DNA of 64,000 nt, taken from an uncultured Flavobacteriaceae bacterium (GTDB lineage Bacteria > Bacteroidota > Bacteroidia > Flavobacteriales > Flavobacteriaceae). The stretch spans positions 310,001-374,000 of the forward strand of contig CANLWG010000001.1 in the NCBI GenBank assembly GCA_947494715.1. The letters run 5' to 3'. The notes below the pieces were generated by a model. The model did not search any database. It had not been told where the DNA came from and saw only the letters and a program-made list of their open reading frames with translations. Shown here one piece after another: positions 1-64,000 of the stretch; the first letter of the stretch is position 1; each line of letters starts with the position of its first letter. A program made the translations under genes and the position numbers.

Positions 1-448
1 GTTTTTCTTTTGGAAAGTTACCAGAACGGCAGACATAGATATCCAAGAGCCCATCATGGTTAATATCTACCATGGTAACCCCGGTAGACCATCCCTCAAT
101 TATTATCCCGGCCGAATCGGTAATATCTTTAAATTGCAAACCGCCCATGTTCAAGTAAAGGCGATCTTTTACCATATTGCCTGTAAAATAAAGATCCGGC
201 AGGCTATCATTGTTGATATCCCCAATGGCCACCCCACCACCGTTATAGACATAGAAGAAATCTACCATGTTAAAATTTTCATTTTCCTCTATACGGTTTT
301 CAAAATGGATTTTTGTGGAATCAGAGGATAAAAGCGCAAATAAGGGTACAGCAGTACTATCTTCCCGTTGAGGGCTTTTTTCTGTACAGGCTATGATACC
401 TAATAATGCCCAGGGAATAAGAAATAATATGGTTTTTCTTGAAATCAT
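1..448 (-). CDS. FG-GAP/VCBS repeat lipoprotein, partial (3' end outside window)
   Basis: The minus strand reads open from an ATG at 448 to the window edge, about 149 codons. The N-terminus is a short lipoprotein signal ending in G-I-I-A-C (Cys near residue 21). Two calcium-loop-like FG-GAP repeats follow: one with GDINNDSLPDLYFTGN and one with VDINHDGLLDIYVCRSGN, the D-x-N-x-D-x-x-x-D pattern of beta-propeller VCBS repeats. In Flavobacteriia, long lipoproteins of this type (often with a C-terminal UnbV/ASPIC domain) commonly follow SusC/SusD genes and are thought to be surface glycan- or protein-binding. It is the third gene of the SusC-SusD transcript, 105 bp after SusD, with a hairpin in between. 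The exact role is unknown and the C-terminal part cannot be seen. Confidence 0.85.
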   Translation of the reverse strand, partial: MISRKTILFLIPWALLGIIACTEKSPQREDSTAVPLFALLSSDSTKIHFENRIEENENFNMVDFFYVYNGGGVAIGDINNDSLPDLYFTGNMVKDRLYLNMGGLQFKDITDSAGIIIEGWSTGVTMVDINHDGLLDIYVCRSGNFPKEK

Positions 449-495
449 TATACAATGCCGGATAATGTCATGAAAGTTAAGGAAAGTTGGGTAGT

Positions 496-529
496 AGAAA
501 AAGACCCGCCGATAGGGCAGGTCTTTTAT
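496..529 (-). terminator. Hairpin with T-tract between SusD and FG-GAP genes
   Basis: An 8-bp stem (GACCCGCC at 503-510 with GGCAGGTC at 516-523, one G-U pair) has a 5-nt loop and T-runs on both strands, so it could work in either direction. On the minus strand it would attenuate the SusC-SusD transcript before the FG-GAP gene, giving more SusCD than the third protein. Confidence 0.6.
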
Positions 530-553
530 TGTACAACTAAGTCAAACAAAAAT

Positions 554-2140
554 TTAATATAGTGGATTTTGTGTTACATTGGGATTCCCCAAAACCTCGC
601 TTAACGGTATGGGTAGAACATAATCCTTAGCCGATAATGTGCGATCTACATTGTAAGTGTCGATAAAATCTTGGATGTATTCGCCCAAATAATCCGGTGA
701 TCCGCCAAAAGTACTTTTTCTTTTCAGCTCGGGGTATACCTCGCATTCAAAGGCGAACTCCAATACGCGTTCGTTCACAATTGCATCCCTTAGTAGGTCT
801 TGAGTCAATCCTGAAAGTGGCTCTAAGCCAGCACGTTCCCGAACAAGATTGATACCGAAATAAGGATCTCCACTACCACTTTCATTGGCGGCTTCAGAAT
901 GACCCAAAAGAATGTCTGCCAATCGGATATATACTGTATTTTTCTCACTATCATTGGCATTGGATATGCCCACTTCTGTATATTTAGCCGACCAGGCATT
1001 TGAAAACACCAGTTCTTCCGGGTTATTTGGATCGGCATCTGCAGATACCAAACCACCGAAACGGCTAAGATTATATGAAGCATCTTTGCTCCAGGTAACC
1101 ACCGGGAATTCACCGTCTGATTTTGGACCCACCCTATTGGAAACATATTCATTTATGAAGGTACCGGGAATTCTTTTATCTTCAGGATCATATTTGGTCC
1201 TAAACGCCTGTGTTCCATTAAGCCAATGCCAGCCCACACCACCAAGATCATTAGGTAAATCGGCAGGCACATAATGTTGGTGGGCATTTTGATTCTCATC
1301 TATATTCGCGGAAGCTGATATCTGCGCCTCAAAAATCCTTTCTCCAGAATTTTCGGTAGCCACTGCAAAATTGTCGGCAAAATCATCAAAAAGGGCAACG
1401 CCACTTTCATTTACAATGGTTTCTGCCATTGTTCGTGCTTCGTTCCATTTTTCGTCCTGTAAATAGGCTTTTACCAGCAAACCCATTGCCGCCCATTTCG
1501 TAGCTCTGCCAATTTCCTCTGCTGCGTACGATTCCGGTAATAGATTGGAGGCAGTCAATAAATCGGCTTCAATAAGATCTAATGCTACTCTTTTACCGTT
1601 TTCATTGGATGGAAGATCTTGGTCGCTAACGGTACGTTCGGCCGTAACAGGTATGTCATCAAAATATCGGACCAAGTTATAATAGTAAAACGCCCTTAGG
1701 AACAAGGCCTCCCCTTTTACTCTATCTACCAACGCTGTATTAGGGACTCCGGCCTCTTTCAATTCATCGGATTTTTGAATCAGCGCATTCGCTCTATTGA
1801 TATTTGAGTAAGAGATTTCCCAATAAGCTGCAATATAGGCATCGGCCGGATCCACATTTCCGTTCTGGAAATCCAAAGGTCCCTTTTCCCAACCTACCTG
1901 GTAACCGACCCTACTCTCGAACACATAACGGTTGTAAAAATGGTTGAACCATTCCCCGCCTTGGCCTATACCATCGTATACAGCGTTTACACCAAGTTCG
2001 AGTTGCTCAGCGGTATTGAAAAAATTATCTTGTGTGGTAAAATCAGGATTTTCCTCCAAATCGGAGCACCCAAAAGGGATGGTCATGGCCAGAACCCATA
2101 TAAGTCTAAAGTTCTTTCTTTTAAAAATTAACGTTTTCAT
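554..2140 (-). CDS. SusD/RagB family glycan-binding outer-membrane lipoprotein
   Basis: This 528-residue lipoprotein has a lipobox (P-F-G-C, Cys 25) and then the usual SusD start, S-D-L-E-E-N-P. The rest has the all-helical, TPR-like composition of RagB/SusD proteins: a region around 'RAFYYYNLVRYFDDIPV' (about residues 150-166), a 'YIRLADILLGHSEAAN' helix (about 400) and the C-terminal 'VLPIPLSEVLGNPNVTQNP'. These are family hallmarks. SusD proteins sit on the cell surface as a lid over the SusC channel and capture oligosaccharides or peptides. The start codon lies 25 bp after SusC, in one operon. The ligand cannot be read from the sequence. Confidence 0.96.
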   Translation of the reverse strand: MKTLIFKRKNFRLIWVLAMTIPFGCSDLEENPDFTTQDNFFNTAEQLELGVNAVYDGIGQGGEWFNHFYNRYVFESRVGYQVGWEKGPLDFQNGNVDPADAYIAAYWEISYSNINRANALIQKSDELKEAGVPNTALVDRVKGEALFLRAFYYYNLVRYFDDIPVTAERTVSDQDLPSNENGKRVALDLIEADLLTASNLLPESYAAEEIGRATKWAAMGLLVKAYLQDEKWNEARTMAETIVNESGVALFDDFADNFAVATENSGERIFEAQISASANIDENQNAHQHYVPADLPNDLGGVGWHWLNGTQAFRTKYDPEDKRIPGTFINEYVSNRVGPKSDGEFPVVTWSKDASYNLSRFGGLVSADADPNNPEELVFSNAWSAKYTEVGISNANDSEKNTVYIRLADILLGHSEAANESGSGDPYFGINLVRERAGLEPLSGLTQDLLRDAIVNERVLEFAFECEVYPELKRKSTFGGSPDYLGEYIQDFIDTYNVDRTLSAKDYVLPIPLSEVLGNPNVTQNPLY

Positions 2141-2165
2141 AATGCATTATTTTTTGTTTAAATTA

Positions 2166-5100
2166 CTAAAATTCAAGGTTAACACCTAAGGTAACTGTTC
2201 TGGAGCGCGGATACGCGTCATAATCATCACCCCTGTTAAGATTGTTTTGACCCCTGTTATTCACTTCTGGGTCAAAACCGCTATAATCCGTAATGGTCAG
2301 CAGATTTTGTGCACTTACAAAAACGCGTGCCTTACTAAGCAGTTCTATACCAGGTATAGTGTAACCAATAAGAATGTTTTGAAGGCGGATGAACGAACCG
2401 TCCTCAATAAAAAAATCAGAATCTCGATAGGAATTTGCAAAATCTCTGTTCCCATCTATTATAGGTCTAGATGCCCCTGTATTGCTAGGTGTCCAGGAAT
2501 CGGTTAATATTGTGGATATCTGATTAATTTTCTGGATACCATCGCCTATTTCCGATTGTTGAAGGTTTCTGACCTCAAAGCCGTGTACACCCCTAAAAAA
2601 AACAGCTAAATCAAAATTCTTATAATTTATAGTAGAGTTAAGGCCCCATGTAAAGTCAGGATTGGGATCACCAATAATTACAAAATCGTCCGGTGTAATC
2701 TCTCCATCACCATCAACATCCCTATATCTTGGATAGCCAGGTTTATCTCCTGATCTGGAGGGGTTACCATCAATTTCGGCTTGGGTCTGGAATATGCCGA
2801 TGTAATCATAACCTCTCCAAACACCTATGGGATTTCCAGCCTCCACCCAACTACCTGTTACTCCTAGGTGGCCACTGGTAGATTCAGAAAAAAATGGGGT
2901 ACTCTCTCCTAGATCGGTCAATTCGTTGCGAAGTATGGAAATGTTACCGGCAACGTTCCATTTGAAATTATCCCCATTTATGACATAGCCATCCAATCCT
3001 ACTTCAAAACCGGTATTCTCCAGAGAACCGGAGTTTTTTAGGATTTCGTTAAAGCCTAAACTACTGGGCAAGGCCACCCTTAGTAGTAAATCCTCGGTCT
3101 CATTGAAAAAATAATCCATGGTTAGGTTCAATCGGCTATTGAAAAATGAAAAATCAAGACCAACGTTTAACATTGTGGTCGATTCCCACTTAAGTTCAGA
3201 ATTTTGAAGTCGTTCATCAGCAAGGCCCAAAACCAATTGATCCCCTACTACATAGTTGAATTCACTTAAATTGGCCAGCGAATTAAAGACGGGTATTTCC
3301 GAGTTGCCCGTAAGGCCCCAACTTCCTCTTAGCTTAATATTGTTAATGGTCTCCGAAAGTTTTGAGTCTTTAAAAAAGCCCTCGTTGGAAAGTCGCCAGC
3401 CTAAGGCAACGGAGGGAAAATTGGCCCATTTGTTTTCACGCCCAAAGCGAGATGAACCGTCTCGTCTAAATGTAACTGTAGCCAGGTAACGATCGTCAAA
3501 ATTATAATTTACCCTACCTAGTACTGATTCAAGCTCCCATTCTCGCCGTTCCGAAGTAGGAGTAAGGATATCAGGACCTCCTTGAAGAGTGGCCTGATCG
3601 ACCGAGGCAGCCGTTATTCCCCTTGTAGTAGTGCTCGTAAATCGGTTTACTTCTTTTTGGTAGGTATAACCGGCCACTATATCAATAAAATGCTTATCGC
3701 CAAATTGTTTGGTGTAGGACAGGATATTCTCGTTGAGGATGTTTGCGGAGTTTCTATTGGCCAAGGTAAGTTCACCGGTAAAATCTCTTCCTATTTGGGT
3801 CGTTACCGATGGAAAGAAACTTGTTCTGTTTATGTTCAAGATATCTGCCCCGATACTGGTCTTTGCCCTTAGCCCATCTAGGATATTAAAGGTCAGACTA
3901 GTATTTCCGAGAACACGATTGGTGATATCTTGATCAGTAGCAAATTCTAGTTCCTGTACTGGATTTACAAAAAACCGGCCATCATAGGAAGCTAGGGCAA
4001 ACTCCCCATCAGCGTCTCGGACGGGTATCGTAGGATCTAAGCCCAGTGCGGTGATAATAATCCCTCCTGGTCCTCCTCTGTCAGTAGCGGTAGCATTTTG
4101 AACCGTTCTGTTGTAGGCCCAACTAGAACTTACCTCGAGGAAATTGTCAAACAGATTGTTGTCCAAGTTCAAACGGATACCATATCTATTAAAATCCGTG
4201 TTCTTAATGATACCTTCGTTCTCGAAATAGTTGCCGGAAAGAGCATAACGCATGGCTTCGTTACCTCCAGAAAATGTAAGTTGGTGATTTTGGATTACCC
4301 CTGTTCCTGTTACTTCATCCAGCCAGTTGGTACCAGCTCCTATAGCATCAATTTCCGCTTGGGTGTAAATAGGGGCACCTCCTTGACTTACTTCTAGGGT
4401 ATTCAAATATGTGGCAAATCCAGCACCATCCAATACATTAATAGAGTTATTTATGGTCTGGGTTGAGTAAGAGCCCTCATAGCTCAACTTGGACTTGCCA
4501 GCTTTACCTCTTTTGGTAGTAATTAATACAACACCATTAGAACCTCTGGAACCATAAATAGAGGTGGCCGAAGCATCTTTCAATATCTCTATAGATTCAA
4601 TGTCGTTCGGGTTTATGGACGCTAAAATGTTAGTCGCTTGTCTGTTACCCCCTGCACTGTAGGCAGAATTGTCGGGATATATAGGAAACCCATCGATGAC
4701 ATAAAGAGGTTCACTTCCACTATTTACCGAGTTTGATCCCCGGATTCGCACGGACACGCCACCACCGGGGGCCGCGGATGATTGTACCACTTGTACCCCG
4801 GGAGCCCTGGCCTGAATGGCTTGGTCTACCGAAGTTACAGGTAATTCCTGTACGGCGGCACCATCTATGGATGATACGGATCCCGTTAAATCGCTCTTCT
4901 TTACGGAGCCATAACCTATAAGTACTACTTCATCAAGTGCCTCGGATTGCGGTTGTAGGCCCACATTTATTGTAGTGCGCCCATTAATTTCAACATTTTG
5001 GGTCTCAAAACCCAAATAAGAGAATTCCAGAACATTGGAGCCTTCGGGAACCCTCAATTCGTAGTTTCCATCAAAATCAGTTGTGGTCCCAATAGTGCCG

Positions 5101-5273
5101 TTGGCGGTATTCTTGACCAGTACGTTTACACCCGGCATCAAATCATTGGTTTCGGCATCGGTAACTGTTCCACGGATTGTAGTCTGGGCGGTGACAGTAC
5201 CAACCAACCAAAAGAATATAAAGACCGAGGACACAATTTTAAAATTAAAAATTCTAGGTGTTGATTTTTTCAT
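2166..5273 (-). CDS. SusC/RagA family TonB-dependent outer-membrane transporter
   Basis: The protein is 1035 residues, typical for SusC. A signal peptide (about residues 1-29) leads to a carboxypeptidase-like regulatory domain beginning I-R-G-T-V-T-D-A (about 34-110). A TonB-box region with 'VVLIGYGSVKKSDLTGSVSSI' character follows, then a plug domain with 'LYVIDGFPIYP' and 'SIEILKDASATSIYGSRGSNG' near 190-250, and finally a 22-strand barrel ending in ...LGVNLEF. It imports ligands captured by the neighbouring SusD, powered by TonB-ExbBD. The gene heads a minus-strand operon with SusD and the FG-GAP lipoprotein. An AraC regulator just upstream on the same strand is the likely controller. There is no N-terminal sigma-regulator (STN) domain, so hybrid ECF signalling is unlikely. 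Confidence 0.97.
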   Translation of the reverse strand: MKKSTPRIFNFKIVSSVFIFFWLVGTVTAQTTIRGTVTDAETNDLMPGVNVLVKNTANGTIGTTTDFDGNYELRVPEGSNVLEFSYLGFETQNVEINGRTTINVGLQPQSEALDEVVLIGYGSVKKSDLTGSVSSIDGAAVQELPVTSVDQAIQARAPGVQVVQSSAAPGGGVSVRIRGSNSVNSGSEPLYVIDGFPIYPDNSAYSAGGNRQATNILASINPNDIESIEILKDASATSIYGSRGSNGVVLITTKRGKAGKSKLSYEGSYSTQTINNSINVLDGAGFATYLNTLEVSQGGAPIYTQAEIDAIGAGTNWLDEVTGTGVIQNHQLTFSGGNEAMRYALSGNYFENEGIIKNTDFNRYGIRLNLDNNLFDNFLEVSSSWAYNRTVQNATATDRGGPGGIIITALGLDPTIPVRDADGEFALASYDGRFFVNPVQELEFATDQDITNRVLGNTSLTFNILDGLRAKTSIGADILNINRTSFFPSVTTQIGRDFTGELTLANRNSANILNENILSYTKQFGDKHFIDIVAGYTYQKEVNRFTSTTTRGITAASVDQATLQGGPDILTPTSERREWELESVLGRVNYNFDDRYLATVTFRRDGSSRFGRENKWANFPSVALGWRLSNEGFFKDSKLSETINNIKLRGSWGLTGNSEIPVFNSLANLSEFNYVVGDQLVLGLADERLQNSELKWESTTMLNVGLDFSFFNSRLNLTMDYFFNETEDLLLRVALPSSLGFNEILKNSGSLENTGFEVGLDGYVINGDNFKWNVAGNISILRNELTDLGESTPFFSESTSGHLGVTGSWVEAGNPIGVWRGYDYIGIFQTQAEIDGNPSRSGDKPGYPRYRDVDGDGEITPDDFVIIGDPNPDFTWGLNSTINYKNFDLAVFFRGVHGFEVRNLQQSEIGDGIQKINQISTILTDSWTPSNTGASRPIIDGNRDFANSYRDSDFFIEDGSFIRLQNILIGYTIPGIELLSKARVFVSAQNLLTITDYSGFDPEVNNRGQNNLNRGDDYDAYPRSRTVTLGVNLEF

Positions 5274-5577
5274 ATTAAGATTACTTTGAGGGTTAGTTTG
5301 TTTAGCGAAAAATATATGAGAGTTACGTTATGTAGAAACGACGATTCTCATTGGTACTAATTCTTCACAAGTTTAAATAATTTAACCAATCTTTAATATG
5401 GACAATGTTATCATATTTATGGATTTTTTGGCACATAATGGGAATTCAGTAACCAAGGAATGTATTTTTTAACAAAACAACACAAAGAAGAAGGGTATTT
5501 CGAATATTTTTTAATGACCTTCTTTTCGGAAATACCAAATCAATTTAAGAAGACCTCTAATCTAAATTTAGATTATT
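5274..5577. other. Intergenic region upstream of SusC
   Basis: About 300 bp lie between the AraC stop and the SusC start. The region is AT-rich. On the minus strand, TATATTTT at 5316-5309 matches seven of eight positions of the Bacteroidota -7 consensus TAnnTTTG and lies 36 bp before the SusC ATG. No convincing -33 TTG or AraC half-sites were recognised. No gene or RNA was seen here. Confidence 0.4.
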
Positions 5578-6510
5578 TTAACCATGTTGTCCATTTTTAT
5601 ACGCTCTTGGAGAAAGTCCCATATGTTTCTTGAAAAGTCGTGAAAAATATAGGGGATCCTGATAGCCAAGTTGATATCCAATTTCCTTTACACTTAAATC
5701 GGTATACTTCAAATATTCACAGGCTTTCTGTATTTTTTTGAGATTAAAGAAATGGATTAATGAATACCCGGTTCTTTTTTTAAATAGATTAAAAAGGTAA
5801 GAGGGAGAGTAGTTGAATTTTTGAGATATGTCCTCCGCTTTTAAGGACCGATTCAGGTTTTTTTGGAGGTAATCCATAATTTCATCCACAAGACTATGTG
5901 TTTCGTGAATATTGATATCGTTCTCAATGTTGTGGTATACAAAAGAGCTTATAAAATTCAGTCCTAGGATATTGGCATATTCCATGGCGGAAAGCGTATA
6001 ATCGCTGGTGAAAATCTTGTAGATGCGATCAAACAGTTCTATACGGTAATTGCTAAATGGAATTGCGCCCTGGTTTATGGAATTAGAGGTATATCTTTCC
6101 AAAAGGCTTTGTGCCATTTCGCCTTCAAAATGCATCCAATAGATACTCCACGGACTATCCGATTTGGCCCAATATTCATGCGCTTTGTTTCTGGGTAAAA
6201 TAAAAAAATGGTTGGGAAGTACTTCCCTTTCGGATCGATCAAGTTTAAATATACCGGAACCCTCTACGCAATAGATAAAAATGAATTCCAAAGCACCTTT
6301 ATTTCGGATACGATGGTGATTGGTGGCATTGGGATAATAACCAATATCGGTAATGGAGAAAGATTTGGTTATAGTGTTGGATCGTAAATTCTTTTTTACG
6401 GCATCTGGAAGTACTATCATCTTCTGTCCCAAGAAACCTTCCTTTAGCGAAGAATTATCCATGTTTAATTGGTTTGATACATTCTTGAAAATCCATTGAT
6501 GCCCAATCAT
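5578..6510 (-). CDS. AraC family transcriptional regulator (cupin-type)
   Basis: The protein has 310 residues from the ATG at 6510; a TTG lies one codon upstream and a second ATG at 6462 is also possible. The N-terminal half is a cupin-like sensor ('LEFIFIYCVEGSGIFKL', then 'ILPRNKAHEYWA'), as in AraC-type sugar regulators. The C-terminal 100 residues form a double helix-turn-helix: 'KAEDISQKFNYSPSYLFNLF' followed by 'SVKEIGYQLGYQDPLYFSRL' and the closing 'FKKHMGLSPRAYK'. It lies 304 bp upstream of SusC on the same strand and is the best candidate for inducing the SusCD operon, and possibly the plus-strand glycosidase train, in response to a released sugar. The effector is unknown. Confidence 0.93.
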   Translation of the reverse strand: MIGHQWIFKNVSNQLNMDNSSLKEGFLGQKMIVLPDAVKKNLRSNTITKSFSITDIGYYPNATNHHRIRNKGALEFIFIYCVEGSGIFKLDRSEREVLPNHFFILPRNKAHEYWAKSDSPWSIYWMHFEGEMAQSLLERYTSNSINQGAIPFSNYRIELFDRIYKIFTSDYTLSAMEYANILGLNFISSFVYHNIENDINIHETHSLVDEIMDYLQKNLNRSLKAEDISQKFNYSPSYLFNLFKKRTGYSLIHFFNLKKIQKACEYLKYTDLSVKEIGYQLGYQDPLYFSRLFKKHMGLSPRAYKNGQHG

Positions 6511-6721
6511 CAAAGGATTTATATGGTTTTAAAGCGTTATTTAACAAATTAATAAAACACAATAAAAAGTAGAGGAATCAATACAGCCTTTATTGTGCTA
6601 ACCGTACGCTGTTGGATTATACGAAGTAAATAAAAATCCATATAAAAACATAATTTATGCATTTGGAATTATAAAAGGATTGAACCGAATGCAGCTGGGA
6701 TACCAACCTCGTAAATAATGA

Positions 6722-7101
6722 CCAAAATCGAACATTGTATTGATTATAGTTAACGATTTTGGGGTATGGTGACTTAGGAATTACGGGAAACAAGCAGGCA
6801 AGATGCTCAATATTGACAGATTGACCCAAAATGGAATTTTGTTTTCGAAGGGTTATGTGTCTTCCCCGGTTTGTAGTCCATCCCGTGCCGGCTTATTAAC
6901 AGGGATCAATCAGGTGGAGTTTGGTCATGACAATAATATTGGGGATAACCAACCGGGTTTTGATGAACAATTCCTAAGGCTTCCGGTGCGGCAAAAGACT
7001 ATTGTGGACAATTTGGGAGGGTTGGGGTATGCAAATGGTCTTATCGATGGCACCTAGGAGAAGAACAGTTTCATAGATCCGTATATGCCAATTTACGGCC
7101 C
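6722..7101 (+). pseudogene. Sulfatase (S1 family) remnant, frameshifted and truncated
   Basis: Sulfatase sequence continues across three reading frames. From 6722, PKSNIVLIIVNDFG is readable. After a G-run at 6761-6764 the frame shifts to YGDLGITGNKQ. Near 6800 it shifts again to NIDRLTQNGILFSKGYVSS and the formylglycine motif P-V-C-S-P-S-R. At about 7045 it shifts once more to WHLGEEQFHRS, matching the conserved K-W-H-L-G segment. Nothing sulfatase-like follows 7101, so about the last two thirds are missing. There is no start codon or signal peptide. The signature motif is intact but the gene cannot give a working enzyme. Confidence 0.85.
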
Positions 7102-7429
7102 GTATTTCAAAACAATTGTTACAAACTACCCCGAATAGTGTTCTTAGTTTCCTGTCTTCCCCAATCGGCTTTTAGGCCGCTACGGTACAGAAATGGGCCA
7201 AGAATCCATAAAAAGCAATATCGTCCATATTTACAGCTATTTTGTCTATTCTTTTGATATTGATGTTTTTATAATATTGAGAAGTATTGGCTTAGTGTGA
7301 ATACACCTATGTTTTGAACAACGTAATCCACACAGAATCTTACATAAAGTAATGGTTAAAGAAGATGGATTTTTGCGTATTTACCAGGATTTAAGAGTTT
7401 TAAAGTAACATAACATAGTTTTCCCCTTG
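7102..7429. other. Non-coding stretch between two sulfatase remnants
   Basis: About 330 bp carry no open frame with recognisable protein similarity, no clear inverted repeats and no RNA structure that I can identify. It is probably further decayed sequence joined during the deletions that damaged the flanking sulfatases. Confidence 0.4.
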
Positions 7430-7854
7430 ATGAAATTAAGTAAGTTGTTTGAGTTAGTTTTCTTTTCCTCTTTTACAGCCATCCTCTTGGGTGGCTGTAA
7501 AAGCGAGGAAGCTAAACCAACTAAAATGGACCTAATGTTATTTTTACTTTGGTGGACGATTTGGGTCTTCACGACCCGAGTTATACGGGAAGTATCTGTT
7601 ATGAAACCCCCAATATAGACCGGATTGCAAAAGAAGGCACCGTAAATGGACATGAAGTTGATGGAATTTCTTATGGAAATAAGGCTAATAAGCCGAAACC
7701 CGACGCTGAATTTGACACCAAACTTGTTCAAAAAGTATATCGACAAAAGGTAGAAGAGTTGATGCCTCGTTTAGAAGCGCAAAGGAAAAGATTTCTATTC
7801 CGTGATTTTGAACCCAACAAAGACTGGTGGGATAGTAGGATAACGAAGGATTGA
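7430..7854 (+). pseudogene. Second sulfatase remnant: N- and C-terminus joined by internal deletion
   Basis: From ATG 7430 a lipoprotein signal is readable (KLSKLFELVFFSS, lipobox L-G-G-C). A frameshift near 7535 follows. In the next frame [20 protein letters not shown] and [12 protein letters not shown] give the start of a sulfatase domain, including its metal-binding D-D. Just after this, at about 7640, the text jumps to a C-terminal tail ([18 protein letters not shown] to [11 protein letters not shown], stop at 7854). The central domain with the C-x-P-x-R site is therefore deleted. This is a different sulfatase from the remnant at 6722-7101, since both carry the N-terminal D-x-G region. 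Confidence 0.8.
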
Positions 7855-8000
7855 TAGGCCTTGCTGATAAGGGAAGATAGACCGGAGGAAAGAGACATGG
7901 AAGATGAAAGATTAGTTAGTGGATTAGAAGCTTGAAACAAGGGAAACCTGAAATTCAAAACTATTTTGCACCCAAACTTTAACAAACCAATAATTCATTT

Positions 8001-9401
8001 ATGAATCCTAAGAAATTCAATTTTACATACCTTATATTTTTGGCTTTTGTCTCTGCCATGGGCGGTTTTCTTTTTGGCTATGATTGGGTGGTCATCGGAG
8101 GTGCCAAACCATTTTATGAACTCTTTTTTGATATTGCCGATGCCCCCACCTTACAAGGTTGGGCCATGAGTAGTGCATTGATCGGTTGTGTATTCGGGGC
8201 TATACTTTCCGGGATTTTGGCGGATAAATGGGGCAGAAAGAACAGTCTTATCCTAGCTGCTGCCTTGTTTATTGTATCCGCTTTTGGAACGGGTTATGTA
8301 AATGAGTTTACCCCCTTTATCATTTACCGTTTAATCGGTGGCCTTGGAATTGGCTTGGCATCTACTTTATCGCCCATGTATATCGCCGAAGTGGCCCCTG
8401 CAAAGTACAGGGGACAATTCGTGGCCATTAATCAATTGACCATTGTTGTGGGTATTTTGGCTGCGCAAGTTGCCAACTGGGGTATTGCCGAGGCCATTCC
8501 CCAAGATTTTGATGGTAGCCAAATACTGGCCTCCTGGAACGGCCAAATCGGATGGCGATGGATGTTCTGGGCAGAATTGGTTCCTGCCGGGCTTTTCTTT
8601 TTGCTGATGTTCTTGGTGCCCAAAAGCCCCAGATTTTTGGCAAAGGACGGTGATGATCAAAAAGCGATACATGTGTTGAAAAAAATAGGTGGAAAGGAGT
8701 ATGCCCTCAATGAGTTACAAAACATGAAGTTGACCTTTGAAAATGATGCTGGACGAAAAATTTTGATTTCCGAGCTAAAGGGAAAAAAGGTCTGGCCTAT
8801 TTTGGTCGTGGGAATCGTTTTGGCCATATTTCAACAATGGTGTGGCATCAATATCATATTTAATTATGCCCAGGAAATCTTTACCGCTGCCGGATACAGT
8901 GTGGGCGATATGCTGTTCAATATTATCATCACCGGCAGCGTTAACCTCATTTTTACCTTTGTGGCCATGCGTACGGTCGATAGTTGGGGCCGAAGAAAAC
9001 TAATGTTATTGGGGGCTATGGGACTGGCCGTAGTTTACGCTATCCTTGGCGGTGCTTACTATTTTGGTTTCAATGGTTGGCCCGTATTGGTATTGGTCAT
9101 TATGGCCATAGCCGTGTATGCCATGTCCCTTGCACCGATTACCTGGGTAGTGCTATCGGAGATTTTTCCAAATCGGTTACGGGGTATGGCCATGTCCATA
9201 GCCACATTCTCGCTTTGGGTCGCCTCGTTTATTCTCACCTTTACTTTTCCGCTATTGAATGATGCCCTAGGGACTTATGGCACCTTTTGGGTGTATAGCG
9301 GTATTTGCATCCTGGGATATCTGTTTATCAAAAATAGGTTACCGGAAACAAAAGGAAAGAGCTTGGAGGAAATTGAAATGGAGTTGACCAAGGAAAAATA
9401 A
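8001..9401 (+). CDS. MFS sugar porter (sugar:H+ symporter)
   Basis: The protein is 466 residues with about 12 membrane segments. It shows the full set of sugar-porter signatures: 'GGFLFGYDWVVIGG' in the first segment, 'GILADKWGRK' after segment 2, 'YIAEVAPAKYRGQ' between segments 4 and 5, 'VPKSPRFL' after segment 6, 'QQWCGIN' in segment 7, and the C-terminal 'PETKGKSLEEIE'. Family members import xylose, galactose, arabinose or glucose across the inner membrane. It is the first intact gene of the plus-strand train of GH2, GH97 and DUF5107 genes, so it likely takes up the monosaccharide they release. The specific sugar is not predictable from sequence alone. Confidence 0.93.
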   Translation: MNPKKFNFTYLIFLAFVSAMGGFLFGYDWVVIGGAKPFYELFFDIADAPTLQGWAMSSALIGCVFGAILSGILADKWGRKNSLILAAALFIVSAFGTGYVNEFTPFIIYRLIGGLGIGLASTLSPMYIAEVAPAKYRGQFVAINQLTIVVGILAAQVANWGIAEAIPQDFDGSQILASWNGQIGWRWMFWAELVPAGLFFLLMFLVPKSPRFLAKDGDDQKAIHVLKKIGGKEYALNELQNMKLTFENDAGRKILISELKGKKVWPILVVGIVLAIFQQWCGINIIFNYAQEIFTAAGYSVGDMLFNIIITGSVNLIFTFVAMRTVDSWGRRKLMLLGAMGLAVVYAILGGAYYFGFNGWPVLVLVIMAIAVYAMSLAPITWVVLSEIFPNRLRGMAMSIATFSLWVASFILTFTFPLLNDALGTYGTFWVYSGICILGYLFIKNRLPETKGKSLEEIEMELTKEK

Positions 9402-9511
9402 ATGATCGGTAAGGTATGATTCCAAAAGCAACCTCCTTGTAGGTTTTGCCATATTGACAATGGAAGTTTGAAAAGTTTAAGGATTTGAGAAGTTATAAAA
9501 TCATAAAAATA

Positions 9512-10234
9512 ATGTTGAGCAGGAAATCTTTTCCGATGCTTTTGGCATTGATAATTTCAACCAATAACCTAGCACAACAGCAGGCCAATATTGAGACCTA
9601 CATGAATTCCATCAAAACCGAACTTCAGAAGGAATGGCCAAATAACAAAACGATTCATCTCGTTTTTCATGGACATTCCGTGCCATCAGGTTACTTTAAG
9701 ACACCGGAGGTACGTAACTTGGAATCTTATCCTCATTTGACATTGGAAAAAATTAAACGAGCATATCCTACGGCGGTTGTCAATAGTATAACCACTGCCA
9801 TTGGCGGAGAACAGTCGGAACAAGGTGCAAAACGTTTCAAGGCCGAGGTCCTGAACCATAGGCCGGATGTAGTTTTCATTGATTACGCCCTAAACGATAG
9901 AAGAATTGGTTTGGAACGAGCCAAAGTCGCCTGGGAAACGATGATTAAAGAGGCATTGGACTACGGTACCAAGGTGATTGTTTTGATCCCAACACCAGAT
10001 TTAAAGGAGGATATTCTTTCAGAAAACACAAATCTGGACGAGCATAGTGAACAAATCCGCCAACTAGCAAGAACATATGGAGTTGGATTAGTAGACAGTT
10101 ATGCTTTTTTTAGGGGAATCGCCCAAACTGAGGATATTACTTCATATATGACCCAAAGCAACCATATTAATCAAAAAGGTCATGAGGTTGTAGCGAAGGC
10201 GATTTTCGGGTTTTTTAAAAATGATAACGAATAA
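9512..10234 (+). CDS. SGNH/GDSL-type hydrolase, secreted
   Basis: ATG 9512 is preferred (240 residues) over an in-frame TTG at 9485, because it puts a normal signal peptide (about residues 1-22, L-L-A-L-I-I-S) at the N-terminus. The nucleophile block is F-H-G-H-S-V-P-S-G (Ser 57), a variant of G-D-S. V-F-I-D-Y-A-L-N-D-R supplies the block III Asn and S-N-H-I-N-Q-K-G-H the catalytic His; the usual block V Asp is replaced by Asn or displaced. Such proteins deacylate polysaccharides. The gene ends 9 bp before the first GH2 gene, so it probably removes acetyl or other acyl groups to open the glycan to those enzymes. Activity is inferred from the fold only. Confidence 0.8.
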   Translation: MLSRKSFPMLLALIISTNNLAQQQANIETYMNSIKTELQKEWPNNKTIHLVFHGHSVPSGYFKTPEVRNLESYPHLTLEKIKRAYPTAVVNSITTAIGGEQSEQGAKRFKAEVLNHRPDVVFIDYALNDRRIGLERAKVAWETMIKEALDYGTKVIVLIPTPDLKEDILSENTNLDEHSEQIRQLARTYGVGLVDSYAFFRGIAQTEDITSYMTQSNHINQKGHEVVAKAIFGFFKNDNE

Positions 10235-10243
10235 AACGAACCC

Positions 10244-13072
10244 ATGAAAAATTCATGCTATATGACGGTCCTTGTATTGATGACCCTTTTTTCATGCGGT
10301 AAGGAAGAAAGTCATAAAATTGATTTATCCGGTGGATGGTCGTTTCAAGTCGATTCCCTTGATCAGGGAATAGCCGATAAATGGTATACCATGCCATTTA
10401 ATGATTCCATTCGATTACCAGGTTCTATGGCAGAGAACAATAAAGGAAACGAAATTACAGTGGATACCGAATGGACAGGGAACATGTGGAACGATAGTGC
10501 CTGGTACACGAGTCCAAAAATGGAAAAATATAGACAAAAAGGCGATGTCAAGGTATCATTTTGGTTGAGCCCCAAGAAGGTATACTACGGCCCGGCCTGG
10601 TATAAAAAAAGGATAACCATTCCTGAAGATTGGCGGGGACAACATATTTCACTCTACTTGGAACGTCCCCATTGGGAAACCATGGTATGGGTTGATGATA
10701 AAAAAGTGGGCATGCACAATACCTTGGCAACCCCACATGAGTATGATGTAACGGAAATGTTGACCCCCGGGGAGCATACCCTTATAATTCGTGTGGATAA
10801 TCGCATCAAGGATATTGATGTGGGTAGGGATGCCCACAGTATTTCGGACAATACCCAGACCAACTGGAACGGTATAGTAGGCAATATTGCTCTCAAGGCA
10901 TACCCTGATGTTTTTATTGAAAAGGTTCAAATATATCCGGACGTGTCCAATAAAAAAGTTGTACTCAAGGGAAAAGTACATACATCCGCAACGATGCCCA
11001 AAGCGATTCAATTGGAACTCTATGCCAAGAGTGGCAATGGCGAACAACTAGAAACTGTGGTAAAGGATCTTCAAGTGGGCACTGGTGGGCAATTTCAAAT
11101 GGAGTACCCCATGGGTGACTCGCCATTACTTTGGGACGAGTTCCAGCCCCATCTGTATACGATGCATTTAAAAGTCAGGGCCGATCAGAGGCTCCATGAA
11201 AAATCGGTTGTTTTTGGAATGCGGGATTTTTCGGTAGATGGCAAACATTTTTCAATCAATAGAAGACCGGTATTTTTAAGGGGTACTTTGGAATGTGCCA
11301 TTTTCCCCTTAACCGGTTATCCTCCGACCGAGGTAGAAGATTGGAAACGAATTTTCAGGATTATCCAAGATCACGGGTTGAACCATATGAGATTCCATTC
11401 CTGGTGCCCCCCTAAAGCTGCCTTTCAGGCTGCCGATGAACTGGGCGTATATGTACAGGTAGAAGCTTCCGCATGGGCAACCGTTGGCGATGGCGAACCT
11501 ATTGATGAATGGATTTTTAAGGAGGCCGAAAGCATCATCGAGAATTATGGCAACCATCCATCATTTGTGATGATGGCCTACGGAAATGAACCTTCGGGGG
11601 AAAACCATAAGGAATACCTGGCCCGGTTCGTAGATCACATGAAGCAATTGGACAAGCGTAGGCTGTATACCAGTGGTGCCGGTTGGCCATTACTGGACAA
11701 TTTGGATTATTACAACCATAAAGGTCCGCGCATACAAGGTTGGGCCGAGGAACTGAGGAGCGTTATCAATGCACGGCCTCCCCAGACAGAATTTGATTAT
11801 GATGAGTTAATTCAAAAAACACCGATGCCCTATGTAAGCCATGAAATGGGCCAGTGGTGCGTATACCCCAATTTTAGGGAAATGTCTAAGTACACCGGGG
11901 TACTTCGTCCCAAGAATTTTGAGATTTTCAAGGAAAGCTTGGAAGATAACCATATGGGCCATTTGGCGGATAGTCTGGTATTGGCCTCTGGAAAATTACA
12001 AGTGCTATGTTATAAGGCCGATATAGAAGCCGCTCTTCGGACAAAGGATATGGCCGGATTCCAATTGTTGGATCTGCACGATTTTCCCGGACAGGGTACA
12101 GCCCTGGTGGGTATTTTAGATCCGTTTTGGGATGAGAAGGGTTATGTGAAGCCTCAGGATTTCCGGGCGTTCAATGATGTTACCGTACCCCTGGCACGGC
12201 TTCAAAAGCGGATTTTTAGAAATAATGAATCGCTTAACGCCCTGACGGAAGTGGCGCACTATGGGGCTGAACCTTTGCAACAGGTTACGCCTTCATGGAA
12301 ACTGACCGATACAGAAGGAACCGTTTTTTTCGAAGGCAGTCTTGAAAAGAAAGATATCCCCGTAGGAAATGGCATACAGCTCGGAGAAATTACAGTGGAC
12401 CTTAGTACAATCGAAAAACCCAAAAAACTGACCTTGGCCATAACCGTGACCGATAAAACCAATCATTGGGATGTCTGGGTCTATCCTTCTGAAAAAGAAG
12501 CCATTCCAAGGGTTAGTGAGATTAAGGTAGTTAGCCGTTTGGATGCCCAAACGATTGCCTTTTTGGAAAATGGCGGCAAAGTACTGCTCTCCATTCACCA
12601 AGGCAATGTAAAATCTGAAAAAGGGGGGGACATTGGGGTAGGTTTTTCCAGTATTTTTTGGAACACCTCTTGGACCAAGGGGCAGAAACCCCACACTTTG
12701 GGGATTCTATGCAATCCGGAACATCCTGCCTTAGCAGAATTCCCAACGGAGTACCACTCCAATTGGCAGTGGTGGGATGCCATGAGCCATTCCAATGCTA
12801 TTGTCCTGGACGAATTTAGCCCTGATTTAAAACCTATTGTACGCCTTATAGACGACTGGTTCGAAAACCGTAGAACAGCTTTGATTTTTGAGGTTGGGGT
12901 AGGCCAAGGAAAATTGTTGGTTTCCGGAATAGATCTACATTCTAATTTGTCCCAAAGACCGGAAGCACAGCAACTGTTGCACAGTCTAAAGAAATATATG
13001 GTCAGTGAACATTTTGATCCGGAAATCTCCTTGGAGACCAATGAAATCCGGAATCTGTTCGTATCAAAGTAG
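10244..13072 (+). CDS. GH2-type glycoside hydrolase lipoprotein, paralog 1
   Basis: This 942-residue lipoprotein has its lipid Cys at about residue 18 (L-F-S-C). The order is a GH2 sugar-binding jelly roll (about 30-220, with 'LERPHWETMVWVD' and 'NWNGIVGNIAL'), an immunoglobulin-like domain (220-330), a TIM barrel (about 340-650) and a beta-rich C-terminal part. The retaining catalytic pair is visible: acid/base Glu 449 in A-Y-G-N-E-P and nucleophile Glu 534 in S-H-E-M-G-Q-W. The barrel start 'FLRGTLECAIFPLTGYPP' is unlike classical beta-galactosidases (LacZ), so this is a divergent GH2 group and the substrate is uncertain. The next gene is a close paralog. It probably acts in the periplasm or on the surface. 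Confidence 0.9.
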   Translation: MKNSCYMTVLVLMTLFSCGKEESHKIDLSGGWSFQVDSLDQGIADKWYTMPFNDSIRLPGSMAENNKGNEITVDTEWTGNMWNDSAWYTSPKMEKYRQKGDVKVSFWLSPKKVYYGPAWYKKRITIPEDWRGQHISLYLERPHWETMVWVDDKKVGMHNTLATPHEYDVTEMLTPGEHTLIIRVDNRIKDIDVGRDAHSISDNTQTNWNGIVGNIALKAYPDVFIEKVQIYPDVSNKKVVLKGKVHTSATMPKAIQLELYAKSGNGEQLETVVKDLQVGTGGQFQMEYPMGDSPLLWDEFQPHLYTMHLKVRADQRLHEKSVVFGMRDFSVDGKHFSINRRPVFLRGTLECAIFPLTGYPPTEVEDWKRIFRIIQDHGLNHMRFHSWCPPKAAFQAADELGVYVQVEASAWATVGDGEPIDEWIFKEAESIIENYGNHPSFVMMAYGNEPSGENHKEYLARFVDHMKQLDKRRLYTSGAGWPLLDNLDYYNHKGPRIQGWAEELRSVINARPPQTEFDYDELIQKTPMPYVSHEMGQWCVYPNFREMSKYTGVLRPKNFEIFKESLEDNHMGHLADSLVLASGKLQVLCYKADIEAALRTKDMAGFQLLDLHDFPGQGTALVGILDPFWDEKGYVKPQDFRAFNDVTVPLARLQKRIFRNNESLNALTEVAHYGAEPLQQVTPSWKLTDTEGTVFFEGSLEKKDIPVGNGIQLGEITVDLSTIEKPKKLTLAITVTDKTNHWDVWVYPSEKEAIPRVSEIKVVSRLDAQTIAFLENGGKVLLSIHQGNVKSEKGGDIGVGFSSIFWNTSWTKGQKPHTLGILCNPEHPALAEFPTEYHSNWQWWDAMSHSNAIVLDEFSPDLKPIVRLIDDWFENRRTALIFEVGVGQGKLLVSGIDLHSNLSQRPEAQQLLHSLKKYMVSEHFDPEISLETNEIRNLFVSK

Positions 13073-13127
13073 ACGTAAAATGGAAAGCACAGATTACAAA
13101 ATACAAAAACGATTCAAAAATATATAC

Positions 13128-15974
13128 ATGAAGAATATAATACAATGTGTTGCTATTGTACTATTCCTTTTGGTATACGCTTGTGGAAAACAGGATGTAC
13201 AACAAATTGATCTGTCTGGGGAATGGCAATTTAAAATGGACTCTTCGGATCATGGTATTTCCGAAAAATGGTACACGGAACAATTTTCGGAAACCGTCCA
13301 ATTGCCAGGATCCATGGCGGAAAATGGAAAGGGAAATAACGTTACCGTAAATAGCGAATGGACCGGAACAATAGTGGACAGTACATGGTTCCATGATGAA
13401 AAATATGCCAAATATAGGGAGCCGGGCAACGTGAAGATTCCCTTTTGGCTGCAACCTGAAAAGCACTATATAGGTGTGGCATGGTATCAAAAGGAGGTCG
13501 AAATTCCCTCAAATTGGGATGCAAAGCACATTGAACTTATTCTTGAACGCCCCCATTGGGAGACTCAAATATGGATCAATGATCAACATGTGGGCATGCA
13601 GAACAGCTTGGGTACGGCCCATATCTATAATCTGACCGAGTACCTAAAACAGGGAAAGAACAACATTTCCATACGGGTAGACAATCGTGTTAAGGATATT
13701 CATCCCGGAGAGAATTCCCACAGTATTTCGGATCATACCCAGAGCAACTGGAATGGAATAGTCGGGGAAATTAAGTTGGCCGCAACCTCCAAGGTGGTTT
13801 TGAAAAACATAAAGCTCTATCCGGACGTGGCCAATAAAAAGGTTATAGTAAAGGCGCAGGTCCGAAATTTCACTGGGACACCCCAAAAATGTCAGTGGGT
13901 GGCTGAGGTATTTGGCCCTGAAGAAAACCACAAGGCATTGGGCCAAGTAGTGCAAGATATTGAAGTGGATACTGAGGGGCAATTGGAAATGGAGTACCCT
14001 ATGGGCGAATCTCCTTTGCTTTGGGACGAGTTCAACCCCAATCTATACACTATGGAACTTCGCCTAAAATCATCTTCAGGGACCGATTCGGAAAAAATGG
14101 TCTTTGGGATGCGGGAATTTAAGACGAAGGGAAGGCGTTTTACGATTAATGGGAACCCCGTTTTTTTGCGTGGCACCCTTGAATGTGCCATTTTCCCTAA
14201 AACCGGATATCCAGCAACGGATGTTGCTGAATGGAAAAGAATTTTGAATATCTGTAAGTCCCATGGGTTGAACCATATGCGATTCCATTCCTGGTGTCCG
14301 CCCGAGGCCGCTTTTCAGGCCGCGGATGAACTTGGTGTTTATTTGCAGGTTGAAGCTTCGAGTTGGGCCAATTTTAAAGGCTCCGGTGTTGGGGATGGTG
14401 AGGCCATTGATCAATGGCTATATCAGGAAGCGGACCATATTTTGGATGCCTATGGCGACCACCCCTCTTTTGTAATGATGGCTTATGGCAACGAACCCGG
14501 TGGTGAAAATCAAAATGCATATTTGACCCGGTTCGTGGATCATTTTAAGGCCAAGGATAACAGAAGGGTCTATACAGGGGGTGCCGGTTGGCCATTTCTG
14601 GAAAATCTGGATTATTATAACAATCATGGAGCACGGATACAAGGATGGGGACAAGGTCTAAAGAGTGTTATCAATAGTGAACCTCCCCAAACCATGTATG
14701 ATTTTAGGGATACCATACAAAAAACTCCAATGCCCTATGTGAGCCATGAAATTGGGCAATGGTGTGTGTATCCCAATTTCAAAGAAATCGATAGGTATAC
14801 CGGGGTATTGAGGGCCAAGAACTTCGAGATTTTCCAAGAGACTTTGGAGGAAAACCATATTGGGCATTTGGCGGATAGCTTATTGTTGGCATCGGGGAAA
14901 TTACAGGCGTTGTGCTACAAGGCAGATATCGAGGCGGCCCTGCGAACCAAGGATATGGCCGGTTTTCAATTGTTGGACCTGCATGATTTTCCTGGACAAG
15001 GTACCGCCCTAGTGGGGGTATTGGACGCCTTTTGGGAAGAGAAAGGATATATTTCCCCGGAAGAGTACAAACGCTTCTGTAATGCTACGGTTCCCTTGGC
15101 GCGTTTGAAAAAGCGGGTTTTCCATAATAACGAAACCCTAAAGGCTGCCATTGAAGTGGCCCATTTTGGCGAAAAGGTTTTACAAGACTCCCCCATTTCC
15201 TGGAAACTAACGGATTCCAACAAAACTATTGCCCAGGGCAGTTTTTCAAAACAGGAAATCCCATTGGGCAATGGCATAGAACTGGGAACTATTGCAGTAG
15301 AACTAGATAAGATTTTGGAAGCCAAGAAGCTGACACTTACCGTTACCGTGGCCGAGTTTTCAAATAGCTGGGACATTTGGGTATATCCGACGGAAAACGA
15401 AAAGATACCCCAAGAAAACGGGATCAAGGTCGTCCATAAACTGGATAGAGCTACCCTACATTATTTGGAGAACGGCGGCAAGGTTTTGCTGAACCCCTCC
15501 AAGGGAAGCATACGGCCGGAAAAAGGCGGTGATATAGGGGTCGGTTTTTCGAGTATCTTCTGGAACACCGCCTGGACCCGTGGACAAAAGCCACATACCT
15601 TGGGCATTCTCTGTAATCCGGAACATCTAGCCTTGGCCAAGTTTCCAACGGAATACCATTCCAATTGGCAGTGGTGGGATGCCATGAGCCATTCCAATGC
15701 CATAATTTTGGATGAGTTTACCCCTAAACTGAAGCCTATTGTCCGTATCGTAGATGATTGGTTCAAGAACAGAAGATTAGCCTTAATTTTTGAGGCAAAA
15801 GTGGGTAAAGGTAAAATTATCGTCTCAGGAATAGATCTGCATACGAACCTAAAGGAAAGACTGGAGGCGCAACAAATGCGATATAGCTTGGAAAAATATA
15901 TGTCCAGTGATCAATTTAACCCCAAAGTTCAATTGGAGGCAAAACAAATCATGGATCTAATCAAGGATAATTAG
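13128..15974 (+). CDS. GH2-type glycoside hydrolase lipoprotein, paralog 2
   Basis: The open frame extends up to 13005 and overlaps the previous gene, but ATG 13128 gives a clean lipoprotein signal (IIQCVAIVLFLLVYAC) and 948 residues; a longer N-terminus would be out of register with paralog 1. The domain order is as in paralog 1, with acid/base Glu 456 (A-Y-G-N-E-P) and nucleophile Glu 541 (S-H-E-I-G-Q-W). Long identical stretches such as 'CYKADIEAALRTKDMAGFQL' show a recent duplication. A five-residue insertion (N-F-K-G-S-G region, about residue 415) near the active-site loop separates it from paralog 1 and could alter specificity. The gap to GH97 is 20 bp. Confidence 0.9.
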   Translation: MKNIIQCVAIVLFLLVYACGKQDVQQIDLSGEWQFKMDSSDHGISEKWYTEQFSETVQLPGSMAENGKGNNVTVNSEWTGTIVDSTWFHDEKYAKYREPGNVKIPFWLQPEKHYIGVAWYQKEVEIPSNWDAKHIELILERPHWETQIWINDQHVGMQNSLGTAHIYNLTEYLKQGKNNISIRVDNRVKDIHPGENSHSISDHTQSNWNGIVGEIKLAATSKVVLKNIKLYPDVANKKVIVKAQVRNFTGTPQKCQWVAEVFGPEENHKALGQVVQDIEVDTEGQLEMEYPMGESPLLWDEFNPNLYTMELRLKSSSGTDSEKMVFGMREFKTKGRRFTINGNPVFLRGTLECAIFPKTGYPATDVAEWKRILNICKSHGLNHMRFHSWCPPEAAFQAADELGVYLQVEASSWANFKGSGVGDGEAIDQWLYQEADHILDAYGDHPSFVMMAYGNEPGGENQNAYLTRFVDHFKAKDNRRVYTGGAGWPFLENLDYYNNHGARIQGWGQGLKSVINSEPPQTMYDFRDTIQKTPMPYVSHEIGQWCVYPNFKEIDRYTGVLRAKNFEIFQETLEENHIGHLADSLLLASGKLQALCYKADIEAALRTKDMAGFQLLDLHDFPGQGTALVGVLDAFWEEKGYISPEEYKRFCNATVPLARLKKRVFHNNETLKAAIEVAHFGEKVLQDSPISWKLTDSNKTIAQGSFSKQEIPLGNGIELGTIAVELDKILEAKKLTLTVTVAEFSNSWDIWVYPTENEKIPQENGIKVVHKLDRATLHYLENGGKVLLNPSKGSIRPEKGGDIGVGFSSIFWNTAWTRGQKPHTLGILCNPEHLALAKFPTEYHSNWQWWDAMSHSNAIILDEFTPKLKPIVRIVDDWFKNRRLALIFEAKVGKGKIIVSGIDLHTNLKERLEAQQMRYSLEKYMSSDQFNPKVQLEAKQIMDLIKDN

Positions 15975-15994
15975 GCATATCTTAAATTTTGGTA

Positions 15995-17953
15995 ATGAAA
16001 CATATTTTTTACTTTCTGCTCCTTTTTGCAGCAACAGGTCTTGTGAATGCCAAAGAGTATAGGGTTGTTTCTCCGGACAAAACAGTTGTACTTCAGGTAT
16101 CCATAACCGATAAGATCGGGATACAGGCCACTCACGGGGAGCATATCCTGTTTTCCGTTTCGGACATTGCCATGCAGCTAGCCGATGGGGTCATTTTAGG
16201 ACGAGATCTCAAGGTGAGAAAATCAAATACGGAATTCCATAATGGGATAATCAAACCTGTAATACGAGAGAAATTATCCGAAATAAAGGATATATACAAT
16301 GAATTGACACTATATTTCAGGGGAAAGTATGCCCTAAAAGTCAGGGTGTATAACCATGGGATTTCCTATAGGTTCCTCACTTTTTTTAATTCGGACATTA
16401 CCGTTGTTTCAGAGAATATGAAGGTTGAGTTTCCAGAAGACAGTCATGCCTATTTTCAAGAGTCACCCAGTTTTAACTCCTCCTACGAGACACCATATTT
16501 AAACGAAAGAATAAAGGACATTGGAGAAACCGGATACCTTGGGCTTCCCTTTTTGGTCACTCCCGAACAGGGTCCACGGATATTGGTTACCGAAGCAGAT
16601 CTTGAGGATTACCCCGGTTTATGGCTTAAGAAGACTGCGGACAATTCATTGGCTTCCACCCATGCGCTCTATCCGGTAGCATTTACTACGGATGAAAGCA
16701 AGCCATATGGTCTTGGTCAGGTTACGGAAACTGCCAATTACATTGCCAAGACCAAAGGTTCCCGGTCTTTTCCGTGGCGTGTATTCGTCTTGGCAGAAAC
16801 CGATGCCGATTTGCTGACCAATACCCTGGTATATCAATTGGCAAAACCTTTGCAGATTCAAGATGCCTCTTGGATAAAGACCGGGGTGGTCACCTTTGAT
16901 TGGTGGGGCAGGCGTAGTATTTATGGTGTCGACTTTAAAGCAGGTGTTAATACAGAAACAGCTAAATACTTTATCGATTTTGCTTCGGAATTTGGTTTTG
17001 AATACTTTCTGTTCGATGATGGTTGGTCTGCCCAAGGCGATATCACCCAAGTACATCCTGATTTGGATATGCTGGAAGTGATGGACTATGCCCGAAAAAG
17101 GAACGTTAAAATAATGCTCTGGGCCATTTGGTCCGCCTTTGAGAAGGATTGGGAAGGGAATTTTGACCGCTTCGAAAAATGGGGTATCGAAGGCATTAAA
17201 TTTGATTTTATGAACCGCGATGACCAAAAAATGGTCCAGTTTTACCTTAGGGCGGCCAAGGAAGCCGCAAAACGAAAAATGGTACTGAATTTTCACGGAG
17301 CCTATAAACCCGCGGGGCTTCGTAGGGCATATCCCAATGTAATCACCTGGGAAGCGTTGATCGAGTTTGAATACAACGGTTGGACCGATTATGTAACCCC
17401 CGATCATGATAACCTGTTGCCATATCTTAGGATGGTGACCGGTCCTATGGATTATATTCCCTATACTACTAATAATGCCCAAAAAGGCTATTTTAGGAAT
17501 AATGGGGATCAACCCATGGGGCAGGGAACTCGGGCCCATTCCATGGCATTGTTCGTTATTTTGGAAAGTCCTATGCAAATGCTACCGGATAGTCCTTCTG
17601 CCTATTTAAGGGAACGGGAATGTACAGAGTTTATCGCCGGTATTCCCACGGAATGGGATGAGATCAAGGTATTGGAAGCAAAAATGGGAGACTACACTAT
17701 CCTTGCCAGAAGAAGCGGGGAGGATTGGTTTGTAGGTGCCATCACGGATTGGGAAGCCAGGGATTTCAAACTATCATTGGACTTTCTCGATGAGGGTACC
17801 TATGACATGGAATTCATTGAGGACGGTATTAATGCAGAAACCATGGCCATTGATTATCGCAAAGGAACGGAAAAGGTAACAAACGCTACAAAAAAAAGAA
17901 TCCAAATGGCTCCGGGTGGAGGGTGGATAGCTAAACTCATTAAAAATTACTAA
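15995..17953 (+). CDS. Glycoside hydrolase family 97, probably retaining type
   Basis: ATG 15995 (652 residues) is favoured over a TTG two codons upstream; it starts a signal peptide ending near V-N-A-K. The N-terminal beta-sandwich (about 22-280) is followed by a barrel with 'FDWWGRRSIYGVDFKAGVN' and 'YFLFDDGWS', typical of GH97. Asp 404 in I-K-F-D-F-M-N-R-D-D fits the nucleophile of retaining GH97 alpha-galactosidases; inverting SusB-type enzymes lack it. The following segment reads T-W-E-A-L-I-E-F-E where the family usually has R-E-G-V-x-G-x-E, so the acid/base region is divergent. Likely product: periplasmic alpha-galactosidase or related alpha-glycosidase acting with the flanking GH2 enzymes. 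The substrate is inferred. Confidence 0.88.
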   Translation: MKHIFYFLLLFAATGLVNAKEYRVVSPDKTVVLQVSITDKIGIQATHGEHILFSVSDIAMQLADGVILGRDLKVRKSNTEFHNGIIKPVIREKLSEIKDIYNELTLYFRGKYALKVRVYNHGISYRFLTFFNSDITVVSENMKVEFPEDSHAYFQESPSFNSSYETPYLNERIKDIGETGYLGLPFLVTPEQGPRILVTEADLEDYPGLWLKKTADNSLASTHALYPVAFTTDESKPYGLGQVTETANYIAKTKGSRSFPWRVFVLAETDADLLTNTLVYQLAKPLQIQDASWIKTGVVTFDWWGRRSIYGVDFKAGVNTETAKYFIDFASEFGFEYFLFDDGWSAQGDITQVHPDLDMLEVMDYARKRNVKIMLWAIWSAFEKDWEGNFDRFEKWGIEGIKFDFMNRDDQKMVQFYLRAAKEAAKRKMVLNFHGAYKPAGLRRAYPNVITWEALIEFEYNGWTDYVTPDHDNLLPYLRMVTGPMDYIPYTTNNAQKGYFRNNGDQPMGQGTRAHSMALFVILESPMQMLPDSPSAYLRERECTEFIAGIPTEWDEIKVLEAKMGDYTILARRSGEDWFVGAITDWEARDFKLSLDFLDEGTYDMEFIEDGINAETMAIDYRKGTEKVTNATKKRIQMAPGGGWIAKLIKNY

Positions 17954-17973
17954 GGCTACAATAGTAGCTTCAT

Positions 17974-18005
17974 TTTTGAAATTTAGATTGTATTTTGAAA
18001 TTTAG
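17974..18005 (+). repeat. 13-bp direct repeat before the DUF5107 gene
   Basis: TTTTGAAATTTAG occurs at 17974-17986 and again at 17993-18005, ending 6 bp before the ATG of the next gene. The 19-bp offset is close to two helical turns, so it may be a binding site, or simply a small duplication. No function can be assigned. Confidence 0.4.
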
Positions 18006-18011
18006 TTTACA

Positions 18012-21000
18012 ATGAAAGTAAAAACCTGGAAGGAAAAAGTAACCATCCCTACCTATGACATCGGGATACCCGAAAAGTATCCCGTGTTTTTAGAAAAAAG
18101 AGTATATCAAGCTAGTAGCGGGGCCGTTTATCCTCATCCGGTGATAGAACATATCAGCGATGAAAAAGTAGACAAGGAATGGGAGGTCATCTTTATTGAA
18201 AACGAGTATATTAAGATTATGGTACTTCCAGCGCTGGGCGGGCGTATTCAAATGGCTTATGATAAAGTAAAGGAACGCCATTTTGTATATTACAATCATG
18301 TCATAAAACCTGCATTGGTAGGACTTACCGGACCTTGGATTTCAGGAGGGATCGAATTCAACTGGCCGCAACACCATAGGCCCAGTACCTACAATTCCGT
18401 CGATTGCTATATTGAGGAAAACGAAGATGGTAGCAAAACGGTCTGGGTCAGTGAAGTAGAGCGCATGTTCCGAACCAAGGGTATGGCTGGTTTTACCCTG
18501 TATCCTGATAAGGCCTATGTGGAAATCAAGGCGCAATTGTATAACAGGACACCACATGCACAAACGTTTTTGTGGTGGGCCAATCCCGCGGTCGCTGTAA
18601 ATGACCACTATCAATCGGTCTTTCCACCGGATGTGAATGCAGTCTTTGACCACGGTAAGCGTGATGTTTCCGAATTTCCGATAGCCAAGGGAACCTATTA
18701 CAAGGTGGATTATTCCCCGGGTACGGATATTTCCAAATATAAAAATATTCCGGTGCCTACCTCCTATATGGCCATAACTTCCAACTATGATTTTGTCGGC
18801 GGCTATGAAAATGATACCAAGGGGGGATTATTGCATATTGCCGATCACCATATATCTCCTGGAAAAAAACAATGGACCTGGGGCAATGGGGATTTTGGAC
18901 ATGCCTGGGATCGAAACCTGACCGATTCTGATGGGCCCTATATTGAGCTGATGTGTGGTGTATATACGGATAACCAGCCTGATTTTTCATGGATGCATCC
19001 GTATGAGGAAAAGAGTTTCAAGCAGTATTTCATGCCTTATCACAATGTAGGTGTTGTGAAAAATGCGACCAAGGAAGCCTTGTTGAATTTGGAATTCTAT
19101 AAAGGCAAGGTCACTCTTAAGCTACATGTAACCGGTTGTTATCCGCAATGTGTCATCGAATTGCAGTATGATGATCAAATCCTGTTTCAGGATTCCAGAG
19201 ATTTGGACCCGTCAAACGGGTATGAGAATACTATAACTGTTGAGGATGCGCTACATCAAAATCTTAGGGCCAGTTTAAAGAATGCAGACGGCCATGTACT
19301 GGTGAGTTGGATGCCGGATGGTCCGAAATCGGAAGCCATTCCCGAACCGGCCAAAGCGGCAAGACTTCCTGAGGAAATCGAGAGCTTGGAGGAGTTATTT
19401 CTTAATGGATTACATCTGGAACAATATCGCCATGCTACCTATGATGCCTCACAATACTATTTGGAAGGGCTTTCAAGGGAACCCAAGGATGTACGATGCA
19501 ACAACGCCATGGGGCTATGGTATATGAAACGTGGACAATTTAAAAAAGCCTTACCCTATTTTGATAGGGCCATAGAAACCCTTACGGAACGCAATCCGAA
19601 TCCCTATGACGGAGAACCTTATTTTAACAAAGGGCTGACATTACGGTTTTTGGGCAAGAATAAGGAGGCCTATGCAGCTTTCTTTAAAGCGTGTTGGAAT
19701 GCCGCATGGCAGGATGCGGGCTATTTTAACCTTGCCCAGATTGATTGCCTACATGGCCGATATGAAAAGGCTGTGGAATTGGTAGACAAGGCCCTAATAC
19801 GAAATTGGCATAACCATAAGGCCCGGCATTTGAAGGTAATCTTACTAAGGAAATTGGGAAGAATTGGCCAGGCCATGGCTTTGATTGAAGAGTCGCTCAC
19901 CATAGATCGTTTCAATTTTGGAGTTCTCTATGAAAAATATCTATTGCATAAGAACACGGAGGAACTTAACGAGTTTAAGGAAATGCTTCGCAATGAGGTA
20001 CATAATTATATTGAATTTTCATTGGATTATGCCCAGGCCGGTCGATATTCCGAAGCCATTTCTTTACTTCAACTATATCTAGCCGATAGGAAGAAGGTAT
20101 ATCCCATGGTCCATTACTTTTTGGGTTGGTACCAAGAGCAAATAGGGGAATTGGAAGCGGCCCATACTTCGTATAGGAAGGCACAACAAATGCCCATGGA
20201 CTATTGTTTCCCAAACCGTTTAGAAGAGGTTCTTGTGTTGCAAAGTGCCATAAAGGCCAATCCAAAGGACGACAGGGCACCCTATTATCTGGGCAATTTT
20301 TGGTATGCCTCTAGGCAATACAATGAGGCGAAACACTGTTGGGAGACTGCGATTAGTATAGAGCCCAAAAATGCTATTGGTCATCGCAATATATCACTCT
20401 TGTATTTTAACAAGACCAAGGATAAGGAGCTGGCCAGAAAACATCTTGAAAAAGCATTTTCTCTGGAGCCGGACAATGCGCGCTTGTTGATGGAATTGGA
20501 TCAGTTGTACAAAAAATTGAACGTTTCCATAGAGGAAAGGCTAGGTCTCTTGGAAAAACATTTGGATCTCACCTTGTCCAGGGACGATTTGTACTTGGAG
20601 CGCGTCTCCCTGTATAATTTCAAGGGAGACCATGAAAAAGCCCTTGAATTGATAGGGAAACGGCAATTTCATCCGTGGGAAGGTGGTGAAGGCAAAGTAC
20701 CCTTTCAATATTTTACAGCAAGAATAGAATGTGCAAAACAGTACTTGATTCGGCGGAGTCCTAAAAAAGCATTGATTCATTTGGAAGCCGTACAATCGTA
20801 TCCTCATAATTTGGGCGAAGGTAAACTATATGGTGCTCAGGAAAATGATATCTTTTATTGGTTGGGTTGTGCCTATGAACAGTTGGAGGATTTGGAAACA
20901 GCCCATAAGTTTTGGGAAAAGGCGGCTACAGGCTTAAACGAGTTGGGGGCGGCCCTGTTCTATAACGATCAACAACCGGACAAGATTTTTTACCAAGGAT

Positions 21001-21329
21001 TGGCCTTGTTAAAATTACAACGCAACCGGGAAGCACAGGAACGGTTTCAAAAATTCATCGATTACGGTAAGTCGCATATGAACGATAAGGTAAGGCTCGA
21101 CTATTTTGCCATTTCCCTGCCCGACCTTTTGATATGGGAAGAAGATTTGAATCTTCGGAATAAAATCCATTGCCAGTATCTTTTAGGCCTTGGGAAAATG
21201 GGACTTGGTGAACAAGATAGTGCCCAAGATGCTTTTAAAACAGTTTTAGAACAACACCGCTACCATTTGTCTGCACAATTGCACTTGAACATGAATAGAA
21301 ATACCGAGCTGAGTTTTCAAAAGTCATAG
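18012..21329 (+). CDS. DUF5107 domain protein with C-terminal TPR repeats
   Basis: The 1105-residue protein has no signal peptide, so it is probably cytoplasmic. Residues about 25-330 form a DUF5107 domain, recognised by 'IKIMVLPALGGRIQMAYDK' and 'GGIEFNWPQHHRPSTY'; this beta-rich domain resembles mutarotase-like sugar-binding folds. Residues about 460-1100 are a long run of tetratricopeptide repeats ('GLWYMKRGQFKKALPYFDRA', 'AHTSYRKAQQMPMD', 'AIGHRNISLLYFNKTKDKE' and more). The DUF5107-TPR combination is common in Bacteroidota sugar-use loci, but its biochemical activity is not established to my knowledge. It lies between GH97 and the third GH2 gene, so processing of an imported oligosaccharide is a fair guess. 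Confidence 0.85.
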   Translation: MKVKTWKEKVTIPTYDIGIPEKYPVFLEKRVYQASSGAVYPHPVIEHISDEKVDKEWEVIFIENEYIKIMVLPALGGRIQMAYDKVKERHFVYYNHVIKPALVGLTGPWISGGIEFNWPQHHRPSTYNSVDCYIEENEDGSKTVWVSEVERMFRTKGMAGFTLYPDKAYVEIKAQLYNRTPHAQTFLWWANPAVAVNDHYQSVFPPDVNAVFDHGKRDVSEFPIAKGTYYKVDYSPGTDISKYKNIPVPTSYMAITSNYDFVGGYENDTKGGLLHIADHHISPGKKQWTWGNGDFGHAWDRNLTDSDGPYIELMCGVYTDNQPDFSWMHPYEEKSFKQYFMPYHNVGVVKNATKEALLNLEFYKGKVTLKLHVTGCYPQCVIELQYDDQILFQDSRDLDPSNGYENTITVEDALHQNLRASLKNADGHVLVSWMPDGPKSEAIPEPAKAARLPEEIESLEELFLNGLHLEQYRHATYDASQYYLEGLSREPKDVRCNNAMGLWYMKRGQFKKALPYFDRAIETLTERNPNPYDGEPYFNKGLTLRFLGKNKEAYAAFFKACWNAAWQDAGYFNLAQIDCLHGRYEKAVELVDKALIRNWHNHKARHLKVILLRKLGRIGQAMALIEESLTIDRFNFGVLYEKYLLHKNTEELNEFKEMLRNEVHNYIEFSLDYAQAGRYSEAISLLQLYLADRKKVYPMVHYFLGWYQEQIGELEAAHTSYRKAQQMPMDYCFPNRLEEVLVLQSAIKANPKDDRAPYYLGNFWYASRQYNEAKHCWETAISIEPKNAIGHRNISLLYFNKTKDKELARKHLEKAFSLEPDNARLLMELDQLYKKLNVSIEERLGLLEKHLDLTLSRDDLYLERVSLYNFKGDHEKALELIGKRQFHPWEGGEGKVPFQYFTARIECAKQYLIRRSPKKALIHLEAVQSYPHNLGEGKLYGAQENDIFYWLGCAYEQLEDLETAHKFWEKAATGLNELGAALFYNDQQPDKIFYQGLALLKLQRNREAQERFQKFIDYGKSHMNDKVRLDYFAISLPDLLIWEEDLNLRNKIHCQYLLGLGKMGLGEQDSAQDAFKTVLEQHRYHLSAQLHLNMNRNTELSFQKS

Positions 21330-21412
21330 TGCATATAGAGCACTAAACGGGTTTGAGGGAAAGGATTTTATCAAGGATATTAAAAAGAATGTGGCGATTA
21401 TAATTACATGAT

Positions 21413-24229
21413 ATGGAACACCTAGTGAAGAGTTTTCCGGTTAGATTTAAATATATGGGCTACTTGTTGTTTGGACTGTTTTTCCTGCAATGTTCGGAGC
21501 CTTCATCAAACCAAATCTCCTTAGAAGGCGAATGGCGGGTAAAACTAGATTCCCTGGATAAGGGATTTGATGAAAATTGGGCCGATATCAACTTGGAGGG
21601 TGTCCAAGTAAGTCTGCCCGGCACCTTGGACGATGCCGGTATAGGAACGCCAAACCAGCTAAAGCCTGAGCTAGACAACTATGTGCTTTCCAACCTAGCG
21701 CGCAATCACCAATACATTGGTAAGGCTTGGTATCAAAAGGAAGTGGAAATCCCTAGGCAGTGGGAAAATAAGGACATCCACTTGACCCTGGAAAGGGTCA
21801 TTTGGGAGTCTACAATTTTTGTGGATGGTAAGCTCACAGGTAAAGCTGAAAGTCTGGTCGGGGCACATGAATATGATTTGACCCAGGAACTTTCCCCGGG
21901 AAAACATCTGCTGACCATTTGTATTGATAATTCCAATAAATACCCGTTGATCAATGTAGGGGGCAGTAAGTACCCGGATCCCATTAATCAGGATATGGCC
22001 CATGGATATACTAACCATACCCAGATTAAGTGGAACGGAATTATAGGAGATATCCTTTTAAAAGCCACAGAACCCAATGCTCCACGAAACTTGCAAATCT
22101 ATCCGGATATAGAGAACAATGCACTAGGAATCACTTACGAACAGGGGCGTCCGGATTTGGAGAATTCTCAGTTCCAGATAATGGACAACACCGGTAGTCC
22201 CTTGATTACTGTGTATGTGGAGGGAGCCGAAATAGAAGGGAATACCGTAAGCTTTCAAATCACCAAACCTGACAGCCTTAAATTTTGGGACGAGTTTCAA
22301 CCCAATGTGTATGAGGCAAGAGTTATTGTTGCTTCGGATACCCTTAGGGCAAGTTTTGGCTACAAGGATGTAGCCAACCATCAGGGCAAACTTATTTTGA
22401 ATGGCAACCCTATCTTTTTACGAGGGAACTTGGAGTGTTCCATTTTCCCGTTGACCGGTTATCCGCCTATGGAAAAAGAAGATTGGGCCAAGTTAATTGA
22501 ACAGGCCAAGGCCTACGGACTCAACCATCTACGCTTCCATTCCTGGTGTCCTCCTAGAGCTGCCTTTGAAGCGGCTGATGAAGCGGGGTTCTACCTGCAG
22601 GTTGAGCCGGCCCATTGGAGCCTAAGAGTAGGCGAGGATGAAAAAACCACCCGATTCTTAAGAAACGAAGCCGAAAAAATGCTTCAGGATTATGGCAACC
22701 ATCCCTCCTTTCTTTTAATGGCCTTGGGCAATGAACTTCAGGGTGATGCCGATTTGATGAATACAATAATCGCCGATTTAAAAAAGAAGGATAACCGCCA
22801 TTTGTACATGACCACTACATTTTCATTCCAAAAGCCTATGGGTGAGCGCCCAGAACCTGAGGACGAGTATTTTGTGACCCAATGGACAGATAAGGGATGG
22901 ATTCGCGGACAAGGAATCTTCAATAATGAACCACCCCATTTTGATGCTGATTATTCCGTCAATAGTGAGCATATTGAAGTCCCATTGATATCCCATGAAA
23001 TAGGCCAGTATGCGGTCTATCCGGACTTGTCAGAAATACCCAAATACACAGGGGTTTTGGAACCCTTGAATTTTTGGGCGGTGAAAAAGGACCTTGAAAG
23101 GAAAGGCCTTTTGGAACTAGCGGATGAGTTTACAGAGGCTTCCGGTAAATTGGCGGCTATGTTGTACAAAGAGGAAATTGAACGTGCCTTGAAAACACCC
23201 AGTTTTGATGGGTTTCAGTTGTTGCAATTACAGGATTTTCCCGGACAGGGAACAGCTTTGGTTGGTTTGCTCAATGCCTTTTGGGAATCCAAAGGGGTTA
23301 TTTCCGCCAAGGAGTTTCGAAAATTCAATAGCGAGATCGTTCCGCTAATTCGGTTTAAAAAGGCGGTCTACGAAACGGGAGAAAATTTTATCGCTAGTAT
23401 TGAAGTTGCCAACTTTTATAAGCCCATGCAAGCCCAAACTCTAAAATGGTCCATCCAAAACGGGGAAGATAGTTTGGTAAAGGAAGGAATTCTTGAAAAT
23501 GTAACCCTTACCCTGGGCAATAATCAGGATATTGGGACGATTGAACTCCCAATTAAAACTGACAAGGCCCAACGATGGACTATTGAAGTAGAACTCTCTG
23601 GAACCGATTATAAAAATGATTGGCCCATTTGGGTCTATCCCAAAATCGTGGAGATTGGATTAAACGATGTTGTGATTGCCCGATCTTTTGAAGCAGCGGG
23701 CAGGGCACTGGAAAAAGGACAAAAGGTGTTTTTTACACCAAATCCCAAAAGCGTTAAGGGAATAGAGGGCCGGTTTGTACCCGTTTTTTGGAGTCCCGTG
23801 CATTTTCCCAATCAGCCCGGGACAATGGGACTGCTGATTGATTCCAAGCACCCGGCATTTCAGGATTTTCCGACCAATTCGCATACTGAATGGCAGTGGT
23901 GGGACCTCTGTATCAACTCAAAATCAGTGGTGCTGGATTCGCTTCACGTAAAGCCCCTAGTACGGGTCATTGATAATTTTGTGACCAACCATCATTTGGC
24001 CAACGTTTTTGAGGCCAAAGTGGGTAATGGAAAACTGCTGTTTTCCTCAATTGACTTACATTCCAATCTCAAAAATAGACCGGTGGCAAGACAGTTGCGG
24101 CATAGCCTGCTGCAATATATGAAGAGCGATGCGTTTAATCCTTCCAAAACCATTGAGGTGGAAAGTTTAAAAAAGATACGGTTGAATCAGAATCAAGACA
24201 AGTTTTCCACCAAGGATATCTATAATTAG
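21413..24229 (+). CDS. GH2-type glycoside hydrolase lipoprotein, paralog 3
   Basis: The protein has 938 residues from ATG 21413; M15 (starting M-G-Y-L-L-F-G) is an alternative that shortens the lipoprotein signal, whose lipobox is F-L-Q-C. The architecture matches paralogs 1 and 2, with acid/base Glu 441 (A-L-G-N-E-L) and nucleophile Glu 529 (S-H-E-I-G-Q-Y). The barrel start 'FLRGNLECSIFPLTGYPP' is shared. It is clearly more divergent: the Q-W-C after the nucleophile becomes Q-Y-A, and the acid/base loop lacks G-E-N. It therefore probably cuts a different linkage or sugar in the same glycan. Only 41 bp separate it from the hydroxyproline-pathway genes. Confidence 0.9.
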   Translation: MEHLVKSFPVRFKYMGYLLFGLFFLQCSEPSSNQISLEGEWRVKLDSLDKGFDENWADINLEGVQVSLPGTLDDAGIGTPNQLKPELDNYVLSNLARNHQYIGKAWYQKEVEIPRQWENKDIHLTLERVIWESTIFVDGKLTGKAESLVGAHEYDLTQELSPGKHLLTICIDNSNKYPLINVGGSKYPDPINQDMAHGYTNHTQIKWNGIIGDILLKATEPNAPRNLQIYPDIENNALGITYEQGRPDLENSQFQIMDNTGSPLITVYVEGAEIEGNTVSFQITKPDSLKFWDEFQPNVYEARVIVASDTLRASFGYKDVANHQGKLILNGNPIFLRGNLECSIFPLTGYPPMEKEDWAKLIEQAKAYGLNHLRFHSWCPPRAAFEAADEAGFYLQVEPAHWSLRVGEDEKTTRFLRNEAEKMLQDYGNHPSFLLMALGNELQGDADLMNTIIADLKKKDNRHLYMTTTFSFQKPMGERPEPEDEYFVTQWTDKGWIRGQGIFNNEPPHFDADYSVNSEHIEVPLISHEIGQYAVYPDLSEIPKYTGVLEPLNFWAVKKDLERKGLLELADEFTEASGKLAAMLYKEEIERALKTPSFDGFQLLQLQDFPGQGTALVGLLNAFWESKGVISAKEFRKFNSEIVPLIRFKKAVYETGENFIASIEVANFYKPMQAQTLKWSIQNGEDSLVKEGILENVTLTLGNNQDIGTIELPIKTDKAQRWTIEVELSGTDYKNDWPIWVYPKIVEIGLNDVVIARSFEAAGRALEKGQKVFFTPNPKSVKGIEGRFVPVFWSPVHFPNQPGTMGLLIDSKHPAFQDFPTNSHTEWQWWDLCINSKSVVLDSLHVKPLVRVIDNFVTNHHLANVFEAKVGNGKLLFSSIDLHSNLKNRPVARQLRHSLLQYMKSDAFNPSKTIEVESLKKIRLNQNQDKFSTKDIYN

Positions 24230-24240
24230 AATTGGTAAAA

Positions 24241-24248
24241 TATATTTG
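24241..24248 (+). promoter_or_regulatory. Possible -7 element (TAnnTTTG) before the deaminase gene
   Basis: TATATTTG matches the Bacteroidota -7 consensus exactly and lies 22 bp before the ATG at 24271. No good TTG -33 box is placed at the usual distance, so this may be a weak internal promoter of the hydroxyproline genes, or chance in AT-rich DNA. Confidence 0.35.
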
Positions 24249-24270
24249 TAATGTAATAATTCATTAAAGT

Positions 24271-25206
24271 ATGAAAGTAAACTGGGAATGGAAAGGTGTA
24301 ATGCCCGCAGTGACGACCAAGTTCACGGAAGATGATAAATTGGACCTAACTATGTTCAACAAGAACATCAAGGCGCAAATGGATGCAGGTGTCCATGGTA
24401 TTGTTTTGGGAGGATCCTTGGGAGAAGCCAGTACGCTTGTCGAAAATGAAAAGGAGGTTTTGATCAAAGAGACCCTCCAGACCGTAGCGGGCAAGATACC
24501 TGTGGTGATGACCATAGCCGAGCAGGCGACCAAGGCGGCCATAAAGGCGGCCCAAAATGCCGAAAAGCATGGGGCAGATGCATTGATGGTCCTTCCGCCG
24601 ATGCGATATAAGGCAACTGACCATGAAACCGTGGTCTATTTTAAGGAGGTGGCCCAGAATAGTGGTTTGCCTATAATGATATACAACAATCCCGTGGATT
24701 ACAAAATCGAGGTGACTTGTGATATGTTCGAAGAGTTGTTGGAGCTTAAAAATATAGGAGCGGTAAAGGAGTCCACCCGGGATATTATTAATATCGGTAG
24801 GTTGCGTAATAGATTTGGCGAGCGTTTAAAAATTCTCACCGGCGTGGATCCACTTGCCTTGGAAAGCCTTTTGTTGGGCGCGGACGGATGGGTAGCCGGA
24901 TTGGTATGCGCCTTTCCTTCGGAGACGGTCGCTATTTATGAGCTGGCCAAAGCAGGCAAGATCAAAGAGGCTACTGAAATATACCGATGGTTCCTTCCGC
25001 TATTGGAACTGGACATCAGTCCACAATTGGTACAAAACATTAAGTTGGCGGAAGTGGCTACCGGTATAGGTACCGAACATGTAAGGGCTCCAAGATTGAA
25101 ACTGAAAGGGCAGGAACGAGAACGGGTCCTGCAAGTTATAGATGAAGGGTTACGTACACGACCGGAGTTGCCAGAGTATAGGTCGCTTGCCAAATCCCTT
25201 GAATAG
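24271..25206 (+). CDS. DapA-family deaminase, likely 1-pyrroline-4-hydroxy-2-carboxylate deaminase
   Basis: This is a 311-residue class I aldolase of the dihydrodipicolinate synthase family. The N-terminal 'GVMPAVTTKFTEDDKLD', the 'GGSLGEASTL' phosphate-type loop, Tyr 138 (M-I-Y-N-N-P) and the Schiff-base Lys 166 (A-V-K-E-S) are all present. DapA-family members either make lysine precursors or act on 2-keto-3-deoxy acids or pyrroline-4-hydroxy-2-carboxylate. The three genes that follow (semialdehyde dehydrogenase, hydroxyproline epimerase, FAD oxidase) single out the last: deamination of the pyrroline to 2-oxoglutarate semialdehyde. Known alternatives are L-2-keto-3-deoxyarabonate dehydratase, which would feed the same dehydrogenase. 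The function rests on context. Confidence 0.82.
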   Translation: MKVNWEWKGVMPAVTTKFTEDDKLDLTMFNKNIKAQMDAGVHGIVLGGSLGEASTLVENEKEVLIKETLQTVAGKIPVVMTIAEQATKAAIKAAQNAEKHGADALMVLPPMRYKATDHETVVYFKEVAQNSGLPIMIYNNPVDYKIEVTCDMFEELLELKNIGAVKESTRDIINIGRLRNRFGERLKILTGVDPLALESLLLGADGWVAGLVCAFPSETVAIYELAKAGKIKEATEIYRWFLPLLELDISPQLVQNIKLAEVATGIGTEHVRAPRLKLKGQERERVLQVIDEGLRTRPELPEYRSLAKSLE

Positions 25207-25370
25207 ATTTGATAGGAATTTCAGTTTTCTCCAAGTACGGAGGTTCACAATTTATATGATTTCTTACTTAATATAAATTCCTAGTAATGCAGTTCCTTTT
25301 GGAGTTTGTTTTTTATCTTCGACGGACTACAAAAAATCGTTCACGGAAAATAGTTTAAAAAAGATCATCC

Positions 25371-26954
25371 ATGATAACTGGCAAAAATTATGTGGGTAAC
25401 GAGCTTTCGGCCAAGGGTAGTATTACCTATAACACGTTCGACCCAAAATTAAATATTCCTACGGAATGGAATTTTCATGAAGCTACGGACGAGGAAATCA
25501 ATACGGCTGCGAAGAAGGCACAATCTGCTTTTAAGGCTTACAAGAATACGTCGGGAAAACAAAAAGCTGATTTTCTAACTGCCATTGCGGAGGAAATCGA
25601 AGCTCTTGGAGATGAACTGATACAGACCTATATGCAAGAATCGGGACTTCCCGAAGGTCGAGCAAAAGGCGAACGAGGCCGTACCATGGGCCAACTAAAG
25701 GCCTTTGCCAATTTGTTGGAAGAAGGATCCTGGGTAGATGCTACCATAGACACGGCACAGCCGGATCGTCAGCCTTTGCCTAAAACGGATATTCGAAAAA
25801 TATTGGTTCCCATTGGCCCTATTGTCGTTTTTGGATCCAGCAATTTTCCGTTGGCCTTTTCAACGGCTGGTGGGGATACGGCTAGTGCGCTTGCAGCGGG
25901 GTGCCCCGTTATTGTAAAAAGTCATCCCATGCATGCAGGTACGGGAGAACTGGTGGCTTCAGCTATCATCCGGGCGGTTGGACGGACAGGAATGCCGGAC
26001 GGTGTCTTTTCCAATCTGAATAGCAGCGGAATCGAAGTGGGCCAAAAGTTGGTCATGCATCCCAATGTTAAAGGTGTTGGTTTTACGGGAAGCACTCGGG
26101 CAGGAACAGCACTGTACCAATTGGCCAATGAACGTAAGGAACCTATTCCTGTTTTTGCCGAAATGGGCAGTATTAACCCTGTTATTTTACTGCCAAGGGC
26201 GTTAATGGAAAAAGGCGGGCATTGGGCAAAGGGTTATGCGGGCTCCATTACATTGGGAGCAGGACAATTTTGCACCAATCCAGGATTGCTTTTGGGTATT
26301 AAGGGCAAAGAATTGGACGAGTTTAGTTCCATTTTGGGAGAAGAGATTGAAAAAATTGAACCTGGGTGCATGTTACATCCCAATATTTATAATGGATATG
26401 AAAAAGGAAAAGAAGAACTCTCTTCCCAATCCAAAACAGAAGTAATGGCTTCCTTTGATACGGAAGTACAACCCAATTATGGAAAGCAACGGATATTAAA
26501 GGTAGATGGGTCGGATTTTATGGCCAACCCCAAACTACATCAAGAGGTTTTTGGACCATTCTCCATTTTGGTACAATGTGAGGATATGGATGAGCTGGAG
26601 AAAGTAATCGATCAACTGGAAGGACAATTGACAGGGACGGTTTTAGGAAATGAGGAGGAGATAGAAAATTACAGTTCTGTTGTCGAAGCCTTAAAGAATA
26701 GGGTAGGGCGTTTGATTTTTAATGGGGTGCCTACCGGTGTGGAGGTCTGTCCTTCAATGCAACATGGCGGACCCTTCCCAGCAACTACGGACAGTCGTTT
26801 TACCTCCGTTGGAACTTCTGCTATTCAGCGTTGGGTGAGACCTGTGTCGTATCAAAATTGGCCGCAACAGGCTTTGCCGGACGCCTTAAAGGATGATAAT
26901 CCTTTGGGTATCATGCGCTTGGTGGATGGAAAGCATACCGCTTCAAAAATTTAA
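25371..26954 (+). CDS. Aldehyde dehydrogenase, likely 2-oxoglutarate semialdehyde dehydrogenase
   Basis: The protein has 527 residues and no signal peptide. It is an aldehyde dehydrogenase of the type that oxidises 2,5-dioxopentanoate (2-oxoglutarate semialdehyde) to 2-oxoglutarate with NAD(P)+. The catalytic Cys 301 sits in G-Q-F-C-T-N-P-G and the general base Glu 264 in A-E-M-G-S-I-N-P. The nucleotide-binding stretch 'VFGSSNFPLAFSTAGGDT' and the G-F-T-G-S-T-R loop are typical of this subgroup (type III KGSADH), in which F-A-E-M-G-S replaces the usual L-E-L-G-G. It completes both the hydroxyproline and the non-phosphorylative arabinose routes. The gap of 164 bp after the deaminase may contain a promoter, but none was clear. 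Confidence 0.88.
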   Translation: MITGKNYVGNELSAKGSITYNTFDPKLNIPTEWNFHEATDEEINTAAKKAQSAFKAYKNTSGKQKADFLTAIAEEIEALGDELIQTYMQESGLPEGRAKGERGRTMGQLKAFANLLEEGSWVDATIDTAQPDRQPLPKTDIRKILVPIGPIVVFGSSNFPLAFSTAGGDTASALAAGCPVIVKSHPMHAGTGELVASAIIRAVGRTGMPDGVFSNLNSSGIEVGQKLVMHPNVKGVGFTGSTRAGTALYQLANERKEPIPVFAEMGSINPVILLPRALMEKGGHWAKGYAGSITLGAGQFCTNPGLLLGIKGKELDEFSSILGEEIEKIEPGCMLHPNIYNGYEKGKEELSSQSKTEVMASFDTEVQPNYGKQRILKVDGSDFMANPKLHQEVFGPFSILVQCEDMDELEKVIDQLEGQLTGTVLGNEEEIENYSSVVEALKNRVGRLIFNGVPTGVEVCPSMQHGGPFPATTDSRFTSVGTSAIQRWVRPVSYQNWPQQALPDALKDDNPLGIMRLVDGKHTASKI

Positions 26955-27056
26955 CTATTTGGCAAAGAACCATGCCTTTTTAATAATCGGGCGGAGTTGA
27001 AGAAATCCTATTATTTTCTTGATTGGATAGGACGATAAATTTTGATTTGTTTTAAT

Positions 27057-28064
27057 ATGTCCGTACATAGATTTGATTGTATCGATGCACATACTTGTGG
27101 AAACCCGGTAAGATTGGTCAAAACGGGTGGGCCGCAACTTGCGGGCTCCAACATGGCCGAGAAGAGGCAGCACTTTATAAAAGAATACGATTGGATTAGA
27201 AAAGGGCTCATGTTCGAACCTCGTGGCCATGATATGATGAGTGGAAGCATCCTGTACCCACCGACCGATCCGGATAATGATATGGGCATCCTCTTTATTG
27301 AAACAAGTGGTTGTTTGCCTATGTGTGGCCATGGCACTATAGGTAGTATCACCATAGCACTGGAAGAGAATATCATTACGCCAAAAGTGCCGGGAAGAAT
27401 ACGTATGGAAACTCCGGCGGGCCTAGTTGAAATTGAGTATAGGCTAACCGATAATAAAGTGGAATGGGTAAAGCTGACCAATGTGAAATCCTATCTAACA
27501 GCTTCGGGGCTTACCATAACTAGTACTGCCTTGGGGGAATTGGAATTTGATGTGGCCTATGGAGGTAACTTCTATGCCATTTTTGATACCCAGCCCAATT
27601 TTTCCGGTTTACAGGATTTTTCAGCAAGTGAACTGATACGATTTAGTCAGGAAATCAGGGAGAAAATCAATCTTAAATACCCTGACCGATTCATCCATCC
27701 CGAAGACGATACCATTAGGGATGTGAGTCACGTTATGTGGTCGGGAGACACCCTATCCCCGGAAACCACTGCGCGCAATGCAGTATTTTATGGGGATAAG
27801 GCCATTGATCGATCACCATGTGGAACGGGTACTTCCGCACGGATGGCCCAATGGTATGCCAAGGGAAAACTTTCTGTTGGGGAACCCTTTGTACATGAGA
27901 GTTTTATTGGATCCAAATTCGAAGGAAGAGTGGAGAAGGAAACAACACTGTTGGGAGAAACGGCAATTGTACCTAGCATAAAAGGATGGGCAAGGATCTA
28001 TGGTCATAATACCATAACCATAGATGAGGATGACCCCTATGCCTATGGGTTTCAGGTAATTTGA
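27057..28064 (+). CDS. 4-hydroxyproline 2-epimerase (proline racemase family)
   Basis: ATG 27057 gives 335 residues; a TTG 15 bp upstream is in frame but unneeded. The enzyme has both catalytic cysteines: Cys 90 in M-C-G-H-G-T and Cys 255 in R-S-P-C-G-T-G. Two cysteines mark racemases or epimerases; trans-3-hydroxyproline dehydratases in this family have Thr at the second site. It should convert trans-4-hydroxy-L-proline to cis-4-hydroxy-D-proline. The N-terminal 'FDCIDAHTCGNPVRLV' is the usual family start. The stop is one base from the ATG of the oxidase that uses its product, a strong sign of co-translation. Proline racemase activity is the main alternative and is not favoured by the neighbours. 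Confidence 0.88.
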   Translation: MSVHRFDCIDAHTCGNPVRLVKTGGPQLAGSNMAEKRQHFIKEYDWIRKGLMFEPRGHDMMSGSILYPPTDPDNDMGILFIETSGCLPMCGHGTIGSITIALEENIITPKVPGRIRMETPAGLVEIEYRLTDNKVEWVKLTNVKSYLTASGLTITSTALGELEFDVAYGGNFYAIFDTQPNFSGLQDFSASELIRFSQEIREKINLKYPDRFIHPEDDTIRDVSHVMWSGDTLSPETTARNAVFYGDKAIDRSPCGTGTSARMAQWYAKGKLSVGEPFVHESFIGSKFEGRVEKETTLLGETAIVPSIKGWARIYGHNTITIDEDDPYAYGFQVI

Positions 28065-28065
28065 T

Positions 28066-29319
28066 ATGGGAAAAAAAGTTATCATTATTGGAGGAGGCAT
28101 TATAGGACTAAGCTCGGCCTATTTTTTAAGCAAGTCGGGACATGAGGTTACGGTCATCGATAAATCTAACATAAGTTCTGGGGCTTCCTTTGTAAATGCG
28201 GGGTATTTAACGCCCAGTCATATCATTCCCTTGGCCGCCCCCGGCGTTCTGATGCAGGGACTGAAATGGATGATGGATTCTTCCAGTCCTTTATACATCA
28301 AACCGCGTTGGGACTTGGATTTCTTAAAATGGTCCTGGTATTTCCATAAGTCTTCGACCAAGGCTAAAGTGGAAAAGGCCATTCCGGTCATTAAGGATAT
28401 TAATTTATTGAGCAGGGAACTTTTTAAGGACATCAAAACCTCTGGAGATCTCGGTGATTTTCAGTTGGAACGCCAAGGACTGTTAATGCTATACCAAACA
28501 AAGGCCGCTCAGGAACATGAACTAGTCGTTGCGAAGAAGGCCGAACAACTGGGCCTGAAGGTTTCCGAAGTGGATTCTTCAGGTCTTGAGCGACTTCAAC
28601 CTGAAGTGAAGATCAATGCCAAAGGAGCGATTTATTATGAATGTGATGGGCATACCACCCCTACCGAGTTCATGCCCAAAATGGTAGAACATCTAAAAAG
28701 TGTTGGTGTAAAGTTTAAAATTGATGAAGAGGTACAGGATATAACTGTAAGAGGGGATAAAATAACCGAAGTACAAACCTCAAAGGATTCATACAAAGCG
28801 GACGAAATCGTTCTAGCCGCAGGATCATGGAGCGGTAAGCTTGCCAAAAAATTGGGAACTGTATTGCCCCTACAGGCGGGTAAGGGATACAGCATAAATG
28901 TATCCAGGGATACGGGAATTACCCTCCCCGCTATCCTTATGGAAGCCAAAATGGCCGTAACTCCTATGCGTGGATTTACCAGATTTGCAGGTACCATGGA
29001 ATTTTCCGGCATAAACCACATCATACGTAGGGAGCGCGTGGAGGCCATTGCCAAGGGTGCACATCGGTTTTACCCTGAATTGGAAATAACAAAGGAAGAG
29101 AGAAGTTTGGCCAAGACGGGACTACGGCCTGTTTCTCCGGACGGGCTGCCCTACATAGGGAAATTCAAAGACCTTTCCAATCTCATTATTGCCACTGGCC
29201 ATGCCATGATGGGCTGGAGCCTAGGACCTGCAACAGGTAAATTTGTACAACAACTAATAGATGAAGTAAGACCCGATATGGATCTTACGCCTTTTAAACC
29301 TAATCGAAAATTCAACTGA
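28066..29319 (+). CDS. FAD-dependent D-amino-acid oxidoreductase, likely D-hydroxyproline dehydrogenase
   Basis: This 417-residue flavoprotein of the DadA/glycine-oxidase superfamily has an N-terminal FAD-binding Rossmann motif (I-I-G-G-G-I-I-G-L-S-S-A) followed by E-V-T-V-I-D-K. The C-terminal end carries 'GLRPVSPDGLPYIGKF' and 'ATGHAMMGWSLGPATGK', the second FAD contact seen in DadA-type enzymes. Next to a hydroxyproline epimerase, the expected reaction is oxidation of cis-4-hydroxy-D-proline to 1-pyrroline-4-hydroxy-2-carboxylate, passing electrons to the respiratory chain. It is the last gene of the plus-strand train and is followed by a convergent gene 15 bp away. Confidence 0.87.
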   Translation: MGKKVIIIGGGIIGLSSAYFLSKSGHEVTVIDKSNISSGASFVNAGYLTPSHIIPLAAPGVLMQGLKWMMDSSSPLYIKPRWDLDFLKWSWYFHKSSTKAKVEKAIPVIKDINLLSRELFKDIKTSGDLGDFQLERQGLLMLYQTKAAQEHELVVAKKAEQLGLKVSEVDSSGLERLQPEVKINAKGAIYYECDGHTTPTEFMPKMVEHLKSVGVKFKIDEEVQDITVRGDKITEVQTSKDSYKADEIVLAAGSWSGKLAKKLGTVLPLQAGKGYSINVSRDTGITLPAILMEAKMAVTPMRGFTRFAGTMEFSGINHIIRRERVEAIAKGAHRFYPELEITKEERSLAKTGLRPVSPDGLPYIGKFKDLSNLIIATGHAMMGWSLGPATGKFVQQLIDEVRPDMDLTPFKPNRKFN

Positions 29320-29333
29320 TTCCCTAATCCTGG

Positions 29334-29765
29334 TTAACAGGAAGAGTCACCTATGATTTTCCACTTACCATTGATACGTTTAAGAACGATCATAAAAGTT
29401 CCGTTGGCATTGCCAACTTCCCTGGTCAAATGATATTCACCCATCACCCAATAGGCATCTTCGCTAATCTTTGAAATATCATGAAGCGTAAACGCAAGTG
29501 TCCCGGTATGGGCCTTAGTGGGATACCTTTCCGTATAACTATCCAACATGGCCTGATAGCCATATCGTACACCTCCGCTCCCAAAATAGGTTATGGAATC
29601 GGATTTTTGATATCCTTCCATAAAACCTGCGATATCATTGTTGGACCAGGATTTTGCCTGTGTCTCCAAAAGATTACGGATTGCTGCGATATCTTCTTTT
29701 TCCGAGACTTGGTGCTGACATGAGACCTGAATCAATATGAAGGCTAATACAAATAGATTTTTCAT
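29334..29765 (-). CDS. NTF2-like (SnoaL/DUF4440-type) lipoprotein
   Basis: The 143-residue protein has a short lipoprotein signal (lipobox Q-V-S-C, Cys 16). The mature part has the cone-shaped NTF2-like pattern: an N-terminal helix 'IAAIRNLLETQAKSWSNND', 'SITYFGSGG', then beta strands ending in 'IVLKRINGKWKIIGD'. This matches the nuclear-transport-factor-2/DUF4440 family. Members bind small ligands or are enzymes of varied kinds; no catalytic residue pattern points to a specific activity. It is a single gene, convergent with the oxidase and divergent from the nucleoside-hydrolase gene. The role is unknown. Confidence 0.8.
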   Translation of the reverse strand: MKNLFVLAFILIQVSCQHQVSEKEDIAAIRNLLETQAKSWSNNDIAGFMEGYQKSDSITYFGSGGVRYGYQAMLDSYTERYPTKAHTGTLAFTLHDISKISEDAYWVMGEYHLTREVGNANGTFMIVLKRINGKWKIIGDSSC

Positions 29766-29988
29766 TTTGGTTTGACTTGATACGTTCTTGATTTAAAAAT
29801 TCGCCCTTCCCTTAAATAGAACCAATTGCGGAACAAGTAACGGCTACGGACCAATAAGGGTTAACTTGTTTTTTGCGTTTTCTGTTACAAAACTACCAAA
29901 ACCTATTTTTTTGATATTATCCAGGAAAGGTTTTTTAAAAGTATTGGATATATTAGCGATAAACTAATACTGACCCATATTACCAACT

Positions 29989-30888
29989 ATGAAACTTTAC
30001 ATATTACCTCTATTGGCCTTTGTTTGCTTTTTCGTATCCATAGGGCAGGCCCAGGAAAAGACCAAGATTATTTTGGATGCGGATACAGCCAATGAGGTAG
30101 ACGACCCATTTGCCATAGTTCGTGCCTTTGCAGAACCCACTTGGGAAATTCAGGCGTTGAACGCTACACAATGGCAGGCCAGCCAATGGACTTCGGATCG
30201 TAGTATGGAAGAGGGTCATAGAATAAACCAGGTATTGGCCGCTTATTTAAAACCGGAGAACACAAAACTTTTACGGGGAGGGCACCGAAGAATGTATGAT
30301 TGGGGGGATATGGCAGTGCATTCGGCGGCGACATACAACATTATTAAGGAGGCACATCTTCAGACGGATGGAGAAAAATTGACCATTGTTGCCCTTGGGG
30401 CCCTCACCAATATTGCTTCCGCTGTCTTTATTGATCCTACCATCAGTTCAAAAATAAAATTGTATTGGTTGGGTACTACTTATGACTTTAAGAATAATAT
30501 CTCCAAACGTACCGATTTCAATCCCATGATGGACCCGCAGGCGTCAGAATTACTATTGTCCTCAGAGGTGGAAATGCATATTCTCCCGGTAAGCGAGGTA
30601 AATCAGATGAAATCCAAGTTTTCGGAAACCAAAAAACTTTTGGCTGGCAAGCATGCTTTGGGAGATTACCTAGTGCAACATTGGTTCGATCATGATGATG
30701 GGGGTAGGGAAGAACGTGTGCTTTGGGATATTGCCTTGTTAGAGGCCATATTACATCCAGAATGGGTGACTGAAATAAAGGTAGATATCTTTGAGAATAA
30801 AGAAGTATACCTTTACAAGGATATAGATAAAGAGAAGTTTCTAAACGATTGTTTTAATCGTATTATCGCCAAGTTGGAAAAACTTTGA
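29989..30888 (+). CDS. Secreted nucleoside hydrolase-fold (IUNH) protein
   Basis: The 299-residue protein has a signal peptide (about 1-21, ending G-Q-A-Q). The calcium-binding N-terminal motif D-A-D-T-A-N-E-V-D-D (Asp 30, 32, 38, 39) is that of inosine-uridine-preferring nucleoside hydrolases. 'VALGALTNIASAV' and the late 'WDIALLEAI' are the other family landmarks. The family cleaves N-glycosidic bonds of ribonucleosides, but it is normally cytoplasmic. Secreted versions near polysaccharide genes are common in Bacteroidota and may use other glycosides, so the substrate is open. A tRNA-like or phosphate function is not indicated. It lies 145 bp before the SLC13 transporter gene. Confidence 0.85.
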   Translation: MKLYILPLLAFVCFFVSIGQAQEKTKIILDADTANEVDDPFAIVRAFAEPTWEIQALNATQWQASQWTSDRSMEEGHRINQVLAAYLKPENTKLLRGGHRRMYDWGDMAVHSAATYNIIKEAHLQTDGEKLTIVALGALTNIASAVFIDPTISSKIKLYWLGTTYDFKNNISKRTDFNPMMDPQASELLLSSEVEMHILPVSEVNQMKSKFSETKKLLAGKHALGDYLVQHWFDHDDGGREERVLWDIALLEAILHPEWVTEIKVDIFENKEVYLYKDIDKEKFLNDCFNRIIAKLEKL

Positions 30889-31033
30889 TCTATCCCATCT
30901 TTCGTTTTTCAGTACCTGCTAGTGAAGAGGGTCTCCAGTTCATTTTCAATTGCAACGATTTTTGGTATACGAAAGTACAAGCAAAATTTGTGATATATTT
31001 TCAAAACAATGGTTCGGATATTAAGTCATACCA

Positions 31034-32512
31034 ATGAAATCTACCAATAGAATCGGTCTCTGGCTTGGAATACTATTGTTTTTGGCAATCTTAGTTCTGC
31101 CTGCCCCGGCCGGACTTTCCTTGGAAGGAAAAAAGATGGGGGCCATTGCCCTATTAATGGTTGTTTGGTGGGTCACCGAAGCCATTCCCATTTACGTTAC
31201 CGCATTTTTACCCGTGGTATTATTTCCTGTGTTGGGTGTCCTAAATTCAGCTGAAACTACCAAGGTCTATGGGCACGATTATGTGCTTATGCTATTGGGG
31301 GCTTTTATTTTGGCCAAAGGTGTCCAGAAGCAAAATCTTCATAGAAGAATAGCGTTACGAACCATAGGTCTTTTAGGCACGGGTCAACGAAAGATTATTT
31401 TAGGTTTCATGATTGCGACGGCACTTTTATCCATGTGGATCACCAATATGGCCGTGGTTCTGATTATGTTGCCCATCGCTACATCACTAATTGAAAAACA
31501 GGAAGAAAATAATACCAGAAATTTTGGATTGGCCCTCCTGTTAGGTATTGCCTATGCTGCAAGTATTGGGGGAACCGGAACCCTTATTGGGACACCGCCC
31601 AACCTGGTTTTTGCAGGATTAATGGACAAACTATATCCGGGTGCACCGGAAATTGGTTTTGTGGACTGGATGAAAATAGCTTTGCCGTTGGTGGTTATCT
31701 TCATTCCCGTTATTTGGGCCTATCTGGTCTTGTTCCTGAGAATACGAAAGGATGCAAAATTGATCAATTTCGGGCTTGCCGATGAAATGGATCGCTTGGG
31801 AAGAATGCGTAGTGGAGAAAAAAGAGTATTGATTATTTTTCTAATTACTGCCCTGGGTTGGGTTTTTAGAAAAGACCTAATTATCGGCAATTTTGTTCTT
31901 CCGGGATGGGGTAGCCTTTTGGGAGTGGCGGATTATGTACATGATAGTACGGTGGCACTTTTTGGTGCTATCCTATTGTTTTTGATCGGTGATGGAAAAG
32001 GAGGGAAATTAATGGATTGGAGAACTGCGAGTAGTGTGCCTTGGGGAGTGGCCATGTTCCTGGGGGGTGGTTTGGCCTTGGGTTCCGGGTTCAAAAGTAC
32101 AGGTCTGGCAGAATGGATGGGCAACTCTTTTTTATTTATGGGCAACCTTCCTGAATTCCTCATCTTATTGGGTATTGTTGCCCTAATTATCTTCATCACG
32201 GAGGTAAACTCCAACACGGCTACCGCTACGATATTTCTACCGGTATTAGCGGCAATGGGAGTTGCAGGAAGTATAAATCCTCTTTTAGTTATGGTCCCGG
32301 CGACCTTTGCCTGCTCGTTTGCGTTTATGATGCCTTCCGGTACAGGTACCAATACAGTGATTTTTGCAAGTGGTCGGATTAGAGTAGCTGATATGGCAAA
32401 AACAGGTTTTTGGTTAAACCTAATTTGTATCGTATTGCTTCCTTTGTTGCTGTACTATTTCATATTACCCATTATGGGTATTACCGCAGAACTCCCAAAT
32501 TGGGCCGAGTAA
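31034..32512 (+). CDS. DASS/SLC13 family sodium:carboxylate symporter
   Basis: The 492-residue membrane protein has about 11-13 hydrophobic segments. The two SNT motifs of the divalent anion:Na+ symporter family can be placed: 'GGTGTLIGTPPNLVFAG' in the first half and 'EVNSNTATATIFLPVLA' in the second, with 'MPSGTGTNTVIFASGRI' near the C-terminus. Family members take up C4/C5-dicarboxylates, citrate or sulfate. In this island it may import organic acids or sulfate released by the sulfatases, but the substrate cannot be read. It is followed by a convergent Gfo/Idh/MocA gene. Confidence 0.92.
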   Translation: MKSTNRIGLWLGILLFLAILVLPAPAGLSLEGKKMGAIALLMVVWWVTEAIPIYVTAFLPVVLFPVLGVLNSAETTKVYGHDYVLMLLGAFILAKGVQKQNLHRRIALRTIGLLGTGQRKIILGFMIATALLSMWITNMAVVLIMLPIATSLIEKQEENNTRNFGLALLLGIAYAASIGGTGTLIGTPPNLVFAGLMDKLYPGAPEIGFVDWMKIALPLVVIFIPVIWAYLVLFLRIRKDAKLINFGLADEMDRLGRMRSGEKRVLIIFLITALGWVFRKDLIIGNFVLPGWGSLLGVADYVHDSTVALFGAILLFLIGDGKGGKLMDWRTASSVPWGVAMFLGGGLALGSGFKSTGLAEWMGNSFLFMGNLPEFLILLGIVALIIFITEVNSNTATATIFLPVLAAMGVAGSINPLLVMVPATFACSFAFMMPSGTGTNTVIFASGRIRVADMAKTGFWLNLICIVLLPLLLYYFILPIMGITAELPNWAE

Positions 32513-32574
32513 GTAAAGATATGGATTTAATCCGATGCCATTTTCGACTTGAGTAATGGAACCCAGATCAGTTA

Positions 32575-33954
32575 TCAATTTTCAAATTGATCGGGATGCG
32601 GATGTTCCCAATCACCTCGATATGGCCTTTGCAATAATGCGGTAGCTTCCGGATCGTTTACCACTATACGTTTTTCCGGATCGTATACCAAGGGCCTTTT
32701 TAGGTCCATGGCCATATTGGCAAGAATGCAGCTGGCCGTGGAAATGTGCCCGTCCAAAACGTCCGCCACGGGTAAAGTACCTTTATCGATGGCCGATAGC
32801 CAATCGTTCATATGCAGACGAGTCGCAGGGGCCGCATTCAATTCAATATCTTTTTCGGTAACGTCCTCAGGATATTTTTCTTTCTCGTACAAAACATCAA
32901 AGTGTATCGGTTCCCCATCGCCATAGGGAATAAAATCTGCCTGCATGGTACTGCCGGCCAACGTTCCTTTATCACCATACAATTTAAATGACCAAGGGTA
33001 TTCCGGATCTGCCGGGCTGCCCCAAGAACGATGCTGCCATACACAGTTAAGGCCGTCATATTCGAATACCGCACTTTGGGTATCAGCTATATTGGATTTT
33101 CCATCTTTCTGAACATAAATACCTCCGGTAGAGCTAATTTTATTGGGCCATCCTAGATCCAGCATCCAACGAACCGTATCCAACATATGAACACACATGT
33201 CTCCCATGATACCATTCCCATATTCCATGAAAGTACGCCACCATCGCTTATGGGGTAGGCCATCATATGGACGTAATGGCGCGGGACCTGTCCACATCTC
33301 ATAGTCCAAAAAATCAGGTACCTCCTGTACGGGAGGATTATCATTGGCTCTCATATGAAAGTAACAACACATTTCCACATGGGATATTTTCCCCAATAGT
33401 CCGGTATCTACAATGCGTTTTTTTGCATCGATCAGATGGGGGGTACTTTTGCGTTGGGTACCGATTTGGACAACACGGTTATATTTTCTTGCCGCTGCTA
33501 CAAGAGCTTCTCCTTCCATTACATCTACGCTTATCGGCTTTTGCAAATATACATGGGCACCGGATTTCATAGCTTCGATACCATGTAGGGCGTGCCAGTG
33601 ATCCGGACTTCCAACAAGGACCAAGTCCAAATCTTTTTTCGCGAGCATTTTTCGATAATCGGAATAGAGTTTGGGTTTTTTACCTGATTTCTGCCGTTGG
33701 CTAACCAACTCGGCAGCTTCCGTAAGCAAGCGGCTATCCGGATCGCATAATGAAATAACTTCCACAGGGGTCACTTGGATCAAACGAAAAAGATCACTCT
33801 TTCCATACCATCCCGTTCCTATAAGTCCAACACGGATCGGTTTTTCCTTGTTCATCAAATCAAAACCGTAGGCCCCGAAAGAGGAGAGGACCATGGCTGC
33901 CGTTGAACCTTTGAGAAATTGCCTTCTTTTAATGTTTGAATCTTTATTTGTCAT
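32575..33954 (-). CDS. Gfo/Idh/MocA family oxidoreductase with Tat signal
   Basis: The 459-residue protein begins with a twin-arginine signal (K-R-R-Q-F-L-K-G-S). A Rossmann domain starts at V-G-L-I-G-T-G-W-Y-G and contains 'GSPDHWHALHG' and Y-L-Q-K-P-I-S-V-D; in most members this is E-K-P, and Lys is the key substrate-contacting residue. The C-terminal alpha/beta substrate domain contains many Trp and His residues ('GLPHKRWWRTFMEYGNGIMG'). Tat export implies that it folds with NAD(P) bound in the cytoplasm before entering the periplasm. Related enzymes oxidise C3 of glycosides or act by bound-NAD+ hydrolysis of glycosides (GH109-like). It stands alone on the minus strand, but functionally fits the 3-keto-sugar genes at 42-46 kb. 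Confidence 0.9.
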   Translation of the reverse strand: MTNKDSNIKRRQFLKGSTAAMVLSSFGAYGFDLMNKEKPIRVGLIGTGWYGKSDLFRLIQVTPVEVISLCDPDSRLLTEAAELVSQRQKSGKKPKLYSDYRKMLAKKDLDLVLVGSPDHWHALHGIEAMKSGAHVYLQKPISVDVMEGEALVAAARKYNRVVQIGTQRKSTPHLIDAKKRIVDTGLLGKISHVEMCCYFHMRANDNPPVQEVPDFLDYEMWTGPAPLRPYDGLPHKRWWRTFMEYGNGIMGDMCVHMLDTVRWMLDLGWPNKISSTGGIYVQKDGKSNIADTQSAVFEYDGLNCVWQHRSWGSPADPEYPWSFKLYGDKGTLAGSTMQADFIPYGDGEPIHFDVLYEKEKYPEDVTEKDIELNAAPATRLHMNDWLSAIDKGTLPVADVLDGHISTASCILANMAMDLKRPLVYDPEKRIVVNDPEATALLQRPYRGDWEHPHPDQFEN

Positions 33955-34067
33955 TGTATTGGTTATCTGTGGGTACTAAAGATATTGAAATCATTTTAGA
34001 AAATATAATATTAACAATTTGTACTAAATAAGTATATTTAAAAACAATTGTGATAAACCTTAAAATT

Positions 34068-35456
34068 ATGAGGACCAAACTTTTCTTACTGTTAATTTTC
34101 TTGTCAAGCATATATTTTTCAAAGGCAGAAGTTACGCTTCCCAATATCTTTTCGGACAATATGGTCTTACAGCGAAATACGGAAGTGGCTTTCTGGGGAT
34201 GGGGCAATTTGAACGAAGAGGTTACGATTATCACGGGATGGGACCAAAAACAATATACGGTCAAAACTGCTTTGGATGCCAAATGGAAAGTTCTTATTGC
34301 TACCCCTGAGGCCGGTGGCCCCTTTGAAATTCTAATTAAGGGAGAAAATGAAATTGTGCTACAAAATGTTTTGGTAGGGGAAGTATGGCTTTGTTCCGGT
34401 CAATCCAATATGGAATGGAGCGCTACGACCAATGCAGGAATTGACAATGCCGAAGAGGAGATCAAGAACGCGGATTATCCAAATATCAGATTGCTGACCA
34501 TTCCTAAGCGTACTTCACAATTTCCACAAGAAAGTGTTCCCGGAAGCTGGGAAGTCTGTACCCCGGATACCATGAAGGATTTTAGTGCCGTGGCATACCT
34601 CTTTGCACGAAGGCTTCAAGGGGAGCTAAATGTACCCATAGGGTTAGTAGACAATGCCTGGGGCGGCACCCCGGCCGAAGTTTGGACACCCACTTCGGTA
34701 TTTGAGGCACATAATGACCTAAAAGAAGCAGCGGAGGCTGTAAAAAACAACAAATGGAGCCCAGGGTTTACAGCTGCCCTTTATAACGCCATGGTATACC
34801 CTATTATCCCTTTTAAGATTGCAGGAACCATATGGTATCAAGGAGAATCCAATACGGCAAATCCCAATACCTATGCAAAATTATTTTCCGAAATGGTGGC
34901 TTCTTGGAGAAATGCGTGGGGCTACGAGTTTCCGTTCTATTATGTGCAGATAGCACCTTACAAATATGGTACCGAAGAAGTAGGTGCGTTGATTCGTGAT
35001 GAGCAGAGAAGGGCATTGAAAATGATTCCCAATAGTGGCATGGTGGTTACTAGCGATATTGCCACCATAGATGATATTCATCCGCCTAACAAACAGGACG
35101 TTGGACTTCGTTTGGCGAATATTGCGTTAAAGGATTACTATAAAAAAATAGATGGTACGGTCCATAGCCCGCTGTTTAATAGAATCGACATCCAAGGAAA
35201 AAAAGTAGAAGTTACTTTTGACAATGCAGAAGGCCTATTTTCCAAAGGGAAAAAGATTACCCATTTTGAAATGGCAGGTGATGATGGTCAATTTTACCCA
35301 GCCAAGGCGGTCATTAAAAATGATAAGGTAATCCTGTCTTCCAAAGAGGTAAAGGTGCCCAGTAAGATCCGTTTTGCATGGGACAATATTGCCGAGCCAA
35401 ACTTGTTCAATGGAGAAGGCTTACCTGTTTCTAGTTTTACAAGTGAAAAACAATAG
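34068..35456 (+). CDS. Sialate O-acetylesterase-like SGNH carbohydrate esterase
   Basis: ATG 34068 (462 residues) is chosen over GTG 34050 because it directly begins a signal peptide (residues 1-20, ending S-K-A). The N-terminal 'LPNIFSDNMVLQRNTEVAFWG' and the catalytic motif G-Q-S-N-M (Ser 113) identify the SASA/sialate 9-O-acetylesterase family. An Ig-like insert is expected before the SGNH core. The late 'DIATIDDIHPPNKQDVG' supplies the Asp-x-x-His pair. Such enzymes remove O-acetyl groups from sialic acids, xylans or other acetylated glycans. No sialic-acid genes are nearby, so general glycan deacetylation is more likely. Confidence 0.9.
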   Translation: MRTKLFLLLIFLSSIYFSKAEVTLPNIFSDNMVLQRNTEVAFWGWGNLNEEVTIITGWDQKQYTVKTALDAKWKVLIATPEAGGPFEILIKGENEIVLQNVLVGEVWLCSGQSNMEWSATTNAGIDNAEEEIKNADYPNIRLLTIPKRTSQFPQESVPGSWEVCTPDTMKDFSAVAYLFARRLQGELNVPIGLVDNAWGGTPAEVWTPTSVFEAHNDLKEAAEAVKNNKWSPGFTAALYNAMVYPIIPFKIAGTIWYQGESNTANPNTYAKLFSEMVASWRNAWGYEFPFYYVQIAPYKYGTEEVGALIRDEQRRALKMIPNSGMVVTSDIATIDDIHPPNKQDVGLRLANIALKDYYKKIDGTVHSPLFNRIDIQGKKVEVTFDNAEGLFSKGKKITHFEMAGDDGQFYPAKAVIKNDKVILSSKEVKVPSKIRFAWDNIAEPNLFNGEGLPVSSFTSEKQ

Positions 35457-35521
35457 CAGTACATTAACATGTCCTTGTAGCGTAAAACGGTATTTTAGCA
35501 ATTGCTATTAGTTCAATACCT

Positions 35522-37621
35522 ATGATACGACGTCTTCATGGAACTTTTTTCCTTGTACTTTTACTTTTTATACCCTCTTGTGAAGAAAAGGCCAAACAAC
35601 AATCCACGGTACATAAATATACCAATGCCTTGGCCAATGAAACAAGCCCATATTTATTACAGCATGCCCACAATCCTGTAAACTGGCGTCCATGGAGTCA
35701 GGAAGCATTGGACGAGGCCAAAAAGGAAAATAAGTTGGTTTTGGTCAGTATAGGATATTCCTCCTGTCATTGGTGCCATGTTATGGAGGAAGAGACGTTT
35801 GAGGACGAGGAGGTAGCCAAAATAATGAACGAAAATTTCATTAGTATCAAGGTAGATCGGGAAGAACGTCCCGATATAGACAATATTTACCAAACCTTTG
35901 TACGATTAATCGATAGTAACTCGGGATGGCCTTTGAACGTAATTACATTACCTAACGGGAAACCGCTATACGGCAATACATACCATACGAGAGATCAATG
36001 GATGCAGGTCTTGTCCAAGGTCAGTGATATGTATAAAAATGACCCAAAGAAAGCCGCTGAATATTCGGATATGGTCGCCCAGGGTATACAAGAGGTTAAT
36101 TTAATACAACCGTCCACGGATTTTGCACTATTGAATAAAGATGCCTTACACAAGAGTGTAGAGAGCTGGAAACCTTTCTGGGATTTGGAATGGGGCGGAG
36201 ATCAGGGAGCACAAAAATTCATGATTCCGGTAAATCTAAATTTTCTAATGGATTATGCACTTTTGGCCGATGATGATTTGGTTAAGGCCCATGTAAAAAA
36301 TACACTGGATAAAATAATATCGGGCGGGATTTATGACCACATTGGAGGCGGATTTTTTCGTTATAGCACTGATGCACGTTGGAAAGTACCCCACTTTGAA
36401 AAGATGTTGTATGACAATGCGCAGGCCTTAAGTCTTTATTCAAAGGCTTTTGCCGTTTACAACGAATTGGAATACAGGGACAAGGTGCTGGAAACCATAG
36501 CTTTTTTGGAACGGGAAATGAAGCATCCGGAGGGGGGGTACTATGCGGCTATGGACGCTGATAGCGAAGGAGAAGAAGGGAAATTTTATATATGGGGGGA
36601 AGAGGAACTCAAATCCGTTTTGGATGAAGATTTTGAACTGTTTGCCAAATACTACAATATAAAGCTGGAAGATGCATGGGAAGATGATATCTACGTACTC
36701 CATAAGCTTATGAAGGATGCTGATTTTTCCAAGGAAAATGATGTGTCTCGGAGCGTATTGAATTCTGCTAAAAAAAGCTGGAAAAAACGACTTCTGGAAG
36801 CCCGGGGGCAAAGAATACGTCCAAATTTGGACGATAAGATCATTACTTCATGGAATGCCCTTTTAATTAACGGTTTTGTGGATGCGTATAAGGCGTTCGG
36901 TCAAAAAGAGCATTTGGAAAAGGCCAAGGCCATATTTAAATTTCTTATGGAAAAAAGTTATCAAAACGGGAAACTGGTCCATTCCTATAAGGAAGGCGGA
37001 AGGCATATCAGTGGATTTTTGGAGGACTATGCTTTTTTAGCCGATGCATCGCTCAACTTGTATGGCGTAACCTTGGATAATTCATATTTGGATTTTGCGC
37101 AGACCCTTATGGAAAAAGCACAGGGCCAATTTTCGGACGAAGCGTCCGGTATGTACCACTACAATAAAACTAATGAGCTTATCGCAAGGATTATTAAGAC
37201 GGATGATGGGGTATCGCCATCACCCAATGCGGTAATGGCGCATAACCTATTTGTATTGGGACATCTACTTTATGACACCGATTTTTTGGAAAAATCAAAA
37301 TCCATGCTTTCGGCCATGATACCCTCGGTTGGGGAAAGTGCACCAAGCTATTCTAAGTGGAATACCTTATTGTTGCATAACACTTATCCCTTTTATGAGA
37401 TTGCCGTAGTCGGTAAAAGTGCACTTCCCCTGGTAAACAACCTAAATCAAAAACCCATTCCGAATACATTGATAGTGGGTAGTCTATCGAAAAGTGATCT
37501 TCCTTTGTTCAAGGACAGGTATAAAGAAGATAGTACCTTTATTTATGTTTGCCAGAATAGCACTTGTAAACTCCCGGTGAAAACCGTAGATGAAGCTATG
37601 GTACAATTACGTGACTTTTGA
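35522..37621 (+). CDS. YyaL/DUF255 thioredoxin-domain protein with lipoprotein signal
   Basis: The protein has 699 residues. An N-terminal lipobox (I-P-S-C, Cys 20) precedes the family start '[17 protein letters not shown]' (about 40). A thioredoxin-like domain has [10 protein letters not shown], and '[17 protein letters not shown]' follows. The C-terminal two thirds form an (alpha/alpha)6 barrel as in N-acyl-glucosamine epimerase-like proteins ('[20 protein letters not shown]', '[18 protein letters not shown]'). The family (YyaL, human SPATA20) has no agreed enzymatic role. Cytoplasmic forms are usual, so the lipoprotein signal is notable. It ends in convergence with the GH130 gene. Confidence 0.9.
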
Positions 37622-37702
37622 CTACGAAAAAGACACCCTTGATAAGGTGTTCAAGGGCGTCGTTTACAAACTCAAAAAACTAAACAAATGAAAGGGATAT
37701 AT

Positions 37703-38890
37703 TCAATATAATCCCTTGTTCTTTTGGATCAATGCCAAAATATTTTCAACGGAACCATTGGTACTTAATTTATCTTGAGGGGTATTTTTACAATAGTCTA
37801 CTAAAATATCAATGGTAGAGGTGGCCACATGCATCCGTGTATCCGATGAGGCATAATAGATGAAGACCTTACCGTCCTCATCGGCTATCCACCCATTGCA
37901 AAAGAGGACATTACCTACATCCCCATAAATTTCCGTATCGTTGGGTGCCATAAAGTACCCTCCGGGCTGATGTATGACCTTGGTAATATCCTTTAAATCC
38001 GTCATGAACATGTATAGTACGTAGCGAAGTCCGGCAGCCGTGTTGCGTACACCATGAGCTAGGTGCAACCAACCTTCCTTGGTTTTTAAAGGCGATGGCC
38101 CCTGACCATTTTTAAGCTCATAAACCGTATGGTACTGTTTGTTGTTGATGATGACTTCATCCTTTACTTCAGGATAGGCCATATTTTCAATAAACCCCAG
38201 ACCGATTCCACCTCCGGAACCCGTCTCTATAAAACCATCCTGTGGCCGAGTATAAATGGCATACTTGCCATTTACGAACTCAGGATGAAGGGTTACATTA
38301 CGTTGTTGTTTAGAGTTTGAGATTAGATCCGGGAGACGTTCCCAGTTTCGCAAGTCCTTTGACCGTATGATCCCTGCATTGGCTATGGCAGCTGAAGTAT
38401 CGGCCGCCAAAGCATTGGGATCTTTTCGTTCGGAACAAAAAATTCCGTAGATAAAACCGTCTTCATGCTTTACCAAACGCATATCATAGGCATTAATGTC
38501 CGGGTTTTTATTTTGGGGAAGTAAAAATGGTTTATCCCAAAATTCAAAGGTATCAAGTCCATTGGTGCTCTGGGCGAAGGCAAAGAACGATTTTCGGTCA
38601 TTCCCTTCTACTCGTACCATCAAAAGATATTTCCCTTTCCATTTGATAGCTCCTGCATTAAAAGCAGCATTTATACCTATACGTTCCAATCCATGCGGAT
38701 TGGTTTGTGTACTAAGGTCGTATCTCCAATGCACCGGAGTATGGGCGGCTGTTATGATTGGGTTTCTATATCGGTTGTAAATCCCGTTGCCTTCAGCAAT
38801 TGGTGTATTCCTTTTTTTGATGAGCGTTTCGTGATTTTCCATCAAGGTATCATAGTTCTTGATTTTTTTTGCACTGTCAACGGTTATCAT
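37703..38890 (-). CDS. GH130 family beta-mannoside phosphorylase
   Basis: The protein has 395 residues and no signal peptide, so it is cytoplasmic. Five-bladed propeller motifs of GH130 are clear: 'FNAGAIKWKGKYLLMVRVEG', then N-A-Y-D-M-R-L with the proposed catalytic Asp 136, and 'HLAHGVRNTAAGLRYVLY'. The N-A-Y-D-M-R-L form is the one of subfamily 1, whose known members phosphorolyse 4-O-beta-D-mannosyl-D-glucose to mannose 1-phosphate and glucose. Downstream of an SSS transporter with only 13 bp between, it probably handles a mannoside imported by that permease. Subfamily assignment by eye is tentative. The first 20 residues are poorly conserved and M17 is a second possible start. Confidence 0.87.
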   Translation of the reverse strand: MITVDSAKKIKNYDTLMENHETLIKKRNTPIAEGNGIYNRYRNPIITAAHTPVHWRYDLSTQTNPHGLERIGINAAFNAGAIKWKGKYLLMVRVEGNDRKSFFAFAQSTNGLDTFEFWDKPFLLPQNKNPDINAYDMRLVKHEDGFIYGIFCSERKDPNALAADTSAAIANAGIIRSKDLRNWERLPDLISNSKQQRNVTLHPEFVNGKYAIYTRPQDGFIETGSGGGIGLGFIENMAYPEVKDEVIINNKQYHTVYELKNGQGPSPLKTKEGWLHLAHGVRNTAAGLRYVLYMFMTDLKDITKVIHQPGGYFMAPNDTEIYGDVGNVLFCNGWIADEDGKVFIYYASSDTRMHVATSTIDILVDYCKNTPQDKLSTNGSVENILALIQKNKGLY

Positions 38891-38903
38891 ATAGTCGGGT
38901 ATT

Positions 38904-40727
38904 TTAAAGTTGTTGGTCCAATTTGTCCCACCATAGTTTTTTAAGCAATATTCCGCATGCGGCCAGAAGCGCCAAACATACCAGTAGCGAACTGTATTCC
39001 CTGAGAATCAAGTACAAGGGTATGATGACCAATAAGGTTTGGGCAATAACACCTACAAAAACATTGAACATGTCCCTTTTAAAAAGCGTGTTTTTTTTGA
39101 AATCCGGATCTTCGGCCAAAACTTTGGTTTGAATAGGTTTCCAAAAACCCCATGGACGTGTTTTCTTATAAAAGTCAATGAGCCTCGACTCCTCCGTCGG
39201 AGCTCCCATATAGGTTCCGATAATGCAACCTATAGCCGTGATAACTAGTAATAAAGGGAAAAGGTATAATTCCAAGGCTTCTGGAAATACCAAGGGAAAA
39301 AGTATGGCCGGGACCAATCCAGATAGCATGCCCCAAAAATAGCCTTCTCCATTAAAACGCCACCAGTGCCATTTTAAAATGTTGGAAACGATATAACCTC
39401 CCCAAAGGGCGGATACGATCCACTGCGTTATGGAATTCACATCCTTTACATAAAAGCCAAGGACAATACTCACGATGACAACGACAATTCCACTGGCATA
39501 ATTCATTCTGTTGATCTGCTTTGGCTTGGCATCTTTTTTATAACGCAAATAAATATCATTGACCAAATAGGCCTGAGCAGCATTCAGAGTCCCCGCAAAA
39601 GTGCTCATAAAAGCCGCTAAAAGGCCAGCCAATAACAAGCCCATTAGTCCGACAGGTACAAATTGACTTATTGCCGAAGGCAAAATCTGCTCAAAATCAA
39701 TAATTCCCCCACGTTGAAGATCCAACTGGTCGTAAAAAAGAATGCCCAAGATGCCAAATCCGCCGATCATTAGATACCGGGTAGGCATAAGGGCCAAGGA
39801 GACAAAACCACTCATTTTGGCCGCATCCTTAGGAGATTTGGTAGAGAGTATCTTTTGCATATCGTAATTGGGTGCGGGTCCGGCGACACTGGAAAGAATT
39901 CCCTTGAATACGCATAACATGAAGAAAATGGTAAATAAGGAGAAGCCATCGGAAGTTATTTTCTCGTTCACCTCGGAAATAATCCCGGTCCAATCCATAT
40001 CCAAGTTCCATCCAAAAAAGGGATCCATCCAACCTTCAGGTACGGTCAACGTATGCTCTCCCATGGCCACCCATGCGATTACGGCAATGGCAATAGAAGA
40101 AACCGTCATTATCGTAAACTGCAGTAAATCGGTCCATACAATTCCGGACATTCCGCCCAAAACAGAATAGAAAACCGCGAATAAAGTAAATATGGTCCCG
40201 TAAAAATGGGGAACAAATTTTGGAGCAATGTCAAAGGGAATATAAGCGCTTACAACTTCCCAAGGGATAAAGATTTCGACAAACTTCCCCAAACCTATAA
40301 ATCCATAGGCTAAAAATCCCAAGCAGCTAACGATGGCAAATAGGACCACTACGGTATGCGACCATTTGCCACCCTTTCCCTCCCCGAAGCGAAAGAAAAT
40401 CCATTCCGCCCCTGTGGTAACGTTTGATCTTCTTAACCAGGCCGAAAGGTATACCATTAAGAAGACCTGATTGAAAACGGGCCAGAGCCAAGGAATCCAA
40501 ATGCTTTTTAACCCATAGACGAAGGTTAGGGTCACCAACCACATGGTTCCTGAAATATCAAACATTCCAGAGGCATTGGATAGGCCCAACATATACCAAG
40601 GCAGGGATTTTCCTCCTAAGAGGTAATCATCCTTGCTTTGCTGCGCTTTCTTGCGCAGGACCAAACCTATAACAACGGTGGCCAGAAGATAGGCAAGTAT
40701 TATTACAATATCTACGCCTTGTAGCAT
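38904..40727 (-). CDS. Sodium:solute symporter (SSS/SLC5 family)
   Basis: The 607-residue protein has about 13-14 membrane segments. The N-terminal 'LLGGKSLPWYMLGLSNASGM' and 'GGMSGIVWTDLLQFTIM' are the SSS core, and the conserved second sodium-site Ser/Thr region follows in 'LLAAFMSTFAGTLNAAQAYL'. Its length is that of glucose/myo-inositol-type SGLT members with an extended C-terminus rather than of PutP. It is transcribed with GH130 as transporter then phosphorylase and diverges from an AraC gene with 201 bp between, a usual arrangement for a regulated sugar-uptake operon. A beta-mannoside or mannosyl-sugar substrate is inferred from GH130. Confidence 0.93.
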   Translation of the reverse strand: MLQGVDIVIILAYLLATVVIGLVLRKKAQQSKDDYLLGGKSLPWYMLGLSNASGMFDISGTMWLVTLTFVYGLKSIWIPWLWPVFNQVFLMVYLSAWLRRSNVTTGAEWIFFRFGEGKGGKWSHTVVVLFAIVSCLGFLAYGFIGLGKFVEIFIPWEVVSAYIPFDIAPKFVPHFYGTIFTLFAVFYSVLGGMSGIVWTDLLQFTIMTVSSIAIAVIAWVAMGEHTLTVPEGWMDPFFGWNLDMDWTGIISEVNEKITSDGFSLFTIFFMLCVFKGILSSVAGPAPNYDMQKILSTKSPKDAAKMSGFVSLALMPTRYLMIGGFGILGILFYDQLDLQRGGIIDFEQILPSAISQFVPVGLMGLLLAGLLAAFMSTFAGTLNAAQAYLVNDIYLRYKKDAKPKQINRMNYASGIVVVIVSIVLGFYVKDVNSITQWIVSALWGGYIVSNILKWHWWRFNGEGYFWGMLSGLVPAILFPLVFPEALELYLFPLLLVITAIGCIIGTYMGAPTEESRLIDFYKKTRPWGFWKPIQTKVLAEDPDFKKNTLFKRDMFNVFVGVIAQTLLVIIPLYLILREYSSLLVCLALLAACGILLKKLWWDKLDQQL

Positions 40728-40928
40728 ACGTTATTGACATTTTGTTCAATGGGGGACGGAAAAGGACTGTTAAAAAAGTAAATCAAATTCTTAATTGCTA
40801 AAACATTGGCAATATATGCTGATGTTTTTAGGTTAAATGTAATTTCAAATCTAAAAAAATTGTTAATATTGCACTGATAGGATTTTATCATTTGAATGAC
40901 TAAATCCGGCAAAAAAATAAGATAATTC

Positions 40929-41807
40929 TTGGAAATTCTAAAAAAAATACATCGCGAGATTACCCCATTATCCGGTTTGGATAGTTTTCTGGTTTTTGAC
41001 AGGACCAAGGATTTTTTTGACTTCCCGGTTCATTTTCATCCGGAAATGGAGCTTAACTTTATTTCAGGAGGCAAGGGCGTACAACGCATCGTTGGGGACA
41101 GTATCGAGGAAATAGAGGACATAGAACTCGTCCTAATCGGCTCTAGTTTATATCATGGGTGGGAACAACATAAATGTACCCAGAAGAACATTCGTGAGGT
41201 GACTATACAGTTTCATGAAGATTTGTTCGATGATGCTTTTTTGAGAAGGACCATTATGAAGCCTTTAAAGGACTTGTTCGATCGTTCCCTACACGGTATT
41301 TTGTTTTCTGAGGAAACCACCAGGGCAATGGCCCCAAGGATAACCAAGGTCTCCAAATTGGGTGGAATCGACTATTTTTTGGAATTGCTTTCCATATTAT
41401 ATGATCTTGCCAATTCTAGAAACCAGCGATTACTGTCCACAGCTACCATACATCTTGAAAATTTCGAGAATAGCGACAAGATCAAACAACTTTATGAATA
41501 TATCCAAGAGAACTATTCTTCCAAAATAACCCTATCAGAAGTTTCTGAAATGCTCAATATGAGCAATGTTTCTTTCAATCGATTTATTAAGAAGAGAACC
41601 GGAAAGACTTTCGTTGAATATTTAAACGATGTCCGTATAGGTTATGCTTCCCGTTGGTTGATCGAAAAAGATCTTAGTATCTCCGAAATCGCTTTTATGT
41701 GCGGTTTCAATAGCATTGCAAATTTTAACAGGGTATTCAGAAAAAGCAAAGGCCGCACCCCGACCCAATATCGCCAGGATTTTTCAGGAATAAAACGTGT
41801 GTTGTAA
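40929..41807 (+). CDS. AraC family transcriptional regulator (cupin-type)
   Basis: The protein is 292 residues. No ATG precedes the cupin domain: an in-frame stop lies at 40923, the frame begins at TTG 40929 and the first ATG is inside the conserved cupin motif (F-P-V-H-F-H-P-E-M-E-L), so TTG is the best start. The N-terminal cupin is followed by a C-terminal double helix-turn-helix with 'LSEVSEMLNMSNVSFNRFIK' and 'ISEIAFMCGFNSIANFNRVF', then R-K-S-K-G-R-T-P-T-Q-Y. The gene diverges from the SSS-GH130 operon with a shared 201-bp intergenic region and is the likely regulator of that operon. Confidence 0.92.
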   Translation: MEILKKIHREITPLSGLDSFLVFDRTKDFFDFPVHFHPEMELNFISGGKGVQRIVGDSIEEIEDIELVLIGSSLYHGWEQHKCTQKNIREVTIQFHEDLFDDAFLRRTIMKPLKDLFDRSLHGILFSEETTRAMAPRITKVSKLGGIDYFLELLSILYDLANSRNQRLLSTATIHLENFENSDKIKQLYEYIQENYSSKITLSEVSEMLNMSNVSFNRFIKKRTGKTFVEYLNDVRIGYASRWLIEKDLSISEIAFMCGFNSIANFNRVFRKSKGRTPTQYRQDFSGIKRVL

Positions 41808-42049
41808 TCAGTGTATGAATAGGAAACATCCTGAAAATAAAGAATATAGGATTTATCCTTGTCGAGTTGAGAATAGGGGGAACAATCCGTTAATCTGTCG
41901 TTTAACTTAAAATTTAATGAATATCCTTTATCGTTTTTTGTCTTTTGTTTCAAATTTTTCGTCAAACTATAAATCGGTATTCCATCTTTGGAGAAAAGAT
42001 GTAACTTATACCGCACAAAAATAATTCGTAAACCAATCAGATAAAATAC

Positions 42050-43774
42050 ATGATGCAGATTAAAGAATCTTCCGAAGTATATGATGTTATTATCGTAGGT
42101 TCGGGAGCAGGTGGTGGAATGGCTACTAAGCAACTAGCAGATGCTGGACTCAATGTCGCAGTTGTTGAGGCAGGCCCATTTTTTGACCCGGCCGACCCAA
42201 AGACCATGACCCAGTTGAAGTGGCCTTATGAATCTCCTCGAAGAGGTGCCGGAACGGATAGGGCTTTCGGAGGATGGGATATGGCCTATGGTGGATGGGA
42301 AATAGAAGGTGAACCGTATACCCATGAGGAAGGTACTGAATTTCACTGGTTCCGTTCACATATGCTGGGTGGACGAACCAACCACTGGGGGCGTATTTCA
42401 TTACGCTTTGGACCAAAGGATTTTAAAGGTAAAACGAGGGACGGACATGGTGAGGATTGGCCGATCGGCTATGATGATGTTAAGCCGTATTATGATAAAG
42501 TGGATAAATTGATAGGTGTATTTGGCACCAACGAAGGTCTTGAAAACGATCCGGATGGTTTTTTTCTTCCCCCTCCCAAACCTAGGTTGCATGAGCTCTT
42601 TTATATAAATGGAGCTAAAAAAAGCGGTGTTCCCGTAATTCCTGGGAGACTTTCCATGTTGACAAAAAAAATAAACAATGATAGAGGGGTATGTTTTTAT
42701 TGTGGACAGTGTGGACGCTCATGTTCCGTATATGCGGATTTTTCTGCAGGGAGCTGTTTAATTTTCCCCGCGCAGAAAAACGGAGGCAAGGTCAAGATTT
42801 TTGTAAATTCCGTGGTACGTGAAGTAACTACAAATGAAGAGGGCAAAGCTACCGGGGTTTCATATATCAGCAAAGACGATAGAAAAGAGTATAAATTGAA
42901 AGGCAAAGTAGTTGTTTTGGCCGCATCGGCCTGTAGTTCTGCCCGTATACTTTTGAATAGTAAAAGTAAACAACACCCCAATGGTCTTGGGAATAGTAGT
43001 GATGTTGTGGGCAAATATCTACATGACTCTACCGGCTCCAGTCGCGGAGGTTTTGTTCCGGCCTTAATGAATAGAAAAGTATCCTACAATGAAGATGGGG
43101 TAGGAGGTATGCACGTGTACTCACCCTGGTGGGGCGATAACTCGAAATTGGATTTTCCACGAGGTTACCATATTGAAGTTTGGGGAGGTATGGGTCAACC
43201 CAATTACGGATTTGCTATGAACCCGAATGAGTTCAATAAGTTCTTTGGATTACCAGTAGGAGGCTACGGGGAAGGTCTTAGGGAGGATGTTAAAAAGTAC
43301 TATGGCTCTGTTGTTGGTATGGCAGGCCGGGGAGAAGGTATCGCAAGAAAGGATAACTATTGCGAAATAGACCCGACTACCGTTGATCAATTCGGTATCC
43401 CCGTTCTGAAGTTCAACTACAAATGGTCCGATTTTGAGGTAAAGCAGGCTAAGCATATGCAGGATACTTTTGAGGAAGTCATACATAATATGGGTGGTGA
43501 ACCCTTAGGTGATAAACCGGGTAAAGATCAAGATTATGGCTTATTGGCCCCTGGAAAAATCATTCATGAGGTAGGCACTACGCGTATGGGCAACGATCCG
43601 AAGACTTCGGTCACCAACAAATTCCAACAATTGCATGATGTGGACAATGTATTTATAGTAGATGCCGGACCGTTCGTTTCCCAAGCGGACAAAAACTGTA
43701 CTTGGACCATTATGGCATTGTCATGGCGGGCAAGTGATTACATTATAGAGCAATTGAAACAACAAAATATTTAG
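42050..43774 (+). CDS. GMC-type FAD oxidoreductase, large subunit of a two-subunit dehydrogenase
   Basis: The 574-residue flavoprotein has a V-I-I-V-G-S-G-A-G-G-G FAD motif near residue 15 and a C-terminal 'DAGPFVSQADKNCTWTIMAL' containing the catalytic-type region of GMC enzymes. A cysteine cluster, C-x2-C-x2-C-x3-C (F-Y-C-G-Q-C-G-R-S-C), lies near residue 220, as in FAD glucose and glucoside 3-dehydrogenases with an Fe-S cluster. It lacks its own signal peptide. The next gene, 3 bp away, encodes a small subunit with a Tat signal, so the pair can be exported together. It likely oxidises a sugar or glycoside in the periplasm, with electrons going to a cytochrome. The substrate is not proven. 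Confidence 0.92.
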   Translation: MMQIKESSEVYDVIIVGSGAGGGMATKQLADAGLNVAVVEAGPFFDPADPKTMTQLKWPYESPRRGAGTDRAFGGWDMAYGGWEIEGEPYTHEEGTEFHWFRSHMLGGRTNHWGRISLRFGPKDFKGKTRDGHGEDWPIGYDDVKPYYDKVDKLIGVFGTNEGLENDPDGFFLPPPKPRLHELFYINGAKKSGVPVIPGRLSMLTKKINNDRGVCFYCGQCGRSCSVYADFSAGSCLIFPAQKNGGKVKIFVNSVVREVTTNEEGKATGVSYISKDDRKEYKLKGKVVVLAASACSSARILLNSKSKQHPNGLGNSSDVVGKYLHDSTGSSRGGFVPALMNRKVSYNEDGVGGMHVYSPWWGDNSKLDFPRGYHIEVWGGMGQPNYGFAMNPNEFNKFFGLPVGGYGEGLREDVKKYYGSVVGMAGRGEGIARKDNYCEIDPTTVDQFGIPVLKFNYKWSDFEVKQAKHMQDTFEEVIHNMGGEPLGDKPGKDQDYGLLAPGKIIHEVGTTRMGNDPKTSVTNKFQQLHDVDNVFIVDAGPFVSQADKNCTWTIMALSWRASDYIIEQLKQQNI

Positions 43775-43777
43775 GGC

Positions 43778-44494
43778 ATGGATAGAAGAAAAAGTTTACA
43801 GACTATTATTCTCGGAGCCGGTGCATCGGCTTTGGCCTTCCATGGCTGCAACACAGAAGGCGGTAAGGCTACTGAGGAAATACCGGCCGCCAACGACACC
43901 AAATATTTTGGTAGAACGCCAGAAGAATTGGAACGTATAGAAAAATTGAATGCGGAACAGTTATTCAATGCCCATGAGATGGAGACCATAACGGTTTTGA
44001 GTACCGTGATACTTCCGCCAAAGGAACCATATGGTGGCCCTATAGAAGCGGAGGTGCCCGAGTTCATTGAATTTATGGGCAAGGATATTCCCGAAATGCA
44101 GAATACCCTCTTAGGAGGTTTAATGTGGTTGGACCATAAAAGTAATACGGAATTCGGAACCGAGTTCAAATCAGCGATATTGGAGCAACAGAAACAGATT
44201 TTGGATACTATTTGCTTTCATGATATGGAAGTCCCTTTAGATGAGCAGCCTCTAGAAATTCAGTTTTTCTACTTGATGCGGGCACTTACCATGACGGGAT
44301 ACTATACTTCAAAAGTAGGCATAGCCGATCTGGGATATAAAGGTAACCAGCCTAATGTATGGGATGGGGTTCCTCAAGAGGTATTGGACCAGCATGGTGT
44401 GGCCTACGACCCAGAGTGGATAGCTAAATGTGTAGATCAAAGTAAGCGTGGTGTTATTGCGGAATGGGACGATGATGGCAATTTGTTGACCTAG
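43778..44494 (+). CDS. Gluconate 2-dehydrogenase subunit 3 family protein (small subunit)
   Basis: The 238-residue protein begins M-D-R-R-K-S-L-Q-T, a twin-arginine signal. It also has a lipobox-like A-F-H-G-C, so it may be a Tat-exported lipoprotein. The mature part contains 'METITVLSTVILPPKEPYGG', the mark of the gluconate_2-DH_3 family. In known enzymes this subunit escorts the signal-less GMC partner through the Tat pore and may help FAD binding. The 3-bp spacing after the GMC gene supports a complex. No cytochrome c subunit is encoded next to it, so electrons must leave by another route. Confidence 0.93.
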   Translation: MDRRKSLQTIILGAGASALAFHGCNTEGGKATEEIPAANDTKYFGRTPEELERIEKLNAEQLFNAHEMETITVLSTVILPPKEPYGGPIEAEVPEFIEFMGKDIPEMQNTLLGGLMWLDHKSNTEFGTEFKSAILEQQKQILDTICFHDMEVPLDEQPLEIQFFYLMRALTMTGYYTSKVGIADLGYKGNQPNVWDGVPQEVLDQHGVAYDPEWIAKCVDQSKRGVIAEWDDDGNLLT

Positions 44495-44641
44495 TCACAA
44501 CAGAGCTCCCTTTTTCCAAATTACTCATCTAATAGGTTCATCCAGCATGTAACGATTCATTATATTGCGTATTCACAAAAGGACACCATCCCATAAAAAC
44601 GGGATTCGGAAGGATTTCCATAATTTAAAGAGATATGTAAA

Positions 44642-46231
44642 ATGAAACATTTATTGACTTTAGTAGGAATATTGGTTTTTGTTATTCCATTATCTGCCCA
44701 AGAGGTAGGCTTGCAACTGTATAGCCTTCGGAATCAATTTAAGGAAGATGTACCCGGCACATTGAAAATCATTAAGGGTTGGGGGATAACTAAAATAGAG
44801 GGAGGCGGTACCTACGGTCTTCCCATGGAGGATTTTAAGAAAATGCTTGCCGAGAACAATCTGGATGTGGTTAGTGTGGGCGCTGGCTTCGGGGATTTGG
44901 AAAACAATGTGGACAAGGTAATAGCTAACGCCAAAACATTCGGCGCCAAATACGTGATGTGCGCATGGGTACCACATGATGATAACAAATGGGATTTGGA
45001 GGAAACCCAACACGCTACCCAGGTTTTTAACAAAGCTGGCAAAAAACTAAAGGAGCATGGATTAATATTGGCCTATCATCCCCACGGTTATGAATTTAGG
45101 CCTTGGAAAGATGGTACCTTGTTCGATTATATGGCACAAAACGCTACGGATTTTACTTTTGAACTAGATGTGTATTGGGCACACCACGGTGGTGCCGATC
45201 CCCTTGCCCTGATGAAAAAATATCCGGACAAGTTCACCTTAATGCATTTAAAGGATATGGAACACGGTGTTAAAGGGAACAATACCGGCCATGAGGACGT
45301 AGAGACCAATGTAATTCTGGGTCAAGGCCAAGTGGACATCGCCGGAACAGTAGCAGAGGCTAAAAAGCTAGGTATTGAATACATGTTCATAGAAGACGAA
45401 TCATCAAGAGTGGTAGAGCAAGTACCCCCAAGTCTGGAGTATCTGGCGAGCCTGGACGAACCGAAAATAGGGCTCCAATTATACAGTTTACGCAATGTTT
45501 TCCCAAAGGATGTACCCGGTACCTTTGCCAAGATCAAGAGTTGGGGTATACATAATCTAGAGGACGGAAATGATGGTACTTATGGATATACTATGAAAGA
45601 GTATAAAGGGATGTTAGCCCAAAATGACTTAAAAATAGTCAGCGTAAGCGCAGCTTTTGAGGAGTTGCAGAATTCGCCCGAAACGGTAATCGAAAGGGCC
45701 AAGGGTTACGGAGCTAAATATGCGGTCTGCTTTTGGATTCCGCATAACGATACTATTTTTACGATCAAGGAAACGAAATTGGCGTTGGATGTTTTTAATA
45801 AGGCGGGTAAGAAGCTGAAGGATGCGGGCATCACGCTTGCTTATCATCCCCATGGCTATGAGTTCCGTCCGCATGAAGGTGAATTGTTGATGGATCACAT
45901 GATTAAAAATTCCGATTATTTCGATTTTGAGATGGATGTGTACTGGTTTGCCCATCCGGGAGAAGATCCTGTGGCTTGGTTGAAGAAGTATCCCAAGGAA
46001 TTCAAGCTAATGCATCTTAAAGATTGTCGAAAAGGTGTTAAAGGCAATCAAAATGGTACAGGGGATGTTGAGACGAATGTGGTTTTGGGTACAGGACAGA
46101 TTGATATTGAAGCTATTGTAAAAGAGGCCAGGAAATTAGACATCGATTATATGTTCATTGAGGACGAGTCTTCCCGTTCCGTAGAACAAATACCCCAAAG
46201 TTTTGAATTTTTGAAAAGCGTAAGGAAGTAA
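44642..46231 (+). CDS. Tandem-duplicated sugar isomerase/epimerase-fold (TIM barrel) protein
   Basis: This 529-residue secreted protein has a signal peptide ending L-S-A-Q (about residue 20). Two complete TIM barrels of the xylose isomerase-like (AP_endonuc_2) family are fused head to tail: each begins G-L-Q-L-Y-S-L-R-N (residues 23 and 277) and ends E-Y/D-Y-M-F-I-E-D-E-S-S-R. Both carry the metal-site patterns 'LAYHPHGYEFRP', E-L/M-D-V-Y-W and L-M-H-L-K-D, so both halves look active. The usual family length is about 280. Next to the GMC dehydrogenase pair, a role in cleaving or isomerising 3-keto-glycosides is a strong hypothesis; a plain sugar isomerase is the alternative. A clear terminator follows. 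Confidence 0.9.
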   Translation: MKHLLTLVGILVFVIPLSAQEVGLQLYSLRNQFKEDVPGTLKIIKGWGITKIEGGGTYGLPMEDFKKMLAENNLDVVSVGAGFGDLENNVDKVIANAKTFGAKYVMCAWVPHDDNKWDLEETQHATQVFNKAGKKLKEHGLILAYHPHGYEFRPWKDGTLFDYMAQNATDFTFELDVYWAHHGGADPLALMKKYPDKFTLMHLKDMEHGVKGNNTGHEDVETNVILGQGQVDIAGTVAEAKKLGIEYMFIEDESSRVVEQVPPSLEYLASLDEPKIGLQLYSLRNVFPKDVPGTFAKIKSWGIHNLEDGNDGTYGYTMKEYKGMLAQNDLKIVSVSAAFEELQNSPETVIERAKGYGAKYAVCFWIPHNDTIFTIKETKLALDVFNKAGKKLKDAGITLAYHPHGYEFRPHEGELLMDHMIKNSDYFDFEMDVYWFAHPGEDPVAWLKKYPKEFKLMHLKDCRKGVKGNQNGTGDVETNVVLGTGQIDIEAIVKEARKLDIDYMFIEDESSRSVEQIPQSFEFLKSVRK

Positions 46232-46258
46232 CGTTTGAAGTATTACGATATAGGTTTT

Positions 46259-46291
46259 GCCCTTCTCTTTTTAAAAAGGGAAGGGCTTTTT
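46259..46291 (+). terminator. Rho-independent terminator after the tandem isomerase gene
   Basis: A 28-nt near-perfect palindrome (46259-46286, starting GCCCTTCTC and ending GGAAGGGC, one G-U pair) is followed by TTTTTAT. It closes the GMC-small-subunit-isomerase transcript before the next sulfatase gene. Confidence 0.8.
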
Positions 46292-46340
46292 ATCCAAAGG
46301 TTAAAAGGCTAATTTTAATCCAATATCAATTTTCTAAAAT

Positions 46341-47966
46341 ATGAAAAAACATTTGGCCATAGCTTTACTCGCACTTTTCCTTCTAAACTGCATGGAAAAG
46401 AAAGAATCCGTTGCAATTGTTCAGGAGCAAAATCTTCCCAATATTGTTTGGCTGGTTGCGGAGGACCAATCCCCCGAACGGTTTGCGATGTATGGGGACA
46501 GTACTATTTCGCTCCCTAATCTGGAGAGCTTGGCGCTGGATGGAGTTACATTTACCAATGCGGTTGCCCCCGTACCGGTTTGTGCTCCTGCCCGTAGTTC
46601 TATTATCACGGGTATGTACCCTACCACTTTGGGAACACATAACATGCGGACTCATGCCCCATGGAAGGGTGAGGGCAATGAACCTACTATACGCATCCCG
46701 AGTTATTCCCCAATAGTGCCCCAAGGTACACGGATGTTTACCGAGTATTTAAGAAAGAAAGGATACTATACGGCCAATGGCCCCAAAGAAGATTACAATT
46801 TTGAAAAAACCGATGCCGCTTGGGACGAAAGCAGTAATGAAAGGCATTGGCGAAAAAGGCAGGAAGGGCAACCTTTTTTTACAGTATTTAATTTTTCCGT
46901 TTGCCATGAATCCGGTATTTGGAAAAAAGGAGACAGTACTTTGTATGTTTCACCAGAATCCGTTTCCGTCCCACCTTACTTTCCGGACAACAAAATCATT
47001 CGCCATGATATTGCCGTAAATTATAGCAATCTTAAGCGTATGGACGACCAGGTCGGGGAGATTATAAAAGATCTAAAAGATGATGGGCTTTATGAGAACA
47101 GTATTATTTTCTTTTATGGGGATCATGGAGGGCCTTTCCCTAGGCATAAGCGAGCTTTGTACGATACCGGGCTCAAGGTGCCCTTGGTCATTAAATTTCC
47201 AAAAAACAAAGATGCCGGTAGTTTCGATGATCGTTTGATCAGTTTTATCGATTTTGCCCCTACAGTACTTTCCCTGGCAGGTATTGAACCACCTAAGGTA
47301 ATGCAAGGCGTGGCACAATTTGGGGAGTTTGAAGTCATGGATAAACCCAAATATACCTTTCATTCATCAGACCGTTTTGACGAACTGTATGATAGATTGC
47401 GTGCTGTGCGCTCCCCTCGATTTAAATATATAAAAAGCTTCAATACCGAATTGCCACATGCCATACCGGTGTCCTATCGGGAACAGATGCCCCTGATGCA
47501 GGAACTGAATAAATTATATATGGAGGGCAAACTAAATGAAACGCAATCCCGTTGGCTAAAGGCCCCTAAACCAGAGGAGGAATTATATGATTTGCAAAAC
47601 GACCCCTATGAACTTAACAATTTGGTGGACAGAGAAGAATTTAAAGATACCCTGATTCATCTTAGGGGTGTGCTCGACGATTGGATAAAAAGAACCAAGG
47701 ATTTGGGAGAATATCCCGAAAAAGAACTGATTTCAAAATGGCTGCCCGATGGCGAACAACTACAGTTACGTTCCCTAGAAGTAGTGGAAAGGAAAGATAG
47801 TATTCGTTTAATTTCTAAAAAGACGGACGCTACTATTGTTTGGAAAAAACCCCAGGATTCTATCTGGAATATTTACGCAACCCCATTGCCCAAAAGCCTA
47901 TCTTTTGAAGCCAAGGCCGAGAGAATTGGATATAGGGACAGTGAGACCTTAAAATATAACCCCTGA
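46341..47966 (+). CDS. Sulfatase, family S1, lipoprotein
   Basis: The 541-residue protein has a lipobox (L-L-N-C, Cys 17). The formylglycine site is C-A-P-A-R (Cys 81), so a Cys-type sulfatase needing FGE or anSME maturation. The N-terminal metal site reads V-A-E-D-Q-S-P where most have D-D, and F-F-Y-G-D-H-G-G-P-F-P-R carries the late Asp-His pair. The end of the chain has 'LYDLQNDPYELNNL', usual for S1. The E-D-Q-S variant is found in several S1 subfamilies that act on sulfated algal or animal glycans, but subfamily and substrate cannot be named from sequence by eye. It stands alone between the terminator and the BlaI operon. Confidence 0.94.
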   Translation: MKKHLAIALLALFLLNCMEKKESVAIVQEQNLPNIVWLVAEDQSPERFAMYGDSTISLPNLESLALDGVTFTNAVAPVPVCAPARSSIITGMYPTTLGTHNMRTHAPWKGEGNEPTIRIPSYSPIVPQGTRMFTEYLRKKGYYTANGPKEDYNFEKTDAAWDESSNERHWRKRQEGQPFFTVFNFSVCHESGIWKKGDSTLYVSPESVSVPPYFPDNKIIRHDIAVNYSNLKRMDDQVGEIIKDLKDDGLYENSIIFFYGDHGGPFPRHKRALYDTGLKVPLVIKFPKNKDAGSFDDRLISFIDFAPTVLSLAGIEPPKVMQGVAQFGEFEVMDKPKYTFHSSDRFDELYDRLRAVRSPRFKYIKSFNTELPHAIPVSYREQMPLMQELNKLYMEGKLNETQSRWLKAPKPEEELYDLQNDPYELNNLVDREEFKDTLIHLRGVLDDWIKRTKDLGEYPEKELISKWLPDGEQLQLRSLEVVERKDSIRLISKKTDATIVWKKPQDSIWNIYATPLPKSLSFEAKAERIGYRDSETLKYNP

Positions 47967-48009
47967 TTTTTTAATTCAATCTTAAGGCATGGGATGCTTT
48001 CAAAATAAT

Positions 48010-48047
48010 CTACTAATAATTTAGTAGAATAACTAATTTTTTAGTAG
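48010..48047 (+). promoter_or_regulatory. Double palindromic operator for the BlaI-type repressor
   Basis: Site 1 (48010-48027) is a perfect dyad: CTACTAA, 4-nt spacer, TTAGTAG. Site 2 (48030-48047) has the same layout with an imperfect left arm: TAACTAA, spacer TTTT, TTAGTAG. The centres are 20 bp apart, about two helical turns, so two BlaI dimers could bind one face of the DNA. The right arm of site 2 overlaps the -7 element, which explains repression. This sits directly in front of the BlaI gene, as autoregulation would require. Confidence 0.8.
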
Positions 48048-48052
48048 ATTTG
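48045..48052 (+). promoter_or_regulatory. -7 promoter element of the BlaI-M56-hydrolase operon
   Basis: TAGATTTG is an exact match to the Bacteroidota -7 consensus TAnnTTTG, 18 bp before the ATG at 48071. Its first three bases are shared with the operator arm TTAGTAG. No exact TTG -33 box is seen; T-T-A-G near 48021 is the closest. Confidence 0.6.
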
Positions 48053-48070
48053 AACTGCTAAACTGGAATA

Positions 48071-48442
48071 ATGAAAAAGCTAACAGAAAAGGAGGATCAG
48101 ATAATGCTAGTAATATGGCATCTGGACAAAGCCTTTATTCGCGATGTGGTTGCAAAATTACCGGACCCCAAACCACATTATAATACGGTGGCTACGCTGG
48201 TGAAGATTTTAGTGAAGAAGGGCTTCCTAACGTCAGAAAAGTTGGGCAATACGGACAGGTATAGTGCTATAATCCCAATGGAGGTCTATCGACAGGAGCA
48301 GATTAAAGGTATCAAGGAGAAATACTTTGGGAACTCCCTACCGAAAATGATGGCACATTTTGCCAAACAGGAAAAACTATCGGATCAAGAGATCGAGGAA
48401 TTGATACGTATTATTAAATCCAAAAATAACAAGCGGTCATGA
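48071..48442 (+). CDS. BlaI/MecI/CopY family transcriptional repressor
   Basis: The 123-residue winged-helix protein starts 'LTEKEDQIMLVIWHLDKAFI', and 'YNTVATLVKILVKKGFLTSE' is the recognition helix region of the BlaI/MecI family. The C-terminal helical part should dimerise. In the classic system, signal-dependent proteolysis by a BlaR1-type M56 peptidase frees the promoter. Here the next gene is an M56 peptidase overlapping by 4 bp, and a palindromic operator covers the promoter, so the same logic is expected. The serine hydrolase that ends the operon would be the regulated product. The inducing signal is unknown. Confidence 0.94.
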   Translation: MKKLTEKEDQIMLVIWHLDKAFIRDVVAKLPDPKPHYNTVATLVKILVKKGFLTSEKLGNTDRYSAIIPMEVYRQEQIKGIKEKYFGNSLPKMMAHFAKQEKLSDQEIEELIRIIKSKNNKRS

Positions 48443-50175
48443 TTGCATTTTTAATAAAGGCATCGTTGGTACTCTTGGTTCTTTGGGCATTCTATAAACT
48501 TTTTCTTGCTCGGGAGAGTTTTTTCGTTCTAAATCGCTTTTATCTATTGGCATGCTTGGTTGTGACCTTCGTATTCCCATTTATAACACTTCCTGAACTG
48601 GTAGACAATCAAGGGGTTGTCAACACTTTTGTGGAAAAGGCCCACAACGCCATTAACCCTATTGTTGTAAAGGAAAGAGCCACCACTATAGAAGATATTT
48701 CTAACCCAAGTATCCAAGATGCGGAAGTACGATCCGCAGATCGGAACACGCCTAAGGACAGAAAAAAGGGACTCTTGTTTTGGTTAGTGCTGTTTTATGG
48801 ATTTGGGGTCCTTGTTTTAACGTTACACCTTATTTCCCAGATAGTCGGCATCTTAAGAAAAACAGGATGGAGCACCAATAAAATACGTGATGGCAAAGCT
48901 ATAATCGTTAATTCTGACCGTATAGTTGAGCCTTGTTCCTTTTTCAATTTCATATTTGTTGACCCCAAGAAGCATAATTATAAAGAATATGAACAGATAC
49001 TGGCGCATGAGAAGGTCCATGTGTATCAATGGCATTCCATTGATCTATTGTTGGCCGAAATGGCCACTATTGTGTTTTGGTTCAATCCAATAGTGTGGTT
49101 ATTCCGAAAGGAAGTCGAAAAAAATCTGGAATACCTTACCGATGATTTCGTATTGCGTACTTCGGATATACCTCCACAGGAATATCAGATGAACCTGCTA
49201 CATATTGCAACTACTCAAAAACCCCTTTCCATCACATCAAATTACAATCAATCATTAATCAAAAAACGAATCATTATGATGAACACAAAAAAATCGAACC
49301 CGTATAATTATTGGAAGTACACCTTTGTTGCACCAGTACTATTCACTGTACTTTTGGTATTGAACAAACCATTTTCCGCTATGGCCCAAACCGATGTTTC
49401 CGTGGCAGCCCAAACGGATGTTTCCTTAGCTGTTGATGTTGACTATGATGTTAATGTTGATGTGTGGGATGGAGATTTACCTATGCTGTTGCGTGCCGTA
49501 CGAAAAGGGAATTTGGAAAAAGTGAAAACACTGGTACAACAAGGAGAGGATGTAAATGAGTTGATGAAGGGGGATGGCACGGCGTTAACCAACGCAATTG
49601 TATATGAGCATTTTGAAATTGCCAAATTTTTATTGAACAATGGAGCCGATCCTAATCTTGGGTCGCAGGCGGATGGTCATCCCGTATGGCTGGCCGCTGA
49701 TGCCGATAATATGGAATTGCTACAACTTTTGGTGGACATGGGTGCAGATATGAATAAAGATTTCCCTGGCGATGGCAATGCTATGATCCACGCCGCTAGT
49801 AACGGAAATTTAGCTATGGTAAAGACACTACAAAAGATGGGCGCAGATATTGAAAGGGGCGTTAAAGACGATGGAAACCCATTAATTATGGCTTCCAAAG
49901 GCGGGCATCTGGAAATTGTAAAATATTTGGTGACTGAAGGAGCCAACGTGAATTATGAAATTATGGGCGATGAGACCCCTTTGATCAATGCCTCTGAACA
50001 AGGACACCTGGAAGTGGTTAAATTTCTGGTTAAAAATGGTGCCGATGTAAACAAAATTTGCACTGACACCTCTGCCGATCCTCCAAGGGTGCGCACCGCC
50101 CTAAAAATGGCTCGTAAGAACGGACATAAGGAAGTTGTCGATTATCTACTGGACAACGGGGGCATTGACAGATGA
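48439..50175 (+). CDS. M56 (BlaR1-type) metallopeptidase fused to ankyrin repeats
   Basis: This 578-residue membrane protein has an N-terminal M56 domain with hydrophobic segments at about 3-20, 33-52 and 110-135. The zinc site is H-E-K-V-H (His 190, Glu 191, His 194) and the following glutamate lies in 'EKNLEYLTDDFVLR'. A fourth membrane segment (about 295-315, 'FVAPVLFTVLLVLNKPFSAM') leads to seven ankyrin repeats (about 345-575; e.g. G-H-L-E-V-V-K-F-L-V-K-N-G-A-D-V-N). Classical BlaR1 has a penicillin-binding sensor there instead. By topology the repeats would be periplasmic, so they may sense a protein or peptide ligand. The peptidase should inactivate the BlaI encoded just before it. ATGA overlaps occur on both sides. 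Confidence 0.9.
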   Translation: MIAFLIKASLVLLVLWAFYKLFLARESFFVLNRFYLLACLVVTFVFPFITLPELVDNQGVVNTFVEKAHNAINPIVVKERATTIEDISNPSIQDAEVRSADRNTPKDRKKGLLFWLVLFYGFGVLVLTLHLISQIVGILRKTGWSTNKIRDGKAIIVNSDRIVEPCSFFNFIFVDPKKHNYKEYEQILAHEKVHVYQWHSIDLLLAEMATIVFWFNPIVWLFRKEVEKNLEYLTDDFVLRTSDIPPQEYQMNLLHIATTQKPLSITSNYNQSLIKKRIIMMNTKKSNPYNYWKYTFVAPVLFTVLLVLNKPFSAMAQTDVSVAAQTDVSLAVDVDYDVNVDVWDGDLPMLLRAVRKGNLEKVKTLVQQGEDVNELMKGDGTALTNAIVYEHFEIAKFLLNNGADPNLGSQADGHPVWLAADADNMELLQLLVDMGADMNKDFPGDGNAMIHAASNGNLAMVKTLQKMGADIERGVKDDGNPLIMASKGGHLEIVKYLVTEGANVNYEIMGDETPLINASEQGHLEVVKFLVKNGADVNKICTDTSADPPRVRTALKMARKNGHKEVVDYLLDNGGIDR

Positions 50176-51686
50176 AAGTTGACACAAATTGCTTAGGCAC
50201 TAAAATAATGAAGGATTTTTGTCGAATTATTTTAATGCTTTTGGCATTGATTTTTGGATGTACATCCCATAATTCGGGAGAAGCTTCGACACAAAAAAAA
50301 GAAAGGGCTATTCATAACCTTTTAAAGAACGATACTACCAATTATTCGATAGTGGATGCCATGGAAGAATACGGTTTAATTGGATTGAGTGTGGCCGTAT
50401 TTGAAGACTATAAAATAGTTTGGAAAGAATCATGGGGAATAAAAGAAGTAGGAACGGATGAAAAAATTGATGAGAATACGGCGTTTTCAACAGCTTCCAT
50501 TTCAAAACCGATAACGGCTACCTTATTCGCTATTTTAGAGGAAAAGGGCTTAATTGATTTAAAGGCTCCCGTGTCCGGCTATCTAAAAAGATGGAAACTT
50601 CCGGACAGTGAGTTTTTGAAGGACACCGTTCTTACCCTTGAGCATCTGCTAAGTCATACTGCAGGTACTACACAGGGCGGGTTTGCAGATTTTTATGAAG
50701 GTGACACCATCCCAACAATAGTCCATAGTTTAAAAGGTCAAATTCCTGGATACGATACAGAAATCGATTTTGTATTTGTTCCCGGTACATGGTGGAAGTA
50801 CAGTGGAGGCGGGTATGTAATTGCCCAAATGGCATTAGAAGACCATTTAGGAAAATCGTTGGCCCATTTGGCCGAAGAACATCTCTTTATGCCCTTGGGT
50901 TTAAAAAATACCACGATGCGGCAGCCTAATGAAGCGGGGTTTCCAAGCAATGTGGCAAAGGCCCATGATGAAAATGGCAAAACTATCCGTACCGGTATTC
51001 CAATTACCCCTCAGGTATCCGCGTCCGGACTGTGGTCTACACCTACGGATATGTCACTCTTTTTAATAGAAATGCAAAGTGCATTACGAAATGAGAGTAA
51101 CACAGTGATTTCCCACAATGTCGCCCAAAGAGTAACAGAAATAGTAACATCCAAGGTTATGGGTGGATGGAGCTTGGGCTGGGAGAGAAGATATGGCTTC
51201 GGGAATTATGAATGGTTTTCCCATGGTGGGGCCAACACAGGTATAGGAGGTCATATATACGGAACAATGGATGGAGGTAATGGCATGGCATTTTTTGGAA
51301 ACGGTCCAAACGGGAATAGAATTCCCGTGCTGGATAAGTTTAAGAGCAGCATTATTAAGGCCCATGGATGGTATTTGCCAATGGATCAAAAAAATGAACA
51401 GGAAGTTCCCGATGATTTCATGATTTGGGCCACGGGGAAATACCGGGATGTTCTGTTCGACGTAGAAATTGAAATAATTTCAAAAGATAAAAAATTGCGA
51501 ATGGCACCTTCTTTTTTGGGAATGGAGTATTCTGAACTTATATATATTGGAGATTCTACTTTTTTGATGGACGAATTTCCGAACAAAATAAAATTTGAGA
51601 GAAACCCAACGGACAGCCTGGTGTATATGGCATTAATCCGGAATGGCACCTTTGAAAAGGAATACACCCTTCAAAAGCAGCAATAA
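50172..51686 (+). CDS. Class C beta-lactamase-type serine hydrolase, lipoprotein
   Basis: The protein has 504 residues from the ATG overlapping the preceding stop (ATGA); ATG 50208 gives a shorter, more typical lipoprotein signal (lipobox I-F-G-C) and 492 residues. The active-site S-x-x-K is S-I-S-K (Ser 109 counted from 50172). The second motif reads Y-S-G rather than Y-S-N, and H-G-G-A replaces K-T-G. These features fit the class C-like DD-peptidase/esterase group (Pfam Beta-lactamase), not necessarily true beta-lactamase. A C-terminal lipocalin-like domain (DUF3471-like, residues about 415-504) follows. Controlled by BlaI, it may process cell-wall peptides or D-amino-acid compounds; beta-lactam hydrolysis is untested. 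Confidence 0.9.
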   Translation: MKVDTNCLGTKIMKDFCRIILMLLALIFGCTSHNSGEASTQKKERAIHNLLKNDTTNYSIVDAMEEYGLIGLSVAVFEDYKIVWKESWGIKEVGTDEKIDENTAFSTASISKPITATLFAILEEKGLIDLKAPVSGYLKRWKLPDSEFLKDTVLTLEHLLSHTAGTTQGGFADFYEGDTIPTIVHSLKGQIPGYDTEIDFVFVPGTWWKYSGGGYVIAQMALEDHLGKSLAHLAEEHLFMPLGLKNTTMRQPNEAGFPSNVAKAHDENGKTIRTGIPITPQVSASGLWSTPTDMSLFLIEMQSALRNESNTVISHNVAQRVTEIVTSKVMGGWSLGWERRYGFGNYEWFSHGGANTGIGGHIYGTMDGGNGMAFFGNGPNGNRIPVLDKFKSSIIKAHGWYLPMDQKNEQEVPDDFMIWATGKYRDVLFDVEIEIISKDKKLRMAPSFLGMEYSELIYIGDSTFLMDEFPNKIKFERNPTDSLVYMALIRNGTFEKEYTLQKQQ

Positions 51687-51789
51687 CGAACAGAAACCTA
51701 AAAACCTAGGACTAGGACAATTTTAGGGAAGACAATGCGATACGCAACCAAAAAGTAAATCTGTCATCTTACTAGCGTAATCCAATTAC

Positions 51790-52398
51790 ATGTACAGATC
51801 TATGGGAAAGGCGTATGTTTTGTTCTTCCTTATTCTACTTTTAATAAACGTCGGTTGTGATAAAAATGACAATGGCGACGGTATCCAAAAAGTTGAGCGT
51901 TTTGGAGAGGGTACTCCAGCTGTACCGAATGCGGTAACCTATGACCTGAATGCGGATTCGGTTGACGATTTCCAGGTTGATTACGATTTAGGAATCTGGG
52001 ATGGTGCAAATGAAAGTGGATTCTTAGTTTTGGGTGTTTTAGAATCTATAGACGAAAGTGCTGCTCTTATTAAGGTAAATGAAGGAATTGATACAGAAAT
52101 TCTTTTTAACAGGCCAAACGATACCATTTGGCGAGAACCTATGGAACCTTTTAAATGGAATGAATCTGGCCAAGTCCATATTACGGAAATATGGCAAGGC
52201 GGAGACGGTATTTGGTCGGAAGAATGGACCGTCAATAGTGAATTCAATTCCAACCCTTACTACCTCGGAGTTCGGGTAAAAGAGAATGAAGACTTTTTGG
52301 TCGGGTGGATCAAATTGGAAATCGATAAGACCAATGGCAAGATTAAATTTGAGCGATACCGATTGACCGCTGACGAATTTATTATCATCCCGGAATAA
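51790..52398 (+). CDS. Hypothetical lipoprotein
   Basis: This 202-residue protein has a lipoprotein signal (from M5: G-K-A-Y-V-L-F-F-L-I; lipobox N-V-G-C). A stretch rich in Asp and Asn, 'DLNADSVDDFQVDYDLGIWD', resembles a single calcium loop of the FG-GAP or dockerin kind. The rest is mostly beta-strand, with 'FLVGWIKLEIDKTNGKIKFE' near the C-terminus. I do not recognise the family. It converges with the sulfatase gene with 15 bp between, and follows the serine-hydrolase gene by 103 bp without an obvious terminator. Confidence 0.75.
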   Translation: MYRSMGKAYVLFFLILLLINVGCDKNDNGDGIQKVERFGEGTPAVPNAVTYDLNADSVDDFQVDYDLGIWDGANESGFLVLGVLESIDESAALIKVNEGIDTEILFNRPNDTIWREPMEPFKWNESGQVHITEIWQGGDGIWSEEWTVNSEFNSNPYYLGVRVKENEDFLVGWIKLEIDKTNGKIKFERYRLTADEFIIIPE

Positions 52399-52413
52399 GA
52401 TGTCTACTTTATG

Positions 52414-54201
52414 TCATTTGCTGAACATCAAAAGCCGTACATCAATAGCTTTGTCCCCAGGAATTTCCAAAGCTTTTAACGTTAAGTTACCTCGACCTTT
52501 TTTTAGGGACATGGTTCCCAATTTCATAGGTTTAAAATCTTTGACATAAGACTCCATTCGCGGCGTACGATCATTTTCCATCCCAGTAAGGGGCGGGTTG
52601 TGGGCTTCTACGATTTTGGTCGCAATTTTACTATCGCCGAAGCTGAGTTCAATTGTGGAACCTGTATTTTCTGCGGCACAGGTGTAATAGAGTGTCACTT
52701 CAAATTCGCCATCGGCCAACACTTCCACATCCCAGGTAATAGAGTCCTTTTCACTTTTCCAATGGGTGAAAAAAGTATTATTGGGGTATCGGTTGCTACG
52801 TTTTATATTCCCATGAGGAATACCATCCCTAGCTGGTATTTGTGTGAATTGGTGATTAGGACTTCCCAAGGTAAAAGGACGATTGTCTTCTTCTCGTGGC
52901 AATTTGGGATTTACCTCTGCTAGCCATTCGTTTTTGGCTTTAATAAGGGAGTCGGCAACCTTTGGGTACTGTATTGCAATATCTGTGGTTTGTCCATGGT
53001 CATTTTCCATATCGTACAATCGATTTTCATCATCCAAACGATACTTTTGGGAACGGACGCTCGTCTTTCCGCCCCAATGATTATATACCAACCGAGGCTG
53101 CCAACTATCGTTCTCGGACCATAATAAAGGTGTCAGGTCCTTGCCGTCCAGAGGCTGTTTGGTTTTTGGTTCGAGTCCGACAATGTTGGTCAATGTGGGT
53201 AGAATGTCAATGGCACTGGCAATCTCATCCACCTCCTTTCCGGCCGGTAATGAATCCTTCCATTGTATAAAGAACGGACTTCGAACACCACCTTCGTCTA
53301 CCCATCCCTTCTTGCCACGCATGCCTCCATTCCATCGGAATCCATTAGGGCCATTATCCGTCATATAGATAATTATGGTGTTTTTTTCCAAATCCAGTTC
53401 CTGAAGTTTTTGAGTAAACCTACCTACATTGTAATCTATATTCTCTACCATGGCCAGGGCCGCCTTGGTAAAATCCAAATCTTCGGTTTCTTCGCCGTGA
53501 TAGGCCAAAGCCAAGTCTTTGTTTTCAAATCGGTCCCAATAGGTGTCGGGTACTTGCATTGGGCTATGCGGGGTATTATAGGGTAGGTACAGGAAAAAGG
53601 ATTCGTTTTGATGTTGCGTGATGAATTCCAACCCCTTATTGGTCAGGTCATCCACCAAAAAACCTTCGCCCTTGGTAATTTCCCCGTTGCGTTCCAACAT
53701 AGGACTGAAGTAGTTGCCCCAATGCCCGGAAGTAAATCCATAGTAATCATCAAATCCCCGGGAATTAGGATGATACGGTGGTTGCATCCCATTATGCCAT
53801 TTACCATAAGCGGCGGTAGCATAACCACCGTTTTTCAGAATTTCCGCCAAAGTGGTCTCGCTTAAATTCATACGTTCCCCACCTGCGGATGTGTCAAATA
53901 CCCCTAACCTTGGAAAATAACGACCTGTTAGCAATTCGGCGCGGGTAGGGGAGCAGACGGGTTGTACATAAAAGTTTTTAAATGAGACCCCATTTTTGGC
54001 AAGTGCATCGATGTTGGGGGTGCTGAGGTTGGTATTACCACTACTACTTAAGTCGCCCCAACCTTGATCATCGGCTATGATAAGGACAATGTTGGGTTTT
54101 TTTAGTTTTGTTACTTCCTGAGCTGGTTTTGATTCCTGCTTGCACGCGCTTAAAAGTACTAGAAATAACAGAAATAGATAGGTATCGTTTACATGCTTCA
54201 T
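52414..54201 (-). CDS. Sulfatase, family S1 (arylsulfatase-like), lipoprotein
   Basis: The 595-residue protein has a lipobox (L-S-A-C, Cys 20). The metal site I-I-A-D-D-Q-G-W-G-D is intact, with formylglycine site C-S-P-T-R (Cys 83), 'YGKWHNGMQPPYHPNSRGFD' and Y-M-T-D-N-G-P-N-G. A beta-rich C-terminal domain of about 130 residues after 450, with 'NRYPNNTFFTHWKSEKDSI', is absent from minimal arylsulfatases and may bind glycan. Upstream of its start, 65 bp away, lies an 11-copy 7-bp tandem repeat that could change promoter spacing. The substrate is unknown. Confidence 0.95.
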   Translation of the reverse strand: MKHVNDTYLFLLFLVLLSACKQESKPAQEVTKLKKPNIVLIIADDQGWGDLSSSGNTNLSTPNIDALAKNGVSFKNFYVQPVCSPTRAELLTGRYFPRLGVFDTSAGGERMNLSETTLAEILKNGGYATAAYGKWHNGMQPPYHPNSRGFDDYYGFTSGHWGNYFSPMLERNGEITKGEGFLVDDLTNKGLEFITQHQNESFFLYLPYNTPHSPMQVPDTYWDRFENKDLALAYHGEETEDLDFTKAALAMVENIDYNVGRFTQKLQELDLEKNTIIIYMTDNGPNGFRWNGGMRGKKGWVDEGGVRSPFFIQWKDSLPAGKEVDEIASAIDILPTLTNIVGLEPKTKQPLDGKDLTPLLWSENDSWQPRLVYNHWGGKTSVRSQKYRLDDENRLYDMENDHGQTTDIAIQYPKVADSLIKAKNEWLAEVNPKLPREEDNRPFTLGSPNHQFTQIPARDGIPHGNIKRSNRYPNNTFFTHWKSEKDSITWDVEVLADGEFEVTLYYTCAAENTGSTIELSFGDSKIATKIVEAHNPPLTGMENDRTPRMESYVKDFKPMKLGTMSLKKGRGNLTLKALEIPGDKAIDVRLLMFSK

Positions 54202-54265
54202 CCAACGTGTCTATTAAATGATATTTAGATTAATGCGAGCAGCGTTCACTGCAATTTCATATTTT

Positions 54266-54344
54266 CTTAAACCTTAAACCTTAAACCTTAAACCTTAAAC
54301 CTTAAACCTTAAACCTTAAACCTTAAACCTTAAACCTTAAACCT
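54266..54344. repeat. Tandem array of 11 copies of a 7-bp unit (CTTAAAC)
   Basis: The unit CTTAAAC repeats 11 times without error, plus two bases. It lies between the stop of the GH130-like gene (54349) and the start of the sulfatase gene (54201), so it is non-coding and upstream of the sulfatase on its strand. Such perfect short repeats change copy number by replication slippage. The unit contains TTAA and could alter promoter spacing or a hairpin. Confidence 0.97.
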
Positions 54345-54348
54345 GGAA

Positions 54349-55473
54349 TCATTCTTTTACTGCCAACCCCACCATGGAATCCGCCGTACCGTAATAGAGA
54401 AACCATTTGTCATGAAAATATACCAGGCCCTCTATAAAAGTGGTGCCAGCTTTGTATTGTCCACTGACTTCATGGGGAAGGCTGGGGCAGATAAATGGTA
54501 CTTCCAATCGATCCAAAACTTTGGTCGGGTCATTTTTATCGAACAATACTTGTCCGCCACAGTATGTACCTTCGGGCACATTGTCCGTTGCACCTTCTCC
54601 GCTAAGGTTTTTGCCATTGTACAACAATAGAATTCCGTTCTCGGTGTATAGGGCCGGTGGGCCGGGTTCGGTCAAATGGCTATCAAATTCGCCCAAAGTG
54701 GGTTTAAAAACATGGAGAAGTTCCCCATTTTCATCCAATAGGGGTTCCCAATCAATACCGTTTTCGGACTGGGCTAGATTTACAAAGAGTTCGCCCCAGT
54801 ACATCAAATACTTTCCGTTGAATTTCTTGGCTTTCAACCGTTCATCCACCAGTTCGGTAACAATGGAGCCGGATTTGCTCCAAACATCCAAAAACTTACC
54901 CGAATGGGCTTCCTCAAAAACAGGGCCTTGTTTTGTCCAATTCCTTAAATCTGTGGAAGTGGCCGTAGAGAGCCTTGCCACATCATTATTCCAACTAGTG
55001 TATAACATAATGTAGACCCCATCCATAGTTTCAACAATACGTGGATCTTCTATACCTCCAGGGTAGTCCCATTTTTGAAACCTATCGTTATCCGGATACA
55101 AAACGGGTTCGGGATATTTGGTAAAATGGATGCCATCCGTACTGTATGCCAGCCCGATACGTGAGGTTCTTTCCCCTAAAATGGCCGCAGGATTGTCCTC
55201 TGCACGAAACAACATAAAAACAGTATCATTACGGGCGATTGCGCCTGGATTAAAAACATCGGCTTTTTGCCATTGTACTTCATTCTTGGTTATTGGATCC
55301 TTAAAGATGTAACTTGAATCGGACTGCATTATAGGGTTGATATCGGTTTTTTCAAATCCCAACAACCATTTGTCCTGCAAGTCCTTATTTTGCTCGTGAA
55401 TTTTGATTTTCTGATCTTTACAAGATAGTCCCAAGACCAAGATGGAACAGCAACTGAGAATTTTAAGTTTCAT
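54349..55473 (-). CDS. GH130-like beta-propeller glycosidase, lipoprotein
   Basis: An open frame reaches 55578, overlapping the GH1 gene, but ATG 55473 gives a lipoprotein signal (lipobox G-L-S-C, Cys 18), 374 residues and a start 4 bp after the GH1 stop. Five-bladed propeller features of GH130 are present: 'FNPGAIARNDTVFMLFRAED' and G-G-I-E-D-P-R-I with the conserved Asp 143. It lacks the Y-D-M-R form of the phosphorylase at 37.7 kb. As phosphorolysis needs cytoplasmic phosphate, a lipoprotein form would more plausibly be a hydrolase of beta-mannosides or related sugars. It pairs with GH1 in a small operon. Confidence 0.82.
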   Translation of the reverse strand: MKLKILSCCSILVLGLSCKDQKIKIHEQNKDLQDKWLLGFEKTDINPIMQSDSSYIFKDPITKNEVQWQKADVFNPGAIARNDTVFMLFRAEDNPAAILGERTSRIGLAYSTDGIHFTKYPEPVLYPDNDRFQKWDYPGGIEDPRIVETMDGVYIMLYTSWNNDVARLSTATSTDLRNWTKQGPVFEEAHSGKFLDVWSKSGSIVTELVDERLKAKKFNGKYLMYWGELFVNLAQSENGIDWEPLLDENGELLHVFKPTLGEFDSHLTEPGPPALYTENGILLLYNGKNLSGEGATDNVPEGTYCGGQVLFDKNDPTKVLDRLEVPFICPSLPHEVSGQYKAGTTFIEGLVYFHDKWFLYYGTADSMVGLAVKE

Positions 55474-55477
55474 TTTG

Positions 55478-56887
55478 TTAAATGTTAGGGTGTGTTCCAG
55501 AATATTCAAAACCATTATCCGCGATAACCTGCTTAAACCACAAGGCCGAATTCTTAGGGGTACGTTCCAAGGTTTCATAATTCACATAATGGATGCCAAA
55601 ACGTTTGGAGTAGCCCTGGGCCCATTCAAAATTATCCATAAAAGACCATACAAAATAGCCCTTTAGATTTATTCCTTTTTCCATTGCCTTATGACATGCG
55701 GCCAGATAACCTTCAATATATTCCTTTCGGACCGTATCCTTTACTTCCCCATTTTCCAATTTATCGTCCAAGGCGCATCCGTTCTCGGTAAGGTATAAGG
55801 GCGGGTTTCCATAACGATTGCTGACCCATTCTATTAGTTTGCCACAGCCCCAAGGTAGGATGGCCCATTTCATAGTAGTCAACTCCCAATTTGGATCTGC
55901 GGTGAGTTGTACGTATTGATCCTCAAAGATGCCCCCGTTCCCATAAACTTCATTTTGTACATGGGTATCGGGATCTACATCGGATGCATATAGCCCCGTA
56001 TAGTGATTCAATCCAAAAAAATCAGAAGATCCCTTGATCAAAGCGATATCTTCCTCGGTAAACTTTGGAAGTCTATCTCCGACCCGATCTTTCATTACCT
56101 GTGGATAGTCCCCAAAATAGATGGGATCGGCAAACCACCCGAGAAAGAATTCCAAAGATCGTTGGGCGGCATCCTTATCAGCTTCGGAACTGGTGAGCGG
56201 TTCACGCCAATCACAATTGTTGGTAATCCCGATTTGTCCCTTCTGTATAGGCTGATATTTCTTTCGGTACAATTGCACAGCCTTTCCATGGGCGCGGAGC
56301 AATTGATGGGCTACTTGGTACGGTTCGTCCTTGGATTTTCGTCCAGGAGCAAAAATACCTTCCCCGTGCCCCAATATTGCCACGACCCAGGGTTCATTAA
56401 GTGTAATCCAATTATTTACACGGTCACCAAAATGCTCAAAACAAATCCCTGCATATTGGGCAAAAGAGTCGGCAATTTTGGGATTGAGCCAACCATCCTT
56501 TTCAGTCTGTAGGGCCAGGGGCAGATCCCAATGGTATAAGGTAACCCACGGGGTTATATTGTGCTTTAGCAGTTCATCAATGAGATTGTTGTAAAAGGCA
56601 ATCCCTTTTGGGTTTATGTCACCTTGGCCATCTGGCTGTATCCGACTCCACGATATGGAAAATCGGTAAGCCTTAAGTCCCATGTCCGCCATGAGCTGTA
56701 CATCCTCCTTGTATCGGTTGTAATGGTCGCAAGCTACATCAGCGGTTTCGCCGTTGTTTGTCCTACCCGGCGTGTGGGAATGTGCATCCCATATACTCCA
56801 GGACCGGCCATCCTGAGTGGCCCCTCCTTCAATTTGATGGCTCGAGGTCGCGGAACCCCAGACAAAGTCTTTCGGAAATTTTAGCAT
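55478..56887 (-). CDS. GH1 family beta-glucosidase
   Basis: ATG 56887 (469 residues) is chosen over the upstream 56935 start because GH1 proteins begin at F-P-K-D-F-V-W-G-S-A-T-S. The enzyme is full-length, with acid/base Glu 165 in T-L-N-E-P and nucleophile Glu 368 in Y-L-T-E-N-G. 'AYRFSISWSRIQPDGQGDIN' and the late 'FVWSFMDNFEWAQGYSKRFG' carry the usual sugar-contacting Glu-Trp of beta-glucosidases. There is no signal peptide, so it acts in the cytoplasm on imported disaccharides, probably beta-glucosides or galactosides. The GH130-like gene follows 4 bp later. The 166 bp between this start and the DUF5060 gene is a divergent promoter region. Confidence 0.95.
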   Translation of the reverse strand: MLKFPKDFVWGSATSSHQIEGGATQDGRSWSIWDAHSHTPGRTNNGETADVACDHYNRYKEDVQLMADMGLKAYRFSISWSRIQPDGQGDINPKGIAFYNNLIDELLKHNITPWVTLYHWDLPLALQTEKDGWLNPKIADSFAQYAGICFEHFGDRVNNWITLNEPWVVAILGHGEGIFAPGRKSKDEPYQVAHQLLRAHGKAVQLYRKKYQPIQKGQIGITNNCDWREPLTSSEADKDAAQRSLEFFLGWFADPIYFGDYPQVMKDRVGDRLPKFTEEDIALIKGSSDFFGLNHYTGLYASDVDPDTHVQNEVYGNGGIFEDQYVQLTADPNWELTTMKWAILPWGCGKLIEWVSNRYGNPPLYLTENGCALDDKLENGEVKDTVRKEYIEGYLAACHKAMEKGINLKGYFVWSFMDNFEWAQGYSKRFGIHYVNYETLERTPKNSALWFKQVIADNGFEYSGTHPNI

Positions 56888-57053
56888 GTCAGCTTTTAAT
56901 TGTGTTCTATCTACCAAGATTATAAAAGTCATCAAAAATGCCGGAAATAACTAATGGAATTACGATATTTTCAAGTATAAAAATGATGTAATGTGTCATC
57001 ACGGAATATAAAAATATCCCTATCTTGAACTGCAATAAATCAAACCATAACTA

Positions 57054-58901
57054 ATGTGGAACCAAAGGAGGTCAGGAATTTTTGGCCCGGCTTTAATTTT
57101 ATTTTTTTGTCTCAACGCCTGTAGTAAAAAGAAAACTGAAAAAAATTATACAATTGAAGGTAACTTCAAAAAATGGCAGCCGATTACGATTACATTTAAT
57201 GGACCTCAGGTTTCCGAAACAGATAGCATTAATCCCTTCTTGGACTATAGTCTTATCACGCGCTTTATCCATGGTGGGGATACTATTCCCGTTCATGGTT
57301 TTTTTGCTGCGGATGGCAAAGCTGCCCATACAGGAGTTACTTCCGGCAACAAATGGCAGGTAAAATTCTCGCCTTCTGCCTCTGGTTTATGGTTTTTTGA
57401 ATCCCAAATGCTTCGTGGAAATGAAATAGCGATTAGGGCTGATGAAATGAGCAATACGCTCTGGAAAACGAAAGGAACATTTGAAATTACCCCGGTCGAT
57501 TCCTTGGCGTTCGGATTTTATAAAACAGGTCGCTTGCAATATATAGGAGAGCACTATTTAAGGGAAGGTGAAACAGGCAGGGCCTTTTTGAAAAATGGGG
57601 TAGGTAGTCCCGAAAACTTTTTGGCATACCACGAGTTTGATGGCACATTTGACAATGGCGGTGCCGCCACACCAACTTTGAATAATGGTTTGCACGAGTA
57701 TTCTATACATGCGGATGATTGGAAAAAGGGCAACCCAACTTGGGGTGAAGACAAAGGGAGAGCGATCATGGGGGCATTGAACTATTTGGCCTCCCAGGGG
57801 ATGAACAGCTTATATTTTTTGGTGATGAACGAACACGGGGACGGTAACGATGTATGGCCCTGGACAGCCCCTGATGAACAGCTGCGCTACGATGTGAGCA
57901 AGTTGTCCCAATGGGAAAAGGTCTTTACCCATATGGATGGATTGGGCATTGCCATGAACGTTTTTACCCAGGAAACGGAAAACGACACTATCTTGAACAA
58001 GGGAGAACTAGGTCTGGAACGCAAACTCTTTTACAAGGAATTGGTTGCCCGGTTTGGACATCATCTTGGTGTAGTCTGGAACTTAGGGGAAGAGACCAAC
58101 CGGACGAGCAAGCAATTAAAGAGCTACGCCACATATATTCGCAATCTGGATCCGTATGACCATCCCATAGCGGTGCATAACCATATCCGTGTAACCGGCA
58201 AACGCATGGAAGGCCGTCCCTTAGACCCGATAAAGGAGACCTTAACGCCCATGCTGGGATACAAGGATTTTGAGATTCCCTCCCTACAGATGTTCGATAC
58301 TACGGAAGTACATCAAGAAGTAAAAAAGTGGAGGGATTTATCGGTAAAAAAGAATAGGCCCTGGGTGGTGTATTTGGATGAGATCGGGCATTGGGATATC
58401 GGGGTAACCGCGGATACGGCAGCTAACAATAACTATGCTCAGGTAATGAGGACTAGTCTTTGGGGGACTTTAATGGCAGGAGGTGCTGGAACCTCATGGT
58501 ATTTCGGTGGATTGGACACGCCCAATAACGATATGGCGGCAGAGGATTTCAGGGCACGTGATAAATGGTGGGAAATCAGCAGTAATGCCAAGAAGTTTTT
58601 TCAAGACCATCTTCCGTTTTGGGAAATGCATGGTCATGACGAGTTATTGAGCAATCCTAAAGCCTATTGCCTTGCCAAAAAAGATGAAATTTATGTGGTG
58701 TATCTGCCCAAAGGAGAAACCACGGAATTGACCATTGGTGATGGTGCCTTTACCATAGCTTTTTATGACCCCTTGGAAGGAGGGAAATTATATGATAAAC
58801 AGAATGAGGGCTGGAAGATTACCAAGCCCAACAGTGTAGAATTATCCGCATATAATGGGCAAAGCAATAGGGACTGGGTAATCCTAATTGCACGCAAATA
58901 A
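57054..58901 (+). CDS. DUF5060 domain putative glycoside hydrolase, lipoprotein
   Basis: The 615-residue protein has a lipobox (L-N-A-C, Cys 23). A DUF5060 beta-sandwich (about 35-140, 'WQPITITFNGPQVSETD') is followed by a TIM barrel. Glu 346/347 in W-N-L-G-E-E-T-N and Glu 443 in Y-L-D-E-I-G-H-W stand where the acid/base and nucleophile of apiosidase-like (GH140-type) enzymes lie. The C-terminal sheet ('EIYVVYLPKGETTELTIGDG') matches the domain known as collagen-binding-domain-of-collagenase, a name inherited from annotation. The substrate is not known; a plant- or algal-type side-chain sugar is possible. The next gene is 17 bp away. Confidence 0.85.
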   Translation: MWNQRRSGIFGPALILFFCLNACSKKKTEKNYTIEGNFKKWQPITITFNGPQVSETDSINPFLDYSLITRFIHGGDTIPVHGFFAADGKAAHTGVTSGNKWQVKFSPSASGLWFFESQMLRGNEIAIRADEMSNTLWKTKGTFEITPVDSLAFGFYKTGRLQYIGEHYLREGETGRAFLKNGVGSPENFLAYHEFDGTFDNGGAATPTLNNGLHEYSIHADDWKKGNPTWGEDKGRAIMGALNYLASQGMNSLYFLVMNEHGDGNDVWPWTAPDEQLRYDVSKLSQWEKVFTHMDGLGIAMNVFTQETENDTILNKGELGLERKLFYKELVARFGHHLGVVWNLGEETNRTSKQLKSYATYIRNLDPYDHPIAVHNHIRVTGKRMEGRPLDPIKETLTPMLGYKDFEIPSLQMFDTTEVHQEVKKWRDLSVKKNRPWVVYLDEIGHWDIGVTADTAANNNYAQVMRTSLWGTLMAGGAGTSWYFGGLDTPNNDMAAEDFRARDKWWEISSNAKKFFQDHLPFWEMHGHDELLSNPKAYCLAKKDEIYVVYLPKGETTELTIGDGAFTIAFYDPLEGGKLYDKQNEGWKITKPNSVELSAYNGQSNRDWVILIARK

Positions 58902-58918
58902 AATAAAGGAAATACGAA

Positions 58919-60067
58919 ATGAGGAATTTTGTAGGTCGAGTTTTAGAATTTGAAGAGTATAAGTGTATCCCGCTCTCTATATTTGTTGGATTATTTTTTC
59001 TCATCTCATGTAAAGAGGAAAAAAAGAAAGACCTCGCCATGGTTTTTCCGACAGAAGAATGGGAGGAAAGAAGTCCGGAAGAACTGAAGGTAAATAGTCG
59101 GAAGCTTCAAGAAGCCTTGGATTATTTGGCTTCCGAATCGGGGGAGGATGGCTTGGAAGAAGTTTTCATAGTTAGGAAAGGCTATGTCATTTATAAGGGG
59201 GACAGCATTTATAAAAAACATAATATCTATTCTTCCAGCAAATCCTTTACCAGCACTGTACTTGGAATTTTGACCGACCAGGATATGCTGTCCGAGGATA
59301 CCTATGCCAAGGAAATAGATACGGCCATGGCCGAATTGTACCCTGAGGTGCAGCTCAAACATTTTTCGAGCATGACTTCCGGTTATAGCGGGAAAGGTTC
59401 CACACGCTGGAATGAAGTGAGCGAGGATTGGTCTTGGACGCCCTATGCCATTGATACCCCTCTCTTTGCTCCCGGAACTGAATATGCTTATTGGGACGAG
59501 GCGCAGATGATGTTCGGTCGTTTGCTCACCATGCATACGGGCAAGACCCTAAAATCCATTTTTGATGAAAATATTGGAATTGCTATAGGTATGGGGGAAT
59601 ACCAATGGAATCCTGAACAAGAAGTAAACGGAGTGGAAATCAATAATGGTTGTACCAATGTTAGGATCAATGCCGAGCAGTTGGCACGCTTCGGTCATTT
59701 TTATTTGAACGAGGGCAATTGGGACGGGACACAATTATTATCAAAGGAATGGGTTAAAAAAGCAACCCAAAATCAAGTCTTTACCGATAAAGTGGCAGAT
59801 ACGGATAGAAACAATGTAGATGGGCGGGGCTGTTATGGCTACAATTGGTGGGTAAATGGACTGATGCCTACAGGAAAGTACCATATGCCCGATGCTCCAA
59901 AATCGCTATATTATGCAAGTGGGCTCCACAACAACATGTGTTTCGTAATTCCCGAATGGGATATGGTCTTTGTCCGTAGGGGAGAAGATGGCAATCCAGC
60001 AAAAGGGAAACCTTTTGTTTACAACGAATTTTTTAAGCGGATGGCTCTAGCATTAAAAAACGAATAG
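58919..60067 (+). CDS. Class C beta-lactamase-type serine hydrolase, lipoprotein
   Basis: The 382-residue protein has a signal ending in lipobox L-I-S-C (Cys 31). The active-site S-x-x-K is Y-S-S-S-K-S (Ser 105, Lys 108). 'EYAYWDEAQMMFGRLL' holds the Tyr motif in the form Y-W-D, and 'YYASGLHNNMCFVIPEWDMV' replaces the usual K/H-T-G region. This is the Beta-lactamase/EstB-type family; carbohydrate-locus members are mostly esterases or DD-peptidases, so beta-lactam resistance is unlikely. It follows the DUF5060 gene by 17 bp and is probably cotranscribed with it. The inverted repeat unit containing DUF559 begins just after its stop. Confidence 0.88.
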   Translation: MRNFVGRVLEFEEYKCIPLSIFVGLFFLISCKEEKKKDLAMVFPTEEWEERSPEELKVNSRKLQEALDYLASESGEDGLEEVFIVRKGYVIYKGDSIYKKHNIYSSSKSFTSTVLGILTDQDMLSEDTYAKEIDTAMAELYPEVQLKHFSSMTSGYSGKGSTRWNEVSEDWSWTPYAIDTPLFAPGTEYAYWDEAQMMFGRLLTMHTGKTLKSIFDENIGIAIGMGEYQWNPEQEVNGVEINNGCTNVRINAEQLARFGHFYLNEGNWDGTQLLSKEWVKKATQNQVFTDKVADTDRNNVDGRGCYGYNWWVNGLMPTGKYHMPDAPKSLYYASGLHNNMCFVIPEWDMVFVRRGEDGNPAKGKPFVYNEFFKRMALALKNE

Positions 60068-60082
60068 GTGCTAACTAGAGCT

Positions 60083-60113
60083 TCCCCTCTATTAAGAGGG
60101 GATTGAGGGGTGT
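60083..60113 (+). repeat. Left inverted hairpin repeat of the DUF559 unit
   Basis: CCCCTCT-ATTA-AGAGGGG (60084-60101) is a 7-bp stem with a 4-nt loop, followed by ATTGAGGGGTGT. The whole 31-bp stretch is an imperfect inverted copy of the sequence at 60501-60533 on the other side of the DUF559 gene. It may also terminate the serine-hydrolase transcript. Confidence 0.75.
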
Positions 60114-60128
60114 GTATTTTTTAGTACA

Positions 60129-60527
60129 ATGAAAATCTTTTACGACCCAAAACTAAAGGAATTGACCAGACAGTTGAGAAATAATTCAACTAAGTCCGAA
60201 ATACTATTATGGCAAAGATTGAAACGAAATCAAATGTATAGCTATGATTTTCATAGGCAAAAACCAATTGATAAATTCATTGTAGATTTCTTTTGTAATA
60301 AGTTGCAATTGGCCATAGAATGTGATGGTTATTCCCATGAAATTGTGGAAGTTTGGGAAAAAGATGTAAAGAAAACTAAACGTTTAAATGAAATGGGTAT
60401 TCAAGTCTTACGTTTTTCCGATTATCAAATAATGAACGACTTGGAAAATGTTTTGAGGGCGATAGAGGATTATATCTTGGCTTATGAGACCAATGATTTT
60501 ACACCTCCCTTGATCCCTCCTTGTTAG
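60129..60527 (+). CDS. DUF559 (Vsr-like endonuclease fold) protein
   Basis: The 132-residue protein starts 'YDPKLKELTRQLRNNSTKSE', then 'LLWQRLKRNQ', 'FIVDFFCNKLQLAIECDGYS', and 'VLRFSDYQIMNDLENVLRAI'. This is the DUF559 family, with the PD-(D/E)xK-like core of very-short-patch repair nucleases (the Asp of V-D-F and Glu of I-E-C-D are likely metal ligands). Its biological role is not settled. The last codons (T-P-P-L-I-P-P-C) and the stop are formed by the right-hand inverted repeat, so gene and repeats form one unit. It interrupts a series of catabolic genes and has nothing to do with them by sequence. A mobile or selfish unit is suspected. Confidence 0.88.
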   Translation: MKIFYDPKLKELTRQLRNNSTKSEILLWQRLKRNQMYSYDFHRQKPIDKFIVDFFCNKLQLAIECDGYSHEIVEVWEKDVKKTKRLNEMGIQVLRFSDYQIMNDLENVLRAIEDYILAYETNDFTPPLIPPC

Positions 60528-60533
60528 GAGGGA
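60501..60533 (-). repeat. Right inverted hairpin repeat of the DUF559 unit
   Basis: TCCCTCC (60514-60520), a 6-nt loop and GGAGGGA (60527-60533) form a 7-bp stem. With the preceding ACACCTCCCTTGA it mirrors the left repeat in inverted orientation. It overlaps the last codons and stop of the DUF559 gene. Confidence 0.75.
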
Positions 60534-60551
60534 AGTTTTAAAAAATCTGCA

Positions 60552-61277
60552 ATGCATAAAATAGTACCTATTCTTTTTTTTATTGTTTGCTTGGTTTCCT
60601 GTAAGCAAGACCCACCCCAAAATAAAGAAGCTAAGGAATCCATGAAGCATAAGGTAAATATGGTAGATACCATTATACCCGAACCATCCGTAACCCAAAA
60701 AACTTTTCGCTCTTTTAAAGATCTGGCCGATACTACTTTTGTACGTCTAGCCGATTTTAGCGATGGTTTTGCCTATGACCTCCGGTATGCAACGACCAAT
60801 AACTTTCTAAAGGAGAAGGTATACGACTGTGCGGAATGTTACACCCGTGTAAAAACAGCAAAGGCCCTATTGGCAGCAAATGCCGATTTTAAAACCAAGG
60901 AGGTTAGAATCAAATTCTTCGACTGTTATCGACCCAATTCCGTTCAGTACAAGATGTGGGAAATTGTTCCCAATCCACAATATGTGGCCGACCCCAAAAA
61001 GGGATCGATTCATAATAAAGGGGGTGCGGTAGATATTACCTTGGAAACACTGGATGGAGTGGAGTTGGATATGGGAACCGACTTTGATTTCTTCGGCAAA
61101 AAGGCCTATCATGATAATACCGATTTACCCCAGGAAATCTTGGACAATCGCAAACTGTTGAAGGAAACCATGGAAAAACATGGCTTTTGGTCAATCAGAA
61201 CCGAGTGGTGGCATTACAATTTAGGGATAGCTTCCAATGATGAGGTAGCCAATTTTAAATGGCCATGTGATGAGTAG
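60552..61277 (+). CDS. D-Ala-D-Ala dipeptidase (VanX/M15D), lipoprotein
   Basis: The 241-residue protein has a lipobox (L-V-S-C, Cys 17). The zinc and catalytic residues of the M15D family are in place: Arg 127 in D-C-Y-R-P, His 154 and Asp 161 in S-I-H-N-K-G-G-A-V-D, Glu 218 and His 221 in T-E-W-W-H. The enzymes split D-Ala-D-Ala or similar D-dipeptides; outside vancomycin clusters they recycle peptidoglycan peptides. No VanH, VanA or sensor kinase genes are seen, so glycopeptide resistance is not indicated. It overlaps the following sulfatase gene by 8 bp. D-dipeptides from cell-wall material may be its target. Confidence 0.93.
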   Translation: MHKIVPILFFIVCLVSCKQDPPQNKEAKESMKHKVNMVDTIIPEPSVTQKTFRSFKDLADTTFVRLADFSDGFAYDLRYATTNNFLKEKVYDCAECYTRVKTAKALLAANADFKTKEVRIKFFDCYRPNSVQYKMWEIVPNPQYVADPKKGSIHNKGGAVDITLETLDGVELDMGTDFDFFGKKAYHDNTDLPQEILDNRKLLKETMEKHGFWSIRTEWWHYNLGIASNDEVANFKWPCDE

Positions 61278-62778
61278 AAATTTGGTTTATGGGATTCTTG
61301 TTTGTGCCACTAGTATACTTTATGCTTCCTGTAAGGATGTCAAGGTTGAAAGTGAAATACCTTTACATACCAAAAACCCGAATGTACTTTTTATCGCTAT
61401 AGATGACTTGAATGATTGGGTGGGTTGCTTAAAAGGACATCCGCAGGTGAAGACCCCTAACATAGATCGATTGGCATCTCGGGGTGTTTTGTTTACCAAC
61501 GCACATACCCAAAGCCCCATCTGTAATCCATCACGGACCAGCATTCTTACGGGATATAGGCCTTCCACAACAGGCGTTTATGGTCTTTCACCCTCAATTA
61601 GAGATGTGCCCGAATTAAAGGATATTATAACCTTGCCGCAATACTTTTCCAAACATGGGTATTCGACCTTTTCCGGAGGAAAGATTTTTCATGGCGGATA
61701 CGGCAGAAGAGATACCGATACCGAATTCGATAGCTTGGGACCTGGGTCAAAGGTAAAGACCAAACCACCCTCAAAAATAATCGGAACTACCCCAGGGGGC
61801 AACAATCCGTTAATGGACTGGGGCAGATTTCCCTTGAAGGCTGAGGAGACCTCGGATTGGGAGGTAGCCAGTTGGGCGGTGGATGTTTTGAACGGCCAAC
61901 CGAAGTCACCCTATTTTTTATCCGTTGGTTTTTTCCTGCCACATGTACCTTTATACTCCCCGGAGGAATGGTACGATCTATATCCCAAGGAAAACCTACA
62001 GCTTCCTCCCATTTTGGAGAATGATAGGGAGGATACCCCCCGGTTTTCCTGGTATAACCATTGGGAAGTGCCTGAGCCACGATTAAAATGGACCCTTGAA
62101 AATGGACAGCATAAGAATTTGGTACAAGCCTATCTAGCGGCCGTTAGCTTTGTGGATAGTCAGGTAGGAAGAGTACTAGATGCGCTTGAAGCAAATGGAC
62201 AGGTCAAAAACACGATTGTAGTGCTCTGGTCCGATCATGGGTACCACTTGGGAGAAAAGGAAATTACCGGAAAGAATACCTTGTGGGAACGCTCTACAAG
62301 GGTGCCTCTGATTTTTGCTGGACCTAACATCTTAGAAGGCGGCACATATGATTATCCGGTGGAGCTTCTGGACGTTTATCCCACATTGAACAACTTGTGC
62401 AGACTTCCTCAAAAAGCAGACTTGGAGGGTCATAGTTTGTTGCCTCAATTAGGGGATCCGAATACGAAAAGACCTTGGCCTGCTATTACCACCAACAATT
62501 GGAACAACCATACCATACGAACCAGGGATTGGCGGTATATTCGCTATGCCGATGGCGGTGAGGAACTATATGATATGGAGAAGGATCCCAATGAATGGAA
62601 TAATTTGATTTCTGATGCCCAATATAGGCCCATTGCGGACAGCCTTGGCAAATGGCTGCCAAAAGTCAATACCCCTCCGCATGTGGGCAATTACTTAAGA
62701 ATTTTGGAATATAGGGATGGCACTCCGGTTTGGCAAGGAAACAGGATTCTACCGAAAGACCCTATACCTGGATTATAA
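61270..62778 (+). CDS. Sulfatase, family S1, iduronate-2-sulfatase-like lipoprotein
   Basis: ATG 61270 is chosen over the GTG one codon upstream; the protein is 502 residues with a lipobox (Y-A-S-C, Cys 21). The metal site is F-I-A-I-D-D-L-N-D-W and the formylglycine site is C-N-P-S-R (Cys 85). 'SVGFFLPHVPLYSPEEWYDL' and 'VLWSDHGYHLGEKEITGKNT' are those of the iduronate-2-sulfatase/choline-sulfatase group (S1_7-like). The C-terminal 'LYDMEKDPNEWNNLI' is typical. Substrates of this group include sulfated uronates and other algal or animal glycans; the actual one is unknown. Its start overlaps the dipeptidase gene and an esterase gene follows at 14 bp. Confidence 0.95.
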   Translation: MSRNLVYGILVCATSILYASCKDVKVESEIPLHTKNPNVLFIAIDDLNDWVGCLKGHPQVKTPNIDRLASRGVLFTNAHTQSPICNPSRTSILTGYRPSTTGVYGLSPSIRDVPELKDIITLPQYFSKHGYSTFSGGKIFHGGYGRRDTDTEFDSLGPGSKVKTKPPSKIIGTTPGGNNPLMDWGRFPLKAEETSDWEVASWAVDVLNGQPKSPYFLSVGFFLPHVPLYSPEEWYDLYPKENLQLPPILENDREDTPRFSWYNHWEVPEPRLKWTLENGQHKNLVQAYLAAVSFVDSQVGRVLDALEANGQVKNTIVVLWSDHGYHLGEKEITGKNTLWERSTRVPLIFAGPNILEGGTYDYPVELLDVYPTLNNLCRLPQKADLEGHSLLPQLGDPNTKRPWPAITTNNWNNHTIRTRDWRYIRYADGGEELYDMEKDPNEWNNLISDAQYRPIADSLGKWLPKVNTPPHVGNYLRILEYRDGTPVWQGNRILPKDPIPGL

Positions 62779-62792
62779 GAAACATTTAGATT

Positions 62793-63716
62793 ATGAGAAC
62801 ACTCTTTTTCGCATCCCTTTTATTTTTAACGCAATTTTCCATGGAAATTCAAGCACAGGACACCATTATTCCATTATGGCCCAAGGACAAGATTCCCAAT
62901 CGGATAGAGACCGATGAAAAGGAAATCCATAAACGTAATGGTATCTTAAGGATAAGTAAGGTACAGGAGCCTACCATTGAAGTGTATTTACCTGCCCAAA
63001 GTAATGCTACGGGACAGGCCATGCTTATTTTTCCCGGAGGTGGCTATCATATTTTGGCATATGATTGGGAGGGGACGGATATTGCCAAATTTTTGAACGG
63101 AAAAGGTATTGCCGGTATTGTGGTCAAATATCGCTTACCGACCTCAAAATCGGTTACGGAAAAGCACAATGTTCCCTTGATAGATGGGCAACGGGCAATA
63201 CGTTTGGTGCGAAGCAAGGCCAAGGAATTTAATATAGCCCCCGATAAAATAGGGATTATGGGCTTTTCCGCTGGAGGACATGCCGCCTCTACCCTGGGCA
63301 CCCATTTTAATGAAAAAGTGTATAAAGAACAAGATGCCGTGGATGCTGTCAGCGCCAGACCGGATTTTATGGCCCTGATTTATCCCGTGATTACGTTTAC
63401 TCAAATCGAAAAACATTCAGGATCCCAGAAGGCCTTACTTGGCGAAAATCCCGATTCCGAATTGGAAAGACATTTTTCCAATGAATTACAAGTAACTTCT
63501 GAAACACCTGGAACGCTTTTGATTCACGCTATGAATGACACAGGGGTTCCGGTAGAGAATAGCTTGCTCTTTTTCAAGGCATTGAAGGATAAGGGTGTGC
63601 CGGCTACCCTACATGTCTATCCGAAAGGAGGGCATGGTTTCTCCCTAGCTAGGAAGGATTCCCATTTAAGGGGTTGGACAGAGCGCCTTTTCGAGTGGAT
63701 GGAAAGCTTGAAGTAG
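62793..63716 (+). CDS. Alpha/beta-hydrolase, acetylxylan-esterase-like, secreted
   Basis: The 307-residue protein has a signal peptide (about 1-21, E-I-Q-A-Q). The oxyanion region P-G-G-G-Y precedes Ser 159 in G-F-S-A-G-G-H. The late A-M-N-D-T-G-V-P carries the Asp and G-G-H-G-F the His of the triad. It matches the BD-FAE/acetylxylan-esterase type of carbohydrate esterases. It is probably secreted and removes acyl groups from the glycan used by the sulfatase encoded immediately upstream, with which it is cotranscribed. Confidence 0.9.
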   Translation: MRTLFFASLLFLTQFSMEIQAQDTIIPLWPKDKIPNRIETDEKEIHKRNGILRISKVQEPTIEVYLPAQSNATGQAMLIFPGGGYHILAYDWEGTDIAKFLNGKGIAGIVVKYRLPTSKSVTEKHNVPLIDGQRAIRLVRSKAKEFNIAPDKIGIMGFSAGGHAASTLGTHFNEKVYKEQDAVDAVSARPDFMALIYPVITFTQIEKHSGSQKALLGENPDSELERHFSNELQVTSETPGTLLIHAMNDTGVPVENSLLFFKALKDKGVPATLHVYPKGGHGFSLARKDSHLRGWTERLFEWMESLK

Positions 63717-63862
63717 TTTTGGTATTTTTTTGAAAACATAGAAGCAAATCTGTACAACTTTTATATTTTTGCAATCCAATTTTAATAGCATCAATTGTCT
63801 TTTGGCATGTGTGCTTTAAAATTTGGAATTTGAAAATTTTTTGGTGTTAGCCAAAAGAATTT

Positions 63863-63939
63863 CGGGATGTAGCGCAGCCCGGTAGCGCACACGCCTGGGG
63901 GGCGTGGGGTCGCAGGTTCAAATCCTGTCATCCCGACCA
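63863..63939 (+). tRNA. tRNA-Pro (anticodon GGG)
   Basis: A full cloverleaf can be drawn over 77 nt: acceptor stem CGGGATG with CATCCCG (perfect), D-arm GCGC/GCGC, anticodon stem CACGC/GCGTG with loop CTGGGGG, T-arm GCAGG-TTCAAAT-CCTGT (one mismatch) and an encoded CCA end. Anticodon GGG reads the proline codon CCC. Confidence 0.96.
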
Positions 63940-63944
63940 AGCTG

Positions 63945-63976
63945 AAAAGTGATTTGCGAAGGCAAATCACTTTTTT
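63945..63976 (+). terminator. Rho-independent terminator after tRNA-Pro
   Basis: A 13-bp stem (AAAAGTGATTTGC at 63945-63957, GCAAATCACTTTT at 63962-63974) with loop GAAG runs into a T-tract. Placed 5 bp after the CCA end. Confidence 0.9.
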
Positions 63977-64000
63977 ATTTTGATTCTACATAAAAAATAG

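Follow-up and report, generated by a model that had tools for sequence, protein, structure and literature searches.

The window analysed here is a stretch of 64,000 nucleotides from an uncultured Flavobacteriaceae bacterium (contig CANLWG010000001.1, positions 310,001 to 374,000). In this window, an ordinary hydroxyproline operon probably (at roughly 70%) lies at the border of a variable region, and a rearrangement brought a train of glycosidase genes alongside it, with read-through into the operon being possible. The operon would form the right-hand border of a region that is variable in the genus and that in this species carries a galactoside-degrading train in the order MFS, GDSL, GH2, GH2, GH97, DUF5107 and GH2. 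In the rearrangement, the final GH2 gene (GH2 c) would have been fused at its end to the opening codons of the deaminase, and the congener-type upstream region would therefore be missing here. Having lost their customary upstream control region, the hydroxyproline genes may now be transcribed by read-through from the promoter of the train, or else from a weak one at the junction.

The run 8001–29319 consists of 11 genes on the same strand, with gaps of 83, 9, −68, 14, 58, 83, 41, 164, 87 and 1 bp, and there is no obvious boundary between the train and the four hydroxyproline genes that follow it. The sequence-only reading had described a deaminase, a semialdehyde dehydrogenase, a two-Cys epimerase and an FAD enzyme on the forward strand, in a single same-strand run behind the GH2 genes and a 41-bp gap; the re-derived open reading frames (ORFs), together with Pfam, bear out all of this. 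The Pfam scans covered 40 of the 79 window ORFs of at least 100 aa, the remainder mostly overlapping the scanned ones, and the glycan-related families among these 40 were GH2, GH97, GH130, GH1 and sulfatases.

Table 1. Features of the glycosidase train, the junction and the hydroxyproline operon (window coordinates).
Feature	Position	Strand	Support
AraC-type regulator, divergent from train	5578..6513	-	Pfam HTH_18/AraC_binding
MFS sugar transporter at the head of the run	8001..9401	+	Sugar_tr 380 bits
GDSL esterase/lipase-like	9485..10234	+	Lipase_GDSL_2; several other trains have one
GH2 a, exo-beta-1,4-galactosidase-like	10244..13072	+	Pfam GH2 domains; GNE and SHE motifs
GH2 b, paralogue of GH2 a	13005..15974	+	Pfam, NCBIfam, motif check
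GH97, alpha-galactosidase-like	15989..17953	+	three GH97 domains
DUF5107 and TPR protein, train marker	18012..21329	+	DUF5107 191 bits
GH2 c, final glycosidase gene	21413..24229	+	Pfam GH2; 8u01 598 bits; GNE/SHE motifs
Junction (41-bp gap and start of deaminase gene)	24230..24287	+	synteny with both congeners stops
DHDPS-family deaminase (predicted)	24271..25206	+	DHDPS 189 bits
2-oxoglutarate semialdehyde dehydrogenase (predicted)	25371..26954	+	Aldedh 164 bits; 3v4c aldehyde dehydrogenase (NADP+) 460 bits
4-hydroxyproline 2-epimerase	27042..28064	+	Pro_racemase 410 bits; NF010578 569 bits, cut-off 376
cis-4-hydroxy-D-proline dehydrogenase/oxidase (predicted), FAD DAO family	28066..29319	+	DAO 202 bits

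Within the train, GH2 a has a lipoprotein-like N-terminal start and scored 1213 bits against NF049890, below the cut-off of 1500. The GH97 protein reached 673 bits against NF053844 (cut-off 800) and 494 bits against the alpha-galactosidase 3a24. The MFS transporter has 59–80% matches within the trains of other genomes. The AraC-type gene is likely to be the regulator of the train, with 38–55% similar proteins lying beside or inside the trains of G061, G154, G127 and G094. Past it, on the opposite strand, lie a SusD gene (554–2140) and a SusC gene (2166–5273), and this pair may be located outside the train, because the next gene out encodes an FG-GAP/ASPIC protein.

The assignment to the trans-4-hydroxy-L-proline pathway, already proposed from the letters alone, is upheld by Pfam and NCBIfam family matches, from which the activities of the four products are predicted. 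Trans-4-hydroxy-L-proline would pass in turn through the epimerase, the FAD dehydrogenase, the DHDPS-type deaminase and the semialdehyde dehydrogenase to 2-oxoglutarate. The epimerase contains the motifs MCGH and DRSPCGTG. According to PMC1964878, the pocket of hydroxyproline epimerases differs from that of proline racemases by Ser/Val for Phe (R1), His for Cys/Leu (R2) and an XLA block (R3); in an alignment to 1w61 read by eye, in which only R1 and R2 were scored, the residues here are Ser and His, respectively. The epimerase ORF begins with TTG at 27042, and an in-frame ATG five codons further in may be the real start. The FAD enzyme scored 257 bits against the D-amino acid dehydrogenase family NF001933, below the cut-off of 383. 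The deaminase has 62–81% matches in the hydroxyproline operons of most relatives and 30–34% variants in a minority. The DAAO, DHDPS and ALDH partners share the operon with the epimerase, and the same set is present in most relatives' loci.

Comparison with two congeners, G217 and G299, locates the junction. The operon and the downstream genes are syntenic over the compared length, and homology with both congeners ends 16 nt inside the deaminase gene, upstream of which the genes are unrelated. From window position 24287 rightward, G299 DNA aligns at 86% over 29.8 kb, with two further blocks to 63705, and G217 DNA aligns at 83–84% to 46200, the end of the compared sequence. Leftward, congener homology restarts at −16992, which leaves 41.3 kb in between in this genome, against 15.0 kb (G217) and 54.0 kb (G299) in the congeners. 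A 688/693-aa gene and a 4134/4143-aa gene are situated directly upstream of the congeners' operon. DUF5107 gave no match at 1e-200 in G217 or G299, GH2 c none at 1e-100 in G217, and the 693-aa congener gene none in the genome under study, in a search run without a positive control. Given the unrelated upstream genes and the stop in homology, the train would therefore belong to the cargo of a variable region of 41 kb bounded on the right by the operon, and an insertion here seems the better account than a loss in both congeners. The 100 bp 5′ of the deaminase gene share 58 identities with G299, the 95th percentile of 300 random placements being 56; this residual likeness was set aside as too weak.

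The 41-bp gap holds a TATATTTG element. A pattern search found no full flavobacterial-type promoter in seven window regions. A sigma-70-like scan placed two 9-of-12 sites across the junction on the forward strand (24204–24232 and 24232–24260), with a total of 24 sites against 17.8 (s.d. 4.2) in shuffled sequence, i.e. near the shuffle level. No terminator-like site was listed within the 41-bp gap, the count across the region being 14 against 10.3 (s.d. 2.9). Transcripts of the train may read through into the operon.

Among the family genomes, 153 of 299 (own genome counted) carry the epimerase. An AraC-like gene is present in 61 of the 68 full-length named hydroxyproline loci, and a peptidase-type gene (DPP-IV, prolidase, aminopeptidase P, M28 or DUF885) in 52, in 51 of them no more than 3 kb away from one of the operon genes; the usual neighbourhood of the operon thus appears to be a peptide-like context. 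GH2- or GH97-like genes occur near the operon in 3 of 80 named loci (L039, L060 and L062), and SusC- or SusD-like genes in 19 of 80. In all three genomes of the genus, no AraC-like gene adjoins the operon, and a search of the own genome with a relative's AraC-like regulator revealed no close counterpart (best match 33%).

Of 397 family genomes, 33 (own counted) have a match of at least 57% to DUF5107, the train marker, and GH2 c has 48–70% matches in nine other genomes among 299. In 19 of the 21 other genomes carrying both DUF5107 and the epimerase, the two are more than 100 kb apart or on separate contigs; in the other two, Seonamhaeicola sediminis and G343, they are adjacent, in arrangements differing from that of the window. 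Train and operon are also adjacent in a second Seonamhaeicola genome, G400, and other genera include trains that have no hydroxyproline genes alongside. Separation of the four genes from the glycosidase genes in all relatives, named in the sequence-only reading as evidence against its proposal, therefore holds in most of them, the two Seonamhaeicola genomes and G343 being exceptions. Uniform placement would predict 0.25 adjacent cases in 21, against the two observed (P = 0.027), but this null may be too generous; when it is confined to 50, 30 and 20% of the genome, the P value for at least two of 21 becomes 0.09, 0.21 and 0.36. Carriers of GH2 c are enriched for the epimerase, with 8 of 9 cases versus 144 of 289 non-carriers (P = 0.021 one-sided, 0.037 two-sided, kinship uncorrected); for DUF5107, co-occurrence with the epimerase is not significant (P = 0.21). 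Since adjacency recurs in S. sediminis and G343, a selected link between train and operon may exist. In the trees, the window GH2 c clusters with G289, G218 and G399 (97/96), none of them adjacent cases, and the window DUF5107 receives no settled placement. Its counterparts in G343, both Seonamhaeicola genomes and G381, the last a non-adjacent case, differ very little from one another (end branches of 0.02–0.04), and because these DUF5107 proteins are nearly alike, the adjacency may not represent many independent events. Unlike its DUF5107, the GH2 c of G343 clusters with G153 (82/96). The DHDPS homologue by the operon of Seonamhaeicola and G343 is just 31–34% identical to that of the window, and their operons are therefore a variant.

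What, then, does the operon act on? The sequence-only reading had proposed a new type of PUL for hydroxyproline-rich glycoproteins. In such a locus, galactosidases (and sulfatases in relatives) would remove the glycan, and the amino acid that anchored it would be catabolised by the operon. The claim of a new type is not supported, given how common the epimerase is in the family, the lack of DUF5107 at this place in the congeners and the separation in 19 of 21 genomes. The proposed function itself is unlikely, although the single run without a clear boundary, the galactosidase-type families, the adjacency in differing arrangements in three genera, the enrichment of GH2 c with the epimerase and the known use of sulfated arabinogalactan-protein by Bacteroides plebeius (PMC8406133) all favour it. 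Against it, both congeners retain the operon behind other upstream genes, DUF5107 and the epimerase are mostly apart and do not co-occur significantly, and peptidase-type genes are the frequent operon neighbours. Moreover, the 40 scanned ORFs contain no secreted endopeptidase, in agreement with the earlier remark that neither this nor an obvious hydroxyproline permease was visible, and no hallmark AGP/extensin enzyme. Such hallmarks are GH43_24 and GH145 (PMC8406133) and, for hydroxyproline-linked arabinose, GH127 (PMC4454575); in the 40 ORFs, GH43 and GH127 gave sub-cut-off matches only, on a GH130 and a DsbH-like protein, and the genome has five GH127-family matches outside the locus. Less likely again is the conjecture that the operon repeatedly joins a galactoside train (sulfated in relatives) since the substrate would be an algal glycoprotein with a galactan, often sulfated, linked to hydroxyproline. 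The process would have gone furthest here, where the operon would have lost both its usual regulator and its upstream region and come under the control of the train.

More doubtful than either is that the operon handles hydroxyproline from collagen or other animal-type protein, the nearby glycosidases being irrelevant. The peptidase-type neighbours in 52 of 68 loci and a Colwellia collagen cluster with an epimerase, a hydroxyproline dipeptidase and an M9 collagenase (PMC7883544) argue for it, but seven peptidase representatives had 0 matches in 144 kb around the operon, and collagenase is absent from the 40 Pfam-scanned ORFs. The DHDPS and dehydrogenase superfamilies both occur in the L-arabinonate route as well, and these two genes alone might serve a pentose route of that type; this is very improbable, as both here and in most named loci the operon includes the epimerase and the FAD dehydrogenase as well. 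Most likely, the substrate is free hydroxyproline or hydroxyproline peptides of any origin, not specifically the carrier of the train's glycan. With rearrangement at the border of the variable region as the suggested source of the adjacency, a joint role in glycoprotein use is therefore no more than possible.

Known systems, so far as the consulted portions of the papers describe them, share parts of this locus. Clusters for trans-4-hydroxy-L-proline (4HypE, DAAO, DHDPS and KGSA dehydrogenase; PMC4113996) have the same four superfamilies in a single operon; here, in contrast, the operon follows a glycosidase train with no AraC-like regulator or peptidase gene adjoining. The Colwellia collagen-utilisation cluster (PMC7883544) likewise places the epimerase, D-hydroxyproline dehydrogenase, deaminase and KGSA dehydrogenase beside degradative genes, which are collagenase and peptidases there and glycosidases here. 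The trains of G218, G399, G289, G115, G153 and G381 have MFS, GDSL, GH2, DUF5107 and GH2 c in the same order as here; several have sulfatase-like genes inside or beside them, whereas none lies inside the window train, and hydroxyproline genes are absent from the compared stretches, unlike here. The sulfated arabinogalactan-protein PUL of B. plebeius (PMC8406133) also involves loci with GH2, there for sulfated galactan, but uses GH43_24 and GH145, neither of which was seen in this window, and hydroxyproline is unmentioned in the main text of that paper. Latescibacteria (PMC4454575) were predicted, on the same idea, to strip the glycans of hydroxyproline-rich glycoproteins and take up the amino acids; that prediction draws on families scattered over the genome, with no hydroxyproline catabolic operon described in the portion consulted. 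A partial survey of the literature on glycan loci and hydroxyproline catabolism found no such combined locus described.

Adjacency in a single genome is weak evidence for joint function, and the locus calls for caution in this respect. If the link were true, it would represent a PUL logic exploiting both glycan and protein anchor, and would give a hint to the substrate of the unassigned DUF5107 train. On the present reading, the locus illustrates an island junction able to rewire a catabolic operon.

The five ORFs running from the third GH2 gene of the glycosidase train (GH2 c) through the four-gene hydroxyproline operon (21413–29319) were confirmed in their coordinates, all on the + strand. 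The adjacency of train and operon, as noted in the sequence-only reading, is real, with both lying in a single same-strand run of 11 genes with intergenic gaps of at most 164 bp. Pfam assigned the four ORFs 3′ of GH2 c to the DHDPS, aldehyde dehydrogenase, proline racemase and FAD oxidoreductase families. The epimerase scores 569 bits, above the cut-off of 376 for the curated NCBIfam 4-hydroxyproline epimerase, and possesses both cysteine motifs. In an alignment read by eye, it carries Ser and His at two of the three positions which, according to PMC1964878, tell hydroxyproline epimerases from proline racemases. Among the NCBIfam matches listed, none of the deaminase, aldehyde dehydrogenase and FAD oxidoreductase reaches an equivalog cut-off, so we infer their exact activities from operon membership. 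The gene content matches the four-superfamily hydroxyproline set published in PMC4113996. The pathway originally assigned is borne out.

Coordinates of features in the window and in loci of related genomes
Feature	Location	Strand	Remark
Same-strand run	8001–29319	+	11 genes
DUF5107-TPR protein	18012–21329	+	in 33/397 family genomes (own included; E 1e-200), yet named in a single paper of the literature searched
GH2 c	21413–24229	+	
Hydroxyproline operon	24271–29319	+	
Nucleoside-hydrolase-like, sodium/sulfate-dicarboxylate-type symporter, GFO/IDH oxidoreductase, sialate-esterase-like	29989–35456		3′ of operon; conserved in both congeners; symporter a candidate nearby carrier
BlaI-like repressor, BlaR1-type M56 gene with ankyrin repeats, beta-lactamase-fold gene	48071–51686		in a row
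M15 D-Ala-D-Ala dipeptidase-like; BD-FAE hydrolase	60552–61277; 62793–63716		36–39 kb from GH2 c
Homologues of these two (69%, 76%)	G399, L151 586–2213		directly adjoin GH2 c
4134/4143-aa giant gene	L132 5218–17649; L111 6068–18472		in both congeners, near the operon, at the place that the train holds in the window species
Second AraC-deaminase-dehydrogenase group	G217:C25, L136 380–3840		deaminase 70–71%

The operon is present in both congeners, G217 and G299, at about 88–94% protein identity, and the downstream genes are identical in kind across the stretch compared. DNA homology runs rightward from 24287, reaching 63705 in G299, interrupted twice over short distances, and 46200, the end of the stretch compared, in G217. 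Left of the operon it returns only at −16992, and the space between the flanks measures 41.3 kb here versus 54.0 kb in G299 and 15.0 kb in G217. Inside it, a lone 1.1-kb piece is common to the window species and G299. In the congeners, the place immediately upstream of the deaminase gene is taken by a 688/693-aa gene (IgGFc_binding by Pfam in G299) and the giant gene; one search with the 693-aa protein, run without a positive control, gave no match in the window's genome. GH2 c was not found in G217 at 1e-100 (G299 being outside that genome sample), and DUF5107 was found in neither congener at 1e-200. On this evidence, the train is cargo of a variable region whose end is the operon. Loss of the train in both congeners, rather than its gain in the window species, is a conceivable alternative.

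The usual setting of the operon is peptide-like. The epimerase occurs in 153/299 family genomes, own included (E 1e-60). A named-genome scan, partly overlapping that set, gave the best 80 loci of at least 590 relatives, 68 of them at the full 21-kb length. Of these 68, 52 contain one or more of seven peptidase-type clusters and 16 contain none; in 51 of the 52, such a gene is no more than 3 kb away from a gene of the operon. In Pfam, the cluster representatives match DPP-IV, prolidase, aminopeptidase P, M28 and DUF885, the last presumably peptidase-like. Glycan or SusCD neighbours do occur, since GH2- or GH97-like genes are present in 3/80 best loci (L039, L060, L062) and SusC- or SusD-like genes in 19/80. 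An AraC-like cluster, named by 25–35% similarity to one window AraC protein, is present in 61/68 full-length loci and absent from seven; in most of the loci it and the deaminase gene are divergently oriented. A relative's AraC-like regulator finds nothing close in the window's genome (best match 33%); in G217 it has a 41% match adjoining a second deaminase-dehydrogenase pair, with no second epimerase match in that genome. The operon has probably lost its usual control region.

The train in turn is found in other genera, with MFS, GDSL, GH2, DUF5107 and GH2 c, and several of these trains contain or adjoin sulfatase-like genes (called from 22–41% similarity to sulfatases of the window, with a Pfam match verifying one of them). 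GH2 a, b and c are nearest to an exo-beta-1,4-galactosidase model and GH97 to retaining alpha-galactosidases, all under the NCBIfam cut-offs. GH2 c retains GNE and SHE motifs, which we take to be catalytic, and the Pfam scan gave it no TIM-barrel match. The galactosidase-like families and the relatives' sulfatase-like genes point to a galactoside-rich glycan, sulfated in relatives, as the probable substrate. Hallmark enzymes for arabinogalactan protein or extensin were not found among the 40 window ORFs scanned with Pfam; five GH127-family matches are located elsewhere in the source genome.

Do train and operon belong together elsewhere? The epimerase is present in 22 of the 33 DUF5107 genomes, own included. 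Among the other 21 genomes, 19 have DUF5107 and the epimerase apart, on different contigs in 14, which in draft genomes does not strictly exclude nearness, and separated by more than 100 kb in five. They lie within 23 kb in two. In G378 (Seonamhaeicola sediminis, by its coordinates the genome of L060) the train adjoins an AraC-operon block on its 3′ side. A second Seonamhaeicola genome (G400) is arranged alike; in G343 the operon adjoins the SusCD side of the train, with peptidase-type genes beyond. A third Seonamhaeicola genome with DUF5107 (G402) shows no operon in the 60 kb examined. Two near cases against 0.25 expected among 21 gives P(≥2) of 0.027 under uniform placement, climbing to 0.09–0.36 when only half to a fifth of the genome is open to placement. 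In hand-compiled counts that treat the 299 genomes as a subset of the 397 and make no correction for relatedness, DUF5107-epimerase co-occurrence is not significant (16/25 vs 136/273, own left out; P 0.21), and GH2 c carriers are weakly enriched for the epimerase (8/9 vs 144/289; P 0.021 one-sided, 0.037 two-sided). GH2 c (48–70%) occurs in nine other genomes of the 299, on the epimerase contig in none.

The train-operon adjacency is probably recent and, by most of the evidence, came about through an event at the edge of an island. The joint glycan and hydroxyproline function first proposed is possible, and the recurrences in other genomes hint that the operon may work with the glycan train.
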